Positions 1 to 64,000 of a stretch of DNA of 64,000 nucleotides are shown piece after piece. The notes under the pieces are model-generated. The model had not been told where the DNA came from and ran no database searches. It saw nothing but the letters and a program-made list of their open reading frames with translations. The first letter of the stretch is position 1, and every line of letters begins with the position of its first letter. Source of the stretch: a virus; the IMG/VR virus record IMGVR_UViG_3300031718_000001, positions 1 through 64,000 of that record; one strand, 5' to 3'. The translations under genes were made by a program, and so were the position numbers.

Positions 1-631
1 GCCCCGGCGGCCGGACGGCTGGTTCCACGCCTCCCAGCACCCGATGGCGACAACCAAAGAGCTGTACCAGTGGATCGCCGGGCGCCAGCTCCCCGAGGAG
101 ATGGGATACGTCAGCCTCATGTCGGTGATGTTCGGTTCGTTGGCCCATGCCGTGTTCGAGGCGTTCCTCGACTGGACGGGAGTGGCCGTCCCGCTGCCGG
201 CCGCTGCGTGCCCGGCCTGCGGGCGCCCGCGCCGGCCGCTGCGTGCCCGGCCGAGCAACAAGTACTGCACCGAGCACGGGGCAATCGACGAGCGGACCCG
301 CTCGCGCTGCCACCTGGACAGCATCGTGGACTTCGGCGATGGCATGACCGGGTTCGACTTCAAGACCATCTGGCCGCTCGGGCTCCGCGGCGTCAAGGAC
401 ATGGACGAGGCATCGTTCAGGGAGAAGTGGCCGCACTACTGGGCGCAGATGCAGGAGTGCATGCGGATCACGGGCCTGCGCCGGTACATCGTGTTCTTCC
501 TGACCATGGGAAACCCGTGGGACACCAGGGAGTACCACTTCAGTTTCGACCCGGCGTTCGCGGCGGCCACCGAGAAGAAGTACCTCGACGTGATCTCCTG
601 CTGGGAGCGCGGGGCGGAGATCATCGCGTGA
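1..631 (+). CDS. PD-(D/E)XK family nuclease, 5' partial
   Basis: The reading frame is open to the left edge and is protein-like before the first ATG (44): it reads PDGWFHASQHPM, the FHxSxHP-type entry motif of phage PD-(D/E)XK nucleases, so the gene starts outside the window. Further on are a CPAC...C cysteine pair, and the acidic core VDFGD followed by GFDFKTI, whose D and K fit the (D/E)xK metal-binding site. Such Cas4/RecB-like nucleases act in phage recombination or DNA end processing. The stop codon overlaps the GTG start of the RuvC-like gene, so the two are translationally coupled, which fits a recombination/packaging cassette. The family assignment rests on motifs only; exact substrate is unknown. 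Confidence 0.7.
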   Translation, partial: PRRPDGWFHASQHPMATTKELYQWIAGRQLPEEMGYVSLMSVMFGSLAHAVFEAFLDWTGVAVPLPAAACPACGRPRRPLRARPSNKYCTEHGAIDERTRSRCHLDSIVDFGDGMTGFDFKTIWPLGLRGVKDMDEASFREKWPHYWAQMQECMRITGLRRYIVFFLTMGNPWDTREYHFSFDPAFAAATEKKYLDVISCWERGAEIIA

Positions 632-1233
632 CGGTCATCGACGATGCCCGCTCCCGGCTCCAGGGGCGTAAGCAGCCGGCTAAGGGAGATCCCTGGCACT
701 TCCCGCTCCTGGACGACTTCGCCCAGGGCATCCAGGTGCTCGCTTTCGATGCCACGCTGTCGCACACCGGCTGGATCCTGTTCGAGGTCACCCCGGCCCG
801 GATCCTCGTCAGGTATGCGGGGATCATCAACCCGCTCACCGACCTGACCGGTTACCGGGCCACCTGGGATAAGGCCCGGCACCTCAAGGCCGGCCTTGAC
901 TCGGTGATCCTCCAGCACGGCGGGGGGAGCGTGCACCGCGTGGTCGAGGCCCCGTCAGTCGGCGGCGGCAGCCGCACCGAGTCCAGCCTGATCGCCGGCA
1001 TGCTCGTCTGGCTCGACTGGCCGCGGGCCTGCCACGACATATCGGCCACCCACGTGTCCGCGGTCCTGCTCGGCGACGCCAGGGTGCGCAGCGCCGAGCG
1101 CAAGGTCGCCATCCGCGAGGCCGTGATCCGGCTGTGCCCGGAGGCCACGGGGAGGCGCTGGAACGAGCATATCCGCGACGCCCTGGCGACCGGCCTGACC
1201 TACCTGCACGATCTCAAGAGGGGGACCAAGTGA
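628..1233 (+). CDS. RuvC-like Holliday junction resolvase
   Basis: About 201 aa from a GTG that overlaps the previous stop (GTGA). RNase H-fold signatures are present: beta-strand 1 VLAFDATLSHTGW (first catalytic D in DxTxxxxG), a second acidic residue in HRVVEAPSVGGG, and a C-terminal helix RRWNEHIRDALATGL with the expected N-H-x3-DA acidic residue. This matches the RuvC-like resolvases of actinophages, which cut branched DNA before packaging. Its position beside a PD-(D/E)XK nuclease and upstream of the terminase supports that role. The N-terminal 35 residues before the RNase H core look like a flexible tail. Confidence 0.75.
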   Translation: MTVIDDARSRLQGRKQPAKGDPWHFPLLDDFAQGIQVLAFDATLSHTGWILFEVTPARILVRYAGIINPLTDLTGYRATWDKARHLKAGLDSVILQHGGGSVHRVVEAPSVGGGSRTESSLIAGMLVWLDWPRACHDISATHVSAVLLGDARVRSAERKVAIREAVIRLCPEATGRRWNEHIRDALATGLTYLHDLKRGTK

Positions 1234-1940
1234 GCGATGACCAGCATGTCCAGCAGAAGCAGCTAGAGCGCGTCCTGGCCAGCTCTGAAGAGCCGGCTGA
1301 CGTGACCCAGGAACGCGGGATGGAGGTGAGCCTCCCGCCGGACAGGACCCGCCAGTTCACCCACACCAGCTTCTCCCGGATGCGCACCACCTGGGCCGGC
1401 GACGACGCCGTTCGCATCGGCGAGATCACCGCGGTGACCAACGAGATCATCCAGGAGCAGTTCAGGGTCGCCTTCGCGATCGTCGAGCGGATCCACCGGC
1501 ATGTCCGGACCCCGAGGCTCGACACTGATACCGGCGAGCTGCTGCACTACCCGGACAACACCCCGATGTGGGAGCTGGACGAGCTGGGCGCTCCCGTCGA
1601 GAACTGGGGCCTGCTCGGCGACCGGGACCGGGAGACCCTGCTCGGGACGATCAACCTGTTCCTCTTCGAGTGGGAACTGCTCGCGGTAGACCGGTGGGCC
1701 GAGGCCATGTACTCGAAGGTCCAGTGGGAGGAACGGTTCGCGAAGGGGTTCACCGCGCTGCCGGGAATGCAGATCACCGGGAAGCCGACCATTGATGACC
1801 GGACCCACTGGGGGCACCTGCACTCAGCCGACGAGCGCTACTTCGCGGTCTTCCAGTCGGTGCTCAGCCGCAAGGCCGACGCCATCATCCGGTCCATGAT
1901 CCGGCTCCAGCGCCTGCTAGAGGGCACGACGATCCGGTAA
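1230..1940 (+). CDS. conserved-looking hypothetical protein
   Basis: A 236-aa protein starting at a GTG that overlaps the resolvase stop by four bases. Mostly helical and acidic, rich in W, E and R in its middle; no catalytic motif or membrane segment recognised. It is the last gene before the perfect 30-bp palindrome at 1956-1985, so it ends the first plus-strand unit. Function unknown; co-location suggests a packaging or recombination accessory role, which is inference. Confidence 0.6.
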   Translation: MSDDQHVQQKQLERVLASSEEPADVTQERGMEVSLPPDRTRQFTHTSFSRMRTTWAGDDAVRIGEITAVTNEIIQEQFRVAFAIVERIHRHVRTPRLDTDTGELLHYPDNTPMWELDELGAPVENWGLLGDRDRETLLGTINLFLFEWELLAVDRWAEAMYSKVQWEERFAKGFTALPGMQITGKPTIDDRTHWGHLHSADERYFAVFQSVLSRKADAIIRSMIRLQRLLEGTTIR

Positions 1941-1960
1941 ATACAGCTTATCTTGATAAG
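1940..1960 (+). promoter_or_regulatory. copy A of the recurrent spacer element (degenerate)
   Basis: AATACAGCTTATCTTGATAAG differs from the window-wide consensus at about three positions. It begins at the last base of the preceding gene's stop codon and its 3' end runs into the left arm of the terminator palindrome. A -10-like TAAGGC (1957-1962) would point at the sigma-like gene at 1984. Weakest of the plus-strand copies. Confidence 0.45.
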
Positions 1961-1985
1961 GCCGGGGCAATTGCCCCGGCCTTAT
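1956..1985 (+). terminator. perfect 30-bp palindrome, probable terminator
   Basis: ATAAGGCCGGGGCAA is followed directly by its exact reverse complement. The stem is very GC-rich with an AATT apex; A/T runs flank it on both sides, so it could work in either direction. It separates the resolvase unit from the sigma-like gene. Confidence 0.7.
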
Positions 1986-2475
1986 GTATTCTTTCTTCTT
2001 CCATGCTCTATCATCGCGCCAAGAACAAATTCGCCCCGGAAATAAATCGGCGGCTGTCTCCTGGGGGTGCGAAATAGATCACCGCGTGCTAAGAGAGCTA
2101 TTCCGGCATCTTCAGGAATTTGAGGTCCTGTTCCTGACAGAAGGAATAGACAGCCTGACTGGCCCAGACGGAACGATTTACTCACTCTTCGATCTGAGGC
2201 ATCTCTACGACATACGGGACGAACTTCTCTCGCCGCAGCGGGCGCGGGCGATCGAGTACTTCCTCTACCGCGACATGCGCGAGCAGGACGCGGCGGCGGC
2301 CATGGGCCTGTCCAGGGAGACGCCGGTTGCCATCTACGCCACCCAGGGGCTCAAGCAGCTCGCTCAGGCGTGGTCGGAGGGGATCTTGTGGAGGAGGGCA
2401 GAGAATGACGTACCAGGGAGCGCAGATGAGGCTCCGCAACGGGACTTGCAGGGAGCTGGAAGCCCTGGCGGATGA
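1984..2475 (+). CDS. sigma-70 region 4-like helix-turn-helix protein
   Basis: Up to 163 aa. Residues about 82-135 look like a sigma region 4 HTH: LSPQRARAIEYFLYRDMREQ, then DAAAAMGLSRETPVAIYATQGLKQLA, i.e. a 'reaches the threshold, loops, recognises' layout with a C-terminal recognition helix. No region 2 is visible, so it is not a complete sigma factor. The N-terminal ATG lies on the edge of the palindrome and no ribosome-binding site is obvious; a downstream GTG near 2086 is an alternative start. The C-terminal about 24 residues overlap the next gene and are probably less constrained. It could regulate late genes. Confidence 0.55.
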   Translation: MYSFFFHALSSRQEQIRPGNKSAAVSWGCEIDHRVLRELFRHLQEFEVLFLTEGIDSLTGPDGTIYSLFDLRHLYDIRDELLSPQRARAIEYFLYRDMREQDAAAAMGLSRETPVAIYATQGLKQLAQAWSEGILWRRAENDVPGSADEAPQRDLQGAGSPGG

Positions 2476-2743
2476 GCTGATCCGGCTGCAACTGGTCGGC
2501 GTCACATCGCGCAAGGACAAGGCGGACATCCTGACGCCCTGGAAACAGCAGGATCGCTGGGACCACGAGGTCTACCCGGCCAGCGGCACCGCGGACCCGG
2601 CCGTGCGCCGGGGCATGTTCGGCCGGACCTGGAACGGCAAGTACCCGCACCTCAACTCGCGGGACGGTCATTACCCCGTCCGGCGTGCCCAGGACGGCCT
2701 GGACACCTACACCGGGGATGACGGCTACGACGGCGATGAGTAG
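2405..2743 (+). CDS. hypothetical protein
   Basis: 112 aa; start chosen at the ATG preceded by GGAGGAGGGCAGAGA, a strong ribosome-binding site, although it overlaps the sigma-like frame by 71 bases. Helical N-terminal half (ELEALADELIRLQLVG) and a W/Y/D-rich second half with the short segments RTWNGKYPHLNSRDGHY. No known domain. Its stop overlaps the next start. Confidence 0.6.
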   Translation: MTYQGAQMRLRNGTCRELEALADELIRLQLVGVTSRKDKADILTPWKQQDRWDHEVYPASGTADPAVRRGMFGRTWNGKYPHLNSRDGHYPVRRAQDGLDTYTGDDGYDGDE

Positions 2744-3341
2744 CGAGCCCGCCACCCGCCGGGTGCTCATCGGCGGGGTGGCCTTCGACAAGCCGTGGGA
2801 CCAGAGCTGCGCTGCCTGCCGGTCACCGTGGCTGGCGCACATCGACTCGGCCCTGGCCGAAGGCTACTCGCTGCGCCAGATCGGCAAGCTGCTGGCCGGC
2901 CGCCGCCCGGCCGTGCCCAACGAGACGGTGCTGCGGGCGCACATCCAGCACCTGGCCGGCCCGCACCTGAAGGCCCGCCTGGCGTTCGAGGAGGCGGCCC
3001 AGTCCCGCGGCGACGATACCAGCTCGACCTCGGCCCGGATGGAGGACGCCCTCGCGGCGATCATCCGCGAGGGCACCGAGCGCCTGGTGCACGGCGAGCT
3101 GGACGTGGGCGCCCGGGAAATGATCGCCGCGATGCGGCTGACCGCGCAGATAGAGCGCTCCCGGGAGGGCGAAGGCGTGGAGGCCTCTGCGTGGCAGGCA
3201 GCCTTCATGGAGTTCTTCGAGATCGTCCGCAAGCACCTGGGCCACGCCCAGTGGAAGGCGTTCGTCACCGACGTGTACGCCAGCCCGGCCATCCGGGCCG
3301 TGCTCGCTGAACCCCAGGAACTGACCGGAGGCCCCAGGTGA
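2736..3341 (+). CDS. HTH/zinc protein, possible terminase small subunit
   Basis: 201 aa from the ATG at 2736, overlapping the previous gene by 8 bases. A CAAC pair near the N-terminus is followed by SLRQIGKLLAGRRPAVPNETVLRAHIQHL, a plausible helix-turn-helix, then a long helical oligomerisation-like region. Two small genes separate it from the large terminase. Small terminases are HTH-plus-helical proteins in this genome position, so this is the best candidate, but sequence motifs for that family are not diagnostic. Confidence 0.5.
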   Translation: MSSEPATRRVLIGGVAFDKPWDQSCAACRSPWLAHIDSALAEGYSLRQIGKLLAGRRPAVPNETVLRAHIQHLAGPHLKARLAFEEAAQSRGDDTSSTSARMEDALAAIIREGTERLVHGELDVGAREMIAAMRLTAQIERSREGEGVEASAWQAAFMEFFEIVRKHLGHAQWKAFVTDVYASPAIRAVLAEPQELTGGPR

Positions 3342-3754
3342 GCAACATCCTCGACCTGTACGACCACGAAGTGAAGCAGGTCACCGAGCTGCTGGCGGAG
3401 CTGAACGATCGGGTCAGCCGCCGGCGCGTCAACTACGGCGACTTCGAGCGCGAGGTCCGGGACCGGTTCGCGCGCCTCGGCTTCCTGGTGGACGTGAACT
3501 GGTACCGGTTCTCGGTCGATGGCGCCGAGCAGGAAGACGCCGCGATGCCGGAGATCACGATCACCGGCCGCACCGACGACAAGTTCCGGTTCGACCCCGA
3601 CCGCCAGGTCCACGAGGCGGTGCACAACGTCCTCGACCTGCCCGGCGAAGAGGGATGGATCAAGACGGACCCGGAAACAGTGAGGAGGTTCCTCGACGGG
3701 AACGGAGGACACGGCCATGGACACGAGCACGGAGAAGGTCACCGTCACGGCTGA
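3338..3754 (+). CDS. hypothetical protein with His-rich tail
   Basis: 138 aa, GTG start overlapping the previous stop (GTGA). N-terminal helical heptads (EVKQVTELLAELNDRVSRR), a central beta segment (FLVDVNWYRFSVDG, EITITGRT), and a C-terminal GHGHGHEHGEGHRHG tail likely to bind metal. The tail lies in the overlap with the next gene. Head-completion or packaging accessory is possible from position only. Confidence 0.55.
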   Translation: MSNILDLYDHEVKQVTELLAELNDRVSRRRVNYGDFEREVRDRFARLGFLVDVNWYRFSVDGAEQEDAAMPEITITGRTDDKFRFDPDRQVHEAVHNVLDLPGEEGWIKTDPETVRRFLDGNGGHGHGHEHGEGHRHG

Positions 3755-4196
3755 GATGCACCAGGTGGCGCCTTACCCGTACATCCTGCGGGACCTGGTG
3801 GACGTGCTGGAGTACCGGCAGCATCTCGGCTGGCGCGTGTGGCTGGAGAACGACTACCAGCGGGACAAGCCCGGCCGCCATGCCGGCGAGAGCCGGGGCC
3901 TGACGCTGATCGTCCAGCGGCACGGGCACGACACCTACGACCCGGGCACGAACGTCACGGTCAGCCACTGCTTCGCGGTTCCCCCGGCCACCTATGACGA
4001 GCGGTCGTGGCAGCGCTGGCTGTTCGACCGGCTGGGCGACGTGGACGTGCACGAGCGGATGGAGGATTTCGTGATCGGCGGTCACCGGCCTTACGCTCCC
4101 AGCCACGGGCCGGGAAACGACCCGTATATGGTCCGGGAGCTGGGCACCGAGGACGACCGGCGGACGCGGTTCACTGGCGAGCTGAGCCCGGAGTAG
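3717..4196 (+). CDS. hypothetical protein preceding terminase
   Basis: 159 aa from an ATG with GGAGGA upstream, overlapping the previous gene by 38 bases. Begins with a helical YPYILRDLVDVLEYRQHLGW segment followed by beta-rich ESRGLTLIVQRHGHDTY and a mixed C-terminal half. Ends 3 bp before the terminase GTG. No recognised family; position suggests a virion or packaging accessory. Confidence 0.55.
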   Translation: MDTSTEKVTVTAEMHQVAPYPYILRDLVDVLEYRQHLGWRVWLENDYQRDKPGRHAGESRGLTLIVQRHGHDTYDPGTNVTVSHCFAVPPATYDERSWQRWLFDRLGDVDVHERMEDFVIGGHRPYAPSHGPGNDPYMVRELGTEDDRRTRFTGELSPE

Positions 4197-4199
4197 CCG

Positions 4200-6323
4200 G
4201 TGGCCATCAGCCGCTGGGAGACCCCGGATACGGCACAGGCCGGGCCGCTGGACGTGATGGCCTGGTTCGACGGGCCGCCGGTTCCCGACCCGATCACTTT
4301 CATGATCGGCGAGGACTGGCTGGACAAGCCGAACCTGTACCCGCGCCAGGCCACGCTGATCAAGATCATCTTCCTGCGGGATGACCTGTTCACGGAGTAC
4401 GACCGCCGGGTCATCGCCGAGTGGCAGCAGCGGTTCACCGAGACCAACCCGGACGCCGTGGACAATAAGTTCGACGCGCGGACGAAAGGCCTCCAGCCGG
4501 ACCTGTTCGAGCGGATCGCCTATCTCAAGGCGCGCGGCTACCGGTGGTTTCCCGAGCTGATCATCGCGATCGGCCGCCGCGGGTCCAAGGGCTACCTGTC
4601 CGCGCTGTGCATGGCCTACGTGCTGTGGAACTACCTGTCCAAGGGCAACCCGCAGGAGTACTACGGCATCGACTCGAACAAGCCGCTGGCCTGCGCGGTG
4701 TTCGCCGGCAAGAAGCAGCAGGCGATCGAGAACCTGTGGGGCGACCTGTACAGCGTGCTGACCACGGCGCCGTGCTTCACCGGCTACATCAGCGAGGCCC
4801 AGGTCGAGTCGCTGACCATCTACGCGCCGTACGACTTCGTGCGGATGCACAAGCTGGCCCAGCGGGGCATCGCCTCCAGCAAGGACATGGCCACGTTCCG
4901 GGTGGTGCCCCGCGAGTCCACCCCCATCGCGCCCCGCGGGCCGGCCGGCTGCATCCTGGCCTTCGATGAGGCCGCGCACGTGAAAAACGCGGGCGTGACC
5001 CGCGAGTTCGGCATCGTGTACGGCGCGGCGAAGCCGTCCCTGGACCAGTTCGGCACCGACGGCTTCGTGGTGCTGCCCTCCAGCACCTGGGAGATGATCG
5101 GCAAGTTCTACGAGCTGTGGGAGCTGTCGCTCCAGCGCGAGCAGGACGGCGAGGACGGCGAGTACGTGCCGGCCTACCCGGACAAGTTCATGGTCCAGCT
5201 CGAATCCTGGGCGATCTACGAGGACTGGGAACTGGCCCCGCTGCTGCCGCTGTTCCCCGGGGGGTTCACGGGCGACCTGGACGAGTACGACCCGGAGGCG
5301 CTCCCCCGGCTCGGCAAGCTGAAGGGCGCCATCCAGGCCTATGACGAGGGCATGGCCCGCGAGGAGAAGGCTAACCCGGACACCTTTGCCGTAGAGAGGA
5401 GATCAGACTGGGCGACCGCGATGGACGCCTACCTGAACGCAGCCAGGATCGACGCGATGTTCGAGCCGTGGACTGACCGCCTGCCGGAGAACGGGCGCCC
5501 CGAGCTGGTCATGCAGACCCGCGGCCCGCTGTCGGTCACCTACACCGCGCACGGCGACCCCTCGTCGGTGAACTGCCGGTTCGGCCTGGCGGTCGCGCAC
5601 ACCGAGCACGACGACGCGGGCCTGGAGCATGCGGTCTTCGACCTGATCCACTTCTGGGATCCGGCCGACTTCGAGGATCACACCATCGACTATGACGAGG
5701 TGCGGGACTGGATCTTCGACAACGTGATCATCCGGTTCATGCCGGATGAGATGACCTTCGACCAGTTCAACTCGGTCGCCAGCGTCCAGGCCCTCCAGAA
5801 GAAGGTGCGCGGCGAGCGGCTGCCCAAGAACATCGTGGTCTACGAGCGCACCGCTACCGCCCCGCTGAACTGGATGACCTGGGAGATGTTCAAGGCGGCG
5901 CTGAACATGGGGTTCGTGCACAGCCCGGCGCATGCCGAGGCCAAGGACGAGCTGCGGTTCGTGCAGAAGCCCGAGGGCGTCCAGAAGGTCGTGCCGGCCT
6001 CGACCGGCCCGGTGCAGACCAAGGACATCGCCGACTGCATCGCGATCGTGACCGCCCGGCTGCTCGGCGAGCAGATGAAGGCCTACCTGGCCAAGGACCT
6101 GAAGAACCAGCGCCCGCACGTGTCGCAGTTCGGCGGCCAGGACGCGCTCGACCGGTTCAGCCCCGAGCACATGAACCCGTACGCCGCCTCGCTGGGCGTC
6201 CCGTCCGGTATCCGCGGCGGCCTGGCGCGGGGCATGAGGCCGGCCCCGGTGGGCAGGGGAGGCAGGACCGGCGGCGGCCGTCTGGGCATGAGCCCGCTCG
6301 GCGCTCGCCGTCACCGCTCGTGA
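4200..6323 (+). CDS. terL: terminase large subunit
   Basis: 707 aa, GTG start. The ATPase that pumps DNA into the prohead and cuts it. The P-loop is a phage variant, GRRGSKGY at about residues 125-132, preceded by a hydrophobic strand; Walker B is CILAFDEAAHV at about 251-261 with the DE pair (256-257). The C-terminal half has acidic strands suiting an RNase H-fold nuclease: VFDLIHFWDP near 480 and the region around FMPDEMTFDQFNS near 520. The tail (last about 45 residues) is Gly/Arg-rich. Length fits the family. The portal gene is not next door but at 61479, which is unusual. Confidence 0.93.
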   Translation: MAISRWETPDTAQAGPLDVMAWFDGPPVPDPITFMIGEDWLDKPNLYPRQATLIKIIFLRDDLFTEYDRRVIAEWQQRFTETNPDAVDNKFDARTKGLQPDLFERIAYLKARGYRWFPELIIAIGRRGSKGYLSALCMAYVLWNYLSKGNPQEYYGIDSNKPLACAVFAGKKQQAIENLWGDLYSVLTTAPCFTGYISEAQVESLTIYAPYDFVRMHKLAQRGIASSKDMATFRVVPRESTPIAPRGPAGCILAFDEAAHVKNAGVTREFGIVYGAAKPSLDQFGTDGFVVLPSSTWEMIGKFYELWELSLQREQDGEDGEYVPAYPDKFMVQLESWAIYEDWELAPLLPLFPGGFTGDLDEYDPEALPRLGKLKGAIQAYDEGMAREEKANPDTFAVERRSDWATAMDAYLNAARIDAMFEPWTDRLPENGRPELVMQTRGPLSVTYTAHGDPSSVNCRFGLAVAHTEHDDAGLEHAVFDLIHFWDPADFEDHTIDYDEVRDWIFDNVIIRFMPDEMTFDQFNSVASVQALQKKVRGERLPKNIVVYERTATAPLNWMTWEMFKAALNMGFVHSPAHAEAKDELRFVQKPEGVQKVVPASTGPVQTKDIADCIAIVTARLLGEQMKAYLAKDLKNQRPHVSQFGGQDALDRFSPEHMNPYAASLGVPSGIRGGLARGMRPAPVGRGGRTGGGRLGMSPLGARRHRS

Positions 6324-6399
6324 GCACTGCTGACCGCGAAACTACTGACCAGTTAGCATTACAAGGTAAGTTGCCACACACAACCCGACAGGGAGCGTC

Positions 6400-6639
6400 A
6401 TGACTCACACGGGACGGCCCGCCCCCGGGAACAGGATGGGCGAGCGGCCCGCGGCGAACAGCCGGGCGGGCTGCGCGAACTGCCGTCACCCCAAGGCACT
6501 GCACTCGAACGGGACGACTGAGTGCAAGGCCTTCGCCTGCACAGCCGGTCCTGATGGCATCGCATGCCAGGGCTTCGTGACTGCCGGGGAGCTGGCTGCT
6601 GCTGCCGAGCCAGCCGGCACGGAGTGCCTGGCCTCCTGA
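6400..6639 (+). CDS. small cysteine-rich protein
   Basis: 79 aa; AGGGAGCGTC upstream of the ATG gives a ribosome-binding site. The core CANCRHPKALH...C...C...C suggests a single zinc-ribbon-like site. It is the last gene before the hairpin-T5 terminator at 6649. The 76-bp gap upstream (6324-6399) is AT-richer than its surroundings (GTTAGCATTACAAGG) and may hold a promoter, but no clear pair of hexamers is visible. Function unknown. Confidence 0.6.
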   Translation: MTHTGRPAPGNRMGERPAANSRAGCANCRHPKALHSNGTTECKAFACTAGPDGIACQGFVTAGELAAAAEPAGTECLAS

Positions 6640-6648
6640 CCCTCCACC

Positions 6649-6680
6649 AGGCGGGGGTGAGTGACCGCCCCCGCCTTTTT
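6649..6680 (+). terminator. rho-independent terminator
   Basis: AGGCGGGGG (6649-6657) pairs with CCCCCGCCT (6668-6676) around a 10-nt loop and is followed by a run of T. It closes the terminase unit, so the giant genes downstream need their own promoter. Confidence 0.85.
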
Positions 6681-6735
6681 GCTGCCCCAGAAGGTGCAGG
6701 AGGCCTCCATGCAGCGGCAGCAATCGCGCTCGTCA

Positions 6736-6756
6736 AATACAGGGATTATTGCTAAC
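6736..6756 (+). promoter_or_regulatory. copy B: leaderless-type promoter with spacer element
   Basis: AATACAGGGATTATTGC forms a 17-bp spacer between TCGTCA and a -10-like TAACCT (6753-6758). The ATG at 6766 begins exactly 7 nt after that -10, and no ribosome-binding site precedes it. It follows the terminator at 6649-6680, so it is the likely promoter of the giant-gene unit. Confidence 0.65.
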
Positions 6757-6765
6757 CTTGGTCCT

Positions 6766-9700
6766 ATGGCGGACGACTTCCTCATGCATTTCGAGGCTGC
6801 CGGCGAGCCCGAGCAGCCATGGGCGTCTATCCGCACGGCCGGGCCGGATGAGTACGGCAAGTACGTCTACCCCGACTACCCGGCCAAGACCCCCGCCACC
6901 CTGGCGCGTTACTTCCGCAAGAACGAGCCGGACTACTACGCGGCCGTCCGCCAGCACGTCGAGGCGCACGGCGTGCAGGAGCCCGTGCTGCTCCGGTACC
7001 GGGACGGGGGCGGCCACCCGCTGAAGAAGCCGGTGGTGATGGGCGGTCATCACCGTGCTGCCGCGGCCTGGGAACTGGGCCAGTCGCTCCCGGTCGGCGA
7101 CTACGACAACCCCGAGCACTACGAGGCATCCAATACGGGCTTCGCCCAGCAGTGGTGGCGTGACCATTCCGCACTGAAGGAGCAGTACACCGACCCGCGC
7201 ACCCGGACAGCCGCAGTGCGGCCCGGCCGGGGCGAGAAGGCCTGCCTGTGCTGCAAGGGCAGCGGCTCGCACAATGACGGGTCCGAATGTGATCAGTGCG
7301 ACGAGTCCGGCTTGCTGCACAGCAACGAGGAGCAGCGCTACTGTCCTGGCCAGCCGCAGCCGAGGCGCCGCCGCTGGCGCGAGCCGGTCACCGGAAGCTT
7401 CGAGGATGCCGAGCCGGAGGCCAGGCAGGCACGGTTCGACCGGGCGCGGGAGTGGCTGGAGCGCAACACCGATGCTCACTCGGGAACCGTGGACATCCCT
7501 GCGCACTGGGGGCATCACGTAGATAACCAGACGATCCACCACATCCTGGATACGCACGGCTGGCCGCGTGACGAGTCCGACCGCGAGGACCACTGGAGCC
7601 ACATCGAGCCTGAGAACTTCCCGGTGCACCAGCCGATCCACCAGCATCAGGGCTTCGTCTGGCCTGGCGGGGTCGAGGACAAGATGATCGGGGCGATGGA
7701 GGATTCGCGTCCGTGGGACGACCAGCCAGCTAAGATCGTCCGGCACGAGGGGAACAGCTACCTGCTCGACGGCCATCACAAGCTCGCGGGTGCGCGGCTC
7801 CTCGGCCAGGACAGCATCGAGGCGCACGTCTTCGACACCAGCAAGCCGGAGACCTACCCGGAGCACTGCCGGGAGTGCCAGGACGAAGGCGTTGAGATGA
7901 CGAGGCGCCCGGAGACGGCGCACACCGCTGCCCGCCCCGGTTACCAGGGACAGCACCACCCGCTCTCCTGGAATGCGCCGATGCACGCAACTGAGGATGC
8001 GCCCGGGTTCTACGGCGATCCAGGGCGCCACACCTACGGCGAGGGCGCCGATGAGACGCTAGACCAGTTCCGGAAGGCCCGGGGGAACCCGGACCACCCG
8101 GTGCGCATCTACCGGACGATGCCGCTCCATGCCGGGGGCACGATCAACACGGGCGACTGGGTATCGCTCGGCCGCGAGGCCCCCCTCGACCTGGCCGAGC
8201 AGCGCAACTACCACGACCCGGACTCGCTGTTCACCGATCCGCTGCCCGACCACAGCCGTTATCACACGTATGAGGCCACGGTGCCAGCCCGCCACGTCCG
8301 CAACGGCGGCGACATGATGGAGTGGGGCTACTGGGGCGATCCTGTCCAGGGCGAGCACTCACCGGGCTGCTGCGACCAGCACACGGCCGGGCTTGATGTT
8401 TCTGCGAGCGCCGGGGACGAACCTTCAAGTGACTATAAGGATCTTCTCGGTCACTTCGAGGCAGCCGACTCTTCTGTTTATCACGGTGTGCATATTCCAC
8501 CAGGCGGCCCGGAAGACGATCCCGAGTGGGCATCGCCGATGCACGACGTGCGCAATGCGATGCCGCGGGCTTACGCCGGCTGGGATGCTGAGTCCGGCCG
8601 TCAGCTACAGGCATCCGAGGGAAAGCCCGATCACCCGGTCACGGTATACCGGGCGCTGCCCGCTGACCGCCGGGAATTCAACACCGGGGACTGGGTGACC
8701 ACCTCGGGCGCCTATGCCCGCCAGCACGGCGAGAGCAACCTGCGCCACGCCCCGTGGCACGTGGTGAGGGCTGATGTCCCGGCCAGGCACCTGTTCAACG
8801 AGGGCTACATGACCGAGTGGGGCTACCAGGGACCGCACATCGCGAATCCTGCGGTCCACTACGTCGGCCATGATCACGACCGCAGGGAGGCTTCATTGGA
8901 AGCCGAAGCGTCCGGAGACGACTACCGGCTGACGCACGGTGCGCCAGGTCCGCAGTCCGGTCACCTGCCGCTGCACCACTACACGGGCGAGGACCCCGAC
9001 AGCCATGTGCGCGTCTACCGCTCGGCTCCGGCCGGAACCGAGTCCATTAACACGGGCGACTGGGTATCGCTCAACCCGGCCTATGCCCACCGGCACGGCT
9101 ACGGCGAGGCGAGGGACGGCGGGAACTGGCCCGTCTACACGGCTGAGGTCCCGCAGCGGCACGTGCACTGGGACGAGAACGACCCGGACGAGCACGGCTA
9201 CAACGGCCCGGCCCTCCATCACCCGGACGTGCATGACGAGGAGACCGGCGCGCTGCACGACTGGGACGACTACCACGAGGCGCATCCGCACGGCCAGGAG
9301 GCGTGGCTGGGCGGCTCGGTGCACCTGCCCGTTGCCGAGCACGACTTTGCCCACGACGAGTTCGAGTGGGAGCCCGACCGGGCCGACACGGTGCTCAGCG
9401 CGGCCCGCGAGCAGGGCGCGCTCCATAACGCCCGCTGGCGCGATGACATCTACCCGGCCCGTGAGGATGCCGAAGGCCACGCGGCCCAGCACCTCGGCGC
9501 GGTACCCGAGGGCCACCGGCTGACCGCGTTCACCGTGCACCGCAACGACGCCGGCGCGATCGACGACATCGGGCTCCATCATTACGAGCCGTCAGATGAC
9601 CCGTATGTGCGCCGCCCTTACGCCTTCGCCGATCTGAGTGAGCACAATTACAGCCACCCGGCGGTCGAGGAGGCCGGGCGCGGCCATCAGGCAGCCTACG

Positions 9701-11517
9701 AGCCGCTGTCCAGGGAGTACTCGTCCGGCCGGATGCTCGTGTCGGACATCCGCCGCCCAGGTGGAGGGCTGCTGTCCGAGCGGCCGTACACCCAGCGCCA
9801 GATGGCTGCCGATATCAGGCGCAACGGGGTCGAGCAGCCGCTCGCCATAGAGCACACCACCGCCTACGGCGGCAACCCGACTGTGATCAACGGGCTGCAC
9901 AGGCTGGACGGCGCCCAGCGCGCCGGGATCGCCGATGTGCCGGTGGTAGTCAAGCACCTGCCCGGCCGCCTGCCTCCGATGCTCAGCCGCGAGCCTGCTA
10001 CCGAGCAGGAGTTCAATGATGCCTATGACACCGAGCGCAGCGGCAGGTGGGCAGGCGAGCCTGGGCTGACCGCCGAGGCCGAGGTTCTGGAGCCGTCAAA
10101 GCGAATCCGCAGGCGAGCGGTCAGGCAGCGCGATGGAGACGAGCGCAGTTTCGGCGAGTACACCATGCGGTACCGGACGACTGACGAAGGCGAGCGCAGG
10201 CCCCGTCACGTTATCGAGGTATTCCACCCAGATAGCGATCAGCCAGTCGGCAAGCTGTCCTGGCGCGGCAGCACCCGGAAGGTCGAGAGTATCGATGTCA
10301 GCGGCCCGCATCAGCGTAAGGGCCTGGCTACGGCCATGTGGGGCTGGTCGCAGGAGATGTCCCCGAAGGCCAGGCACTCGGACGATCAGACCGATCAGGG
10401 CAAGGCATGGGTGAAGTCGCTGAGCGCGCATGGCGCTTCGTCCAGCACGCCGGCTACTGCTGCGCTGGAGCCCGGGGCCGAAGATTCCGGGATCTCCGTA
10501 GAGCACCATGAGACGTTTTCTGGCGGAGCGACTTACCCGAATCTGCACACGTTTACCGCGCGCCATCCGGACGGGACTGAGGCACAGCTCAGCTACATGC
10601 TGTCTAAGCGCAACGCCAGGGGCGTAGTTGATCGCGCCTACATCCCCAAGGACCACGCGCAGTCCCTGGGAGTTCCTCTCGTCCAGGCCGCCAGGCGGCT
10701 GCACCCGGGTGTCTTCGTGAGGGGGATGCCGGGCCTTGACGAGGACTGGGGTCAGCACCTGCCGTCCGTTACCTCGCTGCACCGGAACCTGACGATAAAG
10801 CTGGAGCCGGCCGACCGGGCTTACGTTCATGACGAGTCGGTGCCCAGGGCGCACCGGGCTAGGTTCCTGATGGACCTGATGGCCCGCAGCGGGCCGTCGA
10901 TGCACTGGGCCTCCCAGCGGGGGCAGGTCGCGGCCGAGGAGAGCTTCGGGGACCATGAATTCCGTTCGCCCGAGCACACGCAGATCTCGCTCAGCGCAAG
11001 CCCGCCGTCGGCCGAGCACGTGGAGACCGATCCGGAGCGGATCTCCCGGAACGGCGGCTACGCCTACCAGGCGCCTGACTGGGAAGTTCCGCTGAAAGAA
11101 GGTGCTCCGGTGAACGTCGGATCGATCCGCTGGCGTACCGGTACGGCCGGGTGGACGCAGCACCGGTTCAGGAGCGGCCACCAGTTCACTGCCGGAGTGC
11201 ATCCGGCCGAGCTAGCATCCGCCCCGGCGCGGACGGCGCAGCTAGCCGTTCGGCCGGCAGAGCAGATCAGCGTCATCTCTTCCTGGATTCCGGAGAACAA
11301 CGCCCAGGTCCAGGAGATGCTGGATGACTTCCCGTTGCTGTTCATCGCCCTGGCCGACGGGCTGACCTCGCTGGCCGCGCGGATAGACGGGCCGGTGGAC
11401 GAGCGGATCCCGGGCGCGCTCACCGCGATGGCCGCCGCGTGCCAGTCCGCCGCCGAAGACGCCCGGGACACAGCAGCACGCGCACACGAAACCGCAGGAG
11501 CATGGCATGCCTCTTGA
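6766..11517 (+). CDS. giant polyvalent protein 1 (ParB-like, ART-like repeats, GNAT)
   Basis: About 1583 aa. Start chosen at 6766 because the ATG lies 7 nt after the promoter -10; an alternative is the ATG at 6709 behind AGGAGG. Visible modules: ParB-like fold with GGHHRAAAA near residue 93; a DnaJ-type CxxC..CxxC cluster near 161-180; a second ParB-like LLDGHHKLAGARLL near 333-346; three tandem ART-like repeats near 444-525, 624-690 and 746-812, each with a xVRVYR start, GDWVS/GDWVT and an E(W/H)GYxG end; a third ParB-like segment (VINGLHRLDGAQ) near 1040-1051; a GNAT core (PHQRKGLATAMWGW) near 1182; an HDESVP-to-GAPV domain shared with giant 2; and a helical C-terminal domain from about 1500. 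This fits the 'polyvalent protein' class of phages, thought to be delivered to or made early in the host. Individual catalytic activities are inferred. Confidence 0.75.
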   Translation: MADDFLMHFEAAGEPEQPWASIRTAGPDEYGKYVYPDYPAKTPATLARYFRKNEPDYYAAVRQHVEAHGVQEPVLLRYRDGGGHPLKKPVVMGGHHRAAAAWELGQSLPVGDYDNPEHYEASNTGFAQQWWRDHSALKEQYTDPRTRTAAVRPGRGEKACLCCKGSGSHNDGSECDQCDESGLLHSNEEQRYCPGQPQPRRRRWREPVTGSFEDAEPEARQARFDRAREWLERNTDAHSGTVDIPAHWGHHVDNQTIHHILDTHGWPRDESDREDHWSHIEPENFPVHQPIHQHQGFVWPGGVEDKMIGAMEDSRPWDDQPAKIVRHEGNSYLLDGHHKLAGARLLGQDSIEAHVFDTSKPETYPEHCRECQDEGVEMTRRPETAHTAARPGYQGQHHPLSWNAPMHATEDAPGFYGDPGRHTYGEGADETLDQFRKARGNPDHPVRIYRTMPLHAGGTINTGDWVSLGREAPLDLAEQRNYHDPDSLFTDPLPDHSRYHTYEATVPARHVRNGGDMMEWGYWGDPVQGEHSPGCCDQHTAGLDVSASAGDEPSSDYKDLLGHFEAADSSVYHGVHIPPGGPEDDPEWASPMHDVRNAMPRAYAGWDAESGRQLQASEGKPDHPVTVYRALPADRREFNTGDWVTTSGAYARQHGESNLRHAPWHVVRADVPARHLFNEGYMTEWGYQGPHIANPAVHYVGHDHDRREASLEAEASGDDYRLTHGAPGPQSGHLPLHHYTGEDPDSHVRVYRSAPAGTESINTGDWVSLNPAYAHRHGYGEARDGGNWPVYTAEVPQRHVHWDENDPDEHGYNGPALHHPDVHDEETGALHDWDDYHEAHPHGQEAWLGGSVHLPVAEHDFAHDEFEWEPDRADTVLSAAREQGALHNARWRDDIYPAREDAEGHAAQHLGAVPEGHRLTAFTVHRNDAGAIDDIGLHHYEPSDDPYVRRPYAFADLSEHNYSHPAVEEAGRGHQAAYEPLSREYSSGRMLVSDIRRPGGGLLSERPYTQRQMAADIRRNGVEQPLAIEHTTAYGGNPTVINGLHRLDGAQRAGIADVPVVVKHLPGRLPPMLSREPATEQEFNDAYDTERSGRWAGEPGLTAEAEVLEPSKRIRRRAVRQRDGDERSFGEYTMRYRTTDEGERRPRHVIEVFHPDSDQPVGKLSWRGSTRKVESIDVSGPHQRKGLATAMWGWSQEMSPKARHSDDQTDQGKAWVKSLSAHGASSSTPATAALEPGAEDSGISVEHHETFSGGATYPNLHTFTARHPDGTEAQLSYMLSKRNARGVVDRAYIPKDHAQSLGVPLVQAARRLHPGVFVRGMPGLDEDWGQHLPSVTSLHRNLTIKLEPADRAYVHDESVPRAHRARFLMDLMARSGPSMHWASQRGQVAAEESFGDHEFRSPEHTQISLSASPPSAEHVETDPERISRNGGYAYQAPDWEVPLKEGAPVNVGSIRWRTGTAGWTQHRFRSGHQFTAGVHPAELASAPARTAQLAVRPAEQISVISSWIPENNAQVQEMLDDFPLLFIALADGLTSLAARIDGPVDERIPGALTAMAAACQSAAEDARDTAARAHETAGAWHAS

Positions 11518-14500
11518 CGAGCCCGGGTTCCCGAACCCGCATACAGGTCAGGATGAGTGGTTCCACGGCACCAGGGCTTACCCCGAGGACCTTTCGCAGC
11601 ACGGGTTCATGGATCCGATGGACATAGACCGCGGCGGCTACGAGGACCCGGACGCCGAGACGACGGGCCACTGGAATGCCCTGCTCGGCACGCATTTCAC
11701 CGCCGATCACAAGGTGGCCCACGAGTTCGCCACCGGAGAGCATGACTCGGGCGAGAACGATCCCGGCGGCGAGCCTTGGCGCCCTGCCTACCAGGGCGTC
11801 GTGCATGCCCGGCTGCACCTGCGGAACCCGAAGATCTATGACTCCGAGCACGACATGGATCACGAGGCCTACGAGCACGAGTTCGCGGCCGGGAACCACC
11901 CGAGCAATCACGTCCCGCTGCTCGACAGCGACGACGAAGACGACCGGTACGAAGCCGAGGACATGTGGCCGCACGCTGACCGGCTGCACCAGGAGTACGG
12001 CAACCGGGAGATCCCGCGCAGCGCCTACACCCCGTACGGGACGGACGGCGCCGGCCACCCAGAGCGCACCCTGTGGCTGAGCACTCACCCCGACCGGCAT
12101 GACATTGCCGAGCGGTTCCGGCAGCGGCTCCAGGCCCAGGGTCATGACGGCGTGGTCTACGGAAACGAATACGAGAAGAGCCAGCACGGCCGCAAGGCGG
12201 TCTCGGCAATCGCCTTCCACCCGGATCAGGTCGATATCCGGCAGCACCACCATGCCGAACACACGTGCATGGACCCGGAGGAGGCCGCAGCGCACCGCGG
12301 CCGGCTTCCCGGCCTCGGTCAGGAGGCGCTGCCGGGCCTCGATGACTACAGCATCTCGCGCCAGGCGCTAGTGCAGCACTTCGCCGCAGACGAGGAGTTC
12401 GACCACCCCGAGTTCGGCAACTTCGACGAGGAGTACGGCCTCTATCACCATCCGGACCACGGCTGGCACTGCCATGCCTGCGGTGACTTCCACGACGACG
12501 CGGAGACGGCCACCAGGCACCAGGACTCCTATACCGACTGGGGCCGGGTGCACCCGGGTCTGCCTGAGCACATGCACCGCGGGCTCGCGCTCCAGCTCCC
12601 GGCGGAGCTGCATGACGCGGTGCACGACGAGAGCGCCCCGGTTGAGCGGCGCGGCCGGATGCTCCTGGAACACCTCGGCGAGGACGGTCACGGCACCCAC
12701 TGGACGCCAGACGAGGAGCAGGCCGCTCATTATGCCGGGGTCAGCGCTCACCAGAACGCGGGCACCTGGCACGGCGGCAGCGGCCAGACCCACGTCATCC
12801 TGCACGCCCGCAGGCCCGCCATCGACGACATCGAGACCGACCCTGACACGCTGGCTGATCAGGACGTGATCAGCTTCGGCGACCATGATGACGCTGAGAT
12901 CCCGATCCGCCAGGGCGCCCCCGTGCACCTGACCGGGATCTCCTGGAAGCGCGCGGACGCGCCTGATACAGCATGGCAGCAGCACGACCTTCCGCAGACG
13001 CATCTGGGAGCACTGGAAATGACCGCAGGTGACGCAGATGAGGGCCTGACCTGGGACGAGATCGGCGAGCGGCACCCGGCGCTTTACGGTGACCCCGAGA
13101 TCCACGGCGAGGCGGCCGAGGGCGCTGACGGTGAGGGGATCGGCGATGTAGCCGGCCACCTGGCCTACGACCGGCCTGGGCACAACTACGCCGAGGGCAC
13201 CGGGGAAGAGCACCCGTCCTACACCGGCCTGCGGTTCTACCCGCGCACCATAGACCCCGCCCGGATCGACTACGCCCGCCACGGCAGCGATGACCAGCGT
13301 GTCCGCAACGCCCGCGCCGGCTACTCCGGCGCGCACCCGGACCACGTGCCCCCGCTGATCCTCGTGCACCGCCACGGCGTGTTCCAGGTCGCTGACGGGC
13401 ACCACCGCGGCGAGGGCGCCAGCCTGGCGTGGCGGCCGGTCGCCGCCTATGTCGCCTACTCACCGCACGAGCACGAGCCGTTCAGCGATGGCGAGCGCGG
13501 CCCGTTCCACGGCGCCGAGACCGAAGAGCAGCACGCCCTGGAGCGGGACACCGAGGGCGGCCGGATGAGCTACCCCGGTTTCCCGCACACAGCCGAGACC
13601 CCGCACCCGGTAACGGCGGCCCTGGTCAGCCACTTCGCCGAGCTGGAGCCGCCGAAGTACCACCCCGAGGCGCGGTGCCCGATGTGCGGGGGCCGCAACT
13701 ACGAGCGCGAGGAGCGGCCGGGATACATCCCGGAGGGGTCCAGGGCGCCGGCCTACTGCCGGAACTGCGGGGAGGCCTTCGACGCGAGCAGGTCCGGCCG
13801 CGAGATCGCCGAGGAGCGCGAGCGTGAGCACCGCGAGTGGGAGGAGGCCACCAGGAACCGCCGGTACAACGGCGAGGCCCTGTTCCACGGCACCAGGTCC
13901 GAGCTGCACCCCGGAGACCTGCTGACCCCTGACGAGGCCGAGCGCCACCGGGCGCACCCGGACGAGGACAGCCGGGGGTACATGCACGCCACGACCGTCG
14001 GCGAGGAGGCCTACGGCTGGGGCGAGCGCGCAAGCGGCGCCGAAACGCATGAGCGGATGACCGAGCTGGGCCGGGGCAGGCCCATGCCCGCCGGTCATTC
14101 GCAGGGCGAGGCCTACCGGCCGCGGGTCTACCAGGTTGAGCCGACCGGCCCGGTCGAGTACGACCCGAACGGCGAAGGCGAGGCATTCCGCAGCGCGCAT
14201 CCGCTGCGCGTCGTCCAGGAGGTACACCCTCTGGTCTGCTATCACGAGGATCATGAGGGCGAGTACCACTGGCCCGACCACGAGCACTACGAGTTCCTCA
14301 AGCAGCAGGAAGACGACGAGCACGAGGATGACGACGACGACTGGGGTCACGAAGCGGCTGCCATAGCGAGCGCGGACGAGCACGACGGCGATGGCTACAC
14401 CGTCTGCGACCAGGGCCACGAGCACTGGGGCCTGAACGGCGCCGCAGGCCTGCTGGTGCGCCACCACGACGACGACGGGGAGACCAGGTACCTGCTCCAG

Positions 14501-15598
14501 CACCGGTCGCCGTACGTCCAGCACGGCCGCACCTGGAGCACGCCAGGTGGCGCAATGGGCAGCGGCGAGACGCCCGAGCATGCCGCTCTGCGCGAGGCCC
14601 GCGAGGAGATGGGTGAGCTGCCCGGTGACCTGGAGCACCACCACACGGTCACCGATGACCACGGCGGATGGTCCTACCACACCGTGGTGATGGACTCGCC
14701 GACCAGGTTCCGCCCCAGCGGAAGCGGCGAGACCGACTGGGAGAGCGAGGGCAGCGGCTGGTTCACCCCTGGCGAGATCCAGGGCCTGCCTCTGCATCCC
14801 GGGTTCCGGTCGAGCTGGGACAAGGTGCAGCACTCAGGATCGCTCCGGGTCGTGGCCCTGGACGACGTGCCCGCCTTCACCCACCGCTACCTCTCGGCCC
14901 AGCCAGACGGCGGGTACGCCGAGCGCGAGGAGCTGGTCCAGGGGCCGTTCTACCACGGCAGCCGGTCGAAGCGGCTGGGCGAGGGCGCCGAGCTGACTCC
15001 CGGCCGCAAGACCAACGGCTGGGGCGACGAGGGATCGAAGTCGCAATGGGTGCACTTCACGACTGACCTGGGCGGGGCAGCCGAGTACGCGCGCCAGGCA
15101 GGCGGACACGTCTATGAGGTCGAGCCGCACGGTGACGTGCAGATGGGCTACAGCGGCAGCGATTGGAAGTCGAAGGGGGTGCTGCGCGTCCGCCGCGTGG
15201 TCCCGCCGGAGGAGATCGCCAGGCACCAGGCCCGGACAGGCCAGCTCATCGTCGCCGCGAACGTCTCCGATCATGTCCTGACCCGGGGTGCCCCGATCCC
15301 TGCCGCGGCTGACGTGCATGCGGCTATCGGCGCCTGGACGCCGCAGAACGCCCGCGAGGTGCATGAGTGCCTGGATGAGTTCCCGCTGCTGTTCCGGGCA
15401 CTGCACGAGGGCCTGGCCGAACTGGCGCACGAACTCGAAGGCACACCGGTCAGCGTCCATCTCATCGCCATCGTGCGCAGGATGGCAGCGTGCTGCCAGG
15501 GCGCGGCCGAGGACGCCACGGAGGTTGCCGGACGCCCGCTGGATGGCGCAGAAGGTATGTGGGAAGGATCGCGAGCGTCAGTCGGCCCAAAAGCCTGA
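11507..15598 (+). CDS. giant polyvalent protein 2 (ART/Arr-like, ParB-like, NUDIX)
   Basis: 1363 aa, ATG overlapping giant 1 by 11 bases. Modules in order: ART-like DEWFHGTRAYPEDL at 17-30 with its partner strand GHDGVVYGNEYEKS near 212; a C2H2-like HCHACGDFHDD segment near 321; the HDESAP-to-GAPV domain also found in giant 1; ParB-like ADGHHRGEGA near 630; a CPMCGG...CRNCG zinc ribbon near 724-755; an Arr-like (rifampin ADP-ribosyltransferase type) domain from FHGTRSELHPGD near 792 to YQVEPTGPVEYDPNG near 875; a complete NUDIX box, G-x5-E-x7-REAREEMGEL, near 1015-1037; another Arr-like unit beginning FYHGSRSKRLGEGAE near 1148; and a C-terminal helical domain like that of giant 1. The NUDIX box is the most certain catalytic call. 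Confidence 0.8.
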   Translation: MPLDEPGFPNPHTGQDEWFHGTRAYPEDLSQHGFMDPMDIDRGGYEDPDAETTGHWNALLGTHFTADHKVAHEFATGEHDSGENDPGGEPWRPAYQGVVHARLHLRNPKIYDSEHDMDHEAYEHEFAAGNHPSNHVPLLDSDDEDDRYEAEDMWPHADRLHQEYGNREIPRSAYTPYGTDGAGHPERTLWLSTHPDRHDIAERFRQRLQAQGHDGVVYGNEYEKSQHGRKAVSAIAFHPDQVDIRQHHHAEHTCMDPEEAAAHRGRLPGLGQEALPGLDDYSISRQALVQHFAADEEFDHPEFGNFDEEYGLYHHPDHGWHCHACGDFHDDAETATRHQDSYTDWGRVHPGLPEHMHRGLALQLPAELHDAVHDESAPVERRGRMLLEHLGEDGHGTHWTPDEEQAAHYAGVSAHQNAGTWHGGSGQTHVILHARRPAIDDIETDPDTLADQDVISFGDHDDAEIPIRQGAPVHLTGISWKRADAPDTAWQQHDLPQTHLGALEMTAGDADEGLTWDEIGERHPALYGDPEIHGEAAEGADGEGIGDVAGHLAYDRPGHNYAEGTGEEHPSYTGLRFYPRTIDPARIDYARHGSDDQRVRNARAGYSGAHPDHVPPLILVHRHGVFQVADGHHRGEGASLAWRPVAAYVAYSPHEHEPFSDGERGPFHGAETEEQHALERDTEGGRMSYPGFPHTAETPHPVTAALVSHFAELEPPKYHPEARCPMCGGRNYEREERPGYIPEGSRAPAYCRNCGEAFDASRSGREIAEEREREHREWEEATRNRRYNGEALFHGTRSELHPGDLLTPDEAERHRAHPDEDSRGYMHATTVGEEAYGWGERASGAETHERMTELGRGRPMPAGHSQGEAYRPRVYQVEPTGPVEYDPNGEGEAFRSAHPLRVVQEVHPLVCYHEDHEGEYHWPDHEHYEFLKQQEDDEHEDDDDDWGHEAAAIASADEHDGDGYTVCDQGHEHWGLNGAAGLLVRHHDDDGETRYLLQHRSPYVQHGRTWSTPGGAMGSGETPEHAALREAREEMGELPGDLEHHHTVTDDHGGWSYHTVVMDSPTRFRPSGSGETDWESEGSGWFTPGEIQGLPLHPGFRSSWDKVQHSGSLRVVALDDVPAFTHRYLSAQPDGGYAEREELVQGPFYHGSRSKRLGEGAELTPGRKTNGWGDEGSKSQWVHFTTDLGGAAEYARQAGGHVYEVEPHGDVQMGYSGSDWKSKGVLRVRRVVPPEEIARHQARTGQLIVAANVSDHVLTRGAPIPAAADVHAAIGAWTPQNAREVHECLDEFPLLFRALHEGLAELAHELEGTPVSVHLIAIVRRMAACCQGAAEDATEVAGRPLDGAEGMWEGSRASVGPKA

Positions 15599-18396
15599 GC
15601 CGGACGGCAGCCGGTGACTGGGATCCGTACGAGGAGACCTGGGACGAGCACCGGGCCGGCCAGGAACCGGATGAGCCGCTGCCTTCCGAGACGGACGAGT
15701 ACTGGAGCCCGCCGCACCTCTACCACGGCACAGCCGAGGACCTGAAGCCAGGCGATTCAGTAGAGCCCGGCCATGGCCCGAACTTCGGCGGCGGCCAGTC
15801 CATGGACCCGCGGCACACTCATGCCTATGCGACCCCTCATATCCGTTCTGCCTGGGAGTATGCAGAGAACGCAGCCGCCAGGCGAGGCGGTCGTCCCCGG
15901 GTCTACGAGGTAGGCCGCACGGAAGATATGCTGCCCGACCCGGAGAGCGGCCACGCCGTCGGCGGCCCCCAGATGATCCCCCACCCGGGCTGGCGCAGCA
16001 AGACCGGCTTCCCCGTGCTCCGGGAACTGGAACCGCACGAGCTGGGCGATTACACGGCCGCTGCGCACTGGGCACCGTCGTCGGGCATTTTCGCGCCGAC
16101 TACCGGGCTCGACCGCCGGCTGTTCGACGGCCGCGAGCATCTGCGCCCGGTCGCCCGCGGGGCCATCATGGAGAAGCTCGACCGCTGCCTCCGCACCGAC
16201 ACCGGCCTGACCGGATCGGACTGGCAGGACTGGCTGAAGGTGTACCTGGCCGGCGGGTCAGCGAGCGAGTGGGCCGGCGACCGGCCGAACGAGGCGGCCC
16301 AGGACCTGGACGTGCTGCTCGGCGTGGACTATGCCGGGGCACGCAGGAACACCCCCGGGTTCCGGGAGATGACCGACGCCGAGATCGACGCCGCGCTCAA
16401 CACGGGCCTGCGGAGGTGCTTCAACACCGACGGCTGGAGCCCGGACGGCTTCGAGGGCACCTGGAACCTGACCGGCTACGTCAACCCGCAGGCCTGGGAC
16501 ATCCGCTCGATCAAGCCCTATGCCGCCTGGGATCTCTCGGACTCACGCTGGGCTGTCCGGCCGCCGCACCTGCCAGATCATGCCCTGGCCGACTTCAACC
16601 CGGCCGTGCTGGCCGAGGCCAGGGCCATCGCCTCCCAGGCCCGCGCCATCCTGCGGCTGCCCGAGGCGCTCCGGATCCGCGAGGCCCGCGCGCTCTGGGA
16701 CCGCATCCACGACTCCCGGCGCTCAGCGTTCTCGGAGGAGGGCGAGGGCTGGACTGACCCGGGCAACGTCATCGAGAAGTGGCTGGCCTACGCCCCCGGT
16801 AACCTCCTGGGCCAGATCCGGGAGCTGGCGCTAGCGAAGACGGCGGGGCTAGTCCAGCCGCGGCCGGAGGATTTCGCTCACGGTGTCTATAACAATGACA
16901 CCAGCGATTTCCGGCTGCACGGCGACGATTACATCTTGCATCACAGCCATCCGAAGGTGATCACGGCCTACGTCCGCGGGCCGGAGCTGGTGGCTCCAGA
17001 CCAGCCGAACTACACTCGCGGCCACCAGCGCCCTTACGAGGTCGGGTACTTGAGCTGGCTCGGCGGTGATACCCCGAAGATCTACAAGACCTTTGTGAAG
17101 GAGGATCACCGCCGTAAGGGCGTGGCCTCCGCGATGCTCGGCTTCGCCCGGGAGATCGAGCCCAGCCTCCAGCACTCGCACGCCCTGACTGAGGACGGTC
17201 ACGCCTGGGCCGAGAAAACGGCTGCCCACGTACCCGGAGATGAGCCGGTCGTCCGGACGCACATGGATCTCGGCTGGAGCCCGGACGAGTGGGCTGATGC
17301 CCGGCGTGACCCGTGGCACGCTTCAGCTAAGCTCGCTCAGGCCGAAGTCCGGCACTCCCACCCGAAGCTCCGCATGCCGCTTCCGCGCGGCGAGGAGGGC
17401 GACGCCATGGTGGGTCACCTGCTGCGCTACGCCGGGTACCAGGGGCCTACCGAGGGCGCGTTCGCCGCCAGGCACCCGGACCCGTCGAAGATGACCTCGA
17501 ACCCGTCCTGGCTGAACGGCAAGCCGGGCGTGGCCCTCCACCCGGACAGGTGGGACTACGGCACGGCCGCGCACGAAGCCGCCCACCATGTCGTGATGTA
17601 CAACCACGCAGTCGCGCGGAATGAGCCGCAGACCGACGAGCAGGTGCACGGCCCGGAGTGGGCTCGCGCCTACGGCCAGGCGCTCAACAAGATCTCGAAG
17701 CACGCCGGGGACGACTTCGTGTACCACCACGGCCGGTTCCGCTCGATGATCGACGAGGGACTCCAGTATGTCCGGCCGGGCGATCTCGATGACGCCGAGA
17801 AGCGCCTGCCGCCCCGCCGCTGGGTCGATGACGAGGTGTACCCCGCTCCAACGCGGCTGGCTTCAGCGTTGGAACCGCGGGCTGGCGCTGCAACCCGCGT
17901 TGGAGTCACCGGCTACGACGGCCTGACGAAACGCTCGGGCATGATCTACCTCGACCTGCCCGAGGGCGCCGTCCGCCGCCTGCCGGGCGGCGTGGACGAC
18001 CACCACATCACGGTTGTCTACCTCGGGAAGAACGTGACCGACGAGGCCTTCGAGGAGGCGTGCCGCCGGGCACGGCTGGCCGCGGGAAAGACCGGCCCGC
18101 TGCACGGATTCCTGAACGGGACCGAGACCTTCGAGCCCAGCGATTCCAGCGGGGAGAAGGTGCCGGTGTTCGTGCCGGCCTACATCCCGGGCATCGGAGC
18201 GCTGCGCCGGGAACTGGAGGACCTGTCGGGAAGTGAGCACCGGCAGTACCGCCCGCACGTTACGCTGGCCTATCTTGAGCCAGAGGATGATCTTCCCGCC
18301 CCGCATCCGAAGGTGGATGTGAGCTTCGGGCGGCTGCACGTAAAGCGCGGGGACCAGGTGGTAAGTTTCCCGCTGGGCCATTCGCAGTGGGGGTGA
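15559..18396 (+). CDS. giant polyvalent protein 3 (ART-like, NTase, GNAT, SprT-like, 2H)
   Basis: About 945 aa from a GTG preceded by AGAAGG and overlapping giant 2 by 40 bases; the start is uncertain. Modules: Arr/ART-like YHGTAEDLKPGD near 55 with RPRVYEVG near 113; a nucleotidyltransferase-like core GGSASEWAGD...DLDVLLGVDY near 231-257; a GNAT core EDHRRKGVASAMLGF near 515; a SprT-like metallopeptidase with H672-E-x-x-H676 (TAAHEAAHHVV) plus HGPEW about 25 residues later; and a C-terminal 2H phosphoesterase with both signature motifs, H816-I-T and H900-V-T. 2H enzymes act on 2',5'-linked or cyclic-phosphate RNA and on ADP-ribose cyclic phosphate. The order resembles phage polyvalent proteins. 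Confidence 0.75.
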   Translation: MGRIASVSRPKSLSRTAAGDWDPYEETWDEHRAGQEPDEPLPSETDEYWSPPHLYHGTAEDLKPGDSVEPGHGPNFGGGQSMDPRHTHAYATPHIRSAWEYAENAAARRGGRPRVYEVGRTEDMLPDPESGHAVGGPQMIPHPGWRSKTGFPVLRELEPHELGDYTAAAHWAPSSGIFAPTTGLDRRLFDGREHLRPVARGAIMEKLDRCLRTDTGLTGSDWQDWLKVYLAGGSASEWAGDRPNEAAQDLDVLLGVDYAGARRNTPGFREMTDAEIDAALNTGLRRCFNTDGWSPDGFEGTWNLTGYVNPQAWDIRSIKPYAAWDLSDSRWAVRPPHLPDHALADFNPAVLAEARAIASQARAILRLPEALRIREARALWDRIHDSRRSAFSEEGEGWTDPGNVIEKWLAYAPGNLLGQIRELALAKTAGLVQPRPEDFAHGVYNNDTSDFRLHGDDYILHHSHPKVITAYVRGPELVAPDQPNYTRGHQRPYEVGYLSWLGGDTPKIYKTFVKEDHRRKGVASAMLGFAREIEPSLQHSHALTEDGHAWAEKTAAHVPGDEPVVRTHMDLGWSPDEWADARRDPWHASAKLAQAEVRHSHPKLRMPLPRGEEGDAMVGHLLRYAGYQGPTEGAFAARHPDPSKMTSNPSWLNGKPGVALHPDRWDYGTAAHEAAHHVVMYNHAVARNEPQTDEQVHGPEWARAYGQALNKISKHAGDDFVYHHGRFRSMIDEGLQYVRPGDLDDAEKRLPPRRWVDDEVYPAPTRLASALEPRAGAATRVGVTGYDGLTKRSGMIYLDLPEGAVRRLPGGVDDHHITVVYLGKNVTDEAFEEACRRARLAAGKTGPLHGFLNGTETFEPSDSSGEKVPVFVPAYIPGIGALRRELEDLSGSEHRQYRPHVTLAYLEPEDDLPAPHPKVDVSFGRLHVKRGDQVVSFPLGHSQWG

Positions 18397-18402
18397 AGCG
18401 CT

Positions 18403-18717
18403 TTGCGCGCTAGCGGCGTTCTCATAGCCATCGGGTACTCATGCCTGGCGGCCAATACCAAGCTGCCGATGCGGCACTGGCGCTGGCTGTGGGCAGCCGC
18501 CGTGCTCAAGATCCTCATCGGCGTCCCGCTCTTCGCCGCCCTGCTGATCCCGTACCTGCTGTGCAAGGGCTTCGTCTGGGCGATGGATGCCCTGGCCGGC
18601 CTCTTCTTCAGCATCTACGTAAAGGCCCACAACAGGGACCTGGCCGGCTCGGGGTGGCAGATACGCACCGAGCGCGCTCCGGCTCCCCGGCTGAGCCCGG
18701 ACTGGCAGAAGCGGTGA
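18403..18717 (+). CDS. small membrane protein
   Basis: 104 aa from a TTG, the first start after an in-frame stop at 18394. Two hydrophobic helices, roughly AVLKILIGVPLFAALLIPYLL and FVWAMDALAGLFFSIYV (the former abbreviated at its ends), then a basic, proline-rich cytosolic tail. Ends in a four-base overlap with the next gene. Size and topology would also fit a holin-like protein, but there is no lysin nearby, so function is open. Confidence 0.55.
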   Translation: MRASGVLIAIGYSCLAANTKLPMRHWRWLWAAAVLKILIGVPLFAALLIPYLLCKGFVWAMDALAGLFFSIYVKAHNRDLAGSGWQIRTERAPAPRLSPDWQKR

Positions 18718-18980
18718 GCGAGGAGCAGCCCGAGCTGCCCCCGGTCACGTTCGCCAAGTGGCCGCAGCGCAAGTGCCGTCAGCCGATGACCACCGACGGG
18801 CTGATCGACCACTGGTGCGGGCTGCCCGAGCTGCACCCAGGCCCGTGCTGCCCTAGTACGCTCGCATCGGCGATCAGGCGGCGCCAGCAGTGGGAGTCCG
18901 TCCATCCGGGATGGGAGAAGCTCCAGGCCCAGGACGACCCGTTCGCCGATGTTACCCAGCGACTCCAGGAGGGCCGATGA
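18714..18980 (+). CDS. hypothetical cysteine-containing protein
   Basis: 88 aa, GTG start overlapping the previous stop. FAKWPQRKCRQPMTTDGLIDHWCG...HPGPCC suggests a small metal-binding or disulfide-like knuckle with the C-H-W-C-G...H..CC arrangement. No family recognised. Overlaps the next ATG by four bases. Confidence 0.55.
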   Translation: MSEEQPELPPVTFAKWPQRKCRQPMTTDGLIDHWCGLPELHPGPCCPSTLASAIRRRQQWESVHPGWEKLQAQDDPFADVTQRLQEGR

Positions 18981-19288
18981 CCACACCGCGGCATCCCGAT
19001 CAGATGGTTACAAGGCTCGCCCCCGGTGCCCCGAGAAACCCGGCAGGCGGTCTCGGCCACGCCGTGGTCAGGAACACGGCACCGAAGTTCAACATCGTGA
19101 TCAGCTCGTCAGCGGACGGCGCCGAGCTGGTCCGGATGACCGAGGACGAGCGCGGCTGCCTGGTGGTGACCGGGAATGAGGCGCGCTGGGACGAGGGGGC
19201 CAAGCGGTTCCTGCACGAGATGATGCAGTGGTCCGGCCTGGTCGGAATCAACTGGAAGAGCGAGGTCGTCAAGGCCGTCGAGGAGTAG
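18977..19288 (+). CDS. hypothetical protein
   Basis: 103 aa, ATG overlapping the previous stop (ATGA). N-terminal Pro/Arg-rich stretch, then an alpha/beta region (KFNIVISSSADGAELVRM, CLVVTGNEARWDEGAKRF). No motif recognised. Part of the tightly packed plus-strand unit downstream of the giant genes. Confidence 0.55.
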   Translation: MTTPRHPDQMVTRLAPGAPRNPAGGLGHAVVRNTAPKFNIVISSSADGAELVRMTEDERGCLVVTGNEARWDEGAKRFLHEMMQWSGLVGINWKSEVVKAVEE

Positions 19289-19289
19289 C

Positions 19290-19385
19290 GTGCGCTGGAT
19301 GCTCGGCACGATCCTGCTCATCCTGGCCACGGCCGTGCTGCTGATCATCTTCATCCACGTCGCCGTGTACCACCCTCATCACTAG
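19290..19385 (+). CDS. 31-residue single-pass membrane peptide
   Basis: GTG at 19290 to TAG at 19385: RWMLGTILLILATAVLLII-type hydrophobic helix, then FIHVAVYHPHH. One base separates it from the previous stop and a ribosome-binding site for the next gene follows its stop. Short, but coding potential is supported by the tight spacing and the clear transmembrane profile. Function unknown. Confidence 0.5.
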   Translation: MRWMLGTILLILATAVLLIIFIHVAVYHPHH

Positions 19386-19394
19386 GAGCACGCC

Positions 19395-20123
19395 TTGATC
19401 GTCGGGGTCCAGAACCTCTCCAAGTCCGTCACGAACCAGGACGCTTACGATATGTCGCTGCTGGTCAACCGGCAGCTCCGCGATCATGTCGCCCCGGCCT
19501 GGGGGCTGCTGCCCCCTACCGTCCTCTACCTGCCCAACGGGGCCAGCGGCGTGCACTACGACGCCATCATCGGCATCCTCGACGATGCCGATCAGGCCGG
19601 CGACCTCGGCTGGCACACCGAGGGGCCGGACGCCGACGTATACGGCCGCGTGTTCGCCCAGCCCGTGCTGGCCAACGGCGGCAACGCCCTGACCGCTGAC
19701 CTGTCCGTATGCTCGGTCCTGTCGCACGAGGCGATCGAGACGCTCGGCGACTCCGCCTGCGACCGCTGGGCGCAGCAGGAGAGCGGCATGCTGATCGCGG
19801 TGGAGCTGGCCGACCCGGTGGAGAGCGACTCCTACCAGCTCACCGTCTCTGCCAGGGGCGAGCAGGTCACCGGCACCGTATCCGACTTCGTGCTGCCTGC
19901 ATGGTTCGACCCGCAGGCAGCGGGCGGGAACACGGACCACATGGGCCTGGTCACCGCTCCGTTCCAGGTGCGCGACACCGGCTACGTCATCCAGATGAAC
20001 GGCGGGAACGTAACCGAGGTGTGGGGCGAGCGCTACCCGGGGTGGCGCCGGGCCACCAAGCAGAACCCGCTGTCCCGGACGGCCCGCCGGAACTGGGCGG
20101 CCACGCCGGTTACTGTCACCTGA
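19395..20123 (+). CDS. metallopeptidase-like protein
   Basis: 242 aa from a TTG with AGGAG seven bases upstream. The central SVLSHEAIETLGDSACDRW is the SHExxE...D/W signature of a protein family found in actinophages and bacteria that resembles zinc-metallopeptidase active-site helices, with beta-rich flanks (YLPNGASGVHYDAIIGILDD; GLVTAPFQVRDTGYVIQMNG). Whether it is catalytic is not known; the third histidine ligand is not obvious. It may process virion or host proteins. Last gene before promoter copy C. Confidence 0.55.
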   Translation: MIVGVQNLSKSVTNQDAYDMSLLVNRQLRDHVAPAWGLLPPTVLYLPNGASGVHYDAIIGILDDADQAGDLGWHTEGPDADVYGRVFAQPVLANGGNALTADLSVCSVLSHEAIETLGDSACDRWAQQESGMLIAVELADPVESDSYQLTVSARGEQVTGTVSDFVLPAWFDPQAAGGNTDHMGLVTAPFQVRDTGYVIQMNGGNVTEVWGERYPGWRRATKQNPLSRTARRNWAATPVTVT

Positions 20124-20130
20124 TGGTTTG

Positions 20131-20151
20131 ACTAGCAAGAAAAGCTGTATT
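20131..20151 (+). promoter_or_regulatory. copy C of the spacer element
   Basis: Reads ACTAGCAAGAAAAGCTGTATT on the plus strand (the element itself is on the minus strand). A -10-like TATTAC (20148-20153) points at the gene at 20213; TTTGAC lies upstream. In the 89-bp gap between two plus-strand genes, the only sizeable gap in this unit. Confidence 0.55.
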
Positions 20152-20212
20152 ACCCTTGCAGGTATTGGCGTCGGGCTGACCCGGCTGTCGATTCCTTGCA
20201 CGCGGTGCTCAG

Positions 20213-21193
20213 ATGGCCCCGCCGCCGGGCGCGCTTCCTGCGGGGAGCGCGCCCGTGCCATGTGAGGACGAGGGAAGGGCGGGCGGGACGGTTAACGGCC
20301 TGATAACGAGGTCTGGCGCCTGGTCCGGTGAGCGCGCCCGGGTCAGTGCCTATGTCGTCCACTGCAAGCACGCGCTCTATGACGTGTATGGCGGGCGTCC
20401 CGGGCCGCTAGGCAACCCGTTCGTCATCGGCACCGATGGCAGCCGGGCTGAGGTGATCACCAGGTTCGAGGAGCACCTGCTGAGCACGCCTGCGCTGCTC
20501 GCAATGCTGCCTGAACTGCGCGGGAAGATAATCGGCTGCTGGTGCGCTCCACGGCCATGCCATTGCGAGGTACTGGCCTGGTACGCGAACTGCGGGGAAG
20601 GAGTATCACAGATGGATAAAGAAGCTCAGCTAGCTGCGCTGTATGCCGAGTACGCGACGAGCCCGGTCCTCCAGCAGGTTGCCGACGGCAGGCGGCTGGT
20701 GCGCGGTTACGGCCCGCTCGAAGCCCCGCTGGTCGTCATCGGCGAGGCCCCGGGCGAGCAGGAGGACATCCAGGGCCGTCCGTTCGTCGGGCCGTCCGGA
20801 CGGCTCCTCCAGGAACTGTTCGCCAGGGCGGAGCTGCCCTGGGATCTGTGTTATGTAACGAACGTACTGCCATGGCGACCGCCCGGCAACCGCACGCCGT
20901 ACCAGTTCGAGATCATCGCCAGCTACCCGCGGGTCGAGCGCGAGATCGACCTGATCCAGCCGGTGCTCGTGGTGGCGGCCGGGTCCGTCGCCTGGCATGC
21001 GGTCAGCCAGGCCGAGCTGGGTGCGTTCACCACGGCTCGCGGCCACTGGATGCAGGTGCCCTGGAAGGACTGGATGGTGCTGCCGGTGTTCCACCCGAGC
21101 GCCATCCTGCGGGCTCACGGCACCGAGCGAGCCCAGATGGAGGAGCAGACTATCCGCGCCCTGCGCAGTGCCCTGGCCGGCGCCGATGCCTGA
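20213..21193 (+). CDS. DUF4326 domain fused to family-4-like uracil-DNA glycosylase
   Basis: Up to 326 aa; start uncertain (ATG 20213 has no clear ribosome-binding site; GTG 20255 is an alternative). Residues about 50-130 are a DUF4326 domain: HCKHALYDVYGG, GPLGNPFVIG, SRAEVITRF and GCWCAPRPCHCEVLAWY. Residues about 150-320 are a uracil-DNA glycosylase: GEAPGEQEDIQGRPFVGPSG from about 177 (motif 1) and VFHPSAIL with H294 (motif 3). Family-4 enzymes usually carry four Fe-S cysteines; I do not see all four, so it may be a cluster-less variant. It would remove uracil from DNA or act on modified bases. First gene after promoter copy C. Confidence 0.8.
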   Translation: MAPPPGALPAGSAPVPCEDEGRAGGTVNGLITRSGAWSGERARVSAYVVHCKHALYDVYGGRPGPLGNPFVIGTDGSRAEVITRFEEHLLSTPALLAMLPELRGKIIGCWCAPRPCHCEVLAWYANCGEGVSQMDKEAQLAALYAEYATSPVLQQVADGRRLVRGYGPLEAPLVVIGEAPGEQEDIQGRPFVGPSGRLLQELFARAELPWDLCYVTNVLPWRPPGNRTPYQFEIIASYPRVEREIDLIQPVLVVAAGSVAWHAVSQAELGAFTTARGHWMQVPWKDWMVLPVFHPSAILRAHGTERAQMEEQTIRALRSALAGADA

Positions 21194-21740
21194 CGAGGAG
21201 ATCCCGGTCATCGAAGGCCCGGACCCGCGCGCCTGGCATGGCGACCCGGCGATCTGGGAGCGGCTCCTGGATGTCGAGGCCGTGGACCGGGTGTACAAGG
21301 CGATGGAGGGCGAGATCGCCCAGGACGAGGGGACCGGCCCGGCTTACCAGGAGGGACGCCGGCTGCTCCGGCATCTCGGCGGTCACTGCCGTGAGCAGCT
21401 CGCCCTCGCCTTGCTGGCCGCGTACGGAGTCGAGCCCGGTGAGACCGAGACCTCCCCGTTCGATAACGCGGGAAGGTCTCGGGCGTTCGGAGCCGGGACC
21501 TCACCTCCTGACGGGACCTTACCGGCTCCGGTAGCAGCAGCGCCCCCGGAAGGTACGGAGGCGCTTTGTCTACGACGACTGTCTGGGAAGCCGGGCTCAC
21601 GTGCGACGCTGAGGGGTGCGGCGGCGAGTTCACGCTCGGCGAGGAGATCATCTACTGGTACGGCCGCAAGCTGCACCAGAAGTGCGCCAGCGCCGACGCG
21701 GCCAGCCGGCGTGAGGCCTCGGGCGAGGACGGCGACGTGA
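21186..21740 (+). CDS. hypothetical protein, C-terminal frame doubtful
   Basis: The ATG overlaps the UDG stop by 8 bases. The first about 100 residues look real (helical, IPVIEGPDPRAWHG; REQLALALLAAYGV). Beyond about residue 125 the frame overlaps the next gene by 175 bases and turns Arg/Ser-rich like an out-of-frame reading, so the native stop may have been lost by a frameshift near 21440-21540, where strong inverted repeats occur. Function unknown. Confidence 0.4.
   Translation: MPDEEIPVIEGPDPRAWHGDPAIWERLLDVEAVDRVYKAMEGEIAQDEGTGPAYQEGRRLLRHLGGHCREQLALALLAAYGVEPGETETSPFDNAGRSRAFGAGTSPPDGTLPAPVAAAPPEGTEALCLRRLSGKPGSRATLRGAAASSRSARRSSTGTAASCTRSAPAPTRPAGVRPRARTAT
21447..21530. repeat. two adjacent inverted repeats
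   Basis: GAGACCTCCCC (21447-21457) faces GGGAAGGTCTC (21470-21480); immediately after, CGGAGCCGG (21488-21496) pairs perfectly with CCGGCTCCG (21522-21530). They lie 35 bases upstream of a GGAGG-TTG translation start. They could be RNA stem-loops controlling the next gene, or remnants of an intergenic terminator region. Confidence 0.45.
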
Positions 21741-22426
21741 TGCTGGCGGCACGCCAGCTCCTGGACTCCGGTGCCCGCGTGGTGCTGACCCGGCGTCAGC
21801 TCAGGGACCTGATCGGCCTGGCAGAGAAGCAGGGCCTGGAGCCCGTCAGGAAGCCCGACACGGGCCGTCAGCAGTGGTACGGCCGACTCCATGGCTGGAG
21901 CGCTGAACGTGTCCGTGCGGGGCTCTCAGCGGCCGAGGTGATAGGCCTGTGGCTCGACTTCCTCGACGCGGGCCGGATACCCCCGCTGCGCGTCCGTGAC
22001 CTGACCGCGATCGTCGATGTGATCAGCCGCCGTGACCCGTCCGTGATCGTTACCACCGCGTTACCCGGCTTCTCGCGTGACCTGGCGCCCGGCCGCAGAA
22101 GGGACAGGAACGCCCTGAGATGCGGAGGAACCGATGACAGATCGCAGCGCCCTGGTAGCGGCCGTCCAGACCGCCGGCAGCGGGGCAGCGCTCGCCCAGG
22201 CCGTCGCGACGCTGGATGCCCACGACCGCCACCGCGCCGCAGCGCTCAATGCCCAGCGCGACCTCGACCTGGGCGTGCAGATCGTCGCCGAGCGGCTCAC
22301 CCCCGTCCCGCTGCACGAGCATCACACCGCGGCCACCGACTGGCTGGGCGACTACCAGGAACCCGCGGACGGCACCTACCGCACCGCGATGATCGCGGAG
22401 GCATCCGTCTGGTACCGCGGCCTTGA
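21566..22426 (+). CDS. zinc-ribbon/helical protein with overlong reading frame
   Basis: TTG start with GGAGG six bases upstream. N-terminus LTCDAEGCGGEFTLGEEIIYWYGRKLHQKC is a treble-clef-like CxxxxC...H..C site; the middle is helical (RRQLRDLIGLAEKQGL; ERVRAGLSAAEVIGLWLDFL). After about residue 175 it runs 293 bases into the next gene and becomes Arg/Pro-rich. In another frame the segment 22081-22137 reads PGARPQKGQERPEMRRNR and stops at a TGA overlapping the next ATG, the normal arrangement here. A base lost or gained near 22080 is therefore likely. Confidence 0.5.
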   Translation: MSTTTVWEAGLTCDAEGCGGEFTLGEEIIYWYGRKLHQKCASADAASRREASGEDGDVMLAARQLLDSGARVVLTRRQLRDLIGLAEKQGLEPVRKPDTGRQQWYGRLHGWSAERVRAGLSAAEVIGLWLDFLDAGRIPPLRVRDLTAIVDVISRRDPSVIVTTALPGFSRDLAPGRRRDRNALRCGGTDDRSQRPGSGRPDRRQRGSARPGRRDAGCPRPPPRRSAQCPARPRPGRADRRRAAHPRPAARASHRGHRLAGRLPGTRGRHLPHRDDRGGIRLVPRP

Positions 22427-23747
22427 CCCGGCCGTCCGCGGGGATGCCCAGGAGCTGGCCGAGCAGGCCCGCGGCCGGGCGCGCACCGCTGCGTCCGCCT
22501 TCGGCGCCCAGGCCGTCGCAGCCCAGCATGAGTTCCTCCAGGTGGTCAGTTACCTCCGCATGGCCGAAGGTGCCAGCGGGCTGCCGCAGATCGACCAGAC
22601 CATCGACCCGAACAACCAGCCGAGCGCCACGCCGTACCCGACCGAGGTGTTCCCGACCTTCGGCGAGGAACAGGACCCGTATAACGGCGTCGAGACCAGC
22701 AACCACCAGTCGGGTGCGGCCAGCGCCGGCGCTCCGCTGATCCAGCAGGTCGAGCAGCAGAACGCCTCGGGTTCCGGCTTCGGGACCGGCCCGGAGAAGC
22801 CTGACGAGCACAGCCTCGGCTTCGACACGAGCAACTCCTACGCCGAAGTGCCGCTCGGGCCGCCCGGCCAGATCCCCACGGCTCCCGCCGCGACGGACCA
22901 GATGGCCTCCAGCCACCCGAACCCGGTGGCGGGCACCATCCAGGATGCCGGGAGCGACCGGCGCCCCACCGTGGCGCACATCGAGGGCTACAGCCTGCCG
23001 GACCCGTTCGGCTACCGGTGGCCGATGACCGGGGAGGTGCACCACCCGTTCCACGAGCGGTGCGCCAGCGCGCACTGGCCGGATGAGTCCTGCGGCGACC
23101 GCACGCACACAGCGTCCATGGCGGTCGGGTACATGATGAACCTGGATCAGGCCCGGCGCCAGGCTGCCTGCGAGGCCGTCGGCGTGCGCGAGGGAGTCCG
23201 GATCGTCGCTTCAACCGGCTCGCTGGCCGAGCTGGGCGGCTATCACAACCGGTTCGCCGCCGCCTGGAACGGCTCGGGCCGGACAGCCGACGACACTGCG
23301 GTGCTGCACGGGTTCATGGCCGTGGTGCGCCCGGTACTGGCCGAGGTAGGCCAGCGGGAAGCCAAGTCGTGTGACGAGTGCGCCTCGGGCAACTGCCAGA
23401 ACTGCAAGGGGCACGGCTGCACGTGCAGCAAGTGCACCACCCAGTTCGGCCCGCGGCCGGGGAACTCCAAGACCGCGGCAGGCGGCCTCGCGGCCGGAGG
23501 CGTTACCGAGCACGAGCGCGAGACCGCCACGCATCACCTGCCCGGCACTGACGGCAAGTTCCCGGTCAACGGCCCGGCCGATGTGGAGAACGCCAAGCAC
23601 GACATCGGCCGGACTAATGAGCCGCACGCAAAGGTGGTCCGGTACATCAACGAGATGGCGAAGGAGTACCACGTCGCGCCAGTCGGCGGCAGCCAGAAGG
23701 CCGCAGCCCTGGGGAGGGAGCCAAATTTTACGGTCACGGCGCTCTGA
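22134..23747 (+). CDS. multidomain protein with cysteine cluster and DUF6582-like end
   Basis: 537 aa, GGAGGAACCG directly before the ATG. N-terminal about 140 residues are Ala-rich helices, followed by ASGLPQIDQTIDPNNQPS, a segment with a paralogue in the next protein (ASGLTQIQQVTDPNNAPS). Middle region is Pro/Gly linker. A cysteine cluster CDECASGNCQNCKGHGCTCSKC lies near residues 420-440, and the C-terminus (HHLPGTDGKFPVNGPADVENAKHDIGRT..., spread over about 45 residues) resembles the short DUF6582-type phage domain. Possibly a structural or scaffold-related protein; no firm function. Confidence 0.55.
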   Translation: MTDRSALVAAVQTAGSGAALAQAVATLDAHDRHRAAALNAQRDLDLGVQIVAERLTPVPLHEHHTAATDWLGDYQEPADGTYRTAMIAEASVWYRGLDPAVRGDAQELAEQARGRARTAASAFGAQAVAAQHEFLQVVSYLRMAEGASGLPQIDQTIDPNNQPSATPYPTEVFPTFGEEQDPYNGVETSNHQSGAASAGAPLIQQVEQQNASGSGFGTGPEKPDEHSLGFDTSNSYAEVPLGPPGQIPTAPAATDQMASSHPNPVAGTIQDAGSDRRPTVAHIEGYSLPDPFGYRWPMTGEVHHPFHERCASAHWPDESCGDRTHTASMAVGYMMNLDQARRQAACEAVGVREGVRIVASTGSLAELGGYHNRFAAAWNGSGRTADDTAVLHGFMAVVRPVLAEVGQREAKSCDECASGNCQNCKGHGCTCSKCTTQFGPRPGNSKTAAGGLAAGGVTEHERETATHHLPGTDGKFPVNGPADVENAKHDIGRTNEPHAKVVRYINEMAKEYHVAPVGGSQKAAALGREPNFTVTAL

Positions 23748-23782
23748 CCAGGACAGCCCAGAGCGCCCTCTCGCCGCAGGAT

Positions 23783-25495
23783 ATGGTCGCCGGGATGCCG
23801 GCCATGTCTGCCTCCGGCGACATGGCCGCCGCGACGCCCGGCGCGGAGGAGGAGACCGCTGGCAGCGTCAGCAACACCGCCCCCATGGGCGCGTCCGCCT
23901 CGGTGCGCCAGGGCGCCAGCGGGCTGACCCAGATCCAGCAGGTCACCGACCCGAACAACGCGCCGAGCCCGCAGGATGACCAGCTTCCCGAGGGCGTCAT
24001 GTTCCCGATTAACGAGAGATGGTCTCAGCAGTGGGTCACCGGCCCGCAGGGCGCCCAGCCCCAGGGCGCCAAGGAGGCCGCCCGCCAGAACGGGCTGCCG
24101 ACCCGGGCGGCGGAGATGTTCGGCCGGATGGACGCCATGGACGGGCGCCAGCCGCAGCACAAGGACGAGTTCGCCTACTCCAAGATCCAGCACGGCCGCT
24201 ACCTGGGCGGCTGGAATGAGACGGCCGGCCTGATCCACGGCATGGTCGGCCGTGCCCCGATGTCCAGGGACGAGTACACCAGCGCGACCGGCCGGCCGGA
24301 CCTGCATCCGCACTACCTGTCCGCGTATGCCCAGGGCCGGAAGATGAACTCCAGCACGAGCGGCCCGTACGGCGACAGCCAGCAGCTAACCGCCGCGCTC
24401 CAGGTCCGGGCCGATACCTGGACCTCGCCGCACCAGACCACTGATGACCTGAATCCGCCGTACAACTCCCCGGCCACTGCGCCGCAGCCGGCCAGCCAGA
24501 ACATGGACCCGCGCGCCCAGGACTACGCGGCTGGCCAGAAGGCAGGCAAGGACGACAAGGCGAGCGGCCAGCGGCCGGCCTTCGCCGACAACTCCTCGAC
24601 GGTCTCCCCCTACGTCAAGGGGTATGCCGAGGCCTACGGCGCCCCCGCGGCTCCGTCGGATCAGATGGACGTGCCCGCCAGCATGGAACCGGGCGCCGAC
24701 TCGGGGCAGGCCCTGAACACCCAGCAGGCGCAGCAGGCCTTCCAGGTGGCCCGCGCGTCGCTCTCGTTCGCTCCTGCCGAGCTGTTCCGGGATGCCGACT
24801 TCTCGAAGGGCTACCTGTATGCCTCGAAGTGGCGGCCTGGCACCCGCCTGGTGTCCCGCGGGTCGGCCAGGTTCGAGGCCGGGCTGTATGCCGGCATCAC
24901 CGACTCGCCCGCCAGTCATCAGCAGGCGTGGCTCTCGGCGCATGCGGCTGCGTCCGGGAGCCACCCGGTCCTTGCCAGGCGGATCGCCCTGCACCGCTCG
25001 TTCACCCGCAAGCACGCCAGGAAGACGGGCCTGCGTGCCCAGGGCGCCTACATCCGCAATGCGGGGGTGTCTACCGACCTGATCACCGACGGGCCGGGTA
25101 CCTCCCCGGACCCGATGGGCGCGACGCCGCTGAACGGGCCGGGTACCGCACCGGAGATGGCCGGGGCGAACAACGCGAACGCACCGGGCGGCTCCCCGCC
25201 GTACCAGGGTGCGCCGCCGCTGCCGGGCGGCCCGGTGGTATCCGATGACGTGATGGGCAGGCAGCAGGAAGCCCCGCAGCCGTCCGGGCCGTTCACCAAC
25301 ACGTTCTCCGGCCGGCACCCGGAGAACGTCACCCTGGCTCCCGTGGCGCCGAACAGCGCGGCCGGGCCGGGCTACTCGAACAGGAGCGCCTACTCCGGCG
25401 ACCCGCTCGGCGGCGACCGCACGGCGAACCTCAGACTGGCCGCGTTCCGCGAGCGCGTCCAGCAGGGACTGGCTCAGATGGGAGTACCGGCATGA
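23783..25495 (+). CDS. long low-complexity protein, paralogous N-terminus
   Basis: 570 aa. Start set at the ATG at 23783 (GCAGGAT before it), but the frame is open upstream and reads plausible protein (KFYGHGALTRTAQSALSPQD) back to about 23720, so it may extend or derive from a split of the previous gene. Contains ASGLTQIQQVTDPNNAPS, matching the preceding protein, several 'YAQGRK/YAAGQKAGK/YVKGYAEAYG' short repeats, and a Pro/Gly/Asn-rich C-terminal third. No enzymatic motif. Likely structural or assembly related by size and composition only. Confidence 0.5.
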   Translation: MVAGMPAMSASGDMAAATPGAEEETAGSVSNTAPMGASASVRQGASGLTQIQQVTDPNNAPSPQDDQLPEGVMFPINERWSQQWVTGPQGAQPQGAKEAARQNGLPTRAAEMFGRMDAMDGRQPQHKDEFAYSKIQHGRYLGGWNETAGLIHGMVGRAPMSRDEYTSATGRPDLHPHYLSAYAQGRKMNSSTSGPYGDSQQLTAALQVRADTWTSPHQTTDDLNPPYNSPATAPQPASQNMDPRAQDYAAGQKAGKDDKASGQRPAFADNSSTVSPYVKGYAEAYGAPAAPSDQMDVPASMEPGADSGQALNTQQAQQAFQVARASLSFAPAELFRDADFSKGYLYASKWRPGTRLVSRGSARFEAGLYAGITDSPASHQQAWLSAHAAASGSHPVLARRIALHRSFTRKHARKTGLRAQGAYIRNAGVSTDLITDGPGTSPDPMGATPLNGPGTAPEMAGANNANAPGGSPPYQGAPPLPGGPVVSDDVMGRQQEAPQPSGPFTNTFSGRHPENVTLAPVAPNSAAGPGYSNRSAYSGDPLGGDRTANLRLAAFRERVQQGLAQMGVPA

Positions 25496-26502
25496 CCGAG
25501 TGGAGCGGCGACATGTGGGCCGAGGCCTCAGCCGATCACGACCTGATGGCCCGCGAGGCCGCGCTTGCCCTGGCCGATGCCGAGCTGGAGGCGATCATGC
25601 CATTCCTGCTCGCGTCACGGTCAGCATCGGAGTTCACGCACCGCAGCGCCCTGGCCAAGGCGTCGATCTGCTCGATCGCCGCGCGGTGCGGGATCAGCGA
25701 GGATGACCTGATGGCCACGGCCCGGCGCCATTACGAGCTGTACCGCAAGGCGCTGGCAGAGGGCACCGACCCGGTGATCTCGCTCGAACCGCTGCTGAAC
25801 GGAGGCCAGGGCGGCCCGGAGAAGCCGGACGAGCACGACACCGGCCCGGACTTCAGCCACGGCTACAGCGAGGTTCCCGCCGGTCCTCCGGGCGGTCCTG
25901 ACCCGGCAGTGACCCGGCCACGGCCGCCCTCGACGGGTCCTGTCCAGGAGGCTACCGGCGCGGTACGGCGGCAGGCCCAGGGCGGCAGCATGACGATGCC
26001 CTACACGCCGATGGCGCCCGACACCGGCACCGGGGCAGGATCGGTGGACATGGGCACTCCCGCGGCTAACGGAGGCGGCCTTTCTGCGAGCCTTCCCGCT
26101 GGCATGGCCGGGAACGGCGACGATACCACCCCGATCACGCCGCCTTCGATCGGCCAGGTAACCTCATCAGCCGATCCGGTGCGGCGCAAGGTGATGGCCA
26201 TCACCGCGGCGATCTCGGCAACCAACCCGGGCTTGCCGCAGGACGAGTGCGAGCGGGTCGCGCGCCAGGTGGTCGGCCGCTACTTCTTCGAGGCTGACCT
26301 GAACGGCAGCGTGATGAACGATGAGCCGGTGAACGACGGCGGAGGCGGATCAGGAGGCTCCGGCGGTTCGGGCGGCGGAGGCGGATTGCTCCAGCACGGC
26401 CTGGAGTGGCAGGGCCTGAAGTCGATGATCCCGGGCGGCGGCGAGGCAGCGGCCGGAGGAGGCGCTGCCGAGGTTGCCGAGCTGGGCGCGCTGGCCCTCT
26501 GA
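25492..26502 (+). CDS. hypothetical protein with Gly-Ser linker
   Basis: 336 aa, ATG overlapping the previous stop. Helical N-terminus (EAALALADAELEAIMPFLL) followed by PEKPDEHDTGPDFSHGYSEVP, which resembles PEKPDEHSLGFDTSNSYAEVP in the protein at 22134, so the three proteins share modules. A GGGGSGGSGGSGGGGG linker lies near residue 290. Last gene of the plus-strand block; a terminator follows. Confidence 0.55.
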   Translation: MTEWSGDMWAEASADHDLMAREAALALADAELEAIMPFLLASRSASEFTHRSALAKASICSIAARCGISEDDLMATARRHYELYRKALAEGTDPVISLEPLLNGGQGGPEKPDEHDTGPDFSHGYSEVPAGPPGGPDPAVTRPRPPSTGPVQEATGAVRRQAQGGSMTMPYTPMAPDTGTGAGSVDMGTPAANGGGLSASLPAGMAGNGDDTTPITPPSIGQVTSSADPVRRKVMAITAAISATNPGLPQDECERVARQVVGRYFFEADLNGSVMNDEPVNDGGGGSGGSGGSGGGGGLLQHGLEWQGLKSMIPGGGEAAAGGGAAEVAELGALAL

Positions 26503-26509
26503 GCACGAG

Positions 26510-26541
26510 AAAGGCGGCCCACCCTGCGTGAGCCGCCTTTT
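26510..26541. terminator. convergent terminator
   Basis: AAAGGCGG (26510-26517) pairs perfectly with CCGCCTTT (26533-26540), flanked by A on one side and T on the other, so it can stop both the plus-strand block and the minus-strand operon that ends at 26570. Confidence 0.8.
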
Positions 26542-26569
26542 CCTCGGTACCAGGCGATGCGGGCCTAGC

Positions 26570-26941
26570 CTACTCCTCGGCCGCGAACACGATCTCCAGG
26601 TAGGCCTCTGCGCGGGACTCGCTGATCCAGCCGTTCTGCGAGAAGCTGGTTGCCCCCTCCACGCCCCACGTCTCGATCGCGCAGCGCTGGGGGTCCTTGA
26701 GCACCCGGAACCCGATGTTGTGCGCGGCCTCCTCGCCGGGCTCCAGCCGGTCCTTGCCCTCAGCAGGCAGCAGCCAGACCCAGCTCATCCGCCAGACATC
26801 GCGCACCCGCACCCAGTCGTTCACGCTGTGAACCGAAGCGGGGTGGCCGAGCAGGGCGCTGATCCGCTCGGCTGACTTGATGCAGGCCTGCCGCAGCGCG
26901 TCCGCTTCGAGGCCGCGCAGCTCCGTTACCGTCTTCTCCAT
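26570..26941 (-). CDS. hypothetical protein
   Basis: 123 aa with GAAAGGATGACTC before the ATG. An N-terminal helix (MEKTVTELRGLEADALRQAC) leads into a W/V-rich alpha/beta domain. Last gene of the methyltransferase operon. No family recognised. Confidence 0.6.
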   Translation of the reverse strand: MEKTVTELRGLEADALRQACIKSAERISALLGHPASVHSVNDWVRVRDVWRMSWVWLLPAEGKDRLEPGEEAAHNIGFRVLKDPQRCAIETWGVEGATSFSQNGWISESRAEAYLEIVFAAEE

Positions 26942-26944
26942 GAG

Positions 26945-27724
26945 TCATCCTTTCCACTGGTCGCGGCCGACATCCCAGGTTTCCTCGGCCGGCCGCGGAC
27001 GGTCGAGGCGCTTGATCTCATCGGTGTGCAGCCGCTCGAACTCAGCCTTTGTGTCGTCGGCGTGACCGGCCATGTTCGTCAGGTGGTGCGCCAGGTCGCC
27101 GACGGGCTCGGGAACTGCCCCGAAGTACGTCCAGGGCAGGCCGGTCAGTATCTCGGCTACCTGGTACGTGCACGCAGCCATCTCCTCCATATCCTCGCGG
27201 TGAGCGGTCAGGAACGCCCGGATCTCGTTCGCCGAGCACGGGCCGAACCGGTCCATCCTGGACATGACCTCATCGCACTGGCTGACCCAGCCCGAGCTGG
27301 CCAGTGACTCCGCGGTGCTCTCTGCCTGGTCCCTGGCGCGCTCCGCTTTCTGGAGCCGTCTCCTCGCCTGCGCGAGCCGTTCCGTGGCCGCGGCGACAGC
27401 AGCGGCCCGTGCTCCGTGGCAGCCGGTGCACGGGTCGCTCACGCTCATGCACTGTGCACCGGACAGCTCGCCGACGGCGTTCCTGACCCCCCGTCCGGCC
27501 TGCTCCAGCTCCTGGCCGAGGCGCTCCTCGCCCTGGCGGAAGGCGCTCAGGGCGAACCCGGCCTGCTCGGACGCGGCCCCGAACCGGGCGGCCTGCTCAC
27601 CCATGTTCTCGGCCGTGAACCGGCTGACCGGCAGGTCATCGCTGAACTTCCCCTCGACGAAGGTGCCAGCCTGCTGGCACTCCGAGAGCATCATCGGCAT
27701 CTGGTCAAGAGGAGGAACGTTCAT
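26945..27724 (-). CDS. coiled-coil protein of the 'helical/ExxWDV' family
   Basis: 259 aa, ATG overlapping the methyltransferase stop (ATGA). Residues about 60-150 are coiled coil (ARRRLQKAERARDQAESTAE) containing a CTGC pair. The C-terminal about 100 residues, EIRAFLTAHREDMEEM...DEIKRLDRPRPAEETWDV, match the helical domain with a TWDV-like end common in small actinomycete mobile-element proteins; related shorter copies occur at 41.2-42.2 kb and at the ends of giants 1 and 2. Function unknown; co-transcribed with a DNA methyltransferase. Confidence 0.6.
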   Translation of the reverse strand: MNVPPLDQMPMMLSECQQAGTFVEGKFSDDLPVSRFTAENMGEQAARFGAASEQAGFALSAFRQGEERLGQELEQAGRGVRNAVGELSGAQCMSVSDPCTGCHGARAAAVAAATERLAQARRRLQKAERARDQAESTAESLASSGWVSQCDEVMSRMDRFGPCSANEIRAFLTAHREDMEEMAACTYQVAEILTGLPWTYFGAVPEPVGDLAHHLTNMAGHADDTKAEFERLHTDEIKRLDRPRPAEETWDVGRDQWKG

Positions 27725-29163
27725 GTGCTCAATGCTGCCCTTATCGCCTCGCCGAAAGCACGCGCGACCGGAGGCGGGAATGCGTTGCCGACCTGCCGGT
27801 AGGCGGCCGTCTTGCGTCCGGAGAACGCCCAGTCGTCCGGGAACCCCTGGAGCCGGGCGACCATCCGGATAGTCAGCCGGGGCACATGGTCCGCGGGCGC
27901 GTCAGGTCCGGGTGCTTCCTCGGCTATCGAGCCGCCGTTGACGCCCAGGGCCTTCCAGGCGGCGCGAGCCCGCGTCGGGCCGAGATCCGGGCCGCCGTGC
28001 TTCTTGGATCCGCCCACGATCGTCGGGGCGACGCTGTTGGCTCCCAGCGCCCATTCGCAGGCGCCTTCCCATCCGCGAGCGGCCATGAGGTCGTACAGGG
28101 TCGTGCTGACGGACGAGTTCATGCCGGCCGTCCCGGCCGGCCAGGTGAACCGGTCGCAGTACCGCATCTTCAGGGCGACGAGAACGACCCGGGGCCGCAA
28201 CTGGGGAACTCCGTAGTCGCAGGACCGGATGGTCTTCCACTGCACGGCATAGCCCAGGTGCCCCAGCTCGGCGGTGATCTCCTGGCGGTAGGACCTGAAC
28301 CGGGCCTGAGCGAGACCCGGCACGTTCTCCAGCATCACAGCCCGCGGCCGGGTCTCGTGGACGAGGCGCACCGCCTCCTGGAACAGGTCACGGTCGTCAC
28401 CGGCTCCGAGCTGCTTGCCGCCGACGGAGAACGGCTGGCACGGCACGCCGCCCGCCAGCAGGTCGATGCCCGTGCCGAGCGGGCCGCGGAATTGGCGGCC
28501 GTCGAGGTCCCTGATGTCGCCCTCGATCACCTTCCAGCCGGGCCTGTTGGCGCGCAGCGTATTGCAGGCGTCCGGGTCGATCTCGGCGATGGCCAGATGC
28601 TCGAACCCGGCCTGCTCCAGGCCGAGGGCCTGTCCCCCGGCACCCCCGCAGATCTCCAGGACGCGGAGCTGCGTGCCCATTCTGCGGGCCTTCCGTACGC
28701 GCATGCTCGCGAGCAGCTCGTCTGTCTGGAAATCGGCGATGACCTCGCGGCCATGGACCGGGCTGAGCGCCACCGAGGTGACGCCCTCCTTGGCAAGGGC
28801 GCGGATCACCGAGCGGCCGGCGCTGCGGGATGCACTCACCCAGCCCTGGCCGGGGATGAAGTAGGCGCTGATGAAGACCTGGTGGGTGCCGAAGTACTCG
28901 CGGACGACCGGAGCGGTCTGCTCGTAGAGCTGGCCGACGAACATCGTCTTGCAGCGGTCCCGGTCCTGCTGGGTGCGGGTGCGCTTCCACACGGAGTCGC
29001 GGGACCAGCCGTGCGCGGCGAGGTGCCACTTGCCCTCGTAGTCCTGGATGATGCCGGCGGTGTCGTAGCCGCCGCTGGTCCGCTCGGTCACCTCGGTGCC
29101 GTCGGGTGCGGTGATCACCAGCGTCTTCAGGATCCTGGTGGGGCTGCTGTTGGTTCCGCTCAT
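27721..29163 (-). CDS. cytosine-C5 DNA methyltransferase
   Basis: 480 aa from the ATG behind AGGAGCGCGCG; transfers methyl from SAM to cytosine C5. Motif I is VLEICGGAGGQALGLEQAGF (about 163-182), catalytic motif IV is GGVPCQPFS with C242, motif VI is MLENVPG, motif VIII RPRVVLVA, and motif X QVGNAFPPPVA near the end. An extra N-terminal domain of about 160 residues precedes motif I and is not part of a standard enzyme. Promoter copy D lies 38 nt upstream. The enzyme could protect phage DNA from restriction; no cognate nuclease gene is adjacent apart from the HNH gene upstream, which has its own terminator. Confidence 0.93.
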   Translation of the reverse strand: MSGTNSSPTRILKTLVITAPDGTEVTERTSGGYDTAGIIQDYEGKWHLAAHGWSRDSVWKRTRTQQDRDRCKTMFVGQLYEQTAPVVREYFGTHQVFISAYFIPGQGWVSASRSAGRSVIRALAKEGVTSVALSPVHGREVIADFQTDELLASMRVRKARRMGTQLRVLEICGGAGGQALGLEQAGFEHLAIAEIDPDACNTLRANRPGWKVIEGDIRDLDGRQFRGPLGTGIDLLAGGVPCQPFSVGGKQLGAGDDRDLFQEAVRLVHETRPRAVMLENVPGLAQARFRSYRQEITAELGHLGYAVQWKTIRSCDYGVPQLRPRVVLVALKMRYCDRFTWPAGTAGMNSSVSTTLYDLMAARGWEGACEWALGANSVAPTIVGGSKKHGGPDLGPTRARAAWKALGVNGGSIAEEAPGPDAPADHVPRLTIRMVARLQGFPDDWAFSGRKTAAYRQVGNAFPPPVARAFGEAIRAALST

Positions 29164-29201
29164 CGCGCGCTCCTCGCTGTCTGGTTCCTTGCTAAGACGA
29201 C

Positions 29202-29222
29202 AATAGCAAGAAACCCTGTATC
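29202..29222 (-). promoter_or_regulatory. copy D: promoter with spacer element
   Basis: On the minus strand TTGCAC, then GATACAGGGTTTCTTGC (17 bp), then TATTGT: a textbook -35/-10 spacing. The methyltransferase ATG is 38 nt downstream, giving a leader of about 30 nt containing AGGAG. Confidence 0.75.
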
Positions 29223-29234
29223 GTGCAAACAAGG

Positions 29235-29275
29235 GCGGCCCGCAGCGGAGGCGGGTGTCTCCTGCTGCGGGCCGC
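29235..29275 (-). terminator. strong stem-loop terminator
   Basis: GCGGCCCGCAGC (29235-29246) and GCTGCGGGCCGC (29264-29275) form a perfect 12-bp stem with a 17-nt loop, 13 bases past the HNH stop and just upstream of promoter copy D. Confidence 0.75.
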
Positions 29276-29288
29276 GGCTTGAGGGTAG

Positions 29289-29867
29289 CTAGATGATCGG
29301 GTTGATGGACCAGCCGGCCCGGATCCAGCGGCCGGGGTTCCACCTGTGCCGCAGCTCGTGCCGCAGGATCTCAGCGGCCAGGGCCTGGTCGTTGGCGTCG
29401 GAGAACGGCCGGTAGAAGATGTAGCCGTCCCTGGCCACCCAGTAGTTGGACTTGACCCGGTTGCACCGCGCGCACAGGATCGTCAGGTTCCACAGCGCGC
29501 TGAGCCCGCCCCGGCTCCACGGCTTGACGTGATCGATCTGGAGATGCTCGGGCGATCCGCAGTAGCAGCAGCGGTACCGGTCGGCAGCCATGACCGCGCG
29601 CTTGAGCCAGGCGTGCCAGCCCGGCCGGCTCTTGCCGTGCCGCCACCAGATCCTGGTCCTGTCGGGGATGAGCAGCAGGGGCAGCGAGTGAATGGAGACC
29701 AGCGCCCCCGGCGTCATCACGCCCAGGACCAGGGCCGGCAGGAAGAACAGGCCGAAGCCCACGCCTGCGGCCGGCTCGTGCAGGTCGATCCACCCCCATA
29801 CGGCCGCCAGGGGCAGCACGGAGGACGACAGTGGCATGACCGGGCTGTTCCGGCGGCGGGCGCTCAT
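29289..29867 (-). CDS. HNH endonuclease with N-terminal membrane segments
   Basis: 192 aa. Residues about 16-67 form two hydrophobic stretches (VLPLAAVWGW; GVGFGLFFLPALVLGVMTPG; LPLLLIP). Residues about 98-140 are an HNH fold with the zinc knuckle CCYCG...CARC and the catalytic IDHVKPWSRGG (D112-H113) plus WNLTILC. The nuclease module is typical of the McrA/HNH-4 type; membrane anchoring is not. Its ATG overlaps the stop of a 55-aa membrane protein (ATGA), so the two are coupled. A membrane-bound nuclease could act on incoming DNA, which is inference. Confidence 0.75.
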   Translation of the reverse strand: MSARRRNSPVMPLSSSVLPLAAVWGWIDLHEPAAGVGFGLFFLPALVLGVMTPGALVSIHSLPLLLIPDRTRIWWRHGKSRPGWHAWLKRAVMAADRYRCCYCGSPEHLQIDHVKPWSRGGLSALWNLTILCARCNRVKSNYWVARDGYIFYRPFSDANDQALAAEILRHELRHRWNPGRWIRAGWSINPII

Positions 29868-30031
29868 ATCGACCCCACGAACGTCGCCAGGCGGCCGATG
29901 GCCCAGAGGATCCAGTTGACTATGGCGCCTACGTCATGGCCCGCCTGGACGGGGTTCTTGGTGATCCAGACGATCACGATGATCCAGAAGATCAGCCAGA
30001 GCAGGGTGCGGAGTTCAAAAAACATGGTCAT
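29864..30031 (-). CDS. 55-residue membrane protein coupled to the HNH nuclease
   Basis: ATG at 30031 to TGA at 29864, with GGAGC upstream. Two hydrophobic helices: TLLWLIFWIIVIVW and AIVNWILWAIGRLATFVG. The TGA overlaps the HNH start, so translation is coupled. The size and topology fit a partner or regulator of the membrane-anchored nuclease, or a superinfection-exclusion-type protein; no homology is recognised. Confidence 0.6.
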   Translation of the reverse strand: MTMFFELRTLLWLIFWIIVIVWITKNPVQAGHDVGAIVNWILWAIGRLATFVGSI

Positions 30032-30065
30032 GCTCCATCGGGTTCAGTGAGACGCCGGGACCTGC

Positions 30066-30422
30066 TCATCGCTGGTCGATCCCGTCTGCGAGGGCGCCCA
30101 GCTCGCGGCCGAGCGCCAGGTCGAAATCAGTGACCGCCCCGGACGGGGCGCCCACTCCCAGCAGCTCGGCCGAGCGGTTGCGCAGCACGGTGACGATCGC
30201 CGGGAGGGTGACGCAGCCGCGCCTTACCGCGGCCGTCACCTCGCGCTCAGCCGCGAGCTGGGCATGCAGGTCGAGAACCGATTCGGTGAGCTGGGTCACC
30301 TGACGGATCAGCACGGCCAGGTCATCCTGGGACGCCGCCCCGTTGATCTCGCCCACGTAGTGGTCATGGACATCGCTGGCTGCGCCCACCTCGTAATGGG
30401 CGTGGCTGTGCTCCTCGGTCAT
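30066..30422 (-). CDS. hypothetical helical protein
   Basis: 118 aa from an ATG overlapping the previous stop (ATGA). N-terminal His-rich stretch (EEHSHAHYEV), then heptad-like LIRQVTQLTESVLDLHAQLAAERE. No family recognised. Confidence 0.55.
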   Translation of the reverse strand: MTEEHSHAHYEVGAASDVHDHYVGEINGAASQDDLAVLIRQVTQLTESVLDLHAQLAAEREVTAAVRRGCVTLPAIVTVLRNRSAELLGVGAPSGAVTDFDLALGRELGALADGIDQR

Positions 30423-30766
30423 GACTCCAGCTCCTGGCCGAGGTAGCGCAGCCCGTAGTTCTGGCCCCGCTTGCACGGGATCCAGTACCCCTTGACGGTG
30501 CCCTCGGTGATGACGGCCGTCCTGATCAGGTCGAGCACCTCCGCCATGAACATGGGCCAGCAGCGGGCGAGGTCGTCCTTCAGGCGGAAATACGCCGCGG
30601 AGCGCCCGCGCATGGTGTCCAGAATGGTCAGCTCGGCTTGGAAAGGCTCCGGGTCACGCCATGCAGCGGCCTGGTCGTATGCCCAGGCACCTGGCCGGGG
30701 GTCGGCCCAGTGCAGCAGGGCACCGTCCTCGCCGAACGGGACCTGGTAGGTAGGACGCTTCGCCAT
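30419..30766 (-). CDS. hypothetical protein, probable leaderless mRNA
   Basis: 115 aa starting MAKRPTYQVPFGEDG. The ATG is 7 nt downstream of a TAAAGT -10 in promoter copy E and lacks a ribosome-binding site, consistent with a leaderless transcript. The last third (GTVKGYWIPCKRGQNYGLRYLGQELE) is beta-rich. No domain recognised. Confidence 0.6.
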   Translation of the reverse strand: MAKRPTYQVPFGEDGALLHWADPRPGAWAYDQAAAWRDPEPFQAELTILDTMRGRSAAYFRLKDDLARCWPMFMAEVLDLIRTAVITEGTVKGYWIPCKRGQNYGLRYLGQELES

Positions 30767-30771
30767 GATTC

Positions 30772-31044
30772 TCACTTTACAGGGTTTCTTGCTAATGAGC
30801 CAATAGGTTCGGGCCGGGCAGTTTCCGCGGTCCCGGCCGCCAGCATGCCGTTCAGCTTGCCCGGCGGGTACTCGCGCCCTTCCATGCCGGTGACGCCGAA
30901 TGCGTCGAAGGCAGCGAACGGATCCACCTCAGCCGCCAGGCGCCGGGCATCAGGCACGCGCTGATCGGCCTCTTCCTTGGTGTCATACGGGCCGAGCAGC
31001 CGGCCCACCCGCGCACTGCGCATGATCGTGACGTAGTACTTCAC
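30772..31044 (-). CDS. hypothetical protein
   Basis: 90 aa from a GTG behind AGGAGGCACAG. Begins KYYVTIMRSARVGRLLGPYDTKEEAD, resembling short phage proteins with a beta-alpha SPOR/RNA-binding-like start. Its last codons are the promoter element copy E, which constrains the C-terminus (LARNPVK). Confidence 0.6.
   Translation of the reverse strand: MKYYVTIMRSARVGRLLGPYDTKEEADQRVPDARRLAAEVDPFAAFDAFGVTGMEGREYPPGKLNGMLAAGTAETARPEPIGSLARNPVK
30776..30796 (-). promoter_or_regulatory. copy E: leaderless-type promoter
   Basis: On the minus strand TTGGCT, an 18-bp spacer containing GCAAGAAACCCTG, then TAAAGT (30779-30774); ATG follows after 7 nt. The element lies within the last codons of the upstream gene (30772-31044), so transcription units abut without a gap. 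Confidence 0.7.
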
Positions 31045-31310
31045 CTGTGCCTCCTGCTGTGCGGGCAGTTCCCTGGCTGGCGGTGCCTGATCTTCTTCGG
31101 CCGCTCCGGGTACAGCCCCCACGAGGTGGAGCGAGCCCAGCACTCGACGCAGTAGCCGTGCTCCTCGGCCTCGGCCGCGAACGCGGTGCAGGTGTCTATG
31201 CGCGCCTGGTCGGCGCCCTCCTCGATCGCCCTGGCCAGCCACGCGCGCTGCGTGCCCGCCTCGTCGTGACGCGCCTGCTCCAGGCCTGCCAGGACAGCTT
31301 GCTGTTCCAC
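31041..31310 (-). CDS. hypothetical protein with CxxC
   Basis: 89 aa, GTG start (31310) after GGGAGAACCTA; overlaps the next gene by GTGA. Helical N-terminal half (EQQAVLAGLEQARHDEAG), then YCVECWARSTSWGLYPERPKK and a His/Cys end, a likely zinc knuckle. Confidence 0.55.
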   Translation of the reverse strand: MEQQAVLAGLEQARHDEAGTQRAWLARAIEEGADQARIDTCTAFAAEAEEHGYCVECWARSTSWGLYPERPKKIRHRQPGNCPHSRRHR

Positions 31311-31555
31311 TAGGTTCTCCCTGCTCGCCTGGCCAGGTAGCGGCCCAGCAGCTCGCCGGGCCACTGCCAGGGTGGCTTTTCTCGTGTCTGGCGCGGCGGT
31401 ACGCCGCCTGCCGCCTGCCGGTGGCCGCACCCGGTGCAGCGCGGCTCGGTCCATTTTGTCCACAGAGGCGCATTGCAGCATGGGCTCATAACCACCACGA
31501 TGCCAGCCGCCACCCGGGCGCTGGCGCCCCGGCAGCGGCTGGGTGGCTTGCTCAT
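31310..31555 (-). CDS. zinc-ribbon mini-protein
   Basis: 81 aa from an ATG overlapping the upstream stop (ATGA). SPCCNAPLWTKWTEPRCTGCG is a CC-x14-CxxC ribbon. An internal ATG at 31489, just before SPCC, is an alternative start. One of about a dozen tiny zinc-ribbon proteins in this block. Confidence 0.55.
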   Translation of the reverse strand: MSKPPSRCRGASARVAAGIVVVMSPCCNAPLWTKWTEPRCTGCGHRQAAGGVPPRQTREKPPWQWPGELLGRYLARRAGRT

Positions 31556-32469
31556 GCCGCGTAGCTCGCGTAGACCGAGTACTGGCCGAAGGCCCAGGTG
31601 ATGTCGTTCTCCTCGTCGCGCACAGCCGTGGCCCAGGCGCTGATCGCGTCCTGCCACTTCGGGGCCTTGCCCAGGCTAGCCAGCTCCTCGATCGCCGTGG
31701 CGACTTCCTCGCGGGCGTGGCCGGCCACTGGCTGGAACTTGTCGCCCAGGGCGCGCATCCCGGCGTAGCGGCGCTCCTGCGGAGTCTCCTTGCGGGGCAG
31801 CTCAGCCTTTGCCTCGCGAGCCAGCCGGCTCGTCTCCCTGGCCTGCTCGGCCAGCTCCCTGGCGGCCTGGCGCTCGGCCCTCTCGGCGTCGCGCTGCTCG
31901 CGGGTGATCTCGCGCAGCGAGCGGCAGTGCTCGACAGGCGCGTCGGGGAAGCACACCGAGCACAGCCGCGGGCCGAGGTTCTCCGGCTTGATCGCCTCGG
32001 CCACCGTCAGCCCGGACAGGTCGGTCGCCCACCCCATCGAGGTGGCCTTGCCGTTGCGGTGGATGGTCGGGCACGAGTTCAGCGAGACGTGGATGTGGCC
32101 GTCAGCGTTCAGGCAGGGGAAGTAGCGGGTCCAGCCGTGAGCGCGCCAGGTGGCCTCCATGGCATCGCTCAGGGCGTCCAGCCGGGCGATCTCGTGCAGC
32201 AGCTCGGTGTCGCGAGCCAAGGCATCGGAGGGGCGGGCACCGTAGCTCAGGTCCTTCTCATCGCCCTGGGCGACGAGGCGGGCTATGACTTCCATGACCT
32301 CGGCCCAGCTCAACTGCCAGACCTGGCTCTTGCCGATCCAGCGCTTGCGGTCCCCGGCCATGCGGTGCATCCGGTCGCGTCCGGCGAAGAGCTTGTCGCG
32401 GGTGTCGCTGGCCTGGCAGATGATCGCGTACTGCCTGGCGTCGTGCTCGGCCGGGATGATCTCTGGCAT
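31552..32469 (-). CDS. conserved-looking hypothetical protein with long helix
   Basis: 305 aa; GAGGGAGCACCAG precedes the ATG. The middle (TRYFPCLNADGHIHVSLNSCPTIHR and LCSVCFPDAP) has two Cys/His groups that could form a zinc-stabilised fold; residues about 195-245 form a highly charged helix (QRDAERAERQAARELAEQAR). Typical of proteins repeatedly found in actinophage early regions, function unknown. First gene behind promoter copy F. Confidence 0.65.
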   Translation of the reverse strand: MPEIIPAEHDARQYAIICQASDTRDKLFAGRDRMHRMAGDRKRWIGKSQVWQLSWAEVMEVIARLVAQGDEKDLSYGARPSDALARDTELLHEIARLDALSDAMEATWRAHGWTRYFPCLNADGHIHVSLNSCPTIHRNGKATSMGWATDLSGLTVAEAIKPENLGPRLCSVCFPDAPVEHCRSLREITREQRDAERAERQAARELAEQARETSRLAREAKAELPRKETPQERRYAGMRALGDKFQPVAGHAREEVATAIEELASLGKAPKWQDAISAWATAVRDEENDITWAFGQYSVYASYAA

Positions 32470-32506
32470 CTGGTGCTCCCTCGCTGTCGTTCCCTTGCAA
32501 GACCAA

Positions 32507-32527
32507 CAATAGCAAGAAAAGCTGTAT
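32507..32527 (-). promoter_or_regulatory. copy F: promoter with spacer element
   Basis: TTGCTC, then AATACAGCTTTTCTTGC (17 bp, consensus-perfect), then TATTGT on the minus strand. The start codon is 37 nt past the element. Flanked downstream by the shared CTTGCAAGG motif. Confidence 0.8.
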
Positions 32528-32535
32528 TGAGCAAA

Positions 32536-32793
32536 TCAGCGCGCTGTAATCTCCGAGATCGCACGGTCGAGCGCCCGTTCGCGCTTGGCGTGGTTGCGGC
32601 ACCAGGAGGAGCAGTAGCGTTCGCGCGGCCCGAGCTGGTCCGTCGCGGGGATGGTGCCTTCGGAGATCATCTTGGAGCGGGTCTCGCGCACAACGTCCAA
32701 GTCCTCAAAGCAGTTCCGGCAGTGCCGGTCACACTGGCAGTGGTAGTCGTGGAAGCCGCCGGGTATCCCGTACATCCAGATCGTCTCGGCCAT
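32536..32793 (-). CDS. cysteine-rich zinc-finger protein
   Basis: 85 aa. HCQCDRHCRNCF near the start and RYCSSWCRNHAKRER near residue 60 give a two-part zinc site of the kind seen in phage HNH-like or recombination endonuclease-type proteins, without a catalytic His pair. Last gene of the unit under promoter copy G. Confidence 0.6.
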   Translation of the reverse strand: MAETIWMYGIPGGFHDYHCQCDRHCRNCFEDLDVVRETRSKMISEGTIPATDQLGPRERYCSSWCRNHAKRERALDRAISEITAR

Positions 32794-32990
32794 CAGTGCA
32801 CCGGGTACTTCGGCGAGTTCTTGAGGTAGTAGGTGTGGGCGCCGCTCCTGCTGCGGTAGCGCTGGAGGTTGGCCCGTGCGGCGGTCAGGAACTGCGCCCT
32901 GGTGATGTGCAGCACGTCGCAGTAGAACGAGGCGGAATAGCCCTCGAAGAGCGTTACAGCGGCGATCACGCGCTCGGCTATGGTTTGCAT
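32793..32990 (-). CDS. small HTH-like protein
   Basis: 65 aa. QTIAERVIAAVTLFEGYSASFYCDVLHITRAQFLTAARANLQRY-type helical array (here only partly quoted) looks like a minimal helix-turn-helix; C-terminus basic and Tyr-rich. Starts one base after the PP-loop gene's stop. Confidence 0.5.
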   Translation of the reverse strand: MQTIAERVIAAVTLFEGYSASFYCDVLHITRAQFLTAARANLQRYRSRSGAHTYYLKNSPKYPVH

Positions 32991-32991
32991 C

Positions 32992-33963
32992 TCAGCAGTT
33001 CCAGGACTTGGCCACGGCAACCTCGCCGCGGGCAGTGAGGGCTTCGGCCTCGGCGATGATGTCGCGCATCGTGAAGTCGCGGCCGAAGGTGTGACCCATC
33101 TTCTCTTCGGCCTCGGCCCGCTTGACGGCGCCATCGGGGTCGAGCTGCGCGGCCCGGACCAGGGCCTTGCGGCCGGCCAGGACGCAGAACCGGCAGGACA
33201 GCCTGGGCATCCCGGCGTCGTACACCCAGTGATGCCGGACCCCGCTGGCCTTGATGTCGGCCCACACCTGGTGCTCGGTGAGGCCGTGAATCGGCAGCCA
33301 GTTGTCGCAGTCCTTAACGGTCTCGTTGGTGACGCGCTTGTTCTTCTCGAAGGAGACGAGCTTCGCCCTGGCAGGGCTCTCCTGGGCGCGCATCCCCATG
33401 CAGTTCAGGATGCGTACGCGGCGGACGCGGGCCTTGCAACCTTTGGGAAGCATCGCCTTCCACGCGCTGCGCAGCTCGTCGCACAGCATGGTGATCACGG
33501 TGCCGATCGGGTCGCGCTTCATGTCAGAAGTGCAGAAGCGGTTTTCGAGGTTTGGCCACTTGCCGTGGTTGATGATGTGCTGGAGGAGCGTGATAGGTGC
33601 GTCGTTGTTCTCGCCCTTCTGCACCTTGATGAACCGCACGCCATAGTGCGCGGCGTGCTCCCGGGCCAGCTCCTCGGTGCCCGCCCACTCGTCCTCGGCA
33701 CCTAGGTCGGCGAAGACGCAGACGATCTTGCGACGGTCTAGTCCAAGGATGTCCACCAGGCGCATGAACAGCCGGAGCATCGTCTGGGAATCCTTGCCGC
33801 CGGAAATGTTCAGCACGTACAGGTCGTAGGTGGGCAGCATCAGCAGGTCGAGCCCGGCTAGCGTGGCCGCCGCGAAGATGCTCTCTATCTCAGCGATGAG
33901 TTCGAGGTCAATCGCCTGCGCGATGATCTTGTCGGTGATCTTCGGGTAAGTGGTGCTGCTCAC
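32992..33963 (-). CDS. PP-loop ATP-pyrophosphatase (PAPS-reductase-like) 1
   Basis: 323 aa, GTG start with AGGAGGCAGCGA. PP-loop SGGKDS at residues 54-59 follows a hydrophobic strand, FADLGAEDEW and RFCTSDMKRDP fit the PAPS-reductase/DndC-like fold, and a C-terminal SCRFC pair could hold metal. These enzymes adenylate a substrate and transfer sulfur or another group. In phages the substrate is usually unknown; with a DNA-base transglycosylase (35.4 kb) in the next unit, a nucleic-acid modification role is attractive but unproven. Confidence 0.75.
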   Translation of the reverse strand: MSSTTYPKITDKIIAQAIDLELIAEIESIFAAATLAGLDLLMLPTYDLYVLNISGGKDSQTMLRLFMRLVDILGLDRRKIVCVFADLGAEDEWAGTEELAREHAAHYGVRFIKVQKGENNDAPITLLQHIINHGKWPNLENRFCTSDMKRDPIGTVITMLCDELRSAWKAMLPKGCKARVRRVRILNCMGMRAQESPARAKLVSFEKNKRVTNETVKDCDNWLPIHGLTEHQVWADIKASGVRHHWVYDAGMPRLSCRFCVLAGRKALVRAAQLDPDGAVKRAEAEEKMGHTFGRDFTMRDIIAEAEALTARGEVAVAKSWNC

Positions 33964-34000
33964 TCGCTGCCTCCTGGCTGTCGTTCCTTGCAAGACCTAC

Positions 34001-34021
34001 ATTAGCAAGAAAAGCTGTATT
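34001..34021 (-). promoter_or_regulatory. copy G: promoter with spacer element
   Basis: TTGGTG, AATACAGCTTTTCTTGC (17 bp), TAATGT on the minus strand; the PP-loop gene starts 37 nt past the element with AGGAGG in the leader. Confidence 0.8.
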
Positions 34022-34028
34022 CACCAAA

Positions 34029-34466
34029 TCAGAGTGACCAGTAGCCGTAGACGCAGCGGAGGCCGTCGCGCCGGGGATCGGCGATGTCGTAGACCACCCC
34101 GTCGATGACCGCCGCGTAGTGGCGGCTCAGTGAGACGATGATGCGCCCGGCAGGCAGCTCATCGGCTCGCAGGTGGACCTTGCATCCCTGGCCGACCAGC
34201 ATGGTCGGCGTCCAGGTGAAGCCGAGCGATGCCATGTAGTCCTTGAACCACTTGCGACTCACGTTGATCCCGTTGCTGGCGCTGCGGTGCCCGCTGATGC
34301 CGTAGCTGCGGCTCGTCTTGCGCTCCCGCGCGCACCCCTCGGCGAGCGCGTCATAGACCTGGGGATAGGGCAGTCCGGTGACGATGGCTATGGCCCGGGT
34401 CACGCAGTCGCTGGTGAGGCTTCCCCATCCCGCGGCGCTCCGGCCGCCGTCGTTGTACCTGTACAT
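34029..34466 (-). CDS. papain-like/C39-fold protein
   Basis: 145 aa. SDCVTRAIAIVTGLPY (Cys with N-terminal helix), RHYAAVIDGVVYDIADP (His then Asp) and GCKVHLRADELPAGRIIVSL give the Cys-His-Asp order of small papain-like or C39-type folds found in phages. May be a peptidase or a catalytically quiet relative. Follows the TOPRIM gene by two bases. Confidence 0.6.
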   Translation of the reverse strand: MYRYNDGGRSAAGWGSLTSDCVTRAIAIVTGLPYPQVYDALAEGCARERKTSRSYGISGHRSASNGINVSRKWFKDYMASLGFTWTPTMLVGQGCKVHLRADELPAGRIIVSLSRHYAAVIDGVVYDIADPRRDGLRCVYGYWSL

Positions 34467-34468
34467 GA

Positions 34469-35385
34469 TCAGTCCTGGACCCAGCCCTGGTCACGGACGT
34501 AGCCCGCCAGCTCGCGCCAGTTCTCGCTGACGGCCGTGAGCACGGCCCGGTCGCCTTCCATCTCGTCGTGGTCGATGTCCCACTGGCCGCGGTCGAGGTG
34601 CTCCAGGATCTTTCCCTCGATCAGCGCGTCCAGGGTGGGCGGGTCCAGGGCGTCCAGCTCCCAGGACAGGTCGCCGTACTCGGCGATGTAGTCGTTCGCC
34701 CGGCTGTCGGTGACCTTGGCGTAGTTCGGGGGCGGGTTGTACGCCTCCACCTGGTCCATGTTCAGCGCGATGCGGTCGATCTCGACACTCGACCCGAAGG
34801 TGTACAGCCGGTCGCCGATGTCGCGGGTCATGTCGATCCCGCTGGGGTCGTGGTCGCCCAGGTGGATGATGAGGCACTTCTTGCCGGTGCGCTCCTGCTT
34901 GCGCAGCCGCATGGCGGCTCGCCACATCTCGGACTGGCTGACGTAGCCGCGGCACGAGAAGTACGGCACCAGCCAGCGGTCGGCCGGGCGGGACACCACG
35001 TCGGCCAGGCCTCCTTCTCGACCCACACCTCGACATACCACGCCTGGTTGTTCCACAGATGCGTGCGGTACTGCGCGGCGACCGCATCGACGATGGACTC
35101 CGGATCGTCCCACATGGCCAGTTGGGCGAGGTTGCGGGTGCGGTCCTCCAGGTGGTTCCAGTCGATCAGGCCAGCCAGCCGGGCATCATTGACGATCGAG
35201 CCCAGGCGCTTGTAGCTCTGGATGTTGTTGGTCAGCCAGTCGCGGCTGACGAACTGGTAGTAGAGCTGCCGCAGGGTGAGGTTGTATCCCTGGGCCGCGT
35301 AGTCCTCGCAGATCTGGGCGGCGCGCTCGATTACCTCCATCGAGCCGGCCGAGAACCTGGTGTCTGCGTACTTGATCTTCGGCAT
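34469..35385 (-). CDS. TOPRIM-domain protein, interrupted by a one-base frameshift
   Basis: Two overlapping frames make one protein of about 305 aa. The N-terminal part (MPKIKYADTRFSAG...LTLRQLYYQFVSRDWL...VWVEKE) ends near 35014 and continues in another frame as GLADVVSRPADRWLVPYF, then LIIHLGDHDPSGIDMTRDI, the TOPRIM acidic core. Restoring one G in the GAG-GCC junction gives VWVEKE-GLADV without a break. TOPRIM proteins of this type resemble the topoisomerase VI A / OLD-like DNA-cleaving fold. Start at 35385 has GGAGACC upstream. Either a sequencing error or an inactivated gene. Confidence 0.7.
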
Positions 35386-35402
35386 GATGGTCTCCATTCG
35401 GT

Positions 35403-36197
35403 TCAGTCGAGAGAAGCCACTGTCTCGGCACGCCAGTTAAGGGCGTACTCCAGGCAGTTGTTGCAGTGCTGATGGGTGTGTCCCTCGATCGGGGGCTCAT
35501 AGCGCGCGTCGAACGACCAGGCGGCCGAGTCCGCGCTCACGAGCATGCGGCCGTACATCGGCAGGCCGGTGCGCTTCACGCCGAATCCGTGCAGCCGCAG
35601 GTGCGACAGCTCGGTGACGATCCGCAGGATGCTTGTCGTGTTCGAGCGCCGGCAGATGCTGCCCAGGCCGACCACGGGGAACGTGGTGAGGTCGAAGCCG
35701 GCGTCCTTGTACATCTCCTCGTGCCGCAGGTACTCATAGCCTGCCCAGCCCTGGAGCACGGGGATGACCGGGCACGGCCCGTCGCCGACCTGCGGCCACA
35801 GCTCCAGGGCCTGGACGTAATTCTCGATGGTGAGGTGCTGGTGGACGTACGTGCTGAACCCGGTGGCCCGCCTGATGTTCTCCTCGCACATGTAGTCCAT
35901 GGGGGAAGCCCATTTGAGCTGGCCGATCTGGTCCTGGTATCTCGCCACCCGCTCCAGGTACTCCAGCACGGTGAACCGCCAGCCAGGCGGCGAGCCGAAG
36001 GTATGCAGGCGCTGCTCGTCCGTGTGCTTGAGCTGCATGAAGCCGCCCGAGTCGAGCGCCCACGGGCCGAGAGCCCTGGGCAGCGTAGCGCGCCCGGACA
36101 GGTTCTGGTCAGCCACGAACAGGGGCACGTCCGTCCTCGCGAGGAAGAACGGCTTGTGCGTGGTGAGCATGAACTCGCAGGGCGCGAAGCTGCCCAT
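35403..36197 (-). CDS. dpdA: DpdA-family 7-deazaguanine DNA transglycosylase
   Basis: 264 aa from the ATG behind GGAGGGCAG. It belongs to the tRNA-guanine-transglycosylase-like DpdA group, which swaps guanine in DNA for a 7-deazaguanine base. Features: LGPWALDSGGFMQL with a catalytic-type D near residue 48, KWASPMDYMCEENI, IPVLQGWAGYEYL, FPVVGLGSICRRSN, LRLHGFGVKRTGLP, and the C-terminal HTHQHCNNCLEYALNWR with likely zinc ligands. No preQ0 synthesis genes (FolE, QueD, QueE, QueC) are visible in the window, so the base would come from the host or from outside this window. First gene of the unit behind promoter copy H. Confidence 0.85.
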   Translation of the reverse strand: MGSFAPCEFMLTTHKPFFLARTDVPLFVADQNLSGRATLPRALGPWALDSGGFMQLKHTDEQRLHTFGSPPGWRFTVLEYLERVARYQDQIGQLKWASPMDYMCEENIRRATGFSTYVHQHLTIENYVQALELWPQVGDGPCPVIPVLQGWAGYEYLRHEEMYKDAGFDLTTFPVVGLGSICRRSNTTSILRIVTELSHLRLHGFGVKRTGLPMYGRMLVSADSAAWSFDARYEPPIEGHTHQHCNNCLEYALNWRAETVASLD

Positions 36198-36234
36198 CTG
36201 CCCTCCAGTGCTATCGGTTCCTTGCAATGCCTAC

Positions 36235-36255
36235 ATTAGCAAGAAGCCCTGTATT
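36235..36255 (-). promoter_or_regulatory. copy H: divergent promoter region
   Basis: Minus strand: TTGCTC, AATACAGGGCTTCTTGC (17 bp), TAATGT, 37 nt before dpdA. On the plus strand the same element presents a -10-like TATTGA (36251-36256), 44 nt before the GH5 gene. It sits between divergent genes and may serve both. Confidence 0.75.
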
Positions 36256-36300
36256 GAGCAAATCAGGGTCCGGCCGCCGTCCAGCCGGTAGCTTGCTGGG

Positions 36301-37494
36301 ATGACAATCGCCACGCCGCTGAGCACGTCATCCCGCTGGATCGTGGACAGGAACGGCAACCGGGTCAAGCTGGCCGGGGCCAACTGGGCCGGAGCCCACG
36401 AGGACCTGATGGTGCCCGGCGGCCTCGACCGCCTGAACCGGTCGGCTATCGCCGGGCAGCTTGCGGCGTGGGGCTTCAACTCGGTCAGGTTCCCCTTCGC
36501 CGGCTCGACCGTCCAGGACACGGCACCCGTGATCCCCGCGGCCGTGGCCGCGAACCCGGACCTCGTTGGCATGACGCCATGGCAGGTCTACCAGGCCTGC
36601 GTAGCTTCGCTGACGGCCGCGGGCATCATGGTGATACCGAACTTCCACCTTCTCTACCGGGGGTGGTGCTGCTCACTTTCCGATACCAATGGCCTGTGGT
36701 GGAACAGCAACTGGTCATATTCGACGTTCCTGTCGATATGGCAGCAGGTGGCCACGGCGTTCGCGGGCAACCCGCTGGTCATCGGATTCGATATCAAGAA
36801 CGAGCCGCGGCAGGCGACGATCAACGGCCAGGTCCTCAACCCGAGCTGGGGCGACGGCAACACCGAGACCGACTTCCGCTGGCTCTACCAGCAGGCCGGC
36901 GATGCGATCCTGAAGATCGACCCGGCCGCGCTGATCTTCTGCGAGGGCATCAACAGCTCGGGCAACCTGACCGGAGTGGCCAGCTACCCGGTCCAGCTCA
37001 GCTCGCCCGGCCACGTTGTCTACAGCATCCATGACTACCCGCAAGGATGGCCCGCCACTGAGACCCAGGCCGCGTACATCGCGAGCCAGCACAGTAACGC
37101 CGGGTACATCACGAACACGGGAGAGCCGTACACCAGCCCGCTATGGGTCGGCGAGTTCGGGGTGGCGAACGACTCTATGGCCGCCATCGGCGCCGGGCCG
37201 GTGAGCTACGGCGACGGCCTGGGAGCCGGCCCGGTCAGCCAGTCCTACGGTAACTGGTGGTCGAACTTCCTCGCCTGGGCCTACGAGCGGGCTGACCTCG
37301 ACTGGTGCTGCTGGCACCTGAGCGGGACGCATGTCCAGGGTACGACCCCCTCGACCAACCAGCTCCAGTACAACCTGGGGGACAGGTGCTGGGACGGGCT
37401 CTATGCCCAGGACTGGAGCGGCCCCGCTAATCCCGCGGTGATCGAGGCGCTCCAGGCGATCATGGCGCCGATCTCGGGGCCGGGGGTCAGCTAG
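36301..37494 (+). CDS. GH5-family glycoside hydrolase
   Basis: 397 aa. (beta/alpha)8 cellulase-type enzyme: N-terminal VDRNGNRVKLAGANWAG, NSVRFPFA, VIPNFHLL, the acid/base region IGFDIKNEPR with E168, and the nucleophile strand PLWVGEFGV with E285; VVYSIHDYP and DWCCWHLSGT complete the barrel. No signal peptide or carbohydrate-binding module is seen, so export would need lysis or virion association. It is the only plus-strand gene in a 32-kb minus-strand block and is bounded by promoter copy H and a stem-loop, the layout of a 'moron'. Substrate (glucan, mannan or other) cannot be told. Confidence 0.85.
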   Translation: MTIATPLSTSSRWIVDRNGNRVKLAGANWAGAHEDLMVPGGLDRLNRSAIAGQLAAWGFNSVRFPFAGSTVQDTAPVIPAAVAANPDLVGMTPWQVYQACVASLTAAGIMVIPNFHLLYRGWCCSLSDTNGLWWNSNWSYSTFLSIWQQVATAFAGNPLVIGFDIKNEPRQATINGQVLNPSWGDGNTETDFRWLYQQAGDAILKIDPAALIFCEGINSSGNLTGVASYPVQLSSPGHVVYSIHDYPQGWPATETQAAYIASQHSNAGYITNTGEPYTSPLWVGEFGVANDSMAAIGAGPVSYGDGLGAGPVSQSYGNWWSNFLAWAYERADLDWCCWHLSGTHVQGTTPSTNQLQYNLGDRCWDGLYAQDWSGPANPAVIEALQAIMAPISGPGVS

Positions 37495-37499
37495 GAGCT

Positions 37500-37526
37500 G
37501 GCGACCGCGCCCCTGCGGCGGTCGCC
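37500..37526. terminator. stem-loop between convergent genes
   Basis: GGCGACCGC (37500-37508) pairs perfectly with GCGGTCGCC (37518-37526) around a 9-nt loop, between the GH5 stop and the convergent gene at 37535. No U-tract; termination is likely but not certain. Confidence 0.6.
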
Positions 37527-37534
37527 CTCCCGGC

Positions 37535-38305
37535 CTATGGCACCCATACCTCGGCGTCGCACTCGGTGCTTCCGTCGGCCGCCCGGAACCACGGTGAGTG
37601 GTTGATCCAGGTCAGGTCACGGCCGCAGTGCCGGCATACGTAGGTGTCGCGCCAGGCCTTCATTCCGCCTTCGACATCGCGCAGCTCCTGGGCCGAGAAG
37701 TGGTTCCAGACCGAGCAGTCGTAGACCAGGTTCTCGCCTATGCGCAGGATGCCGCGCTCCTGGCGGGCACGGATCACGCACAGCTCGATCTCATCAAGTC
37801 GGCGCCCTGTCTCCGTCCGCTCGCCGCGCTCACGGGCCAGCCACGGAGTGGGCCTGCCCTCCCAGTTGCCGACCTGGACATAGCGGTAGACCTGACCATC
37901 CGAACAAGGCAGTTCGACCACGGCCGGCCCGGTGGCGCTCGTCGAGAGCGTCTCTCCGGTCTCGTCATTGACGAGGCACCAGCGGGTGATGAGCTGCATG
38001 GTACTGCCGCCCTCAAGCCGCAGCGTGGCCAGCTTGGCGGTGAATCGCGGCACCTTGCGGAAGAACCCGTACCGGCCCGGTACCAGGACGGCAGGACGGA
38101 TCAGCCGACGCGACCTGGCCGTGCCCCCGTTCATATCCAGGATCTCGCCGGTCACGGCGATGGCACCGGTAGCCTGGCTGACGGGCTCGCGGCTCACGAT
38201 CCTGAGACAGTAGGGCCGGTGGTTCCCGATGCGGGGGATGCGCACGATGGCACCCTTACGCACATCCGGATCGTCAGCGAATACGTCCTGGTCGGTGGTG
38301 CTCAT
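37535..38305 (-). CDS. hypothetical protein with C-terminal zinc knuckle
   Basis: 256 aa. Beta-rich N-terminal two thirds (KGAIVRIPRIGNHRPYCLRIV; TAKLATLRLEGGSTMQLITR) and a CRHCGRDLTWINHS...STEC metal-binding end. Overlaps the upstream stop by ATGA. Last gene of the unit under promoter copy I. Confidence 0.6.
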   Translation of the reverse strand: MSTTDQDVFADDPDVRKGAIVRIPRIGNHRPYCLRIVSREPVSQATGAIAVTGEILDMNGGTARSRRLIRPAVLVPGRYGFFRKVPRFTAKLATLRLEGGSTMQLITRWCLVNDETGETLSTSATGPAVVELPCSDGQVYRYVQVGNWEGRPTPWLARERGERTETGRRLDEIELCVIRARQERGILRIGENLVYDCSVWNHFSAQELRDVEGGMKAWRDTYVCRHCGRDLTWINHSPWFRAADGSTECDAEVWVP

Positions 38306-38649
38306 CTGGTCTTCCGCCTCCTGCTCCGGGGGAAGTCTGCATAGCGGTGGGCTGCCGCGATCGGCGTCACCAGGTCGGCGTCACGCACGCTGTTGTACAC
38401 GTAGTCGATGCCGCCCCGGTCGATCACCCGGATGTTGATGCCCTCGGCCGACGAGATGACCTCGTAGCAGCCCTTGCACAGCCGCTCGCCCCTGTAGGCG
38501 ACCAGGCCGTCGAACTGGATGCCCTTGTACTCGTAGGGCTCGCCCGGCCGGTGGCAGTGCATGCACCGCTTGTGGTAGGGCTCGCCGCAGAGCGTGCACT
38601 CCAGCTCGTCATCGCGCTTGATGCCCGGCGGCCGGGTGTCGGCGTTCAT
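38302..38649 (-). CDS. multi-CxxC zinc protein
   Basis: 115 aa starting MNADTRPPGIKRDDEL. CTLCGEPYHKRCMHCHRPGE and LCKGCYEVI give at least two zinc sites, like a shortened LIM/RING-type ribbon array. Start overlaps the upstream stop by one base. Confidence 0.55.
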   Translation of the reverse strand: MNADTRPPGIKRDDELECTLCGEPYHKRCMHCHRPGEPYEYKGIQFDGLVAYRGERLCKGCYEVISSAEGINIRVIDRGGIDYVYNSVRDADLVTPIAAAHRYADFPRSRRRKTR

Positions 38650-38996
38650 CAGTTGCCTGCCATCAGCAGCTCGCCGCGGGTGAACCACTCGCGGCCGACG
38701 GTGTAGTGGAAGTCCAGCGCGCCCTGGGGCACGCCCTCGGGGAACCCGAGGGTCATCACGCGCACCTGGTCGTCCCTGACCTCGGTTACCACCCGGCTAG
38801 AGAACGGGCCGCGCTGGTAGTCCACGTGCACGCACCGGGCGCCCTTGATGCACGGCCGGGCGGCCTGCTCAGCCGCCACGATGCTGCGGCACTTGTTGCA
38901 GTACTTGTTCGCGCCCGACCTCTCGGACGGGAGCATCTGGGGCTCCATGACGATGAATGCGTTGCAGCGGGCACAGCCGGTCAGGCAGAGCGTCAT
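38649..38996 (-). CDS. zinc-ribbon protein
   Basis: 115 aa, AGGAGGCTTCGCG before the ATG. CLTGCARCNAF and KYCNKCRSIVAAEQ form a four-cysteine ribbon, followed by a beta-rich half (SRVVTEVRDDQVRVMTLGF). Possible nucleic-acid-binding protein. Confidence 0.6.
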   Translation of the reverse strand: MTLCLTGCARCNAFIVMEPQMLPSERSGANKYCNKCRSIVAAEQAARPCIKGARCVHVDYQRGPFSSRVVTEVRDDQVRVMTLGFPEGVPQGALDFHYTVGREWFTRGELLMAGN

Positions 38997-39136
38997 CGCG
39001 AAGCCTCCTGGATCGCCTTGCGGCGGGTGTTGGAGCGGTCGGGGCGACGGCCGCGGCCGTGCGTGCCAGCCCGGCGGCCGTTGCGGTAAGCCATGATCTC
39101 GGCTCCGCGCGAGCTGGCGCTCTTCTTGCGGGTCAC
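38993..39136 (-). CDS. 47-residue highly basic protein
   Basis: GTG at 39136 (GGAGGTGGAACT upstream), stop overlapping the next ATG. Contains RNGRRAGTHGRGRRPDRSNT; about one third Arg/Lys. Both ends overlap neighbours by four bases, supporting that it is translated. A similar basic mini-protein lies at 59084-59254. Likely nucleic-acid binding. Confidence 0.55.
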   Translation of the reverse strand: MTRKKSASSRGAEIMAYRNGRRAGTHGRGRRPDRSNTRRKAIQEASR

Positions 39137-39393
39137 AGTTCCACCTCCAGCGGGCGTGCACGGGTTCCGGTGCGCTGGCCCTGGCGGGCGCACAGCGTGG
39201 TGCTGCCGGCTACGTGCGACCAGAGCTGCCAGGCCGTCATGTGGATCGGCTCGAAGCACTCGGCGCAGATGCAGCCGTTGAGCAGCGCAGTTACCTTCCC
39301 GATGGCCTCGATCAGGGGAACGGGCAGCTCAGGGGCGGAAACGAGCAGGTCCCCGAGGAACTCGGTCACCTGCTCGGCCGTTACGTCGCTCAT
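39133..39393 (-). CDS. hypothetical protein with CxxC
   Basis: 86 aa. Helical first half (TAEQVTEFLGDLLVSA), CICAEC in the middle and a Cys/Arg-rich end. First gene after promoter copy I. Confidence 0.55.
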   Translation of the reverse strand: MSDVTAEQVTEFLGDLLVSAPELPVPLIEAIGKVTALLNGCICAECFEPIHMTAWQLWSHVAGSTTLCARQGQRTGTRARPLEVEL

Positions 39394-39430
39394 CGCCAGC
39401 TCCCTGCTCTCGATCCCTTACGAGATCCAT

Positions 39431-39451
39431 AATACAGGGTTTCTTGCTAAT
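39431..39451 (-). promoter_or_regulatory. copy I: promoter, element in reverse orientation
   Basis: Minus strand TTGCCA, TTAGCAAGAAACCCTG (16 bp), TATTAT, which is a good -10. The next start is 37 nt past the element. The element is inverted relative to copies D, F, G and H. Confidence 0.75.
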
Positions 39452-39457
39452 GGCAAA

Positions 39458-40237
39458 TCAGTGAGGGAGGCGAACCTTGCCGGACACGGACTTGCCGGTG
39501 GCGATCGGGCGTACTCCGGGTGCGGCCGTGATCCGCACGTCGCCGGAGACTGACTTGCCGTGGATGAACACTGGCTCTACCGCGTGCACCTGGATGTCGC
39601 CGCTGACCGTCTGCGCCTGGACGACGCCGTGAGCGGCACCTAGCTCGATATCGCCGGAGGTGCTGCTGACGGTGGACGGCCCGGTCTCGTCCGCCTCGAT
39701 GTCCCCGCTGATGGTCATCGCACTGAGCTGGCCGACCTGTCCCTTGCAGCACACGTCAGCGCTCACGGTCTCGGCGATCACCCCGGCGAGCTGGCCGCTG
39801 GTATGCACCTGGCCGGCGTCCACCTTGACCTGGACGGCTGACCTGGCGGGCACGCGGAACGTAGCCCGCAGCGGTTCTCCCTTTACGCCGTTGATGAGGT
39901 CGGTCACGTCAACACCGTTGATGATGGTCCGGCCCGCCCTGCCGCTGCCGAAGCTGACCGACTGGAAACCGCCGGACTGGATCGTTATGCCCCCGCCGCC
40001 GCGGTTGCGGCCATCCCGTGGCCAGCGCAGCGACCAGGTAGGACCGTCATGGGTCTCCTGGATCCGGTCAAGCACCTCCTGGGGACCGGTCAGCTCGGCG
40101 GTGGCACGTGCCAGCCCCGCGACGGCCTCCACGGCCAGCTCCAGGTACTCGGCATCGATCTTGAGCCCGATCTCGCCCAGCGGGGCATTGCTGCCGCGCT
40201 CGGGCAGCCGCTCGGGTAGTGCCAGCGTCTTGTTCAT
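39458..40237 (-). CDS. DUF4097-like beta-helix protein
   Basis: 259 aa. The last about 110 residues are repeats of the type TISGDIEAD, STSGDIELG, TVSGDIQVH, SVSGDVRIT, SVSGKVRL spaced 20-25 residues apart, the hallmark of DUF4097-type parallel beta-helix domains that bacteria attach to membrane or envelope-stress proteins. The N-terminal part is helical (EYLELAVEAVAGLARATAEL) followed by a glycine-rich GGGGITIQSGG segment. No signal peptide or membrane anchor. Sits alone behind promoter copy J. Unusual for a phage; could be a virion fibre-like or host-directed scaffold protein. Confidence 0.7.
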   Translation of the reverse strand: MNKTLALPERLPERGSNAPLGEIGLKIDAEYLELAVEAVAGLARATAELTGPQEVLDRIQETHDGPTWSLRWPRDGRNRGGGGITIQSGGFQSVSFGSGRAGRTIINGVDVTDLINGVKGEPLRATFRVPARSAVQVKVDAGQVHTSGQLAGVIAETVSADVCCKGQVGQLSAMTISGDIEADETGPSTVSSTSGDIELGAAHGVVQAQTVSGDIQVHAVEPVFIHGKSVSGDVRITAAPGVRPIATGKSVSGKVRLPH

Positions 40238-40282
40238 GTCCCTCGCCTTACTTCGTTCCCTGATGGCCTGTCTGGCGGCTAC

Positions 40283-40303
40283 AATACAGGGTTTATTGCT
40301 AAC
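40283..40303 (-). promoter_or_regulatory. copy J: promoter, reverse orientation
   Basis: Minus strand TGGTCA, GTTAGCAATAAACCCTG (17 bp), TATTGT; the beta-helix gene starts 45 nt past the element. The element overlaps the stop codon of the upstream gene. Confidence 0.7.
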
Positions 40304-40745
40304 TGACCAGACCCGTGCGGCGGGCCTTCAGTTCCTTGCTGGTCAGGAACCGCCACCAGCCGTCATATCCCTCGGGGATGAGCGGAACGCTGGCGAGCAT
40401 CGGCTCCAGGATGGTCATGTGCTCAGCCTGGACAGCCGGCACGCTGCCGTCGTGGCTGTAGTAGCTGTCCCCGTCCCAGCGGCCGTCGCAGTGCCCGCCC
40501 CAGGGGTCGTGGTCGAATGACGCCAGGAACTCCCTGGCGTCGGCTACAGGCGGGGTGACGATCTCGTGGAGGTAGCCGACGCAGGCCCGCATAACGCCCT
40601 TCTTGCGGCGGTACCAGACTGCCCGGATTGTGCACCAGGCTGTGGGGCTTCCGTCGAACCGGTGCTCAAGCGGCCCGAGCTGCAAGCTGGACAGGTCGAT
40701 GGCGTACTGGTTCTTCCACAGCACGAACTTGTCTTCGCGGATCAT
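40299..40745 (-). CDS. hypothetical protein
   Basis: 148 aa. Mixed alpha/beta with W-rich stretches (GGHCDGRWDGDSYYSHDG; EGYDGWWRFLTSKEL). Stop lies inside promoter copy J. Overlaps the upstream gene by ATGA. Confidence 0.55.
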   Translation of the reverse strand: MIREDKFVLWKNQYAIDLSSLQLGPLEHRFDGSPTAWCTIRAVWYRRKKGVMRACVGYLHEIVTPPVADAREFLASFDHDPWGGHCDGRWDGDSYYSHDGSVPAVQAEHMTILEPMLASVPLIPEGYDGWWRFLTSKELKARRTGLVS

Positions 40746-41200
40746 CGCTGCTCGATCTCCTCGACCAGGACCTGCACGCGGAAGCGCTTGACGATATCGC
40801 CATGCCGTTCCTTGCGGATGCCCAGGTAGAGCGTGTGGTTCGGGTCGTCGGAACGCTCCAGCACGATGTAGTGCTGGCGAGGCATGTGGCTGTCATCCGG
40901 CTCAGACCAGCCAGTGCCCCACTGCTGGATCGCGCTCACGGCCTCATCGCGCACGATGTCGCGCAGGTAGTCCGCAGCCTCGTCCAGGTGAGGGATCAGC
41001 TCGGCCGAGCGTTCCTCGCGTCCGCTCTGCCGGGCTGCGCGTAGCGCGGCCAGGACATCGGCCGCGGTCTCCGGCTTGATCTCGTCCGGCAGCCACAGCG
41101 CATCACCGAGCATTTCGCGGCCGTCAGCCGTCTGGGTGTACTCGGCGATCACGCGCCCCCGCTGGCCTGTTGAAGGGGCGCGCAGGATGTAGTCGCGCAT
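40742..41200 (-). CDS. hypothetical protein
   Basis: 152 aa from the ATG at 41200, sharing one base with the upstream stop. Beta-rich beginning (RDYILRAPSTGQRGRVIAEY), helical middle (AADVLAALRAARQSG), beta-rich end (HYIVLERSD...LGIRKERHG). No family recognised. Confidence 0.55.
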   Translation of the reverse strand: MRDYILRAPSTGQRGRVIAEYTQTADGREMLGDALWLPDEIKPETAADVLAALRAARQSGREERSAELIPHLDEAADYLRDIVRDEAVSAIQQWGTGWSEPDDSHMPRQHYIVLERSDDPNHTLYLGIRKERHGDIVKRFRVQVLVEEIEQR

Positions 41201-41496
41201 CACTCACCGTCCAGGAAGAACTTGTAGTGGTGGTGGAACTGCTCGGCCAGATCCTGGGCAGCGCCCTGGGCCGTGTTCATGGCCTCTTCGACGTGACCGA
41301 TCTCCTCGCCGACTGTCTCTTCGAGATCGCCGCTCTCATCTGCATCCGCGAGCGCGCCGCCGATTGCGGAGCCGAGCTTGTCGAGCACATTGGGCAGCGC
41401 CTTGATGAAAGCCCACAGCTCCTTGCCGTCGGCGGCTTTCCAGCCATCCAGGTGGGCGCCGATTGCCTCTTCGATCGCTGCTGCCGGGTTTGCCAT
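41200..41496 (-). CDS. helical-domain family member 1
   Basis: 98 aa. GKELWAFIKALPNVLDKLGSA at the start and a helical tail ending HHHYKFFLDGE. Shares the layout GKELW..l..fP..l, long helix, F(F/W)L(D/N)GE end with the proteins at 41508-41684 and 41883-42188, and a similar hydrophobic pattern with the C-terminal domains of giants 1 and 2. Function unknown; probably an alpha-helical adaptor. Confidence 0.6.
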   Translation of the reverse strand: MANPAAAIEEAIGAHLDGWKAADGKELWAFIKALPNVLDKLGSAIGGALADADESGDLEETVGEEIGHVEEAMNTAQGAAQDLAEQFHHHYKFFLDGE

Positions 41497-41507
41497 GGGG
41501 GTGCTCC

Positions 41508-41684
41508 TTACTCGCTGGAGTCCAGGAAGAACCTGTACTCCTGGTGGTAGTCGGATTCGGCTTCCTGGGCTGCGCGCGATGCGGCCAGGAGGCTGCTGCG
41601 GATATCGTCGATATGCTCGTTACCGTCCTGGCCTGCCGCGCCGAATACCGCAGAGACAGCCTCGTCCAGGCCGTCAATCAGCAC
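41508..41684 (-). CDS. helical-domain family member 2 (short)
   Basis: 58 aa from a GTG with GGAG six bases upstream, ending ESDYHQEYRFFLDSSE, the same ending as member 1 (YKFFLDGE). The family's N-terminal LW...P segment is present only in part upstream of the GTG, in frame but without a start codon, so this copy may be truncated. Confidence 0.5.
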   Translation of the reverse strand: MLIDGLDEAVSAVFGAAGQDGNEHIDDIRSSLLAASRAAQEAESDYHQEYRFFLDSSE

Positions 41685-41709
41685 GGGCAGCTCCAGCAGG
41701 AATTCGCCA

Positions 41710-41880
41710 CTACCTCTCTCCGTCCAGGCAGGCTGCTGCTGCGATGCCCAGGTGCCTGACCGGCCCCAGGTATCCGAAGCCGTGGCAGCGGAAACAGGCG
41801 CAGCTACGTGCGAACCACTGCCCCTCGCCTGTCCCGCGGCACCAGAGGCATCGCCACCGACGCGCGAATAGCCTTTTCAT
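41710..41880 (-). CDS. 56-residue zinc-knuckle protein
   Basis: ATG at 41880 with GGAGGG six to seven bases upstream, TAG at 41710. CLWCRGTGEGQWFARSCACFRCHGFGYLG is shown here only as its core: CxxCxGxG...CxCxxCxGxG, a DnaJ-like zinc knuckle. Sits between two helical-family genes. Confidence 0.6.
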   Translation of the reverse strand: MKRLFARRWRCLWCRGTGEGQWFARSCACFRCHGFGYLGPVRHLGIAAAACLDGER

Positions 41881-41882
41881 AG

Positions 41883-42188
41883 TCATCCCTCCTCTCCGTT
41901 CAGCCAGAAGTCGTTAGCGCGCTTGAAGTCGTCGCGGGCCTGCTCGGCGGCCTCCTTGGCCTGCTCCACCAGGCGCTCCATCGTGCCCAGCGCCTCGCTC
42001 AGGCTCTGCATCTCACCGGGTTTGCCTTCGAGGCGCAGTTCCAGCGCCATGAACGTGCTGGACAGGCCGGCCAGGATCTCAGGGAAGTCCTGAAGGAGTA
42101 TCCACAGCTCCTTGCCGGTCTCCGGGTCGTACGGGCGGAGCCCGTTGTTGATCAGCTCGATGATCTGCCCTGCTGGGTTCTCTGCCAT
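41883..42188 (-). CDS. helical-domain family member 3
   Basis: 101 aa. GKELWILLQDFPEILAGLSS and a C-terminal helix ending ANDFWLNGEEG; clear tandem paralogue of the gene at 41200-41496 (KELW, P-[NE]-[VI]-L, F-[FW]-L-[DN]-GE). Three related copies in 1 kb suggest local duplication. Confidence 0.6.
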   Translation of the reverse strand: MAENPAGQIIELINNGLRPYDPETGKELWILLQDFPEILAGLSSTFMALELRLEGKPGEMQSLSEALGTMERLVEQAKEAAEQARDDFKRANDFWLNGEEG

Positions 42189-42203
42189 GGGTGGCGTGTT
42201 CCT

Positions 42204-42455
42204 TTACCTAGTAGCGGTACTGCTGCTGAGAACGGCCTGCTCGATCAGGCTGTCGATCACTCCGAGCTGCCCGCGCATCCAGGCCCGCTGGCTGATGCTC
42301 AGCGTTCCCGGGTGCTGCTCCAGCTCGGACCTGGCCTGCTGGAGCTGGGCGAGCGTCGAGGTCGCGTACTTGCCACGGGCATCCTCGGCAGAGGCCCGGT
42401 AGTCCTTCTCGTACCGCCTGATCAGCCGTGGGTGGATCTCGCGCACAGTCCCCAT
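42204..42455 (-). CDS. helical protein
   Basis: 83 aa, GGGAGGCGGCACTG before the ATG. Basic N-terminus (REIHPRLIRRYEKDYRAS) then predicted coiled coil (TLAQLQQARSELEQHPG) and a second helix. Could bind nucleic acid. Shares one base with the upstream stop. Confidence 0.55.
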   Translation of the reverse strand: MGTVREIHPRLIRRYEKDYRASAEDARGKYATSTLAQLQQARSELEQHPGTLSISQRAWMRGQLGVIDSLIEQAVLSSSTATR

Positions 42456-42571
42456 CAGTGCCGCCTCCCGGAGCACGAGTGAGCCTCGTCAACCCAGAAG
42501 ATCACGCCGCAGTCGGAGCACCGCCCGGTGAGGCGCGCACCCGGTTCGGGCTGGTCTTGTGAGCTGCTCAT
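42455..42571 (-). CDS. 38-residue zinc-ribbon peptide
   Basis: ATG at 42571, TGA overlapping the next ATG. LTGRCSDCGVIFWVDEAHSC is a CxxC...H..C site. First gene of the unit behind promoter copy K (35 nt). Tight overlap and promoter placement support that it is real. Confidence 0.55.
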   Translation of the reverse strand: MSSSQDQPEPGARLTGRCSDCGVIFWVDEAHSCSGRRH

Positions 42572-42606
42572 GATCACTCCGCGTGCATTGATTCTTGCTC
42601 TATCAC

Positions 42607-42627
42607 CTTAGCAATAAAGCTTGTAAT
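42607..42627 (-). promoter_or_regulatory. copy K: promoter with diverged element
   Basis: Minus strand TTGTTG, ATTACAAGCTTTATTGC (17 bp), TAAGGT; start codon 35 nt past the element. Two mismatches to the spacer consensus. Confidence 0.65.
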
Positions 42628-42660
42628 CAACAAGCGGAGCGGAATGGCGGGGAAAGGAAA

Positions 42661-43839
42661 TCAGGCCCCTGCGGTAACGCCAGCAACGTGCTCCAGATAG
42701 CGCGCCATAGCCGTCTGGAAGCGCTTCTCTTCCTTGTCCCTGGCCCCGGCCGGTGCGACCACGTACAGCCGCTCGTAACTCGGGAAGCCGGCGCTGCGCC
42801 GGGTCGTCCAGGCGCGGCTCACGGCCAGCTCGTCCTTCTCGATCACAGCCCCCTCGGCCGCCGCCAGCTCCTCCAGGTCGCCGAGCATCTCCTGGCGGGT
42901 GCCCGCGGCGATCGAGCGCACCGAGCGGTTCCACACGCCCTTGGACGGGTCATCACGGGTCGGCATGGCCACGCGCTGCACCTCGTAGATGCGCCACTCC
43001 ATGGCGGCCATCGTCTTGCCCCAGGCACGCAGCACCTCGTTGTGCTGACCCGTCCTGCGCAGCAGGTCGAGCAGCGAGCCGTACTTGATCAGGCCCTGGT
43101 TCGGGTTGAGCGAGATCGACCGGTACTCCATCACCAGCGCGCTCACCCCGGAGAGCGGCTCGCACGAGTACATGTCCTTGACCCGCTCCTGCCCGGCCTT
43201 GTTGGCCAGGGCGAACGGGCAGAATGTGCAGGCGCTCTTGACCCAGGTGGCGCCGGTCATCTTCGTTATGTAGGCCTCGCACGTCGCGCGGTCCCAGTCC
43301 CACTCGATCAGCGGATAGCTGCCGGTGCGCTGCGCAGTGTTGTACTTGGCATCACGCACGGCCCGGCCCAGCTCGTTGGCCTCGTAGCCGATCACGTGCA
43401 GGAACGGACGGCCGCCGAGGATCGCGGCCAGGAAGTCGTCGATGACCTCGCCCTTGGCCTTGATCGAGCACTTGCGGATCCCGCCCACCTGGGGCACGGT
43501 GCCGCTGACCGTCATCTCGTCTTCGAGCTTGTAGCAGCCGTCGATGTACAGCGTCTCGGGCCAGTTGGTGTCGCTCAGCACGATATAGCCGTCATGGGCA
43601 CGGCTCGGCCCGCGGCGCGCGAGCTGGCTGTAGCGGATGCCGTGCTCGCGCAGCAGGGGCAGGATGTGATCGCGGACGAGCTGGCCGGTCTTGTCCCACT
43701 CGTTGCCGGTCATGGCGGTGACCACGAGCAGCTCGCTGAGGGCGCACGGCCGGGTCTGCGGCTCGTGGATCCAGCGCAGCAGGATGGCCGTGCTGTCCAC
43801 TCCGAGGCCGTATCCCAGGACTACCTTGATCTCGCTCAC
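42661..43839 (-). CDS. PP-loop ATP-pyrophosphatase (PAPS-reductase-like) 2
   Basis: 392 aa from a GTG with AGGGAGCGCGA upstream. N-terminal PP-loop variant KVVLGYGLGVDSTAILLRW (residues 5-23), VVTAMTGNEWDKT, a Cys-containing GGIRKCSIKAKGE, ACTFCPFALAN with a CxxC that may bind a cluster or zinc, and a 120-residue helical C-terminal extension. Only distantly similar to the enzyme at 32992, with which it shares the fold. Transcribed alone from promoter copy L. Substrate unknown; a nucleic-acid thiolation or salvage role is possible. Confidence 0.75.
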   Translation of the reverse strand: MSEIKVVLGYGLGVDSTAILLRWIHEPQTRPCALSELLVVTAMTGNEWDKTGQLVRDHILPLLREHGIRYSQLARRGPSRAHDGYIVLSDTNWPETLYIDGCYKLEDEMTVSGTVPQVGGIRKCSIKAKGEVIDDFLAAILGGRPFLHVIGYEANELGRAVRDAKYNTAQRTGSYPLIEWDWDRATCEAYITKMTGATWVKSACTFCPFALANKAGQERVKDMYSCEPLSGVSALVMEYRSISLNPNQGLIKYGSLLDLLRRTGQHNEVLRAWGKTMAAMEWRIYEVQRVAMPTRDDPSKGVWNRSVRSIAAGTRQEMLGDLEELAAAEGAVIEKDELAVSRAWTTRRSAGFPSYERLYVVAPAGARDKEEKRFQTAMARYLEHVAGVTAGA

Positions 43840-43876
43840 TCGCGCTCCCTTGCCGTCGATCCCTTGCACTACCGAC

Positions 43877-43897
43877 TATAGCAAGAAAAGCTGTATC
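43877..43897 (-). promoter_or_regulatory. copy L: promoter with spacer element
   Basis: Minus strand TTGGCT, an 18-bp spacer ending in GATACAGCTTTTCTTGC, then TATAGT; PP-loop gene 2 starts 37 nt past the element. Confidence 0.8.
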
Positions 43898-43904
43898 GAG
43901 CCAA

Positions 43905-44276
43905 TCAGGCAGCAGCCTGGACAGAGGCCTTCTTACGCGCCTTGCGGACGCGCTCGCGCTCGGCCGCCCCGGGGAACTCGATGGCCCAGCGCTCGGCCGA
44001 GGTGAGGGCAGCCCGCACGCCGTAGCGGTACCGCTTATTGGACTCCTCCGAGTCGCCGTACCCGCGCTCCTCGTCCATCACGGCCGCGTAGCACTCGGCG
44101 AGCACCGGGCAGCTCAGGCACACGGCCTTGGCCCTGGACCTGGCGATCGAGGAGACGTACTCGTAGAACAGCTCGGGGTCCTCGCGCCGGCACGCCGCCA
44201 GCTCGCGCCAGTCGGCGGCAGAAGGCTGTGCCACCCTGGCACGCCGCTCCGGCGCGCGTTCCAGCATGACCGTCAT
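43905..44276 (-). CDS. WhiB-family Fe-S regulatory protein
   Basis: 123 aa. Four cysteines C29, C53, C56 and C62 in the WhiB order C-x23-C-x2-C-x5-C, within WRELAACRREDPELFY and VCLSCPVLAECY. The usual GVWGG turn is replaced by RYGVRAALTSAER, followed by a basic tail (RERVRKARKKAS). WhiB proteins bind a 4Fe-4S cluster and act on the principal sigma factor; phage versions can redirect host transcription. It could be a player in the promoter family described here, which is inference. Coupled to the gene before it by ATGA. Confidence 0.88.
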   Translation of the reverse strand: MTVMLERAPERRARVAQPSAADWRELAACRREDPELFYEYVSSIARSRAKAVCLSCPVLAECYAAVMDEERGYGDSEESNKRYRYGVRAALTSAERWAIEFPGAAERERVRKARKKASVQAAA

Positions 44277-44572
44277 CGCGGTGACCTCCTCACGAAGTCC
44301 AGGCACCCGCAGCCTGCGATCTCGCACGGGTGCTGCCTGGTGCGCTCCTTGTGCCAGACGCGGGCATGGCCGCACATCCGGCCATCGGCCTGGGCCTGGC
44401 ACGCGCTCGGGTGATCCGGCACGCGGATACCGCGGCCGAGCAGGTCGAGGATGATTCCCTCGTAGTGCTGGAGCGGGGTGTGGCCGAATGGCACGGTCAC
44501 CAGCACGGGCCAGCCGGTCAGGCACCGGGCGGGCAGCTCATCCTGGGCCTCGCCGAAGCGTGCCAGCTTCAT
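44273..44572 (-). CDS. Cys/His-rich protein
   Basis: 99 aa from the ATG at 44572; a GTG at 44623 is a possible longer start. TVPFGHTPLQHYEGIILDLL, then CQAQADGRMCGHARVWHKER and HPCEIAGCGCLDF: two zinc-type clusters. Overlaps whiB by ATGA, so both are expressed from promoter copy M. Confidence 0.6.
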   Translation of the reverse strand: MKLARFGEAQDELPARCLTGWPVLVTVPFGHTPLQHYEGIILDLLGRGIRVPDHPSACQAQADGRMCGHARVWHKERTRQHPCEIAGCGCLDFVRRSPR

Positions 44573-44625
44573 GTCCACTGTGCGCTTCCTCCCTCCGGCA
44601 CGGCCCAGGATGAGCCTGATCACAC

Positions 44626-44646
44626 AATACAGGATTTATTGCTATG
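44626..44646 (-). promoter_or_regulatory. copy M: promoter, reverse orientation
   Basis: Minus strand GTGACA, CATAGCAATAAATCCTG (17 bp), TATTGT; leads to the WhiB pair, 53 nt before the ATG at 44572. The -35 is one of the best in the set. Confidence 0.7.
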
Positions 44647-44648
44647 TG

Positions 44649-44831
44649 TCACTTCAGCGGGCCAGGCGTGCCATCGCCGGCGCACCACGTGCCAGGCGCG
44701 TCTTCGAGCACGTGCATCATGGTGATCTCGGCCGCGCCGAACGAGATGCACGAGCGCAGCTCGGCCTGGGCCTGCTCCGGGGTCATGCCGGGCGGCAGCT
44801 TCAGCGTCACCATGTACGCGGCCGAGGTCAC
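44649..44831 (-). CDS. small hypothetical protein
   Basis: 60 aa from a GTG overlapping the upstream stop (GTGA). Beta strand YMVTLKLPPGMTPEQAQAEL then helix and SFGAAEITMMHVLEDAPG. Fold unclear. Confidence 0.5.
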   Translation of the reverse strand: MTSAAYMVTLKLPPGMTPEQAQAELRSCISFGAAEITMMHVLEDAPGTWCAGDGTPGPLK

Positions 44832-44962
44832 CGGGTGATCCTTACCGGCAGGCACGGTACCACGGTGATGTAGACGTACTCCGAGTCCCAGTACAGGCCG
44901 ACCCAGGCGTCGCGGGGCTCCAGGATCAGCGCGACCCGGCCGCGCTCGCCGAGGATCCTCAT
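44828..44962 (-). CDS. 44-residue hypothetical protein
   Basis: ATG at 44962, TGA overlapping the next GTG. Beta-rich: GRVALILEPRDAWVGLYWDS and EYVYITVVPCLPVRI. Flanked by four-base overlaps on both sides, which supports translation. Confidence 0.5.
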   Translation of the reverse strand: MRILGERGRVALILEPRDAWVGLYWDSEYVYITVVPCLPVRITR

Positions 44963-45231
44963 AGCGGCCTGGTCAGCAGGTCGTAGATTTCCTCGTGGCC
45001 GCGCTTCGCCAGGTCGGCGATCTGGTGGTAGCCGTAACCGCAGCGGTACAGCCCGTGCGTGGCGCGCAGGATGTCCTCGTCTGAGATCCCGTCCTGGTAC
45101 GGGATTCCCACGTGGTCCAGGACTCCCTCCATCTCGTGGCGGGCGGTGTCGTCGAGCGCGGGGTGGCCGCGCGCCTTGCCGTCCTGGGTGCAGAAGCCGG
45201 TGCAGTTCGGGCTGACCTCCGGGTCGTTCAC
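44959..45231 (-). CDS. hypothetical protein
   Basis: 90 aa, GTG start with GGGAGGCAGGCT upstream, overlapping the stop of the gene before it. NCTGFCTQDGKARGHP has two Cys; the rest is helical (YHQIADLAKRGHEEIYDLL). Confidence 0.55.
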   Translation of the reverse strand: MNDPEVSPNCTGFCTQDGKARGHPALDDTARHEMEGVLDHVGIPYQDGISDEDILRATHGLYRCGYGYHQIADLAKRGHEEIYDLLTRPL

Positions 45232-45700
45232 AGCCTGCCTCCCAGCAGCACGTCCTCGGTCACGATCACCAGGCGCCAGGTGTCGGTGGATATCTCGTGC
45301 GTGACCTTGACCTCTTGGTCACGTCGCGCATCTCCTCGGGCCACAGGTAGTGCTCGGGGTCGCACCTGATGTGCCGGTACACGGCCGGGTGGATCTCCAG
45401 CCGCAGTCCGGGGGGCAGCCTGCGGAGCTGGGGCGGCCCGTAGGTGTCGCTGAGGTACTGCTCGACGCTCGCGATCAGGTCCTTAATGTTCGTGTGCAGG
45501 TCACCTCTGGGTGCAGGCAGGTCGCTGCGCGCCTCGTCGCTCAATTTCTCCTCCTGGTCTTGGTCCATATCGTGCCCTGTCCAGCCCAGGAGCAGGTTCA
45601 GGCCCCCGTAGAACTCACTGGTCCGGATCAGCCAGATAGCGTGCAGCGGCAGCAGGATCGCGGTCCCGAGTGCTATCAGGAACCACGCCCTGGACAGCAT
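45228..45700 (-). CDS. membrane-anchored protein, one-base frameshift near its end
   Basis: Frame 1 starts at the ATG at 45700: an N-terminal helix (WFLIALGTAILLPLHAIWLI) and an acidic/helical domain ending YLWPEEMRDVTK near 45317. Reading on in frame gives an Arg/Ser/Pro tail; a one-base shift instead gives EVKVTHEISTDTWRLVIVTE...GGRL, stopping at a TGA that overlaps the next GTG as elsewhere in this block. Adding one G in AAGAGG restores a continuous protein of about 157 aa. An internal start before DQDQEEKLSDEARS could make a soluble form. Confidence 0.55.
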
Positions 45701-45953
45701 GGCGAGTTCTCGCCTCGTAGGCGCGGATCTCTTCATCGACGGCCTCCAGGTCGGCGAAGTGGCCGTGGTACGCGGCCGGGCGGCGGTGGTCGCTGCTCTC
45801 GTACGGACCCCAGTACCTGTGCAGGCCGTACCCGCCGCCGAGCTGGATCCGCCAGCAGCCGCGGTGCCAGGCGACGGTATAGAACTGGATTCTGGAGCTG
45901 CCGCGGATAGCCGTCCACCCGGAGGATTCGGGGTATACCTGTGCCTCGCTCAT
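45615..45953 (-). CDS. hypothetical protein
   Basis: 112 aa from the ATG at 45953 (ATGA overlap with the gene before). SSRIQFYTVAWHRGCWRIQL and YGLHRYWGPYESSDHRRPAA indicate a compact beta-rich domain. Its last about 30 residues overlap the next gene's membrane helix in another frame and may not be native. Confidence 0.5.
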   Translation of the reverse strand: MSEAQVYPESSGWTAIRGSSRIQFYTVAWHRGCWRIQLGGGYGLHRYWGPYESSDHRRPAAYHGHFADLEAVDEEIRAYEARTRHAVQGVVPDSTRDRDPAAAARYLADPDQ

Positions 45954-46327
45954 GAGCCCGGCCCGGTGGTCACGTACAGGCCCGAGCCGTCCCCTCGCTC
46001 GCACCAGCCTCCGGCTGAACTGGCACCTGGTCGGCTGACGAACTCCAGCCGCCTCCAGCCGCTCGCCTTCAGCACCGCGGACAGGTTCAGCATCACGGGG
46101 GAGTACCGCCCCTCGCGGAGAGCCTGGGCGGTATCTACTTCCAGCCCGGCCGAGGTGATGCAGTACCCGCCGATGATGCCGTCAGTGCCGTAGCCGATCT
46201 CCAGCCGCCGCCACCGGCTGGAGCGCCATACCTGTGCCAGGGCACGGCCCACCTGCGCATCGGTCATGGGACTTGCCGGTACCTCCCCGTTGACCGTATC
46301 GTGCCCAGAACTTAGGTTCTGCGTCAT
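45950..46327 (-). CDS. hypothetical protein with internal duplication
   Basis: 125 aa, GAGGAGGAAACGGACAG before the ATG. Two similar halves centred on SSRWRRLEIGYGTDG and ASGWRRLEFVSRPG suggest a duplicated beta-hairpin unit. No family recognised. Confidence 0.55.
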   Translation of the reverse strand: MTQNLSSGHDTVNGEVPASPMTDAQVGRALAQVWRSSRWRRLEIGYGTDGIIGGYCITSAGLEVDTAQALREGRYSPVMLNLSAVLKASGWRRLEFVSRPGASSAGGWCERGDGSGLYVTTGPGS

Positions 46328-46368
46328 CTGTCCGTTTCCTCCTCCTGATGTCAGGTACGCGCGGCCGT

Positions 46369-46575
46369 CTAACGCGCGTGGGCCTTGCACTCTTCGCACG
46401 GTGGTGCGGGCGGCACCTCGTGGCGCTCCCCGCTGTAGTGAAGGGGCAGCCCGCACGCCGGCTTAGTCCACAGCACGATCCAGTGCGACTCGCCGCCGGA
46501 CGGCTCGGGGTCACTCCAGCCGGGCGGAGGAGGCTTCTGGGCCAGCTTCTCCCTGAGCACATCGGCGTTGCTCAT
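46369..46575 (-). CDS. small hypothetical protein with CxxC end
   Basis: 68 aa starting SNADVLREKLAQKPPPPGW after Met; ACGLPLHYSGERHEV and PPCEECKAHAR give a Cys/His site. ATGA overlap with the next upstream gene. Confidence 0.5.
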   Translation of the reverse strand: MSNADVLREKLAQKPPPPGWSDPEPSGGESHWIVLWTKPACGLPLHYSGERHEVPPAPPCEECKAHAR

Positions 46576-46799
46576 GCTCGGGCTGTCTCCCTTTGCCAGC
46601 GCTTCGCCCACACTCGCAGCGCGTCGTCTCTCGTGGCCGCGATCTTGCAGCCCTCCGGGCACGGCATCGTGCTGCAAAAGGCCTCGTGCGGGCTGGCCCA
46701 GCCTGCGCCGCAATCGCAGCCCGGCTGCATAACCACGCCCGTACGGTGGCAGATCGTGCAGCCGAACACGTGCCGCCAGGCTCTCATCAGCATCTTCAT
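46572..46799 (-). CDS. zinc protein, probable leaderless mRNA
   Basis: 75 aa. The ATG is 6 nt after a TAAGAT -10 (promoter copy N) with no ribosome-binding site. FGCTICHRTGVVMQPGCDCGAGW and FCSTMPCPEGC give a double zinc site. Confidence 0.6.
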   Translation of the reverse strand: MKMLMRAWRHVFGCTICHRTGVVMQPGCDCGAGWASPHEAFCSTMPCPEGCKIAATRDDALRVWAKRWQRETARA

Positions 46800-46807
46800 G
46801 GCCACAT

Positions 46808-46828
46808 CTTAGCAATAAAAGCTGTATT
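46808..46828 (-). promoter_or_regulatory. copy N: leaderless-type promoter
   Basis: Minus strand TTACCT, AATACAGCTTTTATTGC (17 bp), TAAGAT (46811-46806); ATG follows after 6 nt. The element overlaps the stop of the upstream gene by two bases. Confidence 0.75.
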
Positions 46829-47147
46829 AGGTAACTACTGGACCGGGCGGTACCACGTTGCCGAGGTAGTCCTTGTGCTCATCGCCCGGGTGACCGCGCT
46901 CCCGCTCGCACCAGCCGCCAGGCTGCTCGCCGCAGCGCAGCAGTATTCGGTTGCGGCGGAACGCCTCAACGATCGCTGCATCGTCCTGGAACTCCCCCAG
47001 GGACTCATCCTCGGTGTCCCAGCCGCGCTCCTGGAGCCCGTCGATCAGTACGGCCAGGACCTCGGTCACCTGTTCATCTGTGCTGCCCAGCTCGCGCATC
47101 TTCCGCGCCACAGGGTCGAACACATCGCCACCGCTAGCCCATCCCAT
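46827..47147 (-). CDS. hypothetical protein
   Basis: 106 aa, GAGGAGGACCACC before the ATG. Helical first half (VARKMRELGSTDEQVTEVLAV) and a CGEQPGGWCERERGHPGDEH end with a small Cys/His motif. Ends the long unit driven from promoter copy O. Confidence 0.6.
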   Translation of the reverse strand: MGWASGGDVFDPVARKMRELGSTDEQVTEVLAVLIDGLQERGWDTEDESLGEFQDDAAIVEAFRRNRILLRCGEQPGGWCERERGHPGDEHKDYLGNVVPPGPVVT

Positions 47148-47355
47148 GGTGGTCCTCCTCGGGTACTGCGTCCGCATCGGCGGCAATCGCCGCTATGCGC
47201 TGGTCCTCGGCAGGGTCCTGCCGCATCTGCGCCATCTTCACCCGGAGGCGCTCCGCTCCGGCCTCGGCATCGAACCCGGTGTCCAGGGGCAGGTCTCCGA
47301 GCTGCCGGTACAGCGACCGCATGAAGGCGTCTTCCTCCGGCGTGATCTCGCTCAT
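47134..47355 (-). CDS. small acidic helical protein
   Basis: 73 aa. SEITPEEDAFMRSLYRQLGD then AERLRVKMAQMRQDPAED; very acidic tail. Shares one base with the upstream stop. Confidence 0.55.
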   Translation of the reverse strand: MSEITPEEDAFMRSLYRQLGDLPLDTGFDAEAGAERLRVKMAQMRQDPAEDQRIAAIAADADAVPEEDHHGMG

Positions 47356-47534
47356 CACCACAGCCGCTCGATCGTGACGATGATGTCGGGCTGACGCCGG
47401 ACGAGCGGCTCCAGCCTCCGGCGTGCCTCGGCCGCCATGGCCGTGCAGTGCTCCCAGACCACGCCGTGCTCGACCATCAGGTGCAGCGCGTACTCGGTCT
47501 CCAGGTCGTCGAGCGCCTTCTTGAGGTAGTCCAT
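47355..47534 (-). CDS. 59-residue helical protein
   Basis: ATG at 47534 to TGA at 47355. DYLKKALDDLETEYALHLMV, then EHCTAMAAEARRRLEPLV and IIVTIERLW. Starts on the last base of the upstream stop. Too short for default gene callers but with good codon use and coupling. Confidence 0.55.
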   Translation of the reverse strand: MDYLKKALDDLETEYALHLMVEHGVVWEHCTAMAAEARRRLEPLVRRQPDIIVTIERLW

Positions 47535-47842
47535 CAGCTCTCTCCCGGCGTATCGCTGAAGATCGCCTCAACCTCGGAGACCAGCTCCGGGTCAGCCTCG
47601 ACGCCGCCGGTCTTCTCGTGCAGCGCTGTCTTGACCTGCTGGATCAGCTCGGGCGGGATCAGCTCGGCGATACGGCACGCCAGGCACGTACCCGGATCGC
47701 GCAGCAGTGCCTCGATAGCCTGCCTGGCCGCGGCTGCCATCTCATGAGCCGCGCGCCACGGCACTCCCCGGGCTACCAGATCGCAGGCCGCTCCGGCCAT
47801 CCACCAGTCCAGCTCCCGGGCCAGCCTGTCATTGCCCGCCAT
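47534..47842 (-). CDS. hypothetical protein
   Basis: 102 aa. Helical, with GTCLACRIAELIPPELIQQV in the middle (one CxxC) and an acidic C-terminal helix. No family recognised. Confidence 0.55.
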   Translation of the reverse strand: MAGNDRLARELDWWMAGAACDLVARGVPWRAAHEMAAAARQAIEALLRDPGTCLACRIAELIPPELIQQVKTALHEKTGGVEADPELVSEVEAIFSDTPGES

Positions 47843-48122
47843 GTCGCCTCCGCTCGCCTGTCTCGTCGGTCACGATGATGACCCTGGACGGCCCTGTGAC
47901 GGCCTCCATGGTCGTGGTGATGTCCGGCGCACCGGCAGAGCGCCGGGAGCCTCTCTGGAGCCTGTGCAGCCGCCTGGCGCCGTGCAGGGCGCCCCACGGC
48001 GTGCTGTGGTAGTGCACCGCGCAGTGGCCGAGCGTTCCGGCCGACCACGCAGATACCCCGAGCGGCCGGATCTTCAGCCAGCAGCGCACATCGCCGAAGA
48101 TCTTCCCGTCAGCCTTCGGCAT
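47829..48122 (-). CDS. hypothetical protein
   Basis: 97 aa starting PKADGKIFGDVRCWLKIRP after Met; beta-rich N-terminus, basic middle (HGARRLHRLQRGSRRS), beta-rich end (SRVIIVTDETGERRR). Confidence 0.5.
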   Translation of the reverse strand: MPKADGKIFGDVRCWLKIRPLGVSAWSAGTLGHCAVHYHSTPWGALHGARRLHRLQRGSRRSAGAPDITTTMEAVTGPSRVIIVTDETGERRRHGGQ

Positions 48123-48618
48123 CCCTCGACCCTTCGTCCGGCAGACCCAGGGATCCGGCAGGAGGATTTGCGGCAGGCCCCTCAGACGGGGCGCGCTGCT
48201 CGTCCTGCCCGTACGGGAAGTGCGCATCGTCTGAGCTGCACTTCGCCGCATGCTGCTGCCGTATGCGGAACGCGCTGTCGCCGTCGCCCATCAGGTCATA
48301 GAAGTCGGCGAGGGACATGGCCTCGTCGCACTCCAGCTTGCCGCCGAACCCCCCGGCCAGGCCCGTGAGCCGGCGCCTCCATACCGCGGCGAAGCGGTAA
48401 TCGGCGAGGGCGAGACGGGCAGGCGGAGCCCCGGATCCGGTCTCCCCGGCGCGCTCGCGGACCTCCGCCAGGAACCCGGCGGCCCGGTCCAGGTCATCCA
48501 GATCACCGTTCTTCTTCACGCCGAGCACCAGCCACTTCACGGCCTGGGCGGCGTGGAAGCCGAATCCGCACTGCGCGGTCAGGTGGCTGAGGAGCTGTTC
48601 TTCAGGCGAGGGCGGCAC
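48109..48618 (-). CDS. hypothetical helical protein
   Basis: 169 aa from a GTG behind AGGAGCCGCCTC. Helical core (EEQLLSHLTAQCGFGFHAAQAVKWLV; DLDRAAGFLAEVRERAG, first quoted in part), acidic DEAMSLADFYDLMGDGDSAF, Pro-rich end. No domain recognised. Confidence 0.5.
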   Translation of the reverse strand: MPPSPEEQLLSHLTAQCGFGFHAAQAVKWLVLGVKKNGDLDDLDRAAGFLAEVRERAGETGSGAPPARLALADYRFAAVWRRRLTGLAGGFGGKLECDEAMSLADFYDLMGDGDSAFRIRQQHAAKCSSDDAHFPYGQDEQRAPSEGPAANPPAGSLGLPDEGSRDAEG

Positions 48619-48841
48619 GAGGCGGCTCCTGTTCGTAGATGTGGCGGCACTGCGGGCTCGCGCACTCGTAGCCGTGGACGTGCGGTGCGCTCCCGCCGGG
48701 ATGCCTATGAGCGTAGAAGCACCCGTCATGGTGGGCGTGCTCGTGCTGGTCAGGATGGAATTCCTCAGAAGGCCACATGCCCAGCAGCACCTCGGTCCCG
48801 CCGGACCAGGTGTCGGTGACGTGCGCCGGGTCAGGAGGCAA
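48602..48841 (-). CDS. His-rich small protein
   Basis: 79 aa, likely TTG start. HPDQHEHAHHDGCFYAHRHP and PHVHGYECASPQCRHIYEQE: strong metal-binding composition with CxxxxxC. Overlaps both neighbours. Confidence 0.5.
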   Translation of the reverse strand: MPPDPAHVTDTWSGGTEVLLGMWPSEEFHPDQHEHAHHDGCFYAHRHPGGSAPHVHGYECASPQCRHIYEQEPPRAALA

Positions 48842-49106
48842 CGGGCTCGCCCTGCTCGTGGAGCGTCACGGCCGCCTGCCACGCCTGGGTGATCCGCTCG
48901 CAGCGCCGCCGGAACGTGTCGCCCGGCCCCGGATCGCATGCGTTGCCGTATGACCTGCTGAACATCAGCTCCCACCACCACCCGGACCCGGCCGCGGCGA
49001 ACTGCCCGAAGTTCGCGCCGGCCAGCCTGGTGGTGAGCGGCTCGTCCTGGGCGCACGTGATCGCGTCGGAGAGGACCTGGATCTTCGAGCGGACCTGATC
49101 AGCCAT
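48831..49106 (-). CDS. hypothetical protein
   Basis: 91 aa starting ADQVRSKIQVLSDAITCAQD after Met. Helix, then WWWELMFSRSYGNACDPGPG, then helix. No family recognised. Confidence 0.55.
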   Translation of the reverse strand: MADQVRSKIQVLSDAITCAQDEPLTTRLAGANFGQFAAAGSGWWWELMFSRSYGNACDPGPGDTFRRRCERITQAWQAAVTLHEQGEPVAS

Positions 49107-49530
49107 GAACGTTTCCCATCGCGTAGCTCGTCCCCCTGACCGTGCCGTCCGGCCGGTGCTCAAGATCAGCCTCAGCCAGCAGCCAGCCGAACTCGGCCAG
49201 CCAGTCGCGCATCTTCTCGAACTCCTCCAGGTCCCAGGCCCGCATGGCAGCAGCAGCCCCGCGGATGCCGGGCGTGGCCGCGGTCACCGTAGCCCGGCGC
49301 TGCATGCGGCGTTCGCGGACGGCATCGCGGCGCTCCTGGTGCACTGCCGTCGGCATGACCTCGCCCTCGTGGTGCAGGCGCTTCCCGCTCAGGTCCGGCC
49401 AGGAGTCGTAGGTGTGGTTGTCCGTCGTGTAGAGGCATCGGTGCCCGGCGCCCTGGCCGCACTTCGGGCAGTCCACGGCCAGGGCGTCCTCGACGCTGAC
49501 GGGGCCGATGTCAGGCGGGTACCACCTCAC
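49099..49530 (-). CDS. zinc-finger protein of the phage/mobile-element type
   Basis: 143 aa from a GTG overlapping the previous stop (GTGA). DCPKCGQGAGHRC followed by LHHEGEVMPTAVHQERRDAV is the CPxCGAxxGxxC...H..R pattern of small zinc-finger proteins common on actinomycete phages and integrative elements. The remainder is helical (WDLEEFEKMRDWLAEFGWLL). Confidence 0.6.
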   Translation of the reverse strand: MRWYPPDIGPVSVEDALAVDCPKCGQGAGHRCLYTTDNHTYDSWPDLSGKRLHHEGEVMPTAVHQERRDAVRERRMQRRATVTAATPGIRGAAAAMRAWDLEEFEKMRDWLAEFGWLLAEADLEHRPDGTVRGTSYAMGNVHG

Positions 49531-49976
49531 CTGGCCAGCGCCTTGCGCTCGTTCTCGCGGTAGGCATCCCACATGGTCAGCTCGCCATCGACCTTCATCC
49601 ACGGCAGCATGATCTCAGCCAGCTCGGCCAGGCCCGCCTCGATCAGCGCGAGCTGGGCCTCGATCCAGACCTTCATCACGCGCCAGGCGACCCGCCGGGC
49701 ATGCTCGGGCTGGGTGTGGCGCCGCTCGACCAGGCGCTTGCCGTAGGCCGCCTGGAGCGCCTTCTGCGTGCCCAGGACATTGACTGGCAGCGTGAACTGG
49801 CGCTCGCCGTACGGTGTCTCGATCACGAAGCTGAGCCCGTCCGGCTGGCGCTCTTTGGTGTACTGGATCGCCACGGCGCTTGCCCCGTGCTTAGCCAGGA
49901 TCGCGAGGCACTCGGCCGCGGTCGTGCCCGGGTCGATCGTCGTGGTGTAGTTCAGCGGTCCCTTGCTAGCGCCCAT
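49527..49976 (-). CDS. conserved-looking actinophage protein
   Basis: 149 aa, GAGGACAAGG before the ATG. TIDPGTTAAECLAILAKHGA, GLSFVIETPYGERQFTLPVN and RRVAWRVMKVWIEAQLALIE outline an alpha/beta fold repeatedly seen in actinophage early regions. Function unknown. Confidence 0.6.
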   Translation of the reverse strand: MGASKGPLNYTTTIDPGTTAAECLAILAKHGASAVAIQYTKERQPDGLSFVIETPYGERQFTLPVNVLGTQKALQAAYGKRLVERRHTQPEHARRVAWRVMKVWIEAQLALIEAGLAELAEIMLPWMKVDGELTMWDAYRENERKALAR

Positions 49977-50586
49977 CCTTGTCCTCATCCAGCAGTCCGG
50001 CCGCCCCGAGCAGCCGGCGCACGTTCTTCACCGTCAGCTCCTGGCCGGTCATGCGCAGCGCCAGGCAGGCGTAGGCCGTGCGCATCCCGCCCGGGACCGC
50101 CGCGCCGTGCTCATCCAGGAACGCCTCGCGCTCGCCCAGGAACAGGTCGCGCTGGTACGCCTCGTCGAGGATGTCGGTGATCTCGGCGCTGCCGGGGTAG
50201 GCGTAGTCGTCCATGAGCGCTTCGCGCTCGCTGCCGATCAGCGCCGCCGCCACGACTCTCAGCTCATTGACCTTAGCTATGTCGTCCACCTCCTTCGGCC
50301 GCACCGCGGTGACCCGCCAGGCATCCGCCCAAGGCGTGTCGGTGCCGTCCTCATAGTCCTGGGCGATCTGCTGGCCCTGCTCGTGGCCGCTGACCTCGAT
50401 CGTGGTAGTCACGGCCTCGCGCAGGTCCTCCAGGTGCGTCGGCCGTGCTGCCCTCCACCGGCACAGCAGGATGCGGCCGTCGCGCGACCTGGTGATCATG
50501 TAGGTATGGGCCTTGGTATAGCCCATCAGCGCGGTGACCGCGCGCATCGGCGGTGTGGTGTGGCTCCTCCAGTCGATCGCGGTCAC
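49966..50586 (-). CDS. hypothetical protein
   Basis: 206 aa, GTG start behind GGAAGGGTCTGCACC. AHTYMITRSRDGRILLCRWR is a beta hairpin; the C-terminal half is helical and acidic (ALMDDYAYPGSAEITDILDE). No family recognised. Confidence 0.55.
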   Translation of the reverse strand: MTAIDWRSHTTPPMRAVTALMGYTKAHTYMITRSRDGRILLCRWRAARPTHLEDLREAVTTTIEVSGHEQGQQIAQDYEDGTDTPWADAWRVTAVRPKEVDDIAKVNELRVVAAALIGSEREALMDDYAYPGSAEITDILDEAYQRDLFLGEREAFLDEHGAAVPGGMRTAYACLALRMTGQELTVKNVRRLLGAAGLLDEDKDGR

Positions 50587-51314
50587 GGTGCAGACCCTTC
50601 CAGCAGCGTCATCAGCTTCCGGGTCGGCCGCCACGGGGCGCCTTGCTGCGGGTCGTCAGACTCGACGAGCCCGCGGTTCCTGTCGAACACGAGCCACCTG
50701 GCGATCGTCTCCTCCGACGTAACGGACATGCCGTGCATGGCCATGGTCTCCTGGATCACCTTGACGGTTAGCCCCTCTGGCGGCCCGCTGGAGACGATCT
50801 CGCGGATGAGCTTCCGGGTCTGCTCACCAGGCCCTCCGTCGAGCGGGCTCGCCGTGCGAGTCTCGGGCGACGACTCGGAGATGTAGTCGCGCCAGGGCAC
50901 GAACGTGCCCTCGCGCCAGAACCCCCACTCAGCACGCCTCGGGCCGGTGAGGACCAGTGTCCACAGCGGGCCGTCGATCCTCTCGATGATGTGCGCGGCT
51001 CTGCGGCTTGTCCGGCCGAGCGACCAGCGCATCCGGTGGCGCAGTACGGACTCGCCCGGCTTGCGCTTGTCCGGCCACGCGCGCTCGCGGTAGTAGCCCG
51101 CCAGGATGACCGAGGCGAATGCCCACGGGTGATCGTGCGGGTCGCGGTCGATGTCCGGCCGGTGGATGTGGTGCAGGTAGATCCCGAACCACGGCGTCTG
51201 GACGATGCGCAGCCGGTCGAGGTACGGGTCGCCGTCAGCGCCGATGTCAAGCCCTTCGAGGAACGCCCATCGCATCGAGTCGCCTGGTCGGCCGCCCTGG
51301 ATCTTCTCGGTCAT
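50583..51314 (-). CDS. cupin-like protein with C-terminal winged-helix-like segment
   Basis: 243 aa. The middle carries a cupin-type metal site: YLHHIHRPDIDRDPHDHPWAF (His/Asp cluster), SVILAGYYRER, then LWTLVLTGPRRAEWGFW, a pattern known from many phage 'cupin' proteins of unknown substrate. The C-terminal about 80 residues (LIREIVSSGPPEGLTVKVIQ...IARWLVFDRNRGLVES) look like a winged helix. The enzyme could be a dioxygenase-like or isomerase-like protein. Confidence 0.65.
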   Translation of the reverse strand: MTEKIQGGRPGDSMRWAFLEGLDIGADGDPYLDRLRIVQTPWFGIYLHHIHRPDIDRDPHDHPWAFASVILAGYYRERAWPDKRKPGESVLRHRMRWSLGRTSRRAAHIIERIDGPLWTLVLTGPRRAEWGFWREGTFVPWRDYISESSPETRTASPLDGGPGEQTRKLIREIVSSGPPEGLTVKVIQETMAMHGMSVTSEETIARWLVFDRNRGLVESDDPQQGAPWRPTRKLMTLLEGSAP

Positions 51315-51787
51315 GTCCTGTCCTTTCTGCATATGTCGCACCTGCGTCGCAGGTCGTCTACGTAGCCCTGGCGGCAGAACACGCACAGGTGGCGGCCCTG
51401 GTCATCCACCGGGGGCAGCGGCGCCGGGTGCAGCTTGCGGTACTCGGCCATCGCATCCTGGGCCTCCTCGACCGCCCGGCCCAGCTCGGCGAACTCATCC
51501 GCGGTGAACCCGGCCTTGCCGTTCATCGACATGACGACGCTGCCGTCCTCGTGGACGATGAGCAGCACCTGGGCCTGCTGGAAGCGGTCGCCCGTGGTCT
51601 TGCGGACCTCGACCCTGAGCCGGGCACCGCGCTGGCCGCAGGCCTTCGCCTTCCAGCGTCGGCGCCACTCCTCGTCCATGTTCGGCGAGTAGTTGCCGGG
51701 CGGGCAGTCGTCGGACTGGTACGCGGCCCATTCGTGGTAGGGCTCGGCTTTCGGGGGCTTCTCCCAGCACAGCACGGCGTCGGCCAT
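51311..51787 (-). CDS. hypothetical protein with C-terminal zinc ribbon
   Basis: 158 aa. N-terminal W-rich region, beta-rich middle (QQAQVLLIVHEDGSVVMSMN), coiled helix (ELGRAVEEAQDAMAEYRKL), and CVFCRQGYVDDLRRRCDICR as a CxxC...CxxC ribbon. Confidence 0.6.
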   Translation of the reverse strand: MADAVLCWEKPPKAEPYHEWAAYQSDDCPPGNYSPNMDEEWRRRWKAKACGQRGARLRVEVRKTTGDRFQQAQVLLIVHEDGSVVMSMNGKAGFTADEFAELGRAVEEAQDAMAEYRKLHPAPLPPVDDQGRHLCVFCRQGYVDDLRRRCDICRKDRT

Positions 51788-52314
51788 CAGGTTCTCCGGT
51801 ACGGCTTATGCGGGATGACCACGCCCAGCGCGCGGCAGCGGTCGCAGTTCCCGTCCTCGGCGGCGTACAAGCTCCTGCTCACCATCCGGATGCCATCGAC
51901 GTGCTCGTCCTCCGGCGCCGGGTTCTCGTGGTAGTGGATGCCGTACGGTGAGCAGACGGGCATATCGCGGCGGGGAGCCGAGGCAGCCCGCAGGTCGCGG
52001 GCGAGCTGGTCCCAGCCGGCGCTGAACTCGGCCATCGTCACCCCGGTGAAGAGCGGATCCGGGCGCAGCTCCAGCATCATCAGGGGCCGCGGCTCCGGCC
52101 ATATCCTGCGGTCAGCCGCTCGCTCCCGGTTGGCCTCGCACGCACGGCGGATGGCGATGTGCACGCTCAGGCACAGGTTCCACAGCGCGCCCAGCGCCAG
52201 CACGCTCGATATATCCGCCAGCCATCCTGGTACCGGGTGCATGCTGAGGCAGACGATCATGAGCACGGTCGCCAGGCCGAACATCCTGAGCGCGGCGGCC
52301 GTGAGGGTCCTCAC
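51787..52314 (-). CDS. two-helix membrane protein with cytosolic domain
   Basis: 175 aa from a GTG overlapping the upstream stop (GTGA). Helices FGLATVLMIVCLSMHPVPGW and ADISSVLALGALWNLCLSVH near the N-terminus, then about 100 soluble residues ending with CDRCRALGVVIPHK. Possible host-envelope effector; unknown. Confidence 0.6.
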   Translation of the reverse strand: MRTLTAAALRMFGLATVLMIVCLSMHPVPGWLADISSVLALGALWNLCLSVHIAIRRACEANRERAADRRIWPEPRPLMMLELRPDPLFTGVTMAEFSAGWDQLARDLRAASAPRRDMPVCSPYGIHYHENPAPEDEHVDGIRMVSRSLYAAEDGNCDRCRALGVVIPHKPYRRT

Positions 52315-53015
52315 AGCACGATCTCCGGCTCGAAGTGCGGCACCCGGCTGATCTCGTGCAGGGTGAGCCCGCAGACAGCCAGGCCGTCGCGGAACGAGGC
52401 GAACTGGTGGTGCGCGAAGGTCATCACCACGCGGGTGGCCATAACCGGGAACAGCTCCTGGATGCTGGACGGAGCCTGGGATCCGGCGTGCACGGTGAAC
52501 TCGTAGTCCCACTCCCTGATCGCCGAGCGCAGCGCCTCGCCCGCGCCCGCCCGGTCAGTGTCCGGTATCAGGCGGTAGCAGGTTGCCATGCTGTTCGTTC
52601 CCTGGGTGACCGGCTCGGCCAGCCCCGCCGAGCGGAGATCGGCGATCCAGAGGGCGACCGTGTTCCGGCTGACGTTGTGCCCGCGGTGCGTCACGTGCGC
52701 CAGGAGATGATCTATGTCGGAACCTTCCGGCCCGCTGGCCCGGATGTAGTCGGTAACCGCCTGGCGCGCGTCCCGGAGCGCCTGCGGGTTGCGCTCGGCC
52801 AGGGCCACCTCGGCAAGCCATGCCGGCTGCACCATCCGCTTCACGTCGTTGTCACTGGCCGCCAGGTGCTCCAGCAGCGCCCACTCCATCGCCTCGCGCT
52901 GGCGCCCGGCAGTCCACCGGGCGATCTGCTCCTGGGTCACGGTCAGGCCAGCCAGCAGCAGTGCGGTCTCGACGTTCTCGGGGGACAGGTCCTCGTCGGG
53001 GATCTGACTGGTCAT
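52311..53015 (-). CDS. helix-turn-helix-containing protein
   Basis: 234 aa. Residues about 85-140 (VTDYIRASGPEGSDIDHLLA...HNVSRNTVALWIADLRSAGL) form a winged-helix DNA-binding unit: helix, turn with SRNTV, recognition helix, wing. Flanked by helical N-terminal and beta-rich C-terminal regions. A candidate regulator. Confidence 0.6.
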   Translation of the reverse strand: MTSQIPDEDLSPENVETALLLAGLTVTQEQIARWTAGRQREAMEWALLEHLAASDNDVKRMVQPAWLAEVALAERNPQALRDARQAVTDYIRASGPEGSDIDHLLAHVTHRGHNVSRNTVALWIADLRSAGLAEPVTQGTNSMATCYRLIPDTDRAGAGEALRSAIREWDYEFTVHAGSQAPSSIQELFPVMATRVVMTFAHHQFASFRDGLAVCGLTLHEISRVPHFEPEIVL

Positions 53016-53164
53016 CGTGGCCTCCTCAGCCATCGCCAGCGCTGGTAGCGCGGGCACTTCTCGGGGCCGCACGGGCCACAGTAGGTTCCGCTGCTGAAGT
53101 GGTCGTGGACGGCCCGCAGGCACCCGCAGCGGGCGCAGCGCCTTATCCGGGCCGTCCTGGTCAT
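53012..53164 (-). CDS. 50-residue zinc-ribbon protein
   Basis: ATG at 53164. CARCGCLRAVHDHFSSGTYCGPCG: CxxC-x-C, H and CxxC in a compact ribbon, with Arg-rich ends. Four-base overlaps with both neighbours. Confidence 0.55.
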   Translation of the reverse strand: MTRTARIRRCARCGCLRAVHDHFSSGTYCGPCGPEKCPRYQRWRWLRRPR

Positions 53165-53469
53165 CCGGCTGCCCAGGTCTGGTCCTGCTGCGTGGCGAGG
53201 CGCCACATCTCCTGCTGGAGCGCGGTGATCTCCTCGTGCAGCGACAGGATGCGGCTGTAGACGCGCGCCGAGCGCCGGAACCCCCACCACGGGACCGACC
53301 CGGCCTCGGCGACCGCGGCCGACAGGTCGCTGATCAGGTACCGGACGTGCTGCATGTCCGTCGCCATCAGCTCAGCCGCATGCATGGCGGCCATGCTGGT
53401 CTTTCCCCTGCCCGGCTGGCCGATGGTGATCTCCGGCCACTCCGTGATCTCCGGCTGCTCAGCGCTCAT
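53161..53469 (-). CDS. small protein with isolated P-loop-like motif
   Basis: 102 aa. TIGQPGRGKTSMAAMHAAEL resembles a Walker A (GxxGxGKT) with following helix, but no Walker B or other NTPase motif fits into the remaining about 70 helical residues. Either a degenerate ATPase fragment or a coincidence. Confidence 0.5.
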   Translation of the reverse strand: MSAEQPEITEWPEITIGQPGRGKTSMAAMHAAELMATDMQHVRYLISDLSAAVAEAGSVPWWGFRRSARVYSRILSLHEEITALQQEMWRLATQQDQTWAAG

Positions 53470-53974
53470 ATGATGCCTGCTCCATCTCTATCTGCGCGAG
53501 GTACGCGCACTGGTTCTCCTGGATCGTCTCCCAGACCCGCATGACGCGGGGAGCGACGATCCCGGTCTGCTTCCACTCCTCGTACTCGCGCTGGCTCATG
53601 CCGAGCCAGTCGATCCGGGTGCACAGGCAGGTCCAGTCCGGCGCGTGATCCTTCAGGTGGCGCTCGTAGTCAGCCTCGCGCTCCGCGATGAACGCGGAAT
53701 CACGCTCCTGGCCGGCCTTTATGTCGGCGTTGCCCTGCTCGTCGTAGCGGTGGTCCCACACGGCATCCTCGACGCTGCGCCGGAGCGCGCCGCCGGTCCT
53801 GCTCTGCCAGGCGCCGCACGAGCACATAGCCTCGTAGCCCATGCCGGCGTAGGTGCGGCCGGACTGGACAGGCTCCAGCTCGCCGTAGGGGCCGCTGTAG
53901 ACGTACCAGCGCACCCGGTGAGCCCTCATGGTGTCCGGGCGGATCATGTACTGGAGCGGGTGGCGGCTGCTCAC
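53459..53974 (-). CDS. hypothetical protein
   Basis: 171 aa, GTG start overlapping the next gene upstream (GTGA). MCSCGAWQSRTGGALRRSVED is a zinc-knuckle-plus-helix unit common in actinophage proteins; a second pair occurs in WTCLCTR. C-terminal half helical. Confidence 0.55.
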   Translation of the reverse strand: MSSRHPLQYMIRPDTMRAHRVRWYVYSGPYGELEPVQSGRTYAGMGYEAMCSCGAWQSRTGGALRRSVEDAVWDHRYDEQGNADIKAGQERDSAFIAEREADYERHLKDHAPDWTCLCTRIDWLGMSQREYEEWKQTGIVAPRVMRVWETIQENQCAYLAQIEMEQASYER

Positions 53975-54225
53975 AGGACGACCTCGACCGTGTTGACTGC
54001 GCGGCCCGTGAAGTGATCCTCGCCGCTGCGCGGGCGGGAGTAGATACTGAATATGACCTGCTTGACCTGCCCGGCGATGCTGTGGGAGAGGCCATAGACC
54101 TCGCTGGTCCCATAGTCTTCGGGATCCGGGTGGTAGATAAAGTCGCCCTGGCGCGGGATCGGGCCGTCGTAGCTCTCGACCCGTGCAACGATCCTGTTCT
54201 CCTGGGTGACGATTAGCGTGATCAT
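53971..54225 (-). CDS. small beta-rich protein
   Basis: 84 aa. ITLIVTQENRIVARVESYDG and IPRQGDFIYHPDPEDYG outline a small beta barrel; GPIPRQGDF resembles FIPRQGDVIVY in the protein at 57649-57906, so the two may be paralogues. Confidence 0.55.
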   Translation of the reverse strand: MITLIVTQENRIVARVESYDGPIPRQGDFIYHPDPEDYGTSEVYGLSHSIAGQVKQVIFSIYSRPRSGEDHFTGRAVNTVEVVL

Positions 54226-54228
54226 CAG

Positions 54229-54450
54229 TTACCTCAGCTCGACGGTGACGGTGTAGCGGGCGTCATCCCAGTCCTGGACGTTGCCGATGAACTGGCCGCC
54301 GTCGGCGGAGGTCAGGCTCACGCCGGTCTCGGCGTCGATGTCCTGGAGCAGCTCCCACGAGCGAGCGGTCGGCGGAAGCCGGACGGTGATGCCGTCCTCG
54401 TCCGCCCTGATCTCCGCCGTGGTCATCTCCGTGCTGAGTTCGATGTGCAT
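54229..54450 (-). CDS. small beta-rich protein
   Basis: 73 aa. TEMTTAEIRADEDGITVRLP and ARYTVTVELR are strands; no motif. First gene after promoter copy O, heading a unit of about 20 genes down to 46827. Confidence 0.55.
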   Translation of the reverse strand: MHIELSTEMTTAEIRADEDGITVRLPPTARSWELLQDIDAETGVSLTSADGGQFIGNVQDWDDARYTVTVELR

Positions 54451-54485
54451 CGCGGCCTCCTGATCGATTGCCTTGCAAGAACCAC

Positions 54486-54506
54486 GATACAGGGTTTCTT
54501 GCTAAT
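54486..54506 (-). promoter_or_regulatory. copy O: promoter, reverse orientation
   Basis: Minus strand TAGACG, ATTAGCAAGAAACCCTG (17 bp), TATCGT; first start 35 nt past the element. Overlaps the stop codon of the upstream gene. Drives the longest minus-strand unit. Confidence 0.7.
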
Positions 54507-54999
54507 CGTCTACCGGAGAGAACAGCCTCATGATGTCCGCTGTGCCCGCGGCCTTCGGGTCGAACCCGAACAGCCACGCGGCATCGCCCCAGTCGGCCAG
54601 GAGCTGCGCCGGCAGGTCCTCTTCCGTGACCGGCAGCCCCGAGGCGTCGAATTCCGGCCACGGCAGCAGGGCCTCGTTGGTGCCGGTGACCGCCGCCTCG
54701 TCCTCCCACGTGCCGCAAGCCGCCGTCCAGGTAACCGGATCCGACCGGAGCACGTTCACCTGGGCGCCGCACGCCTGGAGATACGCTGCCCGCCTGTAGG
54801 CGCCGGAGGACGACAGGAACACCCGCTCGCGCGGCCACCTGAATCCCGGGCGCCGCAGGCCGAGCCGCGGCTTCCAGCCAGCCGGGCGCCACCCCCGCCG
54901 GCTCGATCCCTCCGGGTAGGCGATCTCCAGGCACCAGACATGGGCCACCCGGCCCGTGCCGGGAACGAACCGGGCGGCGTAATCGGTCACGCTGCTCAT
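54502..54999 (-). CDS. hypothetical protein
   Basis: 165 aa. Arg/Trp-rich N-terminal half (RRGWRPAGWKPRLGLRRPGF), acidic C-terminal half (WPEFDASGLPVTEEDLPAQL). Its stop lies in promoter copy O. No family recognised. Confidence 0.5.
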   Translation of the reverse strand: MSSVTDYAARFVPGTGRVAHVWCLEIAYPEGSSRRGWRPAGWKPRLGLRRPGFRWPRERVFLSSSGAYRRAAYLQACGAQVNVLRSDPVTWTAACGTWEDEAAVTGTNEALLPWPEFDASGLPVTEEDLPAQLLADWGDAAWLFGFDPKAAGTADIMRLFSPVDD

Positions 55000-55001
55000 G
55001 A

Positions 55002-55316
55002 CTAGCCGAGGTCTTCCTCGTCGTCGTCATCGGGCAGGTTGTACTGGATGTCCGCCATGGCGATCAGCCGGTCGGCCACCTCCATGCGGGCAGCCCGCAC
55101 CTTGTCGTTCTGCTCGCCGGCGCCATCGGCGGCAGCGGCCTGGTCGATGCCCTTGATCACCTTCGCGAGCTGGCTCCAGGCCAGGCCCAGGAAGTCCGGG
55201 GGCTCCTGCGGGGGCACCGGCCCGCGCGCCGCGCCTGGCTGGCCCTGCGGGCCGTAACCCGGCTGCGGGTAGCCCTGCCGGTAGCCCGGCTGCTGTCCTC
55301 GTCCGTCGTTGCTCAT
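55002..55316 (-). CDS. protein with Gly-Pro-Gln-Tyr low-complexity N-terminus
   Basis: 104 aa. The first 35 residues are GYRQGYPQPGYGPQGQPG-like, a prion-like/disordered composition; the rest is a helix (SQLAKVIKGIDQAAAADGAG) with an acidic end (PDDDDEEDLG). Such tails can drive protein condensation; role unknown. Confidence 0.55.
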   Translation of the reverse strand: MSNDGRGQQPGYRQGYPQPGYGPQGQPGAARGPVPPQEPPDFLGLAWSQLAKVIKGIDQAAAADGAGEQNDKVRAARMEVADRLIAMADIQYNLPDDDDEEDLG

Positions 55317-55362
55317 CGTCGTTCCTCTCGTCGCCGCTCACGCGGCTAGCCGGTCCCTACTG

Positions 55363-55383
55363 TATATAACCTTGCTTGCTATT
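55363..55383 (-). promoter_or_regulatory. copy P: degenerate element with TATATA -10
   Basis: The 97-bp gap 55317-55413 is AT-rich. On the minus strand AATAGCAAGCAAGGT (the last T also starting the -10) leads into TATATA, 46 nt before the gene at 55316. About 13 of 21 positions match the family. Confidence 0.45.
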
Positions 55384-55413
55384 CCTGATTCCGACTCCGT
55401 TAGAATACGGGGG

Positions 55414-55674
55414 TCAGAAGAGAACGTCGCCGTGCGGGAGGGCGTCGCGTGCCAGCAGCGGAGCCGGGGCGCGCATCGCCCTGGTGGCCACCCACATCGT
55501 GGCGCCGGTCTCGGCATCGATCACGGTTACCGCTTCGGAACTGGCGATCCGCATGGCCTCGTCCAAGTGGAAATCGGCTCTGTGGGTCACCGGGTGCGCG
55601 TACGGCGCCTGCGTGTCGGTCCACATCAGGTGGTAGACCCGCATGTTGGGGTGGTCTTCGTCCGTTACTGTCAT
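55414..55674 (-). CDS. small hypothetical protein
   Basis: 86 aa. RVYHLMWTDTQAPYAHPVTH, then an alternating strand/helix region (EAMRIASSEAVTVIDAETG). Resembles small single-domain phage proteins with no known function. Overlaps the MazG gene by ATGA. Confidence 0.55.
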   Translation of the reverse strand: MTVTDEDHPNMRVYHLMWTDTQAPYAHPVTHRADFHLDEAMRIASSEAVTVIDAETGATMWVATRAMRAPAPLLARDALPHGDVLF

Positions 55675-56075
55675 GGCTGTTCCTCCTTGACCTGCATTCC
55701 GTTGGCCAGCCGGCGGTAGGTCCGCTGGCTGTTGACCCGCATCTTGCGGGCGACCGCCAGCGCGGCGTCGAAGCCGAGCATGTCGGTCAGGCTGAGCATG
55801 AAGATGAGCACGTCGCCGATCTCGCCCTCCACGTCGCCGGTCACCACGAGGACGGCCGGGGGCCGCCGCAGGCGCAGCGCGATCAGGATCCGGGCGAGCC
55901 TGCCCGGCCGCGGTGAGCGGCTCCGGCGCCAGGCATTGTGCAGCTCGCCCAGCTCCTCCAGCAGCAGCCCGAACTCGGACTCGATGTCGGTGACGTTGAA
56001 GCCCATCCGGCGCTTGTGCGCCATGATCTCCTGCTGGGCCGCGGCAAAGGTGATCAGCTCGTCGTATGGTGTCAT
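55671..56075 (-). CDS. MazG-like nucleotide pyrophosphohydrolase
   Basis: 134 aa. Helical MazG core: EFGLLLEELGELHNAWRRS (the ExxEE-type metal site) and GEIGDVLIFMLSLTDMLGFD (the ExxD site), then AVARKMRVNSQRTYR. A basic 25-residue insert separates the two halves. MazG enzymes remove nucleoside triphosphates, including damaged or signalling nucleotides; phage versions may also lower (p)ppGpp or protect the modified-nucleotide pool. Confidence 0.8.
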   Translation of the reverse strand: MTPYDELITFAAAQQEIMAHKRRMGFNVTDIESEFGLLLEELGELHNAWRRSRSPRPGRLARILIALRLRRPPAVLVVTGDVEGEIGDVLIFMLSLTDMLGFDAALAVARKMRVNSQRTYRRLANGMQVKEEQP

Positions 56076-56776
56076 CGCGCTCTCCTGTCCAGCGCGAGCA
56101 GCCACTCGCGCGCCTGATCGATGTGGGCCTCCTGGAGGCCCTCGTACTCGCTTGTCAGGATCACCAGGTGCGGCTGGCCGCCTGCCAGGTCCGCGGCGTC
56201 CTGGACGTTCTCTTCCTCGTCGTCGAACCAGGCGAACGGACGGCCCCCGGTGAACGGCACGATGCCCGCGGACTTGCACACGCGGTCCCCGTCCTCGGTG
56301 AGGTAGCTCCCGGCCGGGCTGACCGGCATGACGGGCAGGCCGAGCGCGGGCGCTGCCCACACGGCCGCCCACTCCTCGCGCATCGTGCCCCAGGCCAGCT
56401 CGGCTCCGGTTTCCAGGGCGAGCCGCTGCAACGACACGAGCACCGCGGGGTTCCAGAAGATCACCTCGCCCCACGGCCCGAACCGGCGCTGCCGCCAGCC
56501 GTGGTGATAGCACATGTGCCTCCGCCGCTTCGCGCTCGCGGTTACGCTCACCACGCCGTCGAAGTCGAGCAGCAGCCACGGCCGCGCTGAGCCCAGAGTC
56601 TGTCCGGGGCACTCAGGTGCCCTGCCGGGGTGCCAGGTATCTTCCGGGCCGAGGCGCCAGTCCCAGTGCCGGCCGGTGCCGACGCCGTACGTCTTCTGCT
56701 CCATGGGACAGCGCCTGCACGCGCGGTTCCTGGCAGCGTAAGGATCGCTGCCGAGGTAGTCCCAGGAATGCCGCAT
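56072..56776 (-). CDS. HAD-like hydrolase, probable leaderless mRNA
   Basis: 234 aa. ATG lies 7 nt after a TATCGT -10 (promoter copy Q), no ribosome-binding site. HAD motif I is PWLLLDFDGVVSV with D71 and D73; motif IV is RPFAWFDDEEEN. An N-terminal CRRCP segment precedes the domain. Such phage HAD proteins are phosphatases on nucleotides or related small molecules. Coupled to MazG by ATGA, so the pair may act on nucleotide pools. Confidence 0.75.
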   Translation of the reverse strand: MRHSWDYLGSDPYAARNRACRRCPMEQKTYGVGTGRHWDWRLGPEDTWHPGRAPECPGQTLGSARPWLLLDFDGVVSVTASAKRRRHMCYHHGWRQRRFGPWGEVIFWNPAVLVSLQRLALETGAELAWGTMREEWAAVWAAPALGLPVMPVSPAGSYLTEDGDRVCKSAGIVPFTGGRPFAWFDDEEENVQDAADLAGGQPHLVILTSEYEGLQEAHIDQAREWLLALDRRAR

Positions 56777-57126
56777 GCCATTAACGATAGCAATAAAGCC
56801 TGTATTCGGCAATCTTCTTGCCAGCCCCACTGCCGCGCGTCCCTCCGGCCCGGATGCGGCCGGACGGCAACCCGCCCGGCCGCGGCCAGGTTCGCGAGGA
56901 TCGAGGTGATGACGTTCGTCCTGCCGTAGTGGCAGGCACCGTGCGACTGCGGGACCGGCTCGCCGAGGCGATCCCGAATCACCCGGGCCAGCTCGACCAC
57001 CGTGAACCAGCTCTGCGGGTACGCGCGCAGGTGGGACTCGATCATCCCCTCCAGCTCAGCCCGACGGCGCCGCTTGGCACACGGGCCGCCCAGGCGGACC
57101 CGTCCGTCGGCGAGGTCGCCTTTCAT
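56548..57126 (-). CDS. winged-helix-like protein with overlong reading frame
   Basis: The first about 105 residues look genuine: basic start, WFTVVELARVIRDRLGEPVP and NVITSILANLAAAGRVAVRP, a winged-helix pattern ending ARQWGWQ. The frame then runs 229 bases into the HAD gene with an Arg/Ala-rich tail. Another frame would stop at a TAA just before the HAD ATG, as is usual here, so a frame loss near 56820 is possible. Treat the real 3' end as about 56780-56820. Confidence 0.5.
   Translation of the reverse strand: MKGDLADGRVRLGGPCAKRRRRAELEGMIESHLRAYPQSWFTVVELARVIRDRLGEPVPQSHGACHYGRTNVITSILANLAAAGRVAVRPHPGRRDARQWGWQEDCRIQALLLSLMACGIPGTTSAAILTLPGTARAGAVPWSRRRTASAPAGTGTGASARKIPGTPAGHLSAPDRLWAQRGRGCCSTSTAW
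56786..56806 (-). promoter_or_regulatory. copy Q: leaderless-type promoter
   Basis: Minus strand TTGCCG, AATACAGGCTTTATTGC (17 bp), TATCGT (56789-56784); ATG after 7 nt. Lies inside the apparent 3' end of the upstream gene. Confidence 0.8.
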
Positions 57127-57356
57127 GCCCCGGGGAGATGGTCCACGTAGGCGGCCTTAGTCCGCCAGGACCGGTTGCAGCCAGGCGCGTTGCAGCTCAC
57201 ATGGGAGTAGTCCGAGGGCTGCCAGCGGTAGCCGTTGAAGGCGCTCGCGTTGCCTTTGCGCTGCACGACCACCCAGTGCTCGCGGTGCTCGCGCTGGCAC
57301 AGCCTGTGCGCTGCGGCCTCGACCGGGGTCATCGCGTACGGGTGATCGTCCCACAT
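57123..57356 (-). CDS. small zinc-site protein
   Basis: 77 aa. HRLCQREHREHWVVVQRKGN and YSHVSCNAPGCNRSWRTKAA give Cys/His ligands; possibly a treble clef. Followed by ATGA overlap. Confidence 0.55.
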   Translation of the reverse strand: MWDDHPYAMTPVEAAAHRLCQREHREHWVVVQRKGNASAFNGYRWQPSDYSHVSCNAPGCNRSWRTKAAYVDHLPGA

Positions 57357-57358
57357 GG

Positions 57359-57652
57359 CTACTGGTCCTGCTCTCCGGCGATTATGAAGGCGTAGTGCAC
57401 TCCGGCGTCATCGACGAACTTCCCCGGGTCGCAGGGCTCGTCGGTCGATGAGCGGAGATTGGCGTGCTGCCGGGACATGGCCCGCATGCGCCACCGGAGG
57501 TCATCCGGGTCCTCGGCCTCCTCGGCCCATTCCAGCAGCGGCAGCGCCGCGGCGCCCACGGCCACCGGGTCGGCCCGCTGCTCGCGGGTGACCAGGTTGG
57601 CCGCGTACATCAGGATGGTGCTCCGGTTCTCGGCTCCGATCAGCACGCTCAC
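57359..57652 (-). CDS. helical hypothetical protein
   Basis: 97 aa, GTG start with GGAGGGAACTCGAT. Helical (RSTILMYAANLVTREQRADP; LRWRMRAMSRQHANLR), acidic C-terminus. No family recognised. Confidence 0.55.
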   Translation of the reverse strand: MSVLIGAENRSTILMYAANLVTREQRADPVAVGAAALPLLEWAEEAEDPDDLRWRMRAMSRQHANLRSSTDEPCDPGKFVDDAGVHYAFIIAGEQDQ

Positions 57653-57906
57653 ATCGAGTTCCCTCCGGGCTCTTCATGAATCCCGCGGCCGGGGCGGACG
57701 CGCACGTCCACCTGCACAGGATCGTCGGAGTGGTACGCAAGCGTCCGATCGCCGAGCAGGATCTGGGGCGGGCTGGTGACTTCCCAGGCCGTGCCGCGGT
57801 AGACGATCACGTCGCCCTGCCTCGGGATGAACGGCACGGGGATCCCGAAGGCCACGTTCCGGTCTTCCTCGTCGGCCAGCGACAGGTGAGCGACTACTGC
57901 TGCCAT
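57649..57906 (-). CDS. small beta-rich protein
   Basis: 85 aa. VPFIPRQGDVIVYRGTAWEV and DPVQVDVRVRPG; shares the IPRQGD motif with the protein at 53971-54225, suggesting a duplicated small barrel domain. Confidence 0.55.
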   Translation of the reverse strand: MAAVVAHLSLADEEDRNVAFGIPVPFIPRQGDVIVYRGTAWEVTSPPQILLGDRTLAYHSDDPVQVDVRVRPGRGIHEEPGGNSM

Positions 57907-58106
57907 CACTTCTCCTCCTCGGTGGTCAGCAGGGTGAACTCCTTGACCCCGGCGGGCCGGAACAGGCGCCAGCCCTCGCCGCGTATCACATAGGCGCACG
58001 GCACTTCGCAGTGCCCGAGCAGCAGGCCTTCTGTCGCTGGTCCGTGCGAGTCGATCCAGGCCTGGGCGTCGGCGACGCTGACGGGCCTCAAGGTCACGGT
58101 GGCCAT
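57906..58106 (-). CDS. small hypothetical protein
   Basis: 66 aa. Helix (VSVADAQAWIDSHG), then HCEVPCAYVIRGEGWRLFRP and a beta end. No family recognised. Shares single bases with both neighbours. Confidence 0.55.
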   Translation of the reverse strand: MATVTLRPVSVADAQAWIDSHGPATEGLLLGHCEVPCAYVIRGEGWRLFRPAGVKEFTLLTTEEEK

Positions 58107-58471
58107 CAGCCTGCTCCCTGGCTTGCCATCTGGTACTCGGGCAGCGGGATGCCGGGCTTGGCCTCGAACGCCCGCAGGTTCTCCTCGGCCGCCTCGTACT
58201 CCCGCTCGGCGTCGCGCAGGATGCGCACCGCGTCGATCCTGGCCTGGGCATAGGCCGCTGTCGCGGCCTCAAAGCGGTCACGCGCGGCTTCGTACGGATT
58301 GACCTCCCGCGTCTCCGCGAGGAGGGCCTGGGCCTCGTCAGCCGTCTTGAAGACGGCCGGGACCTTCAGCTCCTCGCCATCGTGCGGGTCGAACTCGAAG
58401 TCGCAGGAGCCAACCCAGCAGCAGTACGCATCGTCGGGGTTGATGACCAGGATGTGCTCATGGTCCTTCAC
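58106..58471 (-). CDS. coiled-coil protein with N-terminal Cys region
   Basis: 121 aa, GTG with GAGGAGTCACT. YCCWVGSCDFEFDPHDGEEL, then a long helix (YEAARDRFEAATAAYAQARI; REYEAAEENLRAFEAK). Function unknown. Confidence 0.55.
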   Translation of the reverse strand: MKDHEHILVINPDDAYCCWVGSCDFEFDPHDGEELKVPAVFKTADEAQALLAETREVNPYEAARDRFEAATAAYAQARIDAVRILRDAEREYEAAEENLRAFEAKPGIPLPEYQMASQGAG

Positions 58472-58680
58472 AGTGACTCCTCGGAGTTCTTGGCGGCCTT
58501 GAAAGCCTTCAGCAGGTTGTCGCCGGACATCCAGTGCCCGTAGACCGAGTTGAAATACCAGGCCGAGGTGATGTGCTCCAGCGGGCAGCCCAGCTCGGTG
58601 ACTGCATCGATCGCGTTGTCGAGGCCGCCGGCCTCCAGCTCGTGCTGCATGCCGTCGGCAGTCGTGATCCGGAACTCCAT
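58468..58680 (-). CDS. small hypothetical protein
   Basis: 70 aa. MEFRITTADGMQHELEAGGL and CPLEHITSAWYFNSVYGHWM: alpha/beta, no motif. Coupled to neighbours by short overlaps. Confidence 0.55.
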   Translation of the reverse strand: MEFRITTADGMQHELEAGGLDNAIDAVTELGCPLEHITSAWYFNSVYGHWMSGDNLLKAFKAAKNSEESL

Positions 58681-59087
58681 CAGCTCTCCCTGGCCTCGTG
58701 CAGCTCGCACCGGCCTGGCCCGCCGCACCCGCCCGGGTGACGGGCCAGGTGCACCGCTGTGCCAGCGGCCAGCCAGTCGTCGCCGGCGGCCAGATCGGGC
58801 CTGGCTTCCAGCCAGTAGCCGCGTGCGATGGCGATACCGGCATCTTCCGGACGCCCGGACCACGGCACGGCGTAGCCCCACTGCCCGATGTGGCGCAGCC
58901 AGCTATCCCGCACCGACTGGTAAGCGCGCTCGGTGTGGTCGTAGCCGAGTGAGCTGATCCGTTCGATGGGCACGCCGTGCGCCAGGCACAGCGCCGCCCT
59001 GGCATCCGCGCGGGATGTCTCCCAGTCCGGGCCTTTCACGGCGCACACGTGCATCAGCCGGATCGCGGCGGCCATGGTCATCTTCAT
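58680..59087 (-). CDS. hypothetical protein
   Basis: 135 aa. Helical beginning (TMAAAIRLMHVCAVKGPDW), central WSGRPEDAGIAIARGYWLEA, Cys/Gly-rich end (HPGGCGGPGRCELHEARE). No family recognised. Confidence 0.55.
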   Translation of the reverse strand: MKMTMAAAIRLMHVCAVKGPDWETSRADARAALCLAHGVPIERISSLGYDHTERAYQSVRDSWLRHIGQWGYAVPWSGRPEDAGIAIARGYWLEARPDLAAGDDWLAAGTAVHLARHPGGCGGPGRCELHEARES

Positions 59088-59254
59088 CCTTCGCCGCCGT
59101 CGCGGCAGATGCGGCGGCCGGCCTGGCGGGTGCGGCGGGTCACGCGGTTGCGGATCTCACGGCGCTCGCCGGGGCGGTAACGGCCGCGGCGGCTGGCGCG
59201 GGTGGCCAGGGCGTCCTTCTCGTCACCGGAGATCATCGGGGTGGTGCTGCGCAT
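59084..59254 (-). CDS. 56-residue highly basic protein
   Basis: GAGGAGGCCGAG before the ATG. RASRRGRYRPGERREIRNRV and TRRTRQAGRRIC: about 30% Arg. Similar in character to the 47-residue protein at 38993-39136. First gene after promoter copy R; likely binds nucleic acid. Confidence 0.55.
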   Translation of the reverse strand: MRSTTPMISGDEKDALATRASRRGRYRPGERREIRNRVTRRTRQAGRRICRDGGEG

Positions 59255-59288
59255 CTCGGCCTCCTCGTCGCTTCCTTGCAAAATCCAT

Positions 59289-59309
59289 CTTAGCAAGAAA
59301 ACCTGTATT
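59289..59309 (-). promoter_or_regulatory. copy R: promoter at the strand switch
   Basis: Minus strand TTGCAT, an 18-bp spacer ending AATACAGGTTTTCTTGC, then TAAGAT, 34 nt before the basic protein gene. On the plus strand TATTGA (59306-59311) points towards the genes leading to the portal, so it may be bidirectional. Confidence 0.7.
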
Positions 59310-59358
59310 GATGCAACTCCCGTCTGCCCCCGGAAGGATCAGGAAGGGGGACAAGTTG

Positions 59359-59862
59359 TTGAGCGAGGATCCCGACAGGCCCGGCATGATTCCTCCGTGG
59401 TGGACGGACCCCACCAAGAACGTCGAGACGCTGGTCGAGGCCTCCACCCAGAGACAGGATGACCTGCGGGAGGCCGGGATCAGCGCGCTGCGCCGGGAGA
59501 TGGAGCTGCGTGCCGACTACGAGGACAAGCTGCGCAGTGCCGAGTCAGCCCGGATCGACGCGATCCGGTCGGTGGACGTGGGGAACGTCGCCGCTGCCGC
59601 CCAGGTGGCGGAGACCCGCGCGAACACGCTGGCCCAGCAGGTCATCACGACCGCAGACGCCTTCCGGTCGGCCATGGCCGCGGCCCTGGAGCCGATCCAG
59701 AAATCGATCGAGGACCTGCGGCGGGCGCAGTACGAGGCCCAGGGCCAGAAGAGCCAGGTAAGCGACACCAGGCTGAACATGAACGTCATCATCGGCATGG
59801 CCGCGCTGGTGCTCAGCTCGATCGTCGTGGCCATCGCGCTGTACGCGGCCTTCCACAAGTAG
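59359..59862 (+). CDS. coiled-coil protein with C-terminal membrane anchor
   Basis: 167 aa from a TTG with AGGAAGGGGGACAAG upstream; ATG 59311 is a possible leaderless alternative. Long helix region (REMELRADYEDKLRSAESAR; QYEAQGQKSQVSDTRLNMN) then VIIGMAALVLSSIVVAIALY as a tail anchor. Similar proteins precede portal genes in actinophages; a holin-like or virion role is possible. Confidence 0.6.
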   Translation: MSEDPDRPGMIPPWWTDPTKNVETLVEASTQRQDDLREAGISALRREMELRADYEDKLRSAESARIDAIRSVDVGNVAAAAQVAETRANTLAQQVITTADAFRSAMAAALEPIQKSIEDLRRAQYEAQGQKSQVSDTRLNMNVIIGMAALVLSSIVVAIALYAAFHK

Positions 59863-59887
59863 CACCGCAGAAGGATTAGGAGGCGGC

Positions 59888-60508
59888 ATGCACACGGCAC
59901 CAGCGGGCCTGGGGACGCGCACAGCGCACGACCCGGGCGACCCCCTGATCACCTCTCACTGCCCGTTCTGCGGCTCCGGCCAGGTCGTCGGGCGCTCAGA
60001 CGGGACTATCTCGTGTGACTTCTGCGGCCAGAACTACATCGTCAGGGTCCAGCCTGCGTTCCCCGGCATGCCCCAGATGCCGAACGGGCCGGGTGCGCCC
60101 TCGGACATCGGTCCTGACGGCGGACTGGTTGATCCGGGCATGATCGGCCCAGACGGGATGCCTATGGACGAAGGCGGCATTCCGGGTGATGATGAGGGCG
60201 AGGACCCGGGACTCGCTGGCCCCGATGAAGGAGATCCTCTGGACGAAGGCGGAGGCGACGATAACGCGCCTCCGCCTTCGGGACCGCCTTCAGATGATGG
60301 CGATAGCAAGAAAGATTCTAAGCCATCATCCAAGGACAAAAGCAAGAAGTCCGGTAAGCCGCCATTCAAGAAGAAGTCGATCCGCACCTATCACGGCATC
60401 GGAGGCCAGGTCCTGACCGAGGACCAGTTCACCCGGCACATCGCGGTCGCCCTGTCCGGCGGCGACCCCCGGGTCCTGGCGGCCGTCCGCGCGGACGCCA
60501 GCCGGTGA
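59888..60508 (+). CDS. zinc-ribbon protein with acidic and lysine-rich linkers
   Basis: 206 aa, AAGGATTAGGAGGCGGC before the ATG. HCPFCGSGQVVGRSDGTISC and DFCGQNY form a CxxC...CxxC ribbon; residues 70-130 are Gly/Pro/Asp-rich; 130-165 are Lys/Ser-rich (KKDSKPSSKDKSKKSGKPP); the last 40 residues are ordered (GQVLTEDQFTRHIAVALSGG). Probably head-assembly related by position. Confidence 0.6.
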   Translation: MHTAPAGLGTRTAHDPGDPLITSHCPFCGSGQVVGRSDGTISCDFCGQNYIVRVQPAFPGMPQMPNGPGAPSDIGPDGGLVDPGMIGPDGMPMDEGGIPGDDEGEDPGLAGPDEGDPLDEGGGDDNAPPPSGPPSDDGDSKKDSKPSSKDKSKKSGKPPFKKKSIRTYHGIGGQVLTEDQFTRHIAVALSGGDPRVLAAVRADASR

Positions 60509-60717
60509 GCGGCAAGTCCACTTCGACCGGCCTGCCGCCCGGCCTGCGGGTGCGCGGCGACATCGGCGACCGCGTGATCCGCAACGCCATGGAGATCCCG
60601 GTGCTCGCCGAGGTGACGGACGGGGTGTGGATGCCGCTGATGCCCTGCTCGACCTGGGAGCAGTGGCGCCAGCTCGCCCAGGCCATCCTGGATACGCCGA
60701 TGCCGGAGCTGGAGTAA
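60505..60717 (+). CDS. small hypothetical protein
   Basis: 70 aa, GTG overlapping the previous stop. RVIRNAMEIPVLAEVTDGVW and WEQWRQLAQAILDTPM; alpha/beta. No family recognised. Confidence 0.55.
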   Translation: MSGKSTSTGLPPGLRVRGDIGDRVIRNAMEIPVLAEVTDGVWMPLMPCSTWEQWRQLAQAILDTPMPELE

Positions 60718-60725
60718 GTACGCCC

Positions 60726-60887
60726 GTGTACGGTTACTGCCGCGATGATGACGTATTCATCGGCTTCGGTGCTGCCGGAGTGATCCGCCCGCCCGAGGAG
60801 CACGCCGGAGATCCAGCGTGGCTCGCTGACCACTGCTGGGTTTGCCTGCGGTCCAGGGCCGAGATCCAGGCAGCCTCGGCCGTATGA
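60726..60887 (+). CDS. 53-residue hypothetical protein
   Basis: GTG start. YGYCRDDDVFIGFGAAGVIR and WLADHCWVCLRSRAEIQAAS, with one CxxC. Weak ribosome-binding site (GGAG 12 nt upstream). Confidence 0.45.
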   Translation: MYGYCRDDDVFIGFGAAGVIRPPEEHAGDPAWLADHCWVCLRSRAEIQAASAV

Positions 60888-60894
60888 TCAGCGG

Positions 60895-61251
60895 GTGAGC
60901 AGTCCGCTGAAGCTCTGCATCGCCACGCTGGCAAAGGACGAGCCGCGCGGGTTCGACAGCGCCATCATCAGCGTTCCCCGGCGCTGGTACCTCACCGTCG
61001 GCGACGAGCTGTGCTTCGTCGCCCAGCTCGCCGGGCGCGACCTCCGCGGACTGTCGGAGCGGCTTGCCGCAGGCATCGGCGAGCGGCTGCATCATGCTGA
61101 ATGGACGATCACCAGCAGCCCGGAAGACGTACGCACGCTCGGCCTGATGCACGACTGCACTTCATGCCGGGCCGGGGTGGACCAGGCGCTCGCGCTCCTT
61201 TCCGAGCATCCTGACACAGAGGTTGCCGTCGGTCAGCTCTGGTGGGCGTGA
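60895..61251 (+). CDS. hypothetical protein
   Basis: 118 aa, GTG start. KLCIATLAKDEPRGFDSAII, a beta-rich middle and HDCTSCRAGVDQALALLSEH. Overlaps the next ATG by one base. No family recognised. Confidence 0.5.
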   Translation: MSSPLKLCIATLAKDEPRGFDSAIISVPRRWYLTVGDELCFVAQLAGRDLRGLSERLAAGIGERLHHAEWTITSSPEDVRTLGLMHDCTSCRAGVDQALALLSEHPDTEVAVGQLWWA

Positions 61252-61442
61252 TGGACCCGATCGGCCGGTTCATCGCCACGCTGCACAACCTCATCGGCCA
61301 CGACAAGGCCGCGGCTTATCTCGGCCAGCCCGCCGGCGATAAGCGCGACTGCGTGATCTGCCGCTACGAGAACCGCCCCGCCGACGCGAACCGCGCTGCC
61401 GTCATCGCGGCGCTCGCTCCTCCGGCCGCCCCGCAGAAGTAA
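61251..61442 (+). CDS. small hypothetical protein
   Basis: 63 aa. DPIGRFIATLHNLIGHDKAA, then CVICRYENRPADANRAAVIA with CxxC. Last gene before the portal hairpin. Confidence 0.5.
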   Translation: MDPIGRFIATLHNLIGHDKAAAYLGQPAGDKRDCVICRYENRPADANRAAVIAALAPPAAPQK

Positions 61443-61453
61443 TAGAGGGCAGG

Positions 61454-61473
61454 GCGCCCTCCGAGGAGGGCGC
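61454..61473 (+). promoter_or_regulatory. hairpin occluding the portal ribosome-binding site
   Basis: GCGCCCTCC pairs perfectly with GGAGGGCGC, leaving a 2-nt loop (a few end pairs would open). The right arm contains the GGAGGG that serves the portal GTG at 61479, so the structure could hold back portal translation or end upstream transcripts. Confidence 0.5.
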
Positions 61474-61478
61474 AGCCG

Positions 61479-63785
61479 GTGAGGATCGCCTACAGGGCCG
61501 GGGAAGGCGCCGCGCGCACCGCGAGCATGCAGCAGCTCTCGCGCGGGTTCGCCTTCGGGGCCAAGGGCCTGCGTGACGACCAGATGACCGATGAGGTCCG
61601 GGAGGCTCGCAAGAACCGGCGCGTCAACGCCCGACAGGGGATGCTCGCGCGGCGTACCGCCCTGGCCGGCGGGGCCTCGGCCGGGTTCTCGGACATCCAG
61701 TTCGCGACTGGCAGGCCGCGTGACCCGCTGTTCTACTGGCGTCAGAACAACTTGCCGTATGACTTCAGCCAGAACGAGGAGCTATCGAAGGTCCGGGCGT
61801 TCTGCCGCCTGCTGTACCAGACCGACCCCATCGTCGGTAGCTGCGTCGATATCTTCTCCAAGTTCCCGGTCATCGGCGCCCACCTGGAGTGCAAGGACCA
61901 GCGGCTCACCGAGTTCTACGAGGGCCTTTTCTTCGACGAGGACGGCCTCGACTACGAGGAGTTCCTCGTGGACATGGGCCGCGAGTACTACACCTCCGGC
62001 GAGGCGTGGCCTTTCGCGACGTTCAACGAGGACCTGGGGATCTGGGACGACGAGGAACTGCTGAACCCGGACGACATCAAGGTCGAGCGCTCCCCGTTCC
62101 TCAAGGAGCCGCGCTACTTCATCCGGCTGCCCTGGACCATCCGGCAGATCCTGACCACCCGGCAGCCCGCCTGGGAGTACAACAAGCTGATCCAGGAATA
62201 CCCGGAGCTGGCCGCCTACACGGCCGAGAACGCGTTCATGCCGGTCAGCAACATCCTCCTCAAGCAGCTCAGGTTCAAAGGTGACACATTCAACCTCCGT
62301 GGCCTGCCCCTTCTCACACGTGCCATGCGGTCAATGCTCCAGCAGGAGATGCTCAACACCGCGCTCGACTCGATTGCAGACCGGCTCTACACCCCCCTCA
62401 TCCTCTGCAAGCTCGGAGCCTCAGCCACAGACCTCGGCACTTCCGTACCCTGGATTCCCACCGACGATGACCTGGAGAACTTCGAGCTTGCCCTCGACGC
62501 TGCTCTGGCAGGCGACTTCCGAGCCCTGATCCACAACTTCGCGGTCGATATCCAGCCGGTGTTCGGCCGCGAGAACATGCCCGACCTCACCCCCGACTTC
62601 GAGCGGATCGAGGACCGGGTGCTCCAGGTGTTCGGGCTGAGCCGCACGTTCCTGATGGGCGCCCAGGAGGGCCAGACGTACGCGGCCGACGCGCTCAACA
62701 AGCAGCTCGTCGAGCAGCTCATGACCCAGTACCAGAAGTACCTCAAGAAGCACTTCCGCCAGCGCGCCATGGTCGTCGCCGAGGCCCAGGAGCACTACGA
62801 CTACGAGGAGCGCAACGGGCGCCGGTTCGTGGTCATGGAAGAAGTCCTGGAGGTAGACGAGGAAACCGGCGAACGGCGGATCACCGAGCAGCCCAAGCTG
62901 CTGGTACCCGAGCTGGGCTTCGCGGTGCTCAACTTCCGGGACGAGGACACCACCAGGCAGTTCACCGAGGCGCTGCGCGCATCCGGCATTCCTATCTCGG
63001 CCCGCACCCGGACCCGCGGGCTCGGCATGGACCTGGACGAGGAGCGCGAGCGGTCCCAGGACGAGGCCATCGCCGACATCATCGCCCAGGCCCGGACCAG
63101 GCGCCAGGCGTTCATCGAGCTGCGCAACGAGGGCCTGCCGATCCCGGCCGACCTCATGGCCGACTTCGCGCCGTTCGCCCAGCAGGAAGGCGTGCCCCCC
63201 GCGCTCGCCGCCGAACAGGTCATGATCGACCGGATGGGCATCCAGCCCGAGTCGCTGCCCGACCTCGCCCCGACACCCGAGGACATGGCCCAGGGCGAGA
63301 TGGCAGACGAGGAGATGGGCAACGCCCCGCCCGAGGGCGAAGGACCAGAGCCCGGCGAAGGCGGGATCGAGGACGACCCGCAGCGCCCGCCCGAGTCCGA
63401 CCAGGAGCGTGATCAGATGCCCAAGGCTGCCCGCAAGCGCAGCATGCCCAGGCAGGGCGCGCTGTTCCGGCGCACCGGGCGGGTCCGCCAGATGGCCGCG
63501 CTCGCCCGTGCCGTGGACGAGTCGGGCGAGGATGCCGAGCGCGCCCGGCGGATCGCCGCCGCTGCCGGAGAGGGGCAGGACGAGCAGGACCTGGCCGGGT
63601 TCATCCTCGAAGCGCACCTGCCCGAGTCCGAGGACCAGGCCCGCCGCGGCGACGCCTGGTACTCCGGGCCGAGCCTGCGGGCTTACCAGGCTCCTGCTCA
63701 CGTCGGGATCCGGTCACGCCTGGGCGTCACCGAGGAAGACAGCGACCTGCTCGACTACGACAGGTACGTCCCCGCCGCGCGCTAG
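61479..63785 (+). CDS. phage portal protein
   Basis: 768 aa, GTG start. The dodecameric ring through which DNA enters the head. Family signatures include DPLFYWRQNNLPYDFSQNEE, FCRLLYQTDPIVGSCVDIFS, EYYTSGEAWPFATFNED, PVSNILLKQLRF, ERIEDRVLQVFGLSRTFLMG and the long C-terminal helix region; the last about 150 residues are acidic/proline-rich then Arg-rich. Length is large for the family. Between about 62270 and 62530 codon choice changes (Leu CTC/CTT, ACA, TCA, GCA, GTA), unlike the CTG-rich flanks. Confidence 0.9.
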   Translation: MRIAYRAGEGAARTASMQQLSRGFAFGAKGLRDDQMTDEVREARKNRRVNARQGMLARRTALAGGASAGFSDIQFATGRPRDPLFYWRQNNLPYDFSQNEELSKVRAFCRLLYQTDPIVGSCVDIFSKFPVIGAHLECKDQRLTEFYEGLFFDEDGLDYEEFLVDMGREYYTSGEAWPFATFNEDLGIWDDEELLNPDDIKVERSPFLKEPRYFIRLPWTIRQILTTRQPAWEYNKLIQEYPELAAYTAENAFMPVSNILLKQLRFKGDTFNLRGLPLLTRAMRSMLQQEMLNTALDSIADRLYTPLILCKLGASATDLGTSVPWIPTDDDLENFELALDAALAGDFRALIHNFAVDIQPVFGRENMPDLTPDFERIEDRVLQVFGLSRTFLMGAQEGQTYAADALNKQLVEQLMTQYQKYLKKHFRQRAMVVAEAQEHYDYEERNGRRFVVMEEVLEVDEETGERRITEQPKLLVPELGFAVLNFRDEDTTRQFTEALRASGIPISARTRTRGLGMDLDEERERSQDEAIADIIAQARTRRQAFIELRNEGLPIPADLMADFAPFAQQEGVPPALAAEQVMIDRMGIQPESLPDLAPTPEDMAQGEMADEEMGNAPPEGEGPEPGEGGIEDDPQRPPESDQERDQMPKAARKRSMPRQGALFRRTGRVRQMAALARAVDESGEDAERARRIAAAAGEGQDEQDLAGFILEAHLPESEDQARRGDAWYSGPSLRAYQAPAHVGIRSRLGVTEEDSDLLDYDRYVPAAR

Positions 63786-63824
63786 CCCCAGAAGGTCTGA
63801 GGAACCGACCGGAGGGGAGCGCCC

Positions 63825-64000
63825 GTGATCCACGCGCAGTGCAAGAACTGCGGCACCTGGGCCATCATCACCGACGGCAGCGACGTGCACGCGGCCGTCG
63901 ATGCGAAGGGCTGCACCTGCTGCCCGATCGATCACGCCCACGGCCAGGCGGCCAACGAGACCGGCACCCCGTGCCGGCCGCTGCTGATCACCGCCATGGA
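63825..64000 (+). CDS. zinc-ribbon protein, 3' partial
   Basis: GTG with GGAGGGGAGC upstream, open to the window end. HAQCKNCGTWAIITDGSDVH and KGCTCCPIDHAHG form a CxxC...CxCC..H site. Continues beyond the window. Confidence 0.6.
   Translation, partial: MIHAQCKNCGTWAIITDGSDVHAAVDAKGCTCCPIDHAHGQAANETGTPCRPLLITAM

What the first reader, a model, noticed from the sequence alone, without database searches (positions are those of the whole stretch)
6766..18396. Three adjacent giant polyvalent proteins, about 3,900 residues in all
Within 11.6 kb lie at least four ParB-like, several ART-like, a NUDIX, two GNAT, one nucleotidyltransferase-like, one SprT-like and one 2H-phosphoesterase module. 'Polyvalent proteins' are described from phages and conjugative elements as multi-effector proteins, but the tandem trio directly behind the terminase and this module set are, to my knowledge, not a standard arrangement.
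Basis: partly seen in the sequence, partly recalled or inferred. Interest (0 to 1): 0.7.

Follow-up and report, generated by a model that had tools for sequence, protein, structure and literature searches.

The report
Shuffling phage effector polyproteins behind terminase
A large uncultivated phage carries three giant chain-of-enzymes proteins beside its DNA-packaging gene; its relatives keep such giants in the same place but reshuffle the enzyme units, and short recurring sequences between the units look like sites where the phage's head protease could cut them apart before injection into the host.

Summary
The three giant ORFs exist (1,583 + 1,363 + 945 aa) and are polyvalent proteins in the sense of Iyer et al. 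2017. Most modules are supported (2H, NUDIX, Arr/HYD-type ARTs, ParB-like, Polβ-type NTase, zincin); the two GNATs and the extra ART-like repeats rest on weaker evidence. The window belongs to a clade of ~162-kb, probably contractile-tailed actinophage-like viruses (terminase and portal 76-81% identical). In every relative whose contig runs past the terminase, one or more giant ORFs follow it, up to 2,805 aa. The position is fixed but the content is not: modules 30-75% identical recur in other orders and proteins. At module boundaries a short motif, [KRH][TE]A[ASGV], recurs: 63 observed against 13.5 in shuffles; 36 of 59 lie within 6 aa of a homology edge against 10.7 expected; permuted-letter controls are flat. 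It also marks the head-maturation protease and the virion-region giants, and it concentrates in head-block genes of cultured phages such as Gordonia phage Stormageddon. Best reading: effector polyproteins packaged in the head, cut at the junctions by the head protease, then injected. Packaging and cleavage are inferred, not shown. New variant of a known kind.

The parts
4200..6323 (+). large terminase, fixed upstream neighbour of the giants
   Evidence: phrog_2 6.3e-10; ~33% to Rhodococcus E3, Gordonia Stormageddon and Mycobacterium cluster C terminases; 76-81% to clade members
6766..11517 (+). giant protein 1 (W1), 1583 aa
   Evidence: N-terminus MADDFLMHFEAAG shared with relatives
6829..7179 (+). 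W1 ParB-like module 1 (aa 22-138)
   Evidence: MGGHHRAAAAW signature; phrog_498 1.4e-5; 55% to a G004 module
7210..7383 (+). W1 Zn-ribbon (aa 149-206)
   Evidence: CxxC pairs in the sequence; 74% to a G003 module
7399..7884 (+). W1 ParB-like module 2 (aa 212-373)
   Evidence: LLDGHHK signature; 45% to G001; phrog_33277 0.02
8044..9237 (+). W1 three ART-like repeats (aa 427-538, 545-701, 711-824)
   Evidence: phrog_2579 2.8e-65, three stretches; YR..GDWV..E.GY alignment; weak PARP/KptA fold hits
9685..10059 (+). W1 ParB-like module 3 (aa 974-1098)
   Evidence: Pfam ParB_N 2.7e-4 sub-threshold; phrog_4715 1.2e-7; 71% to L041
10129..10431 (+). W1 GNAT-like module (aa 1122-1222), weak
   Evidence: 50% to G004, 43% to the W3 GNAT-like module; no Pfam hit
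10744..11196 (+). W1 ART-like 'HR' module (aa 1327-1477)
   Evidence: alignment of 8 copies across the clade, invariant H22 R23; fold not confirmed
11263..11514 (+). W1 C-terminal helical domain (aa 1500-1583)
   Evidence: 46% to W2 end; ends the first giant of relatives; stand-alone copies in the record
11507..15598 (+). giant protein 2 (W2), 1363 aa
11519..12256 (+). W2 HYD/Arr-type ART 1 (aa 5-250)
   Evidence: WFHGT start; 50% to G003
12536..13030 (+). W2 ART-like 'HR' module (aa 344-508)
12992..13615 (+). W2 ParB-like module (aa 496-703)
   Evidence: VADGHHR signature; 55% to L039; phrog_1033 0.6 only
13637..13786 (+). W2 Zn-ribbon (aa 711-760)
   Evidence: Pfam PaaD zinc ribbon 3e-5, below its curated cut-off
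13874..14236 (+). W2 Arr-type ART 2 (aa 790-910)
   Evidence: Pfam Arr-ms 2.9e-15; NF033144 6.8e-11
14357..14848 (+). W2 NUDIX (aa 951-1114)
   Evidence: Pfam 3.7e-12; PDB 6uuf RenU 3.6e-24
14867..15196 (+). W2 Arr-type ART 3 (aa 1121-1230)
   Evidence: Arr-ms second stretch; NF000318; 58% to Streptomyces phage Frankenweenie gp344
15290..15595 (+). W2 C-terminal helical domain (aa 1262-1363)
15559..18396 (+). giant protein 3 (W3), 945 aa
   Evidence: start supported by the N-terminal PKS[LV] shared with G003 and G004 second giants
15715..16029 (+). W3 Arr-type ART (aa 53-157)
   Evidence: Pfam Arr-ms 7.3e-6
16048..16848 (+). W3 Polβ-type NTase (aa 164-430)
   Evidence: GGS-x13-DLD; 58-63% in three relatives; fold pLDDT 70-95 over most of it; distant Streptomyces phage homologues
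16966..17229 (+). W3 GNAT-like module (aa 470-557), weak
   Evidence: Pfam Acetyltransf_7 0.0062, 17 bits against cut-off 27; replaced by a ParB-like module at this place in L039
17242..17805 (+). W3 SprT-like zincin (aa 562-749)
   Evidence: HEAAHH; 62% to G004; confident fold
17881..18387 (+). W3 2H phosphoesterase (aa 775-943)
   Evidence: Pfam 2.4e-7; Foldseek LigT/CPDase/Acb1; both HxT motifs intact; found in most clade giants
6832..6843 (+). junction motif RTAG before ParB-like module 1
7204..7215 (+). junction motif RTAA, ParB-like 1 / Zn-ribbon
7921..7932 (+). junction motif HTAA, ParB-like 2 / ART-like repeats
8380..8391 (+). junction motif HTAG, ART-like repeat 1 / 2
8884..8895 (+). 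junction motif REAS, ART-like repeat 2 / 3
14348..14359 (+). junction motif HEAA, ART 2 / NUDIX
15601..15612 (+). junction motif RTAA, start of W3
16837..16848 (+). junction motif KTAG, NTase / GNAT-like
17215..17226 (+). junction motif KTAA, GNAT-like / zincin
61479..63785 (+). portal protein (core virion marker)
   Evidence: phrog_2833 7.6e-139; ~80% across the clade

Best explanation
The trio is this phage's version of a fixed-position, hypervariable locus encoding polyvalent effector polyproteins. Shown by sequence: position after the terminase is conserved in the clade; modules are exchanged in units; a short order-specific motif [KRH][TE]A[ASGV] sits at module boundaries and recurs in the head-maturation protease and other virion-region giants. 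Inferred: the giants are built into the prohead, the head-maturation protease cuts them at the motif into separate enzymes (ARTs, 2H phosphoesterase, NTase, NUDIX, ParB-like nucleases/NTPases), and these are ejected with the DNA to disarm defences and reprogram the host before phage genes are expressed. A recurring LLxHFE peptide at the N-terminus of several first giants, and the shared C-terminal helical domain, are candidate packaging tags (inference). Rough step probabilities: packaged and ejected 0.6; cut at the motif by the head protease 0.4; anti-defence role of at least one module 0.6.
For: Fixed position in all eight contigs that extend past the terminase. Core genes 76-81% identical while giants share only shuffled modules. 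One clean swap between two junctions: NTase-[KTAG]-GNAT-like-[KTAAHVPGDEP]-zincin in W3 against NTase-[KTAA]-ParB-like-[KTAAHVPEDEP]-zincin in L039. Motif enrichment 63 vs 13.5 shuffled, maximum 26; 36 of 59 within 6 aa of a homology edge vs 10.7, p<=0.0002, permuted-letter controls flat. Out-of-sample giants: 6 vs 0.5, 8 vs 1.5, 6 vs 1.2, 8 vs 1.4. In the record's proteome 20 of 25 [KRHY]TA[ASG] fall in six proteins: W1, W3, ORF 22134-23747, portal, 68537-73201 giant, protease. The protease carries it just after its catalytic domain (aa 68-211, phrog_18299 1.8e-21; motif at aa ~232-235 in four phages). In Stormageddon, ORFs with two or more [KRH]TA[ASGV] are only gp8, gp9 (7 copies), gp12 and protease gp13; in Rhodococcus E3, the structural-protein region gp70 and prohead protease gp77. 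Codon use at the motif resembles background. Phage polyvalent proteins lie near virion genes and are thought to be injected (PMC5512222); head proteases cutting injected head proteins at short motifs are established for T4 (PMC9958956) and SPN3US (PMC10052503).
Against: No virion proteomics or cleavage data for this clade. The motif was noticed before it was tested, so the first statistics are post hoc; only and the cultured phages are out of sample. P3 is not strictly basic: [LIVMF][TE]A[ASGV] also sits near edges, though it is not over-abundant. W2 has no [KRH]TA[ASGV] copy, only HEAA, MTAG and VTAA. In E3 and Nappy the whole-proteome excess is small (15 vs 11; 16 vs 9). The trio is ~43 kb from the portal gene. 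A flexible-linker preference could mimic a cut site.
Confidence: 0.45

Rival explanations
1. Ordinary polyvalent proteins packaged and injected at full length or processed by their own zincin domain, as Iyer et al. propose; the TA[AG] motif is only a preferred flexible linker.
For: W3 has a zincin (HEAAHH) and zincins are the commonest polyvalent domain (PMC5512222). N4 vRNAP and plasmid polyvalents travel uncut (same source). Linker regions are disordered in the model.
Against: The G003 giants have the motif but no convincing zincin HExxH; the motif is also in the head protease, ORF 22134-23747 and cultured phage head proteins. Letter order matters: permuted patterns of the same composition are neither enriched nor edge-associated.
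Confidence: 0.3
2. The motif marks a recombination seam: a shared short DNA sequence used for module exchange, with no protein-level function.
For: Modules are exchanged between motif copies; motif copies sit at homology edges.
Against: Thr and Ala codons at the motif follow roughly background usage (ACC 52% vs 63%, GCC 44% vs 52%), and the 12-bp sequences in the window differ from each other. The motif also occurs in proteins that are not shuffled, such as the protease.
Confidence: 0.12
3. Late-expressed cytoplasmic enzymes that act during the phage cycle and are not packaged.
For: No proteomics; gene ~43 kb from the portal; some modules occur as solo genes in other phages away from late structural genes (Frankenweenie gp344).
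Against: Always next to the terminase; head-region proteins share the motif; a related fourth giant lies between portal and protease.
Confidence: 0.13

Closest known systems
Polyvalent proteins (Iyer et al. 2017, PMC5512222)
   Same: Many disparate enzymatic domains in one polypeptide; ART, ParB-like, GNAT, 2H, zincin and NTase domains all catalogued there; late-gene context
   Different: Fixed slot directly behind the terminase in a clade, extensive module shuffling between relatives, a recurrent junction motif shared with the head protease; Polβ NTase was reported there only from conjugative-element polyvalents, here it is in phages
T4 internal proteins and Alt (N-terminal targeting peptide, gp21 cleavage; PMC9958956)
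   Same: Proposed logic: targeting peptide, head-protease cut, ejection of an ART with the DNA
   Different: Here many modules per chain and predicted internal cuts; nothing tested
SPN3US/phiKZ head proteins cut by a prohead protease (PMC10052503)
   Same: Short cleavage motif repeated in head proteins, protease self-cleavage
   Different: Different motif ([KRH][TE]A[ASGV]; the SPN3US sites listed end in E, e.g. ASE, AVE, ALE); here proposed to separate enzymes, not to remove propeptides
P1 DarB/DdrB antirestriction proteins (PMC9024508, PMC5512222)
   Same: Very large packaged defence-countering proteins; DdrB has ParB and zincin domains and is processed
   Different: No sequence relation was tested; P1 splits the functions over several genes
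Gordonia phage large 2H-containing proteins (GMA2 'putative structural protein', MelBins, Tardus)
   Same: Predicted structures match the W3 model; large chains with a 2H domain
   Different: Matched mainly over the 2H domain; gene position not compared

Membership tests
Polyvalent proteins | several domains of unrelated biochemical activity in one chain | tested here: met
Polyvalent proteins | domains from the catalogued set (ART, ParB, GNAT, 2H, zincin) | tested here: met
   GNAT is weak
Polyvalent proteins | encoded among late/virion genes in phages | tested here: met
   adjacent to the terminase; fourth giant between portal and protease
Polyvalent proteins | delivered with the DNA into the host | not testable with these tools
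   needs virion proteomics
Polyvalent proteins | ParB of the DdrB-like subfamily (lineage-specific residues) | not tested
   only the GxHR signature and ParB-family hits were seen
Head-protease-processed internal proteins (T4 IP/Alt, SPN3US E proteins) | recurrent protease motif in head proteins, actually cleaved | tested here: inconclusive
   motif enriched and boundary-located; cleavage itself unknown
Head-protease-processed internal proteins (T4 IP/Alt, SPN3US E proteins) | N-terminal capsid targeting peptide | tested here: inconclusive
   MxDxLLxHFE-like peptide at the N-terminus of several first giants and at internal junctions; no functional test
Head-protease-processed internal proteins (T4 IP/Alt, SPN3US E proteins) | encoded head-maturation protease present | tested here: met
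   75245-78985 of the record, phrog_18299 1.8e-21
ParB partition proteins | ParA partner next to the gene | not tested
   no ParA was named among the neighbours scanned, but not every neighbour was scanned

The most novel reading that the evidence does not exclude
A plug-and-play injected-effector cassette: a phage lineage keeps a slot behind its terminase where effector modules are swapped between standard junction peptides that double as targeting and cleavage signals, so that the capsid-maturation protease dices each polyprotein inside the prohead into many free enzymes for ejection.
Probability: 0.35. Interest if true: 0.78.

Novelty: new variant of a known kind. Interest (0 to 1): 0.55.

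Why it matters
Polyvalent proteins raise an open question: how do domains with different targets get free of one another? Iyer et al. proposed built-in zincins. Here a different and directly testable answer appears: a common junction motif shared with the head protease. Because the motif is also seen in the cultured Gordonia phage Stormageddon, it can be tested without cultivating the clade. If right, the motif would let injected effectors be parsed from sequence alone, and the slot would be a natural library of early anti-defence enzymes (for example the 2H domain, whose fold is shared with the anti-CBASS enzyme Acb1).

Tried and rejected
Viral-contig scan with W1 alone found nothing and with W3 only one contig, because the giants are not conserved end to end; the terminase scan worked. 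A first gene-calling script failed on file names. MAFFT of unordered module fragments misaligned them; only the better-behaved alignments were folded. PDB profile searches with the ART alignments gave nothing usable, and the repeat alignment hit no Pfam family. An interior-versus-exterior test of the motif gave only a modest signal (48-49% outside against 32%), because shared blocks span several modules; distance to homology edges was the better test. HEAAH was excluded as a motif copy because it is the zincin active site. The structure of W1 22-845 is low confidence (pLDDT 55); its matches are treated as weak. The DNA-seam reading was set low after the codon check. No published cleavage data were found for the lineage.

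Full report
Observation. The window is the first 64 kb of a 165,085-base IMG/VR virus record, 68% GC. After the terminase ORF 4200-6323 (phrog_2) come three overlapping + strand ORFs: 6766-11517, 11507-15598 and about 15559-18396, 3,891 residues in all.

What the modules are. NUDIX and 2H are solid. Four YHG[TS] modules are Arr/HYD-type ARTs; three carry family hits, and this agrees with the HYD-type ARTs described in polyvalent proteins (PMC5512222). The triple W1 repeat matches phrog_2579; its conserved YR..GDWV..E.GY pattern and weak PARP/KptA fold hits make an ART-like fold likely but not proven. Four ParB-like modules with a GHHR-type signature are present with family support from moderate to weak. 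The W3 NTase, zincin and 2H fold with high confidence (pLDDT mostly 70-97), while most of the linkers and the GNAT-like region are below 50. The GNAT labels therefore stay weak.

Who the phage is. Terminase and portal are ~33% and 36-39% identical to those of Rhodococcus phage E3, Gordonia phage Stormageddon and the Bixzunavirus group; E3 and Stormageddon carry tail-sheath genes, so these are contractile-tailed. Close kin are uncultivated: terminase 76-81%, portal ~80%.

The locus is fixed, its content is not. Relatives encode, in the same slot: G001 1,584 aa plus smaller ORFs; G002 1,882 + 1,807; G003 1,993 + 1,799; G004 2,484 + 2,805; a more distant contig 1,172; three further contigs end inside a first ORF. 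The block ends at conserved small genes and a uracil-DNA glycosylase (~52% identical). Modules recur at 30-75% identity in different order and in different proteins. In L039 a ParB-like module replaces the GNAT-like module of W3 exactly between two junctions, KTAA/KTAG on one side and KTAAHVP[GE]DEP on the other; in G001 the NTase is an ORF of its own. The 2H module is present in the giants of nearly every relative examined. A helical C-terminal domain ends W1, W2 and the first giant of the relatives, and stand-alone copies lie at 41883-42188 and at 146745-147089 of the record.

The junction motif. [KRH][TE]A[ASGV] occurs 63 times in 14 giants against 13.5 in composition-preserving shuffles (maximum 26), whereas patterns with the same letters in another order stay at expectation. 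After excluding the zincin HEAAH, 36 of 59 copies lie within 6 residues of a homology edge against 10.7 expected (p<=0.0002); permuted controls show nothing. I noticed the motif before testing it. Giants not used to define it repeat the result. Within the whole record, 20 of 25 [KRHY]TA[ASG] copies fall in six proteins: W1, W3, ORF 22134-23747, the portal, the 1,554-aa giant 68537-73201 and the head-maturation protease 75245-78985. In the protease it lies just behind the catalytic domain in four phages. In cultured Stormageddon and E3 the ORFs with two or more copies are head-region genes, including both proteases; in Nappy they include a ParB-like protein and a 1,170-aa protein before the portal, though the proteome-wide excess is small in E3 and Nappy. 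Codon choice at the motif is close to background, so the conservation is of the peptide rather than of a DNA word. A second peptide, LLxHFE, forms the N-terminus of several first giants and recurs inside them, often right after TAA.

Mechanism. T4 directs internal proteins into the prohead with an N-terminal targeting peptide, and gp21 then trims them and the ART Alt (PMC9958956); SPN3US head proteins are cut at short motifs by a prohead protease that also cuts itself (PMC10052503). Iyer et al. already proposed that polyvalent proteins are injected and must be separated, naming the internal zincin as the likely agent. Here the motif is present in giants without a convincing zincin (G003) and in the head protease itself, which favours the head protease as the agent. 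Packaging, cutting and ejection remain inferences; no experiment on this clade is known to me.

Verdict. Known class, new variant: a positionally fixed, module-shuffling locus with a shared candidate cleavage peptide.

Noticed in passing
record G000 68537-73201 (L006:5537-10201): Fourth polyvalent-like protein, 1,554 aa, between portal and head protease; aa 88-317 match W2 275-482 (30%, E 5e-13), conserved start and end in relatives
   Followed up: partly
record G000 75245-78985 (L006:12245-15985): Head-maturation protease with an inserted extra domain (phrog_3842, aa 449-639) and acidic low-complexity stretches
   Followed up: partly
window 41200-41496, 41883-42188 and record 146745-147089: Small helical proteins; the latter two match the C-terminal domain of W1/W2, the first looks similar by eye
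   Followed up: partly
window 22134-23747: 537-aa protein with four [KRHY]TA[ASG] copies, conserved neighbour after the UDG in relatives; no family hit
   Followed up: partly
window 18403-21193: Conserved tail of the block: small genes and a uracil-DNA glycosylase (Pfam UDG 7e-29)
   Followed up: partly
window 26570-59254: Long run of mostly small minus-strand genes between the giants and the portal region, including a C5 cytosine methylase at 27721-29163
   Followed up: no
window 32992-33963 and 42661-43839: Proteins with SGGKDS / GVDS-like ATP-pyrophosphatase signatures, by eye only
   Followed up: no
L034:5985-6773 (G001): The NTase module as a stand-alone ORF beginning MTEAARYLPSSGIFG
   Followed up: partly
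G001, G002, G004, G005, G007 just after the terminase: Small Zn-ribbon gene (61-99 aa, CGHPxxxHSNGxTxCxAxxC) between terminase and first giant, not called at this place in the window
   Followed up: no
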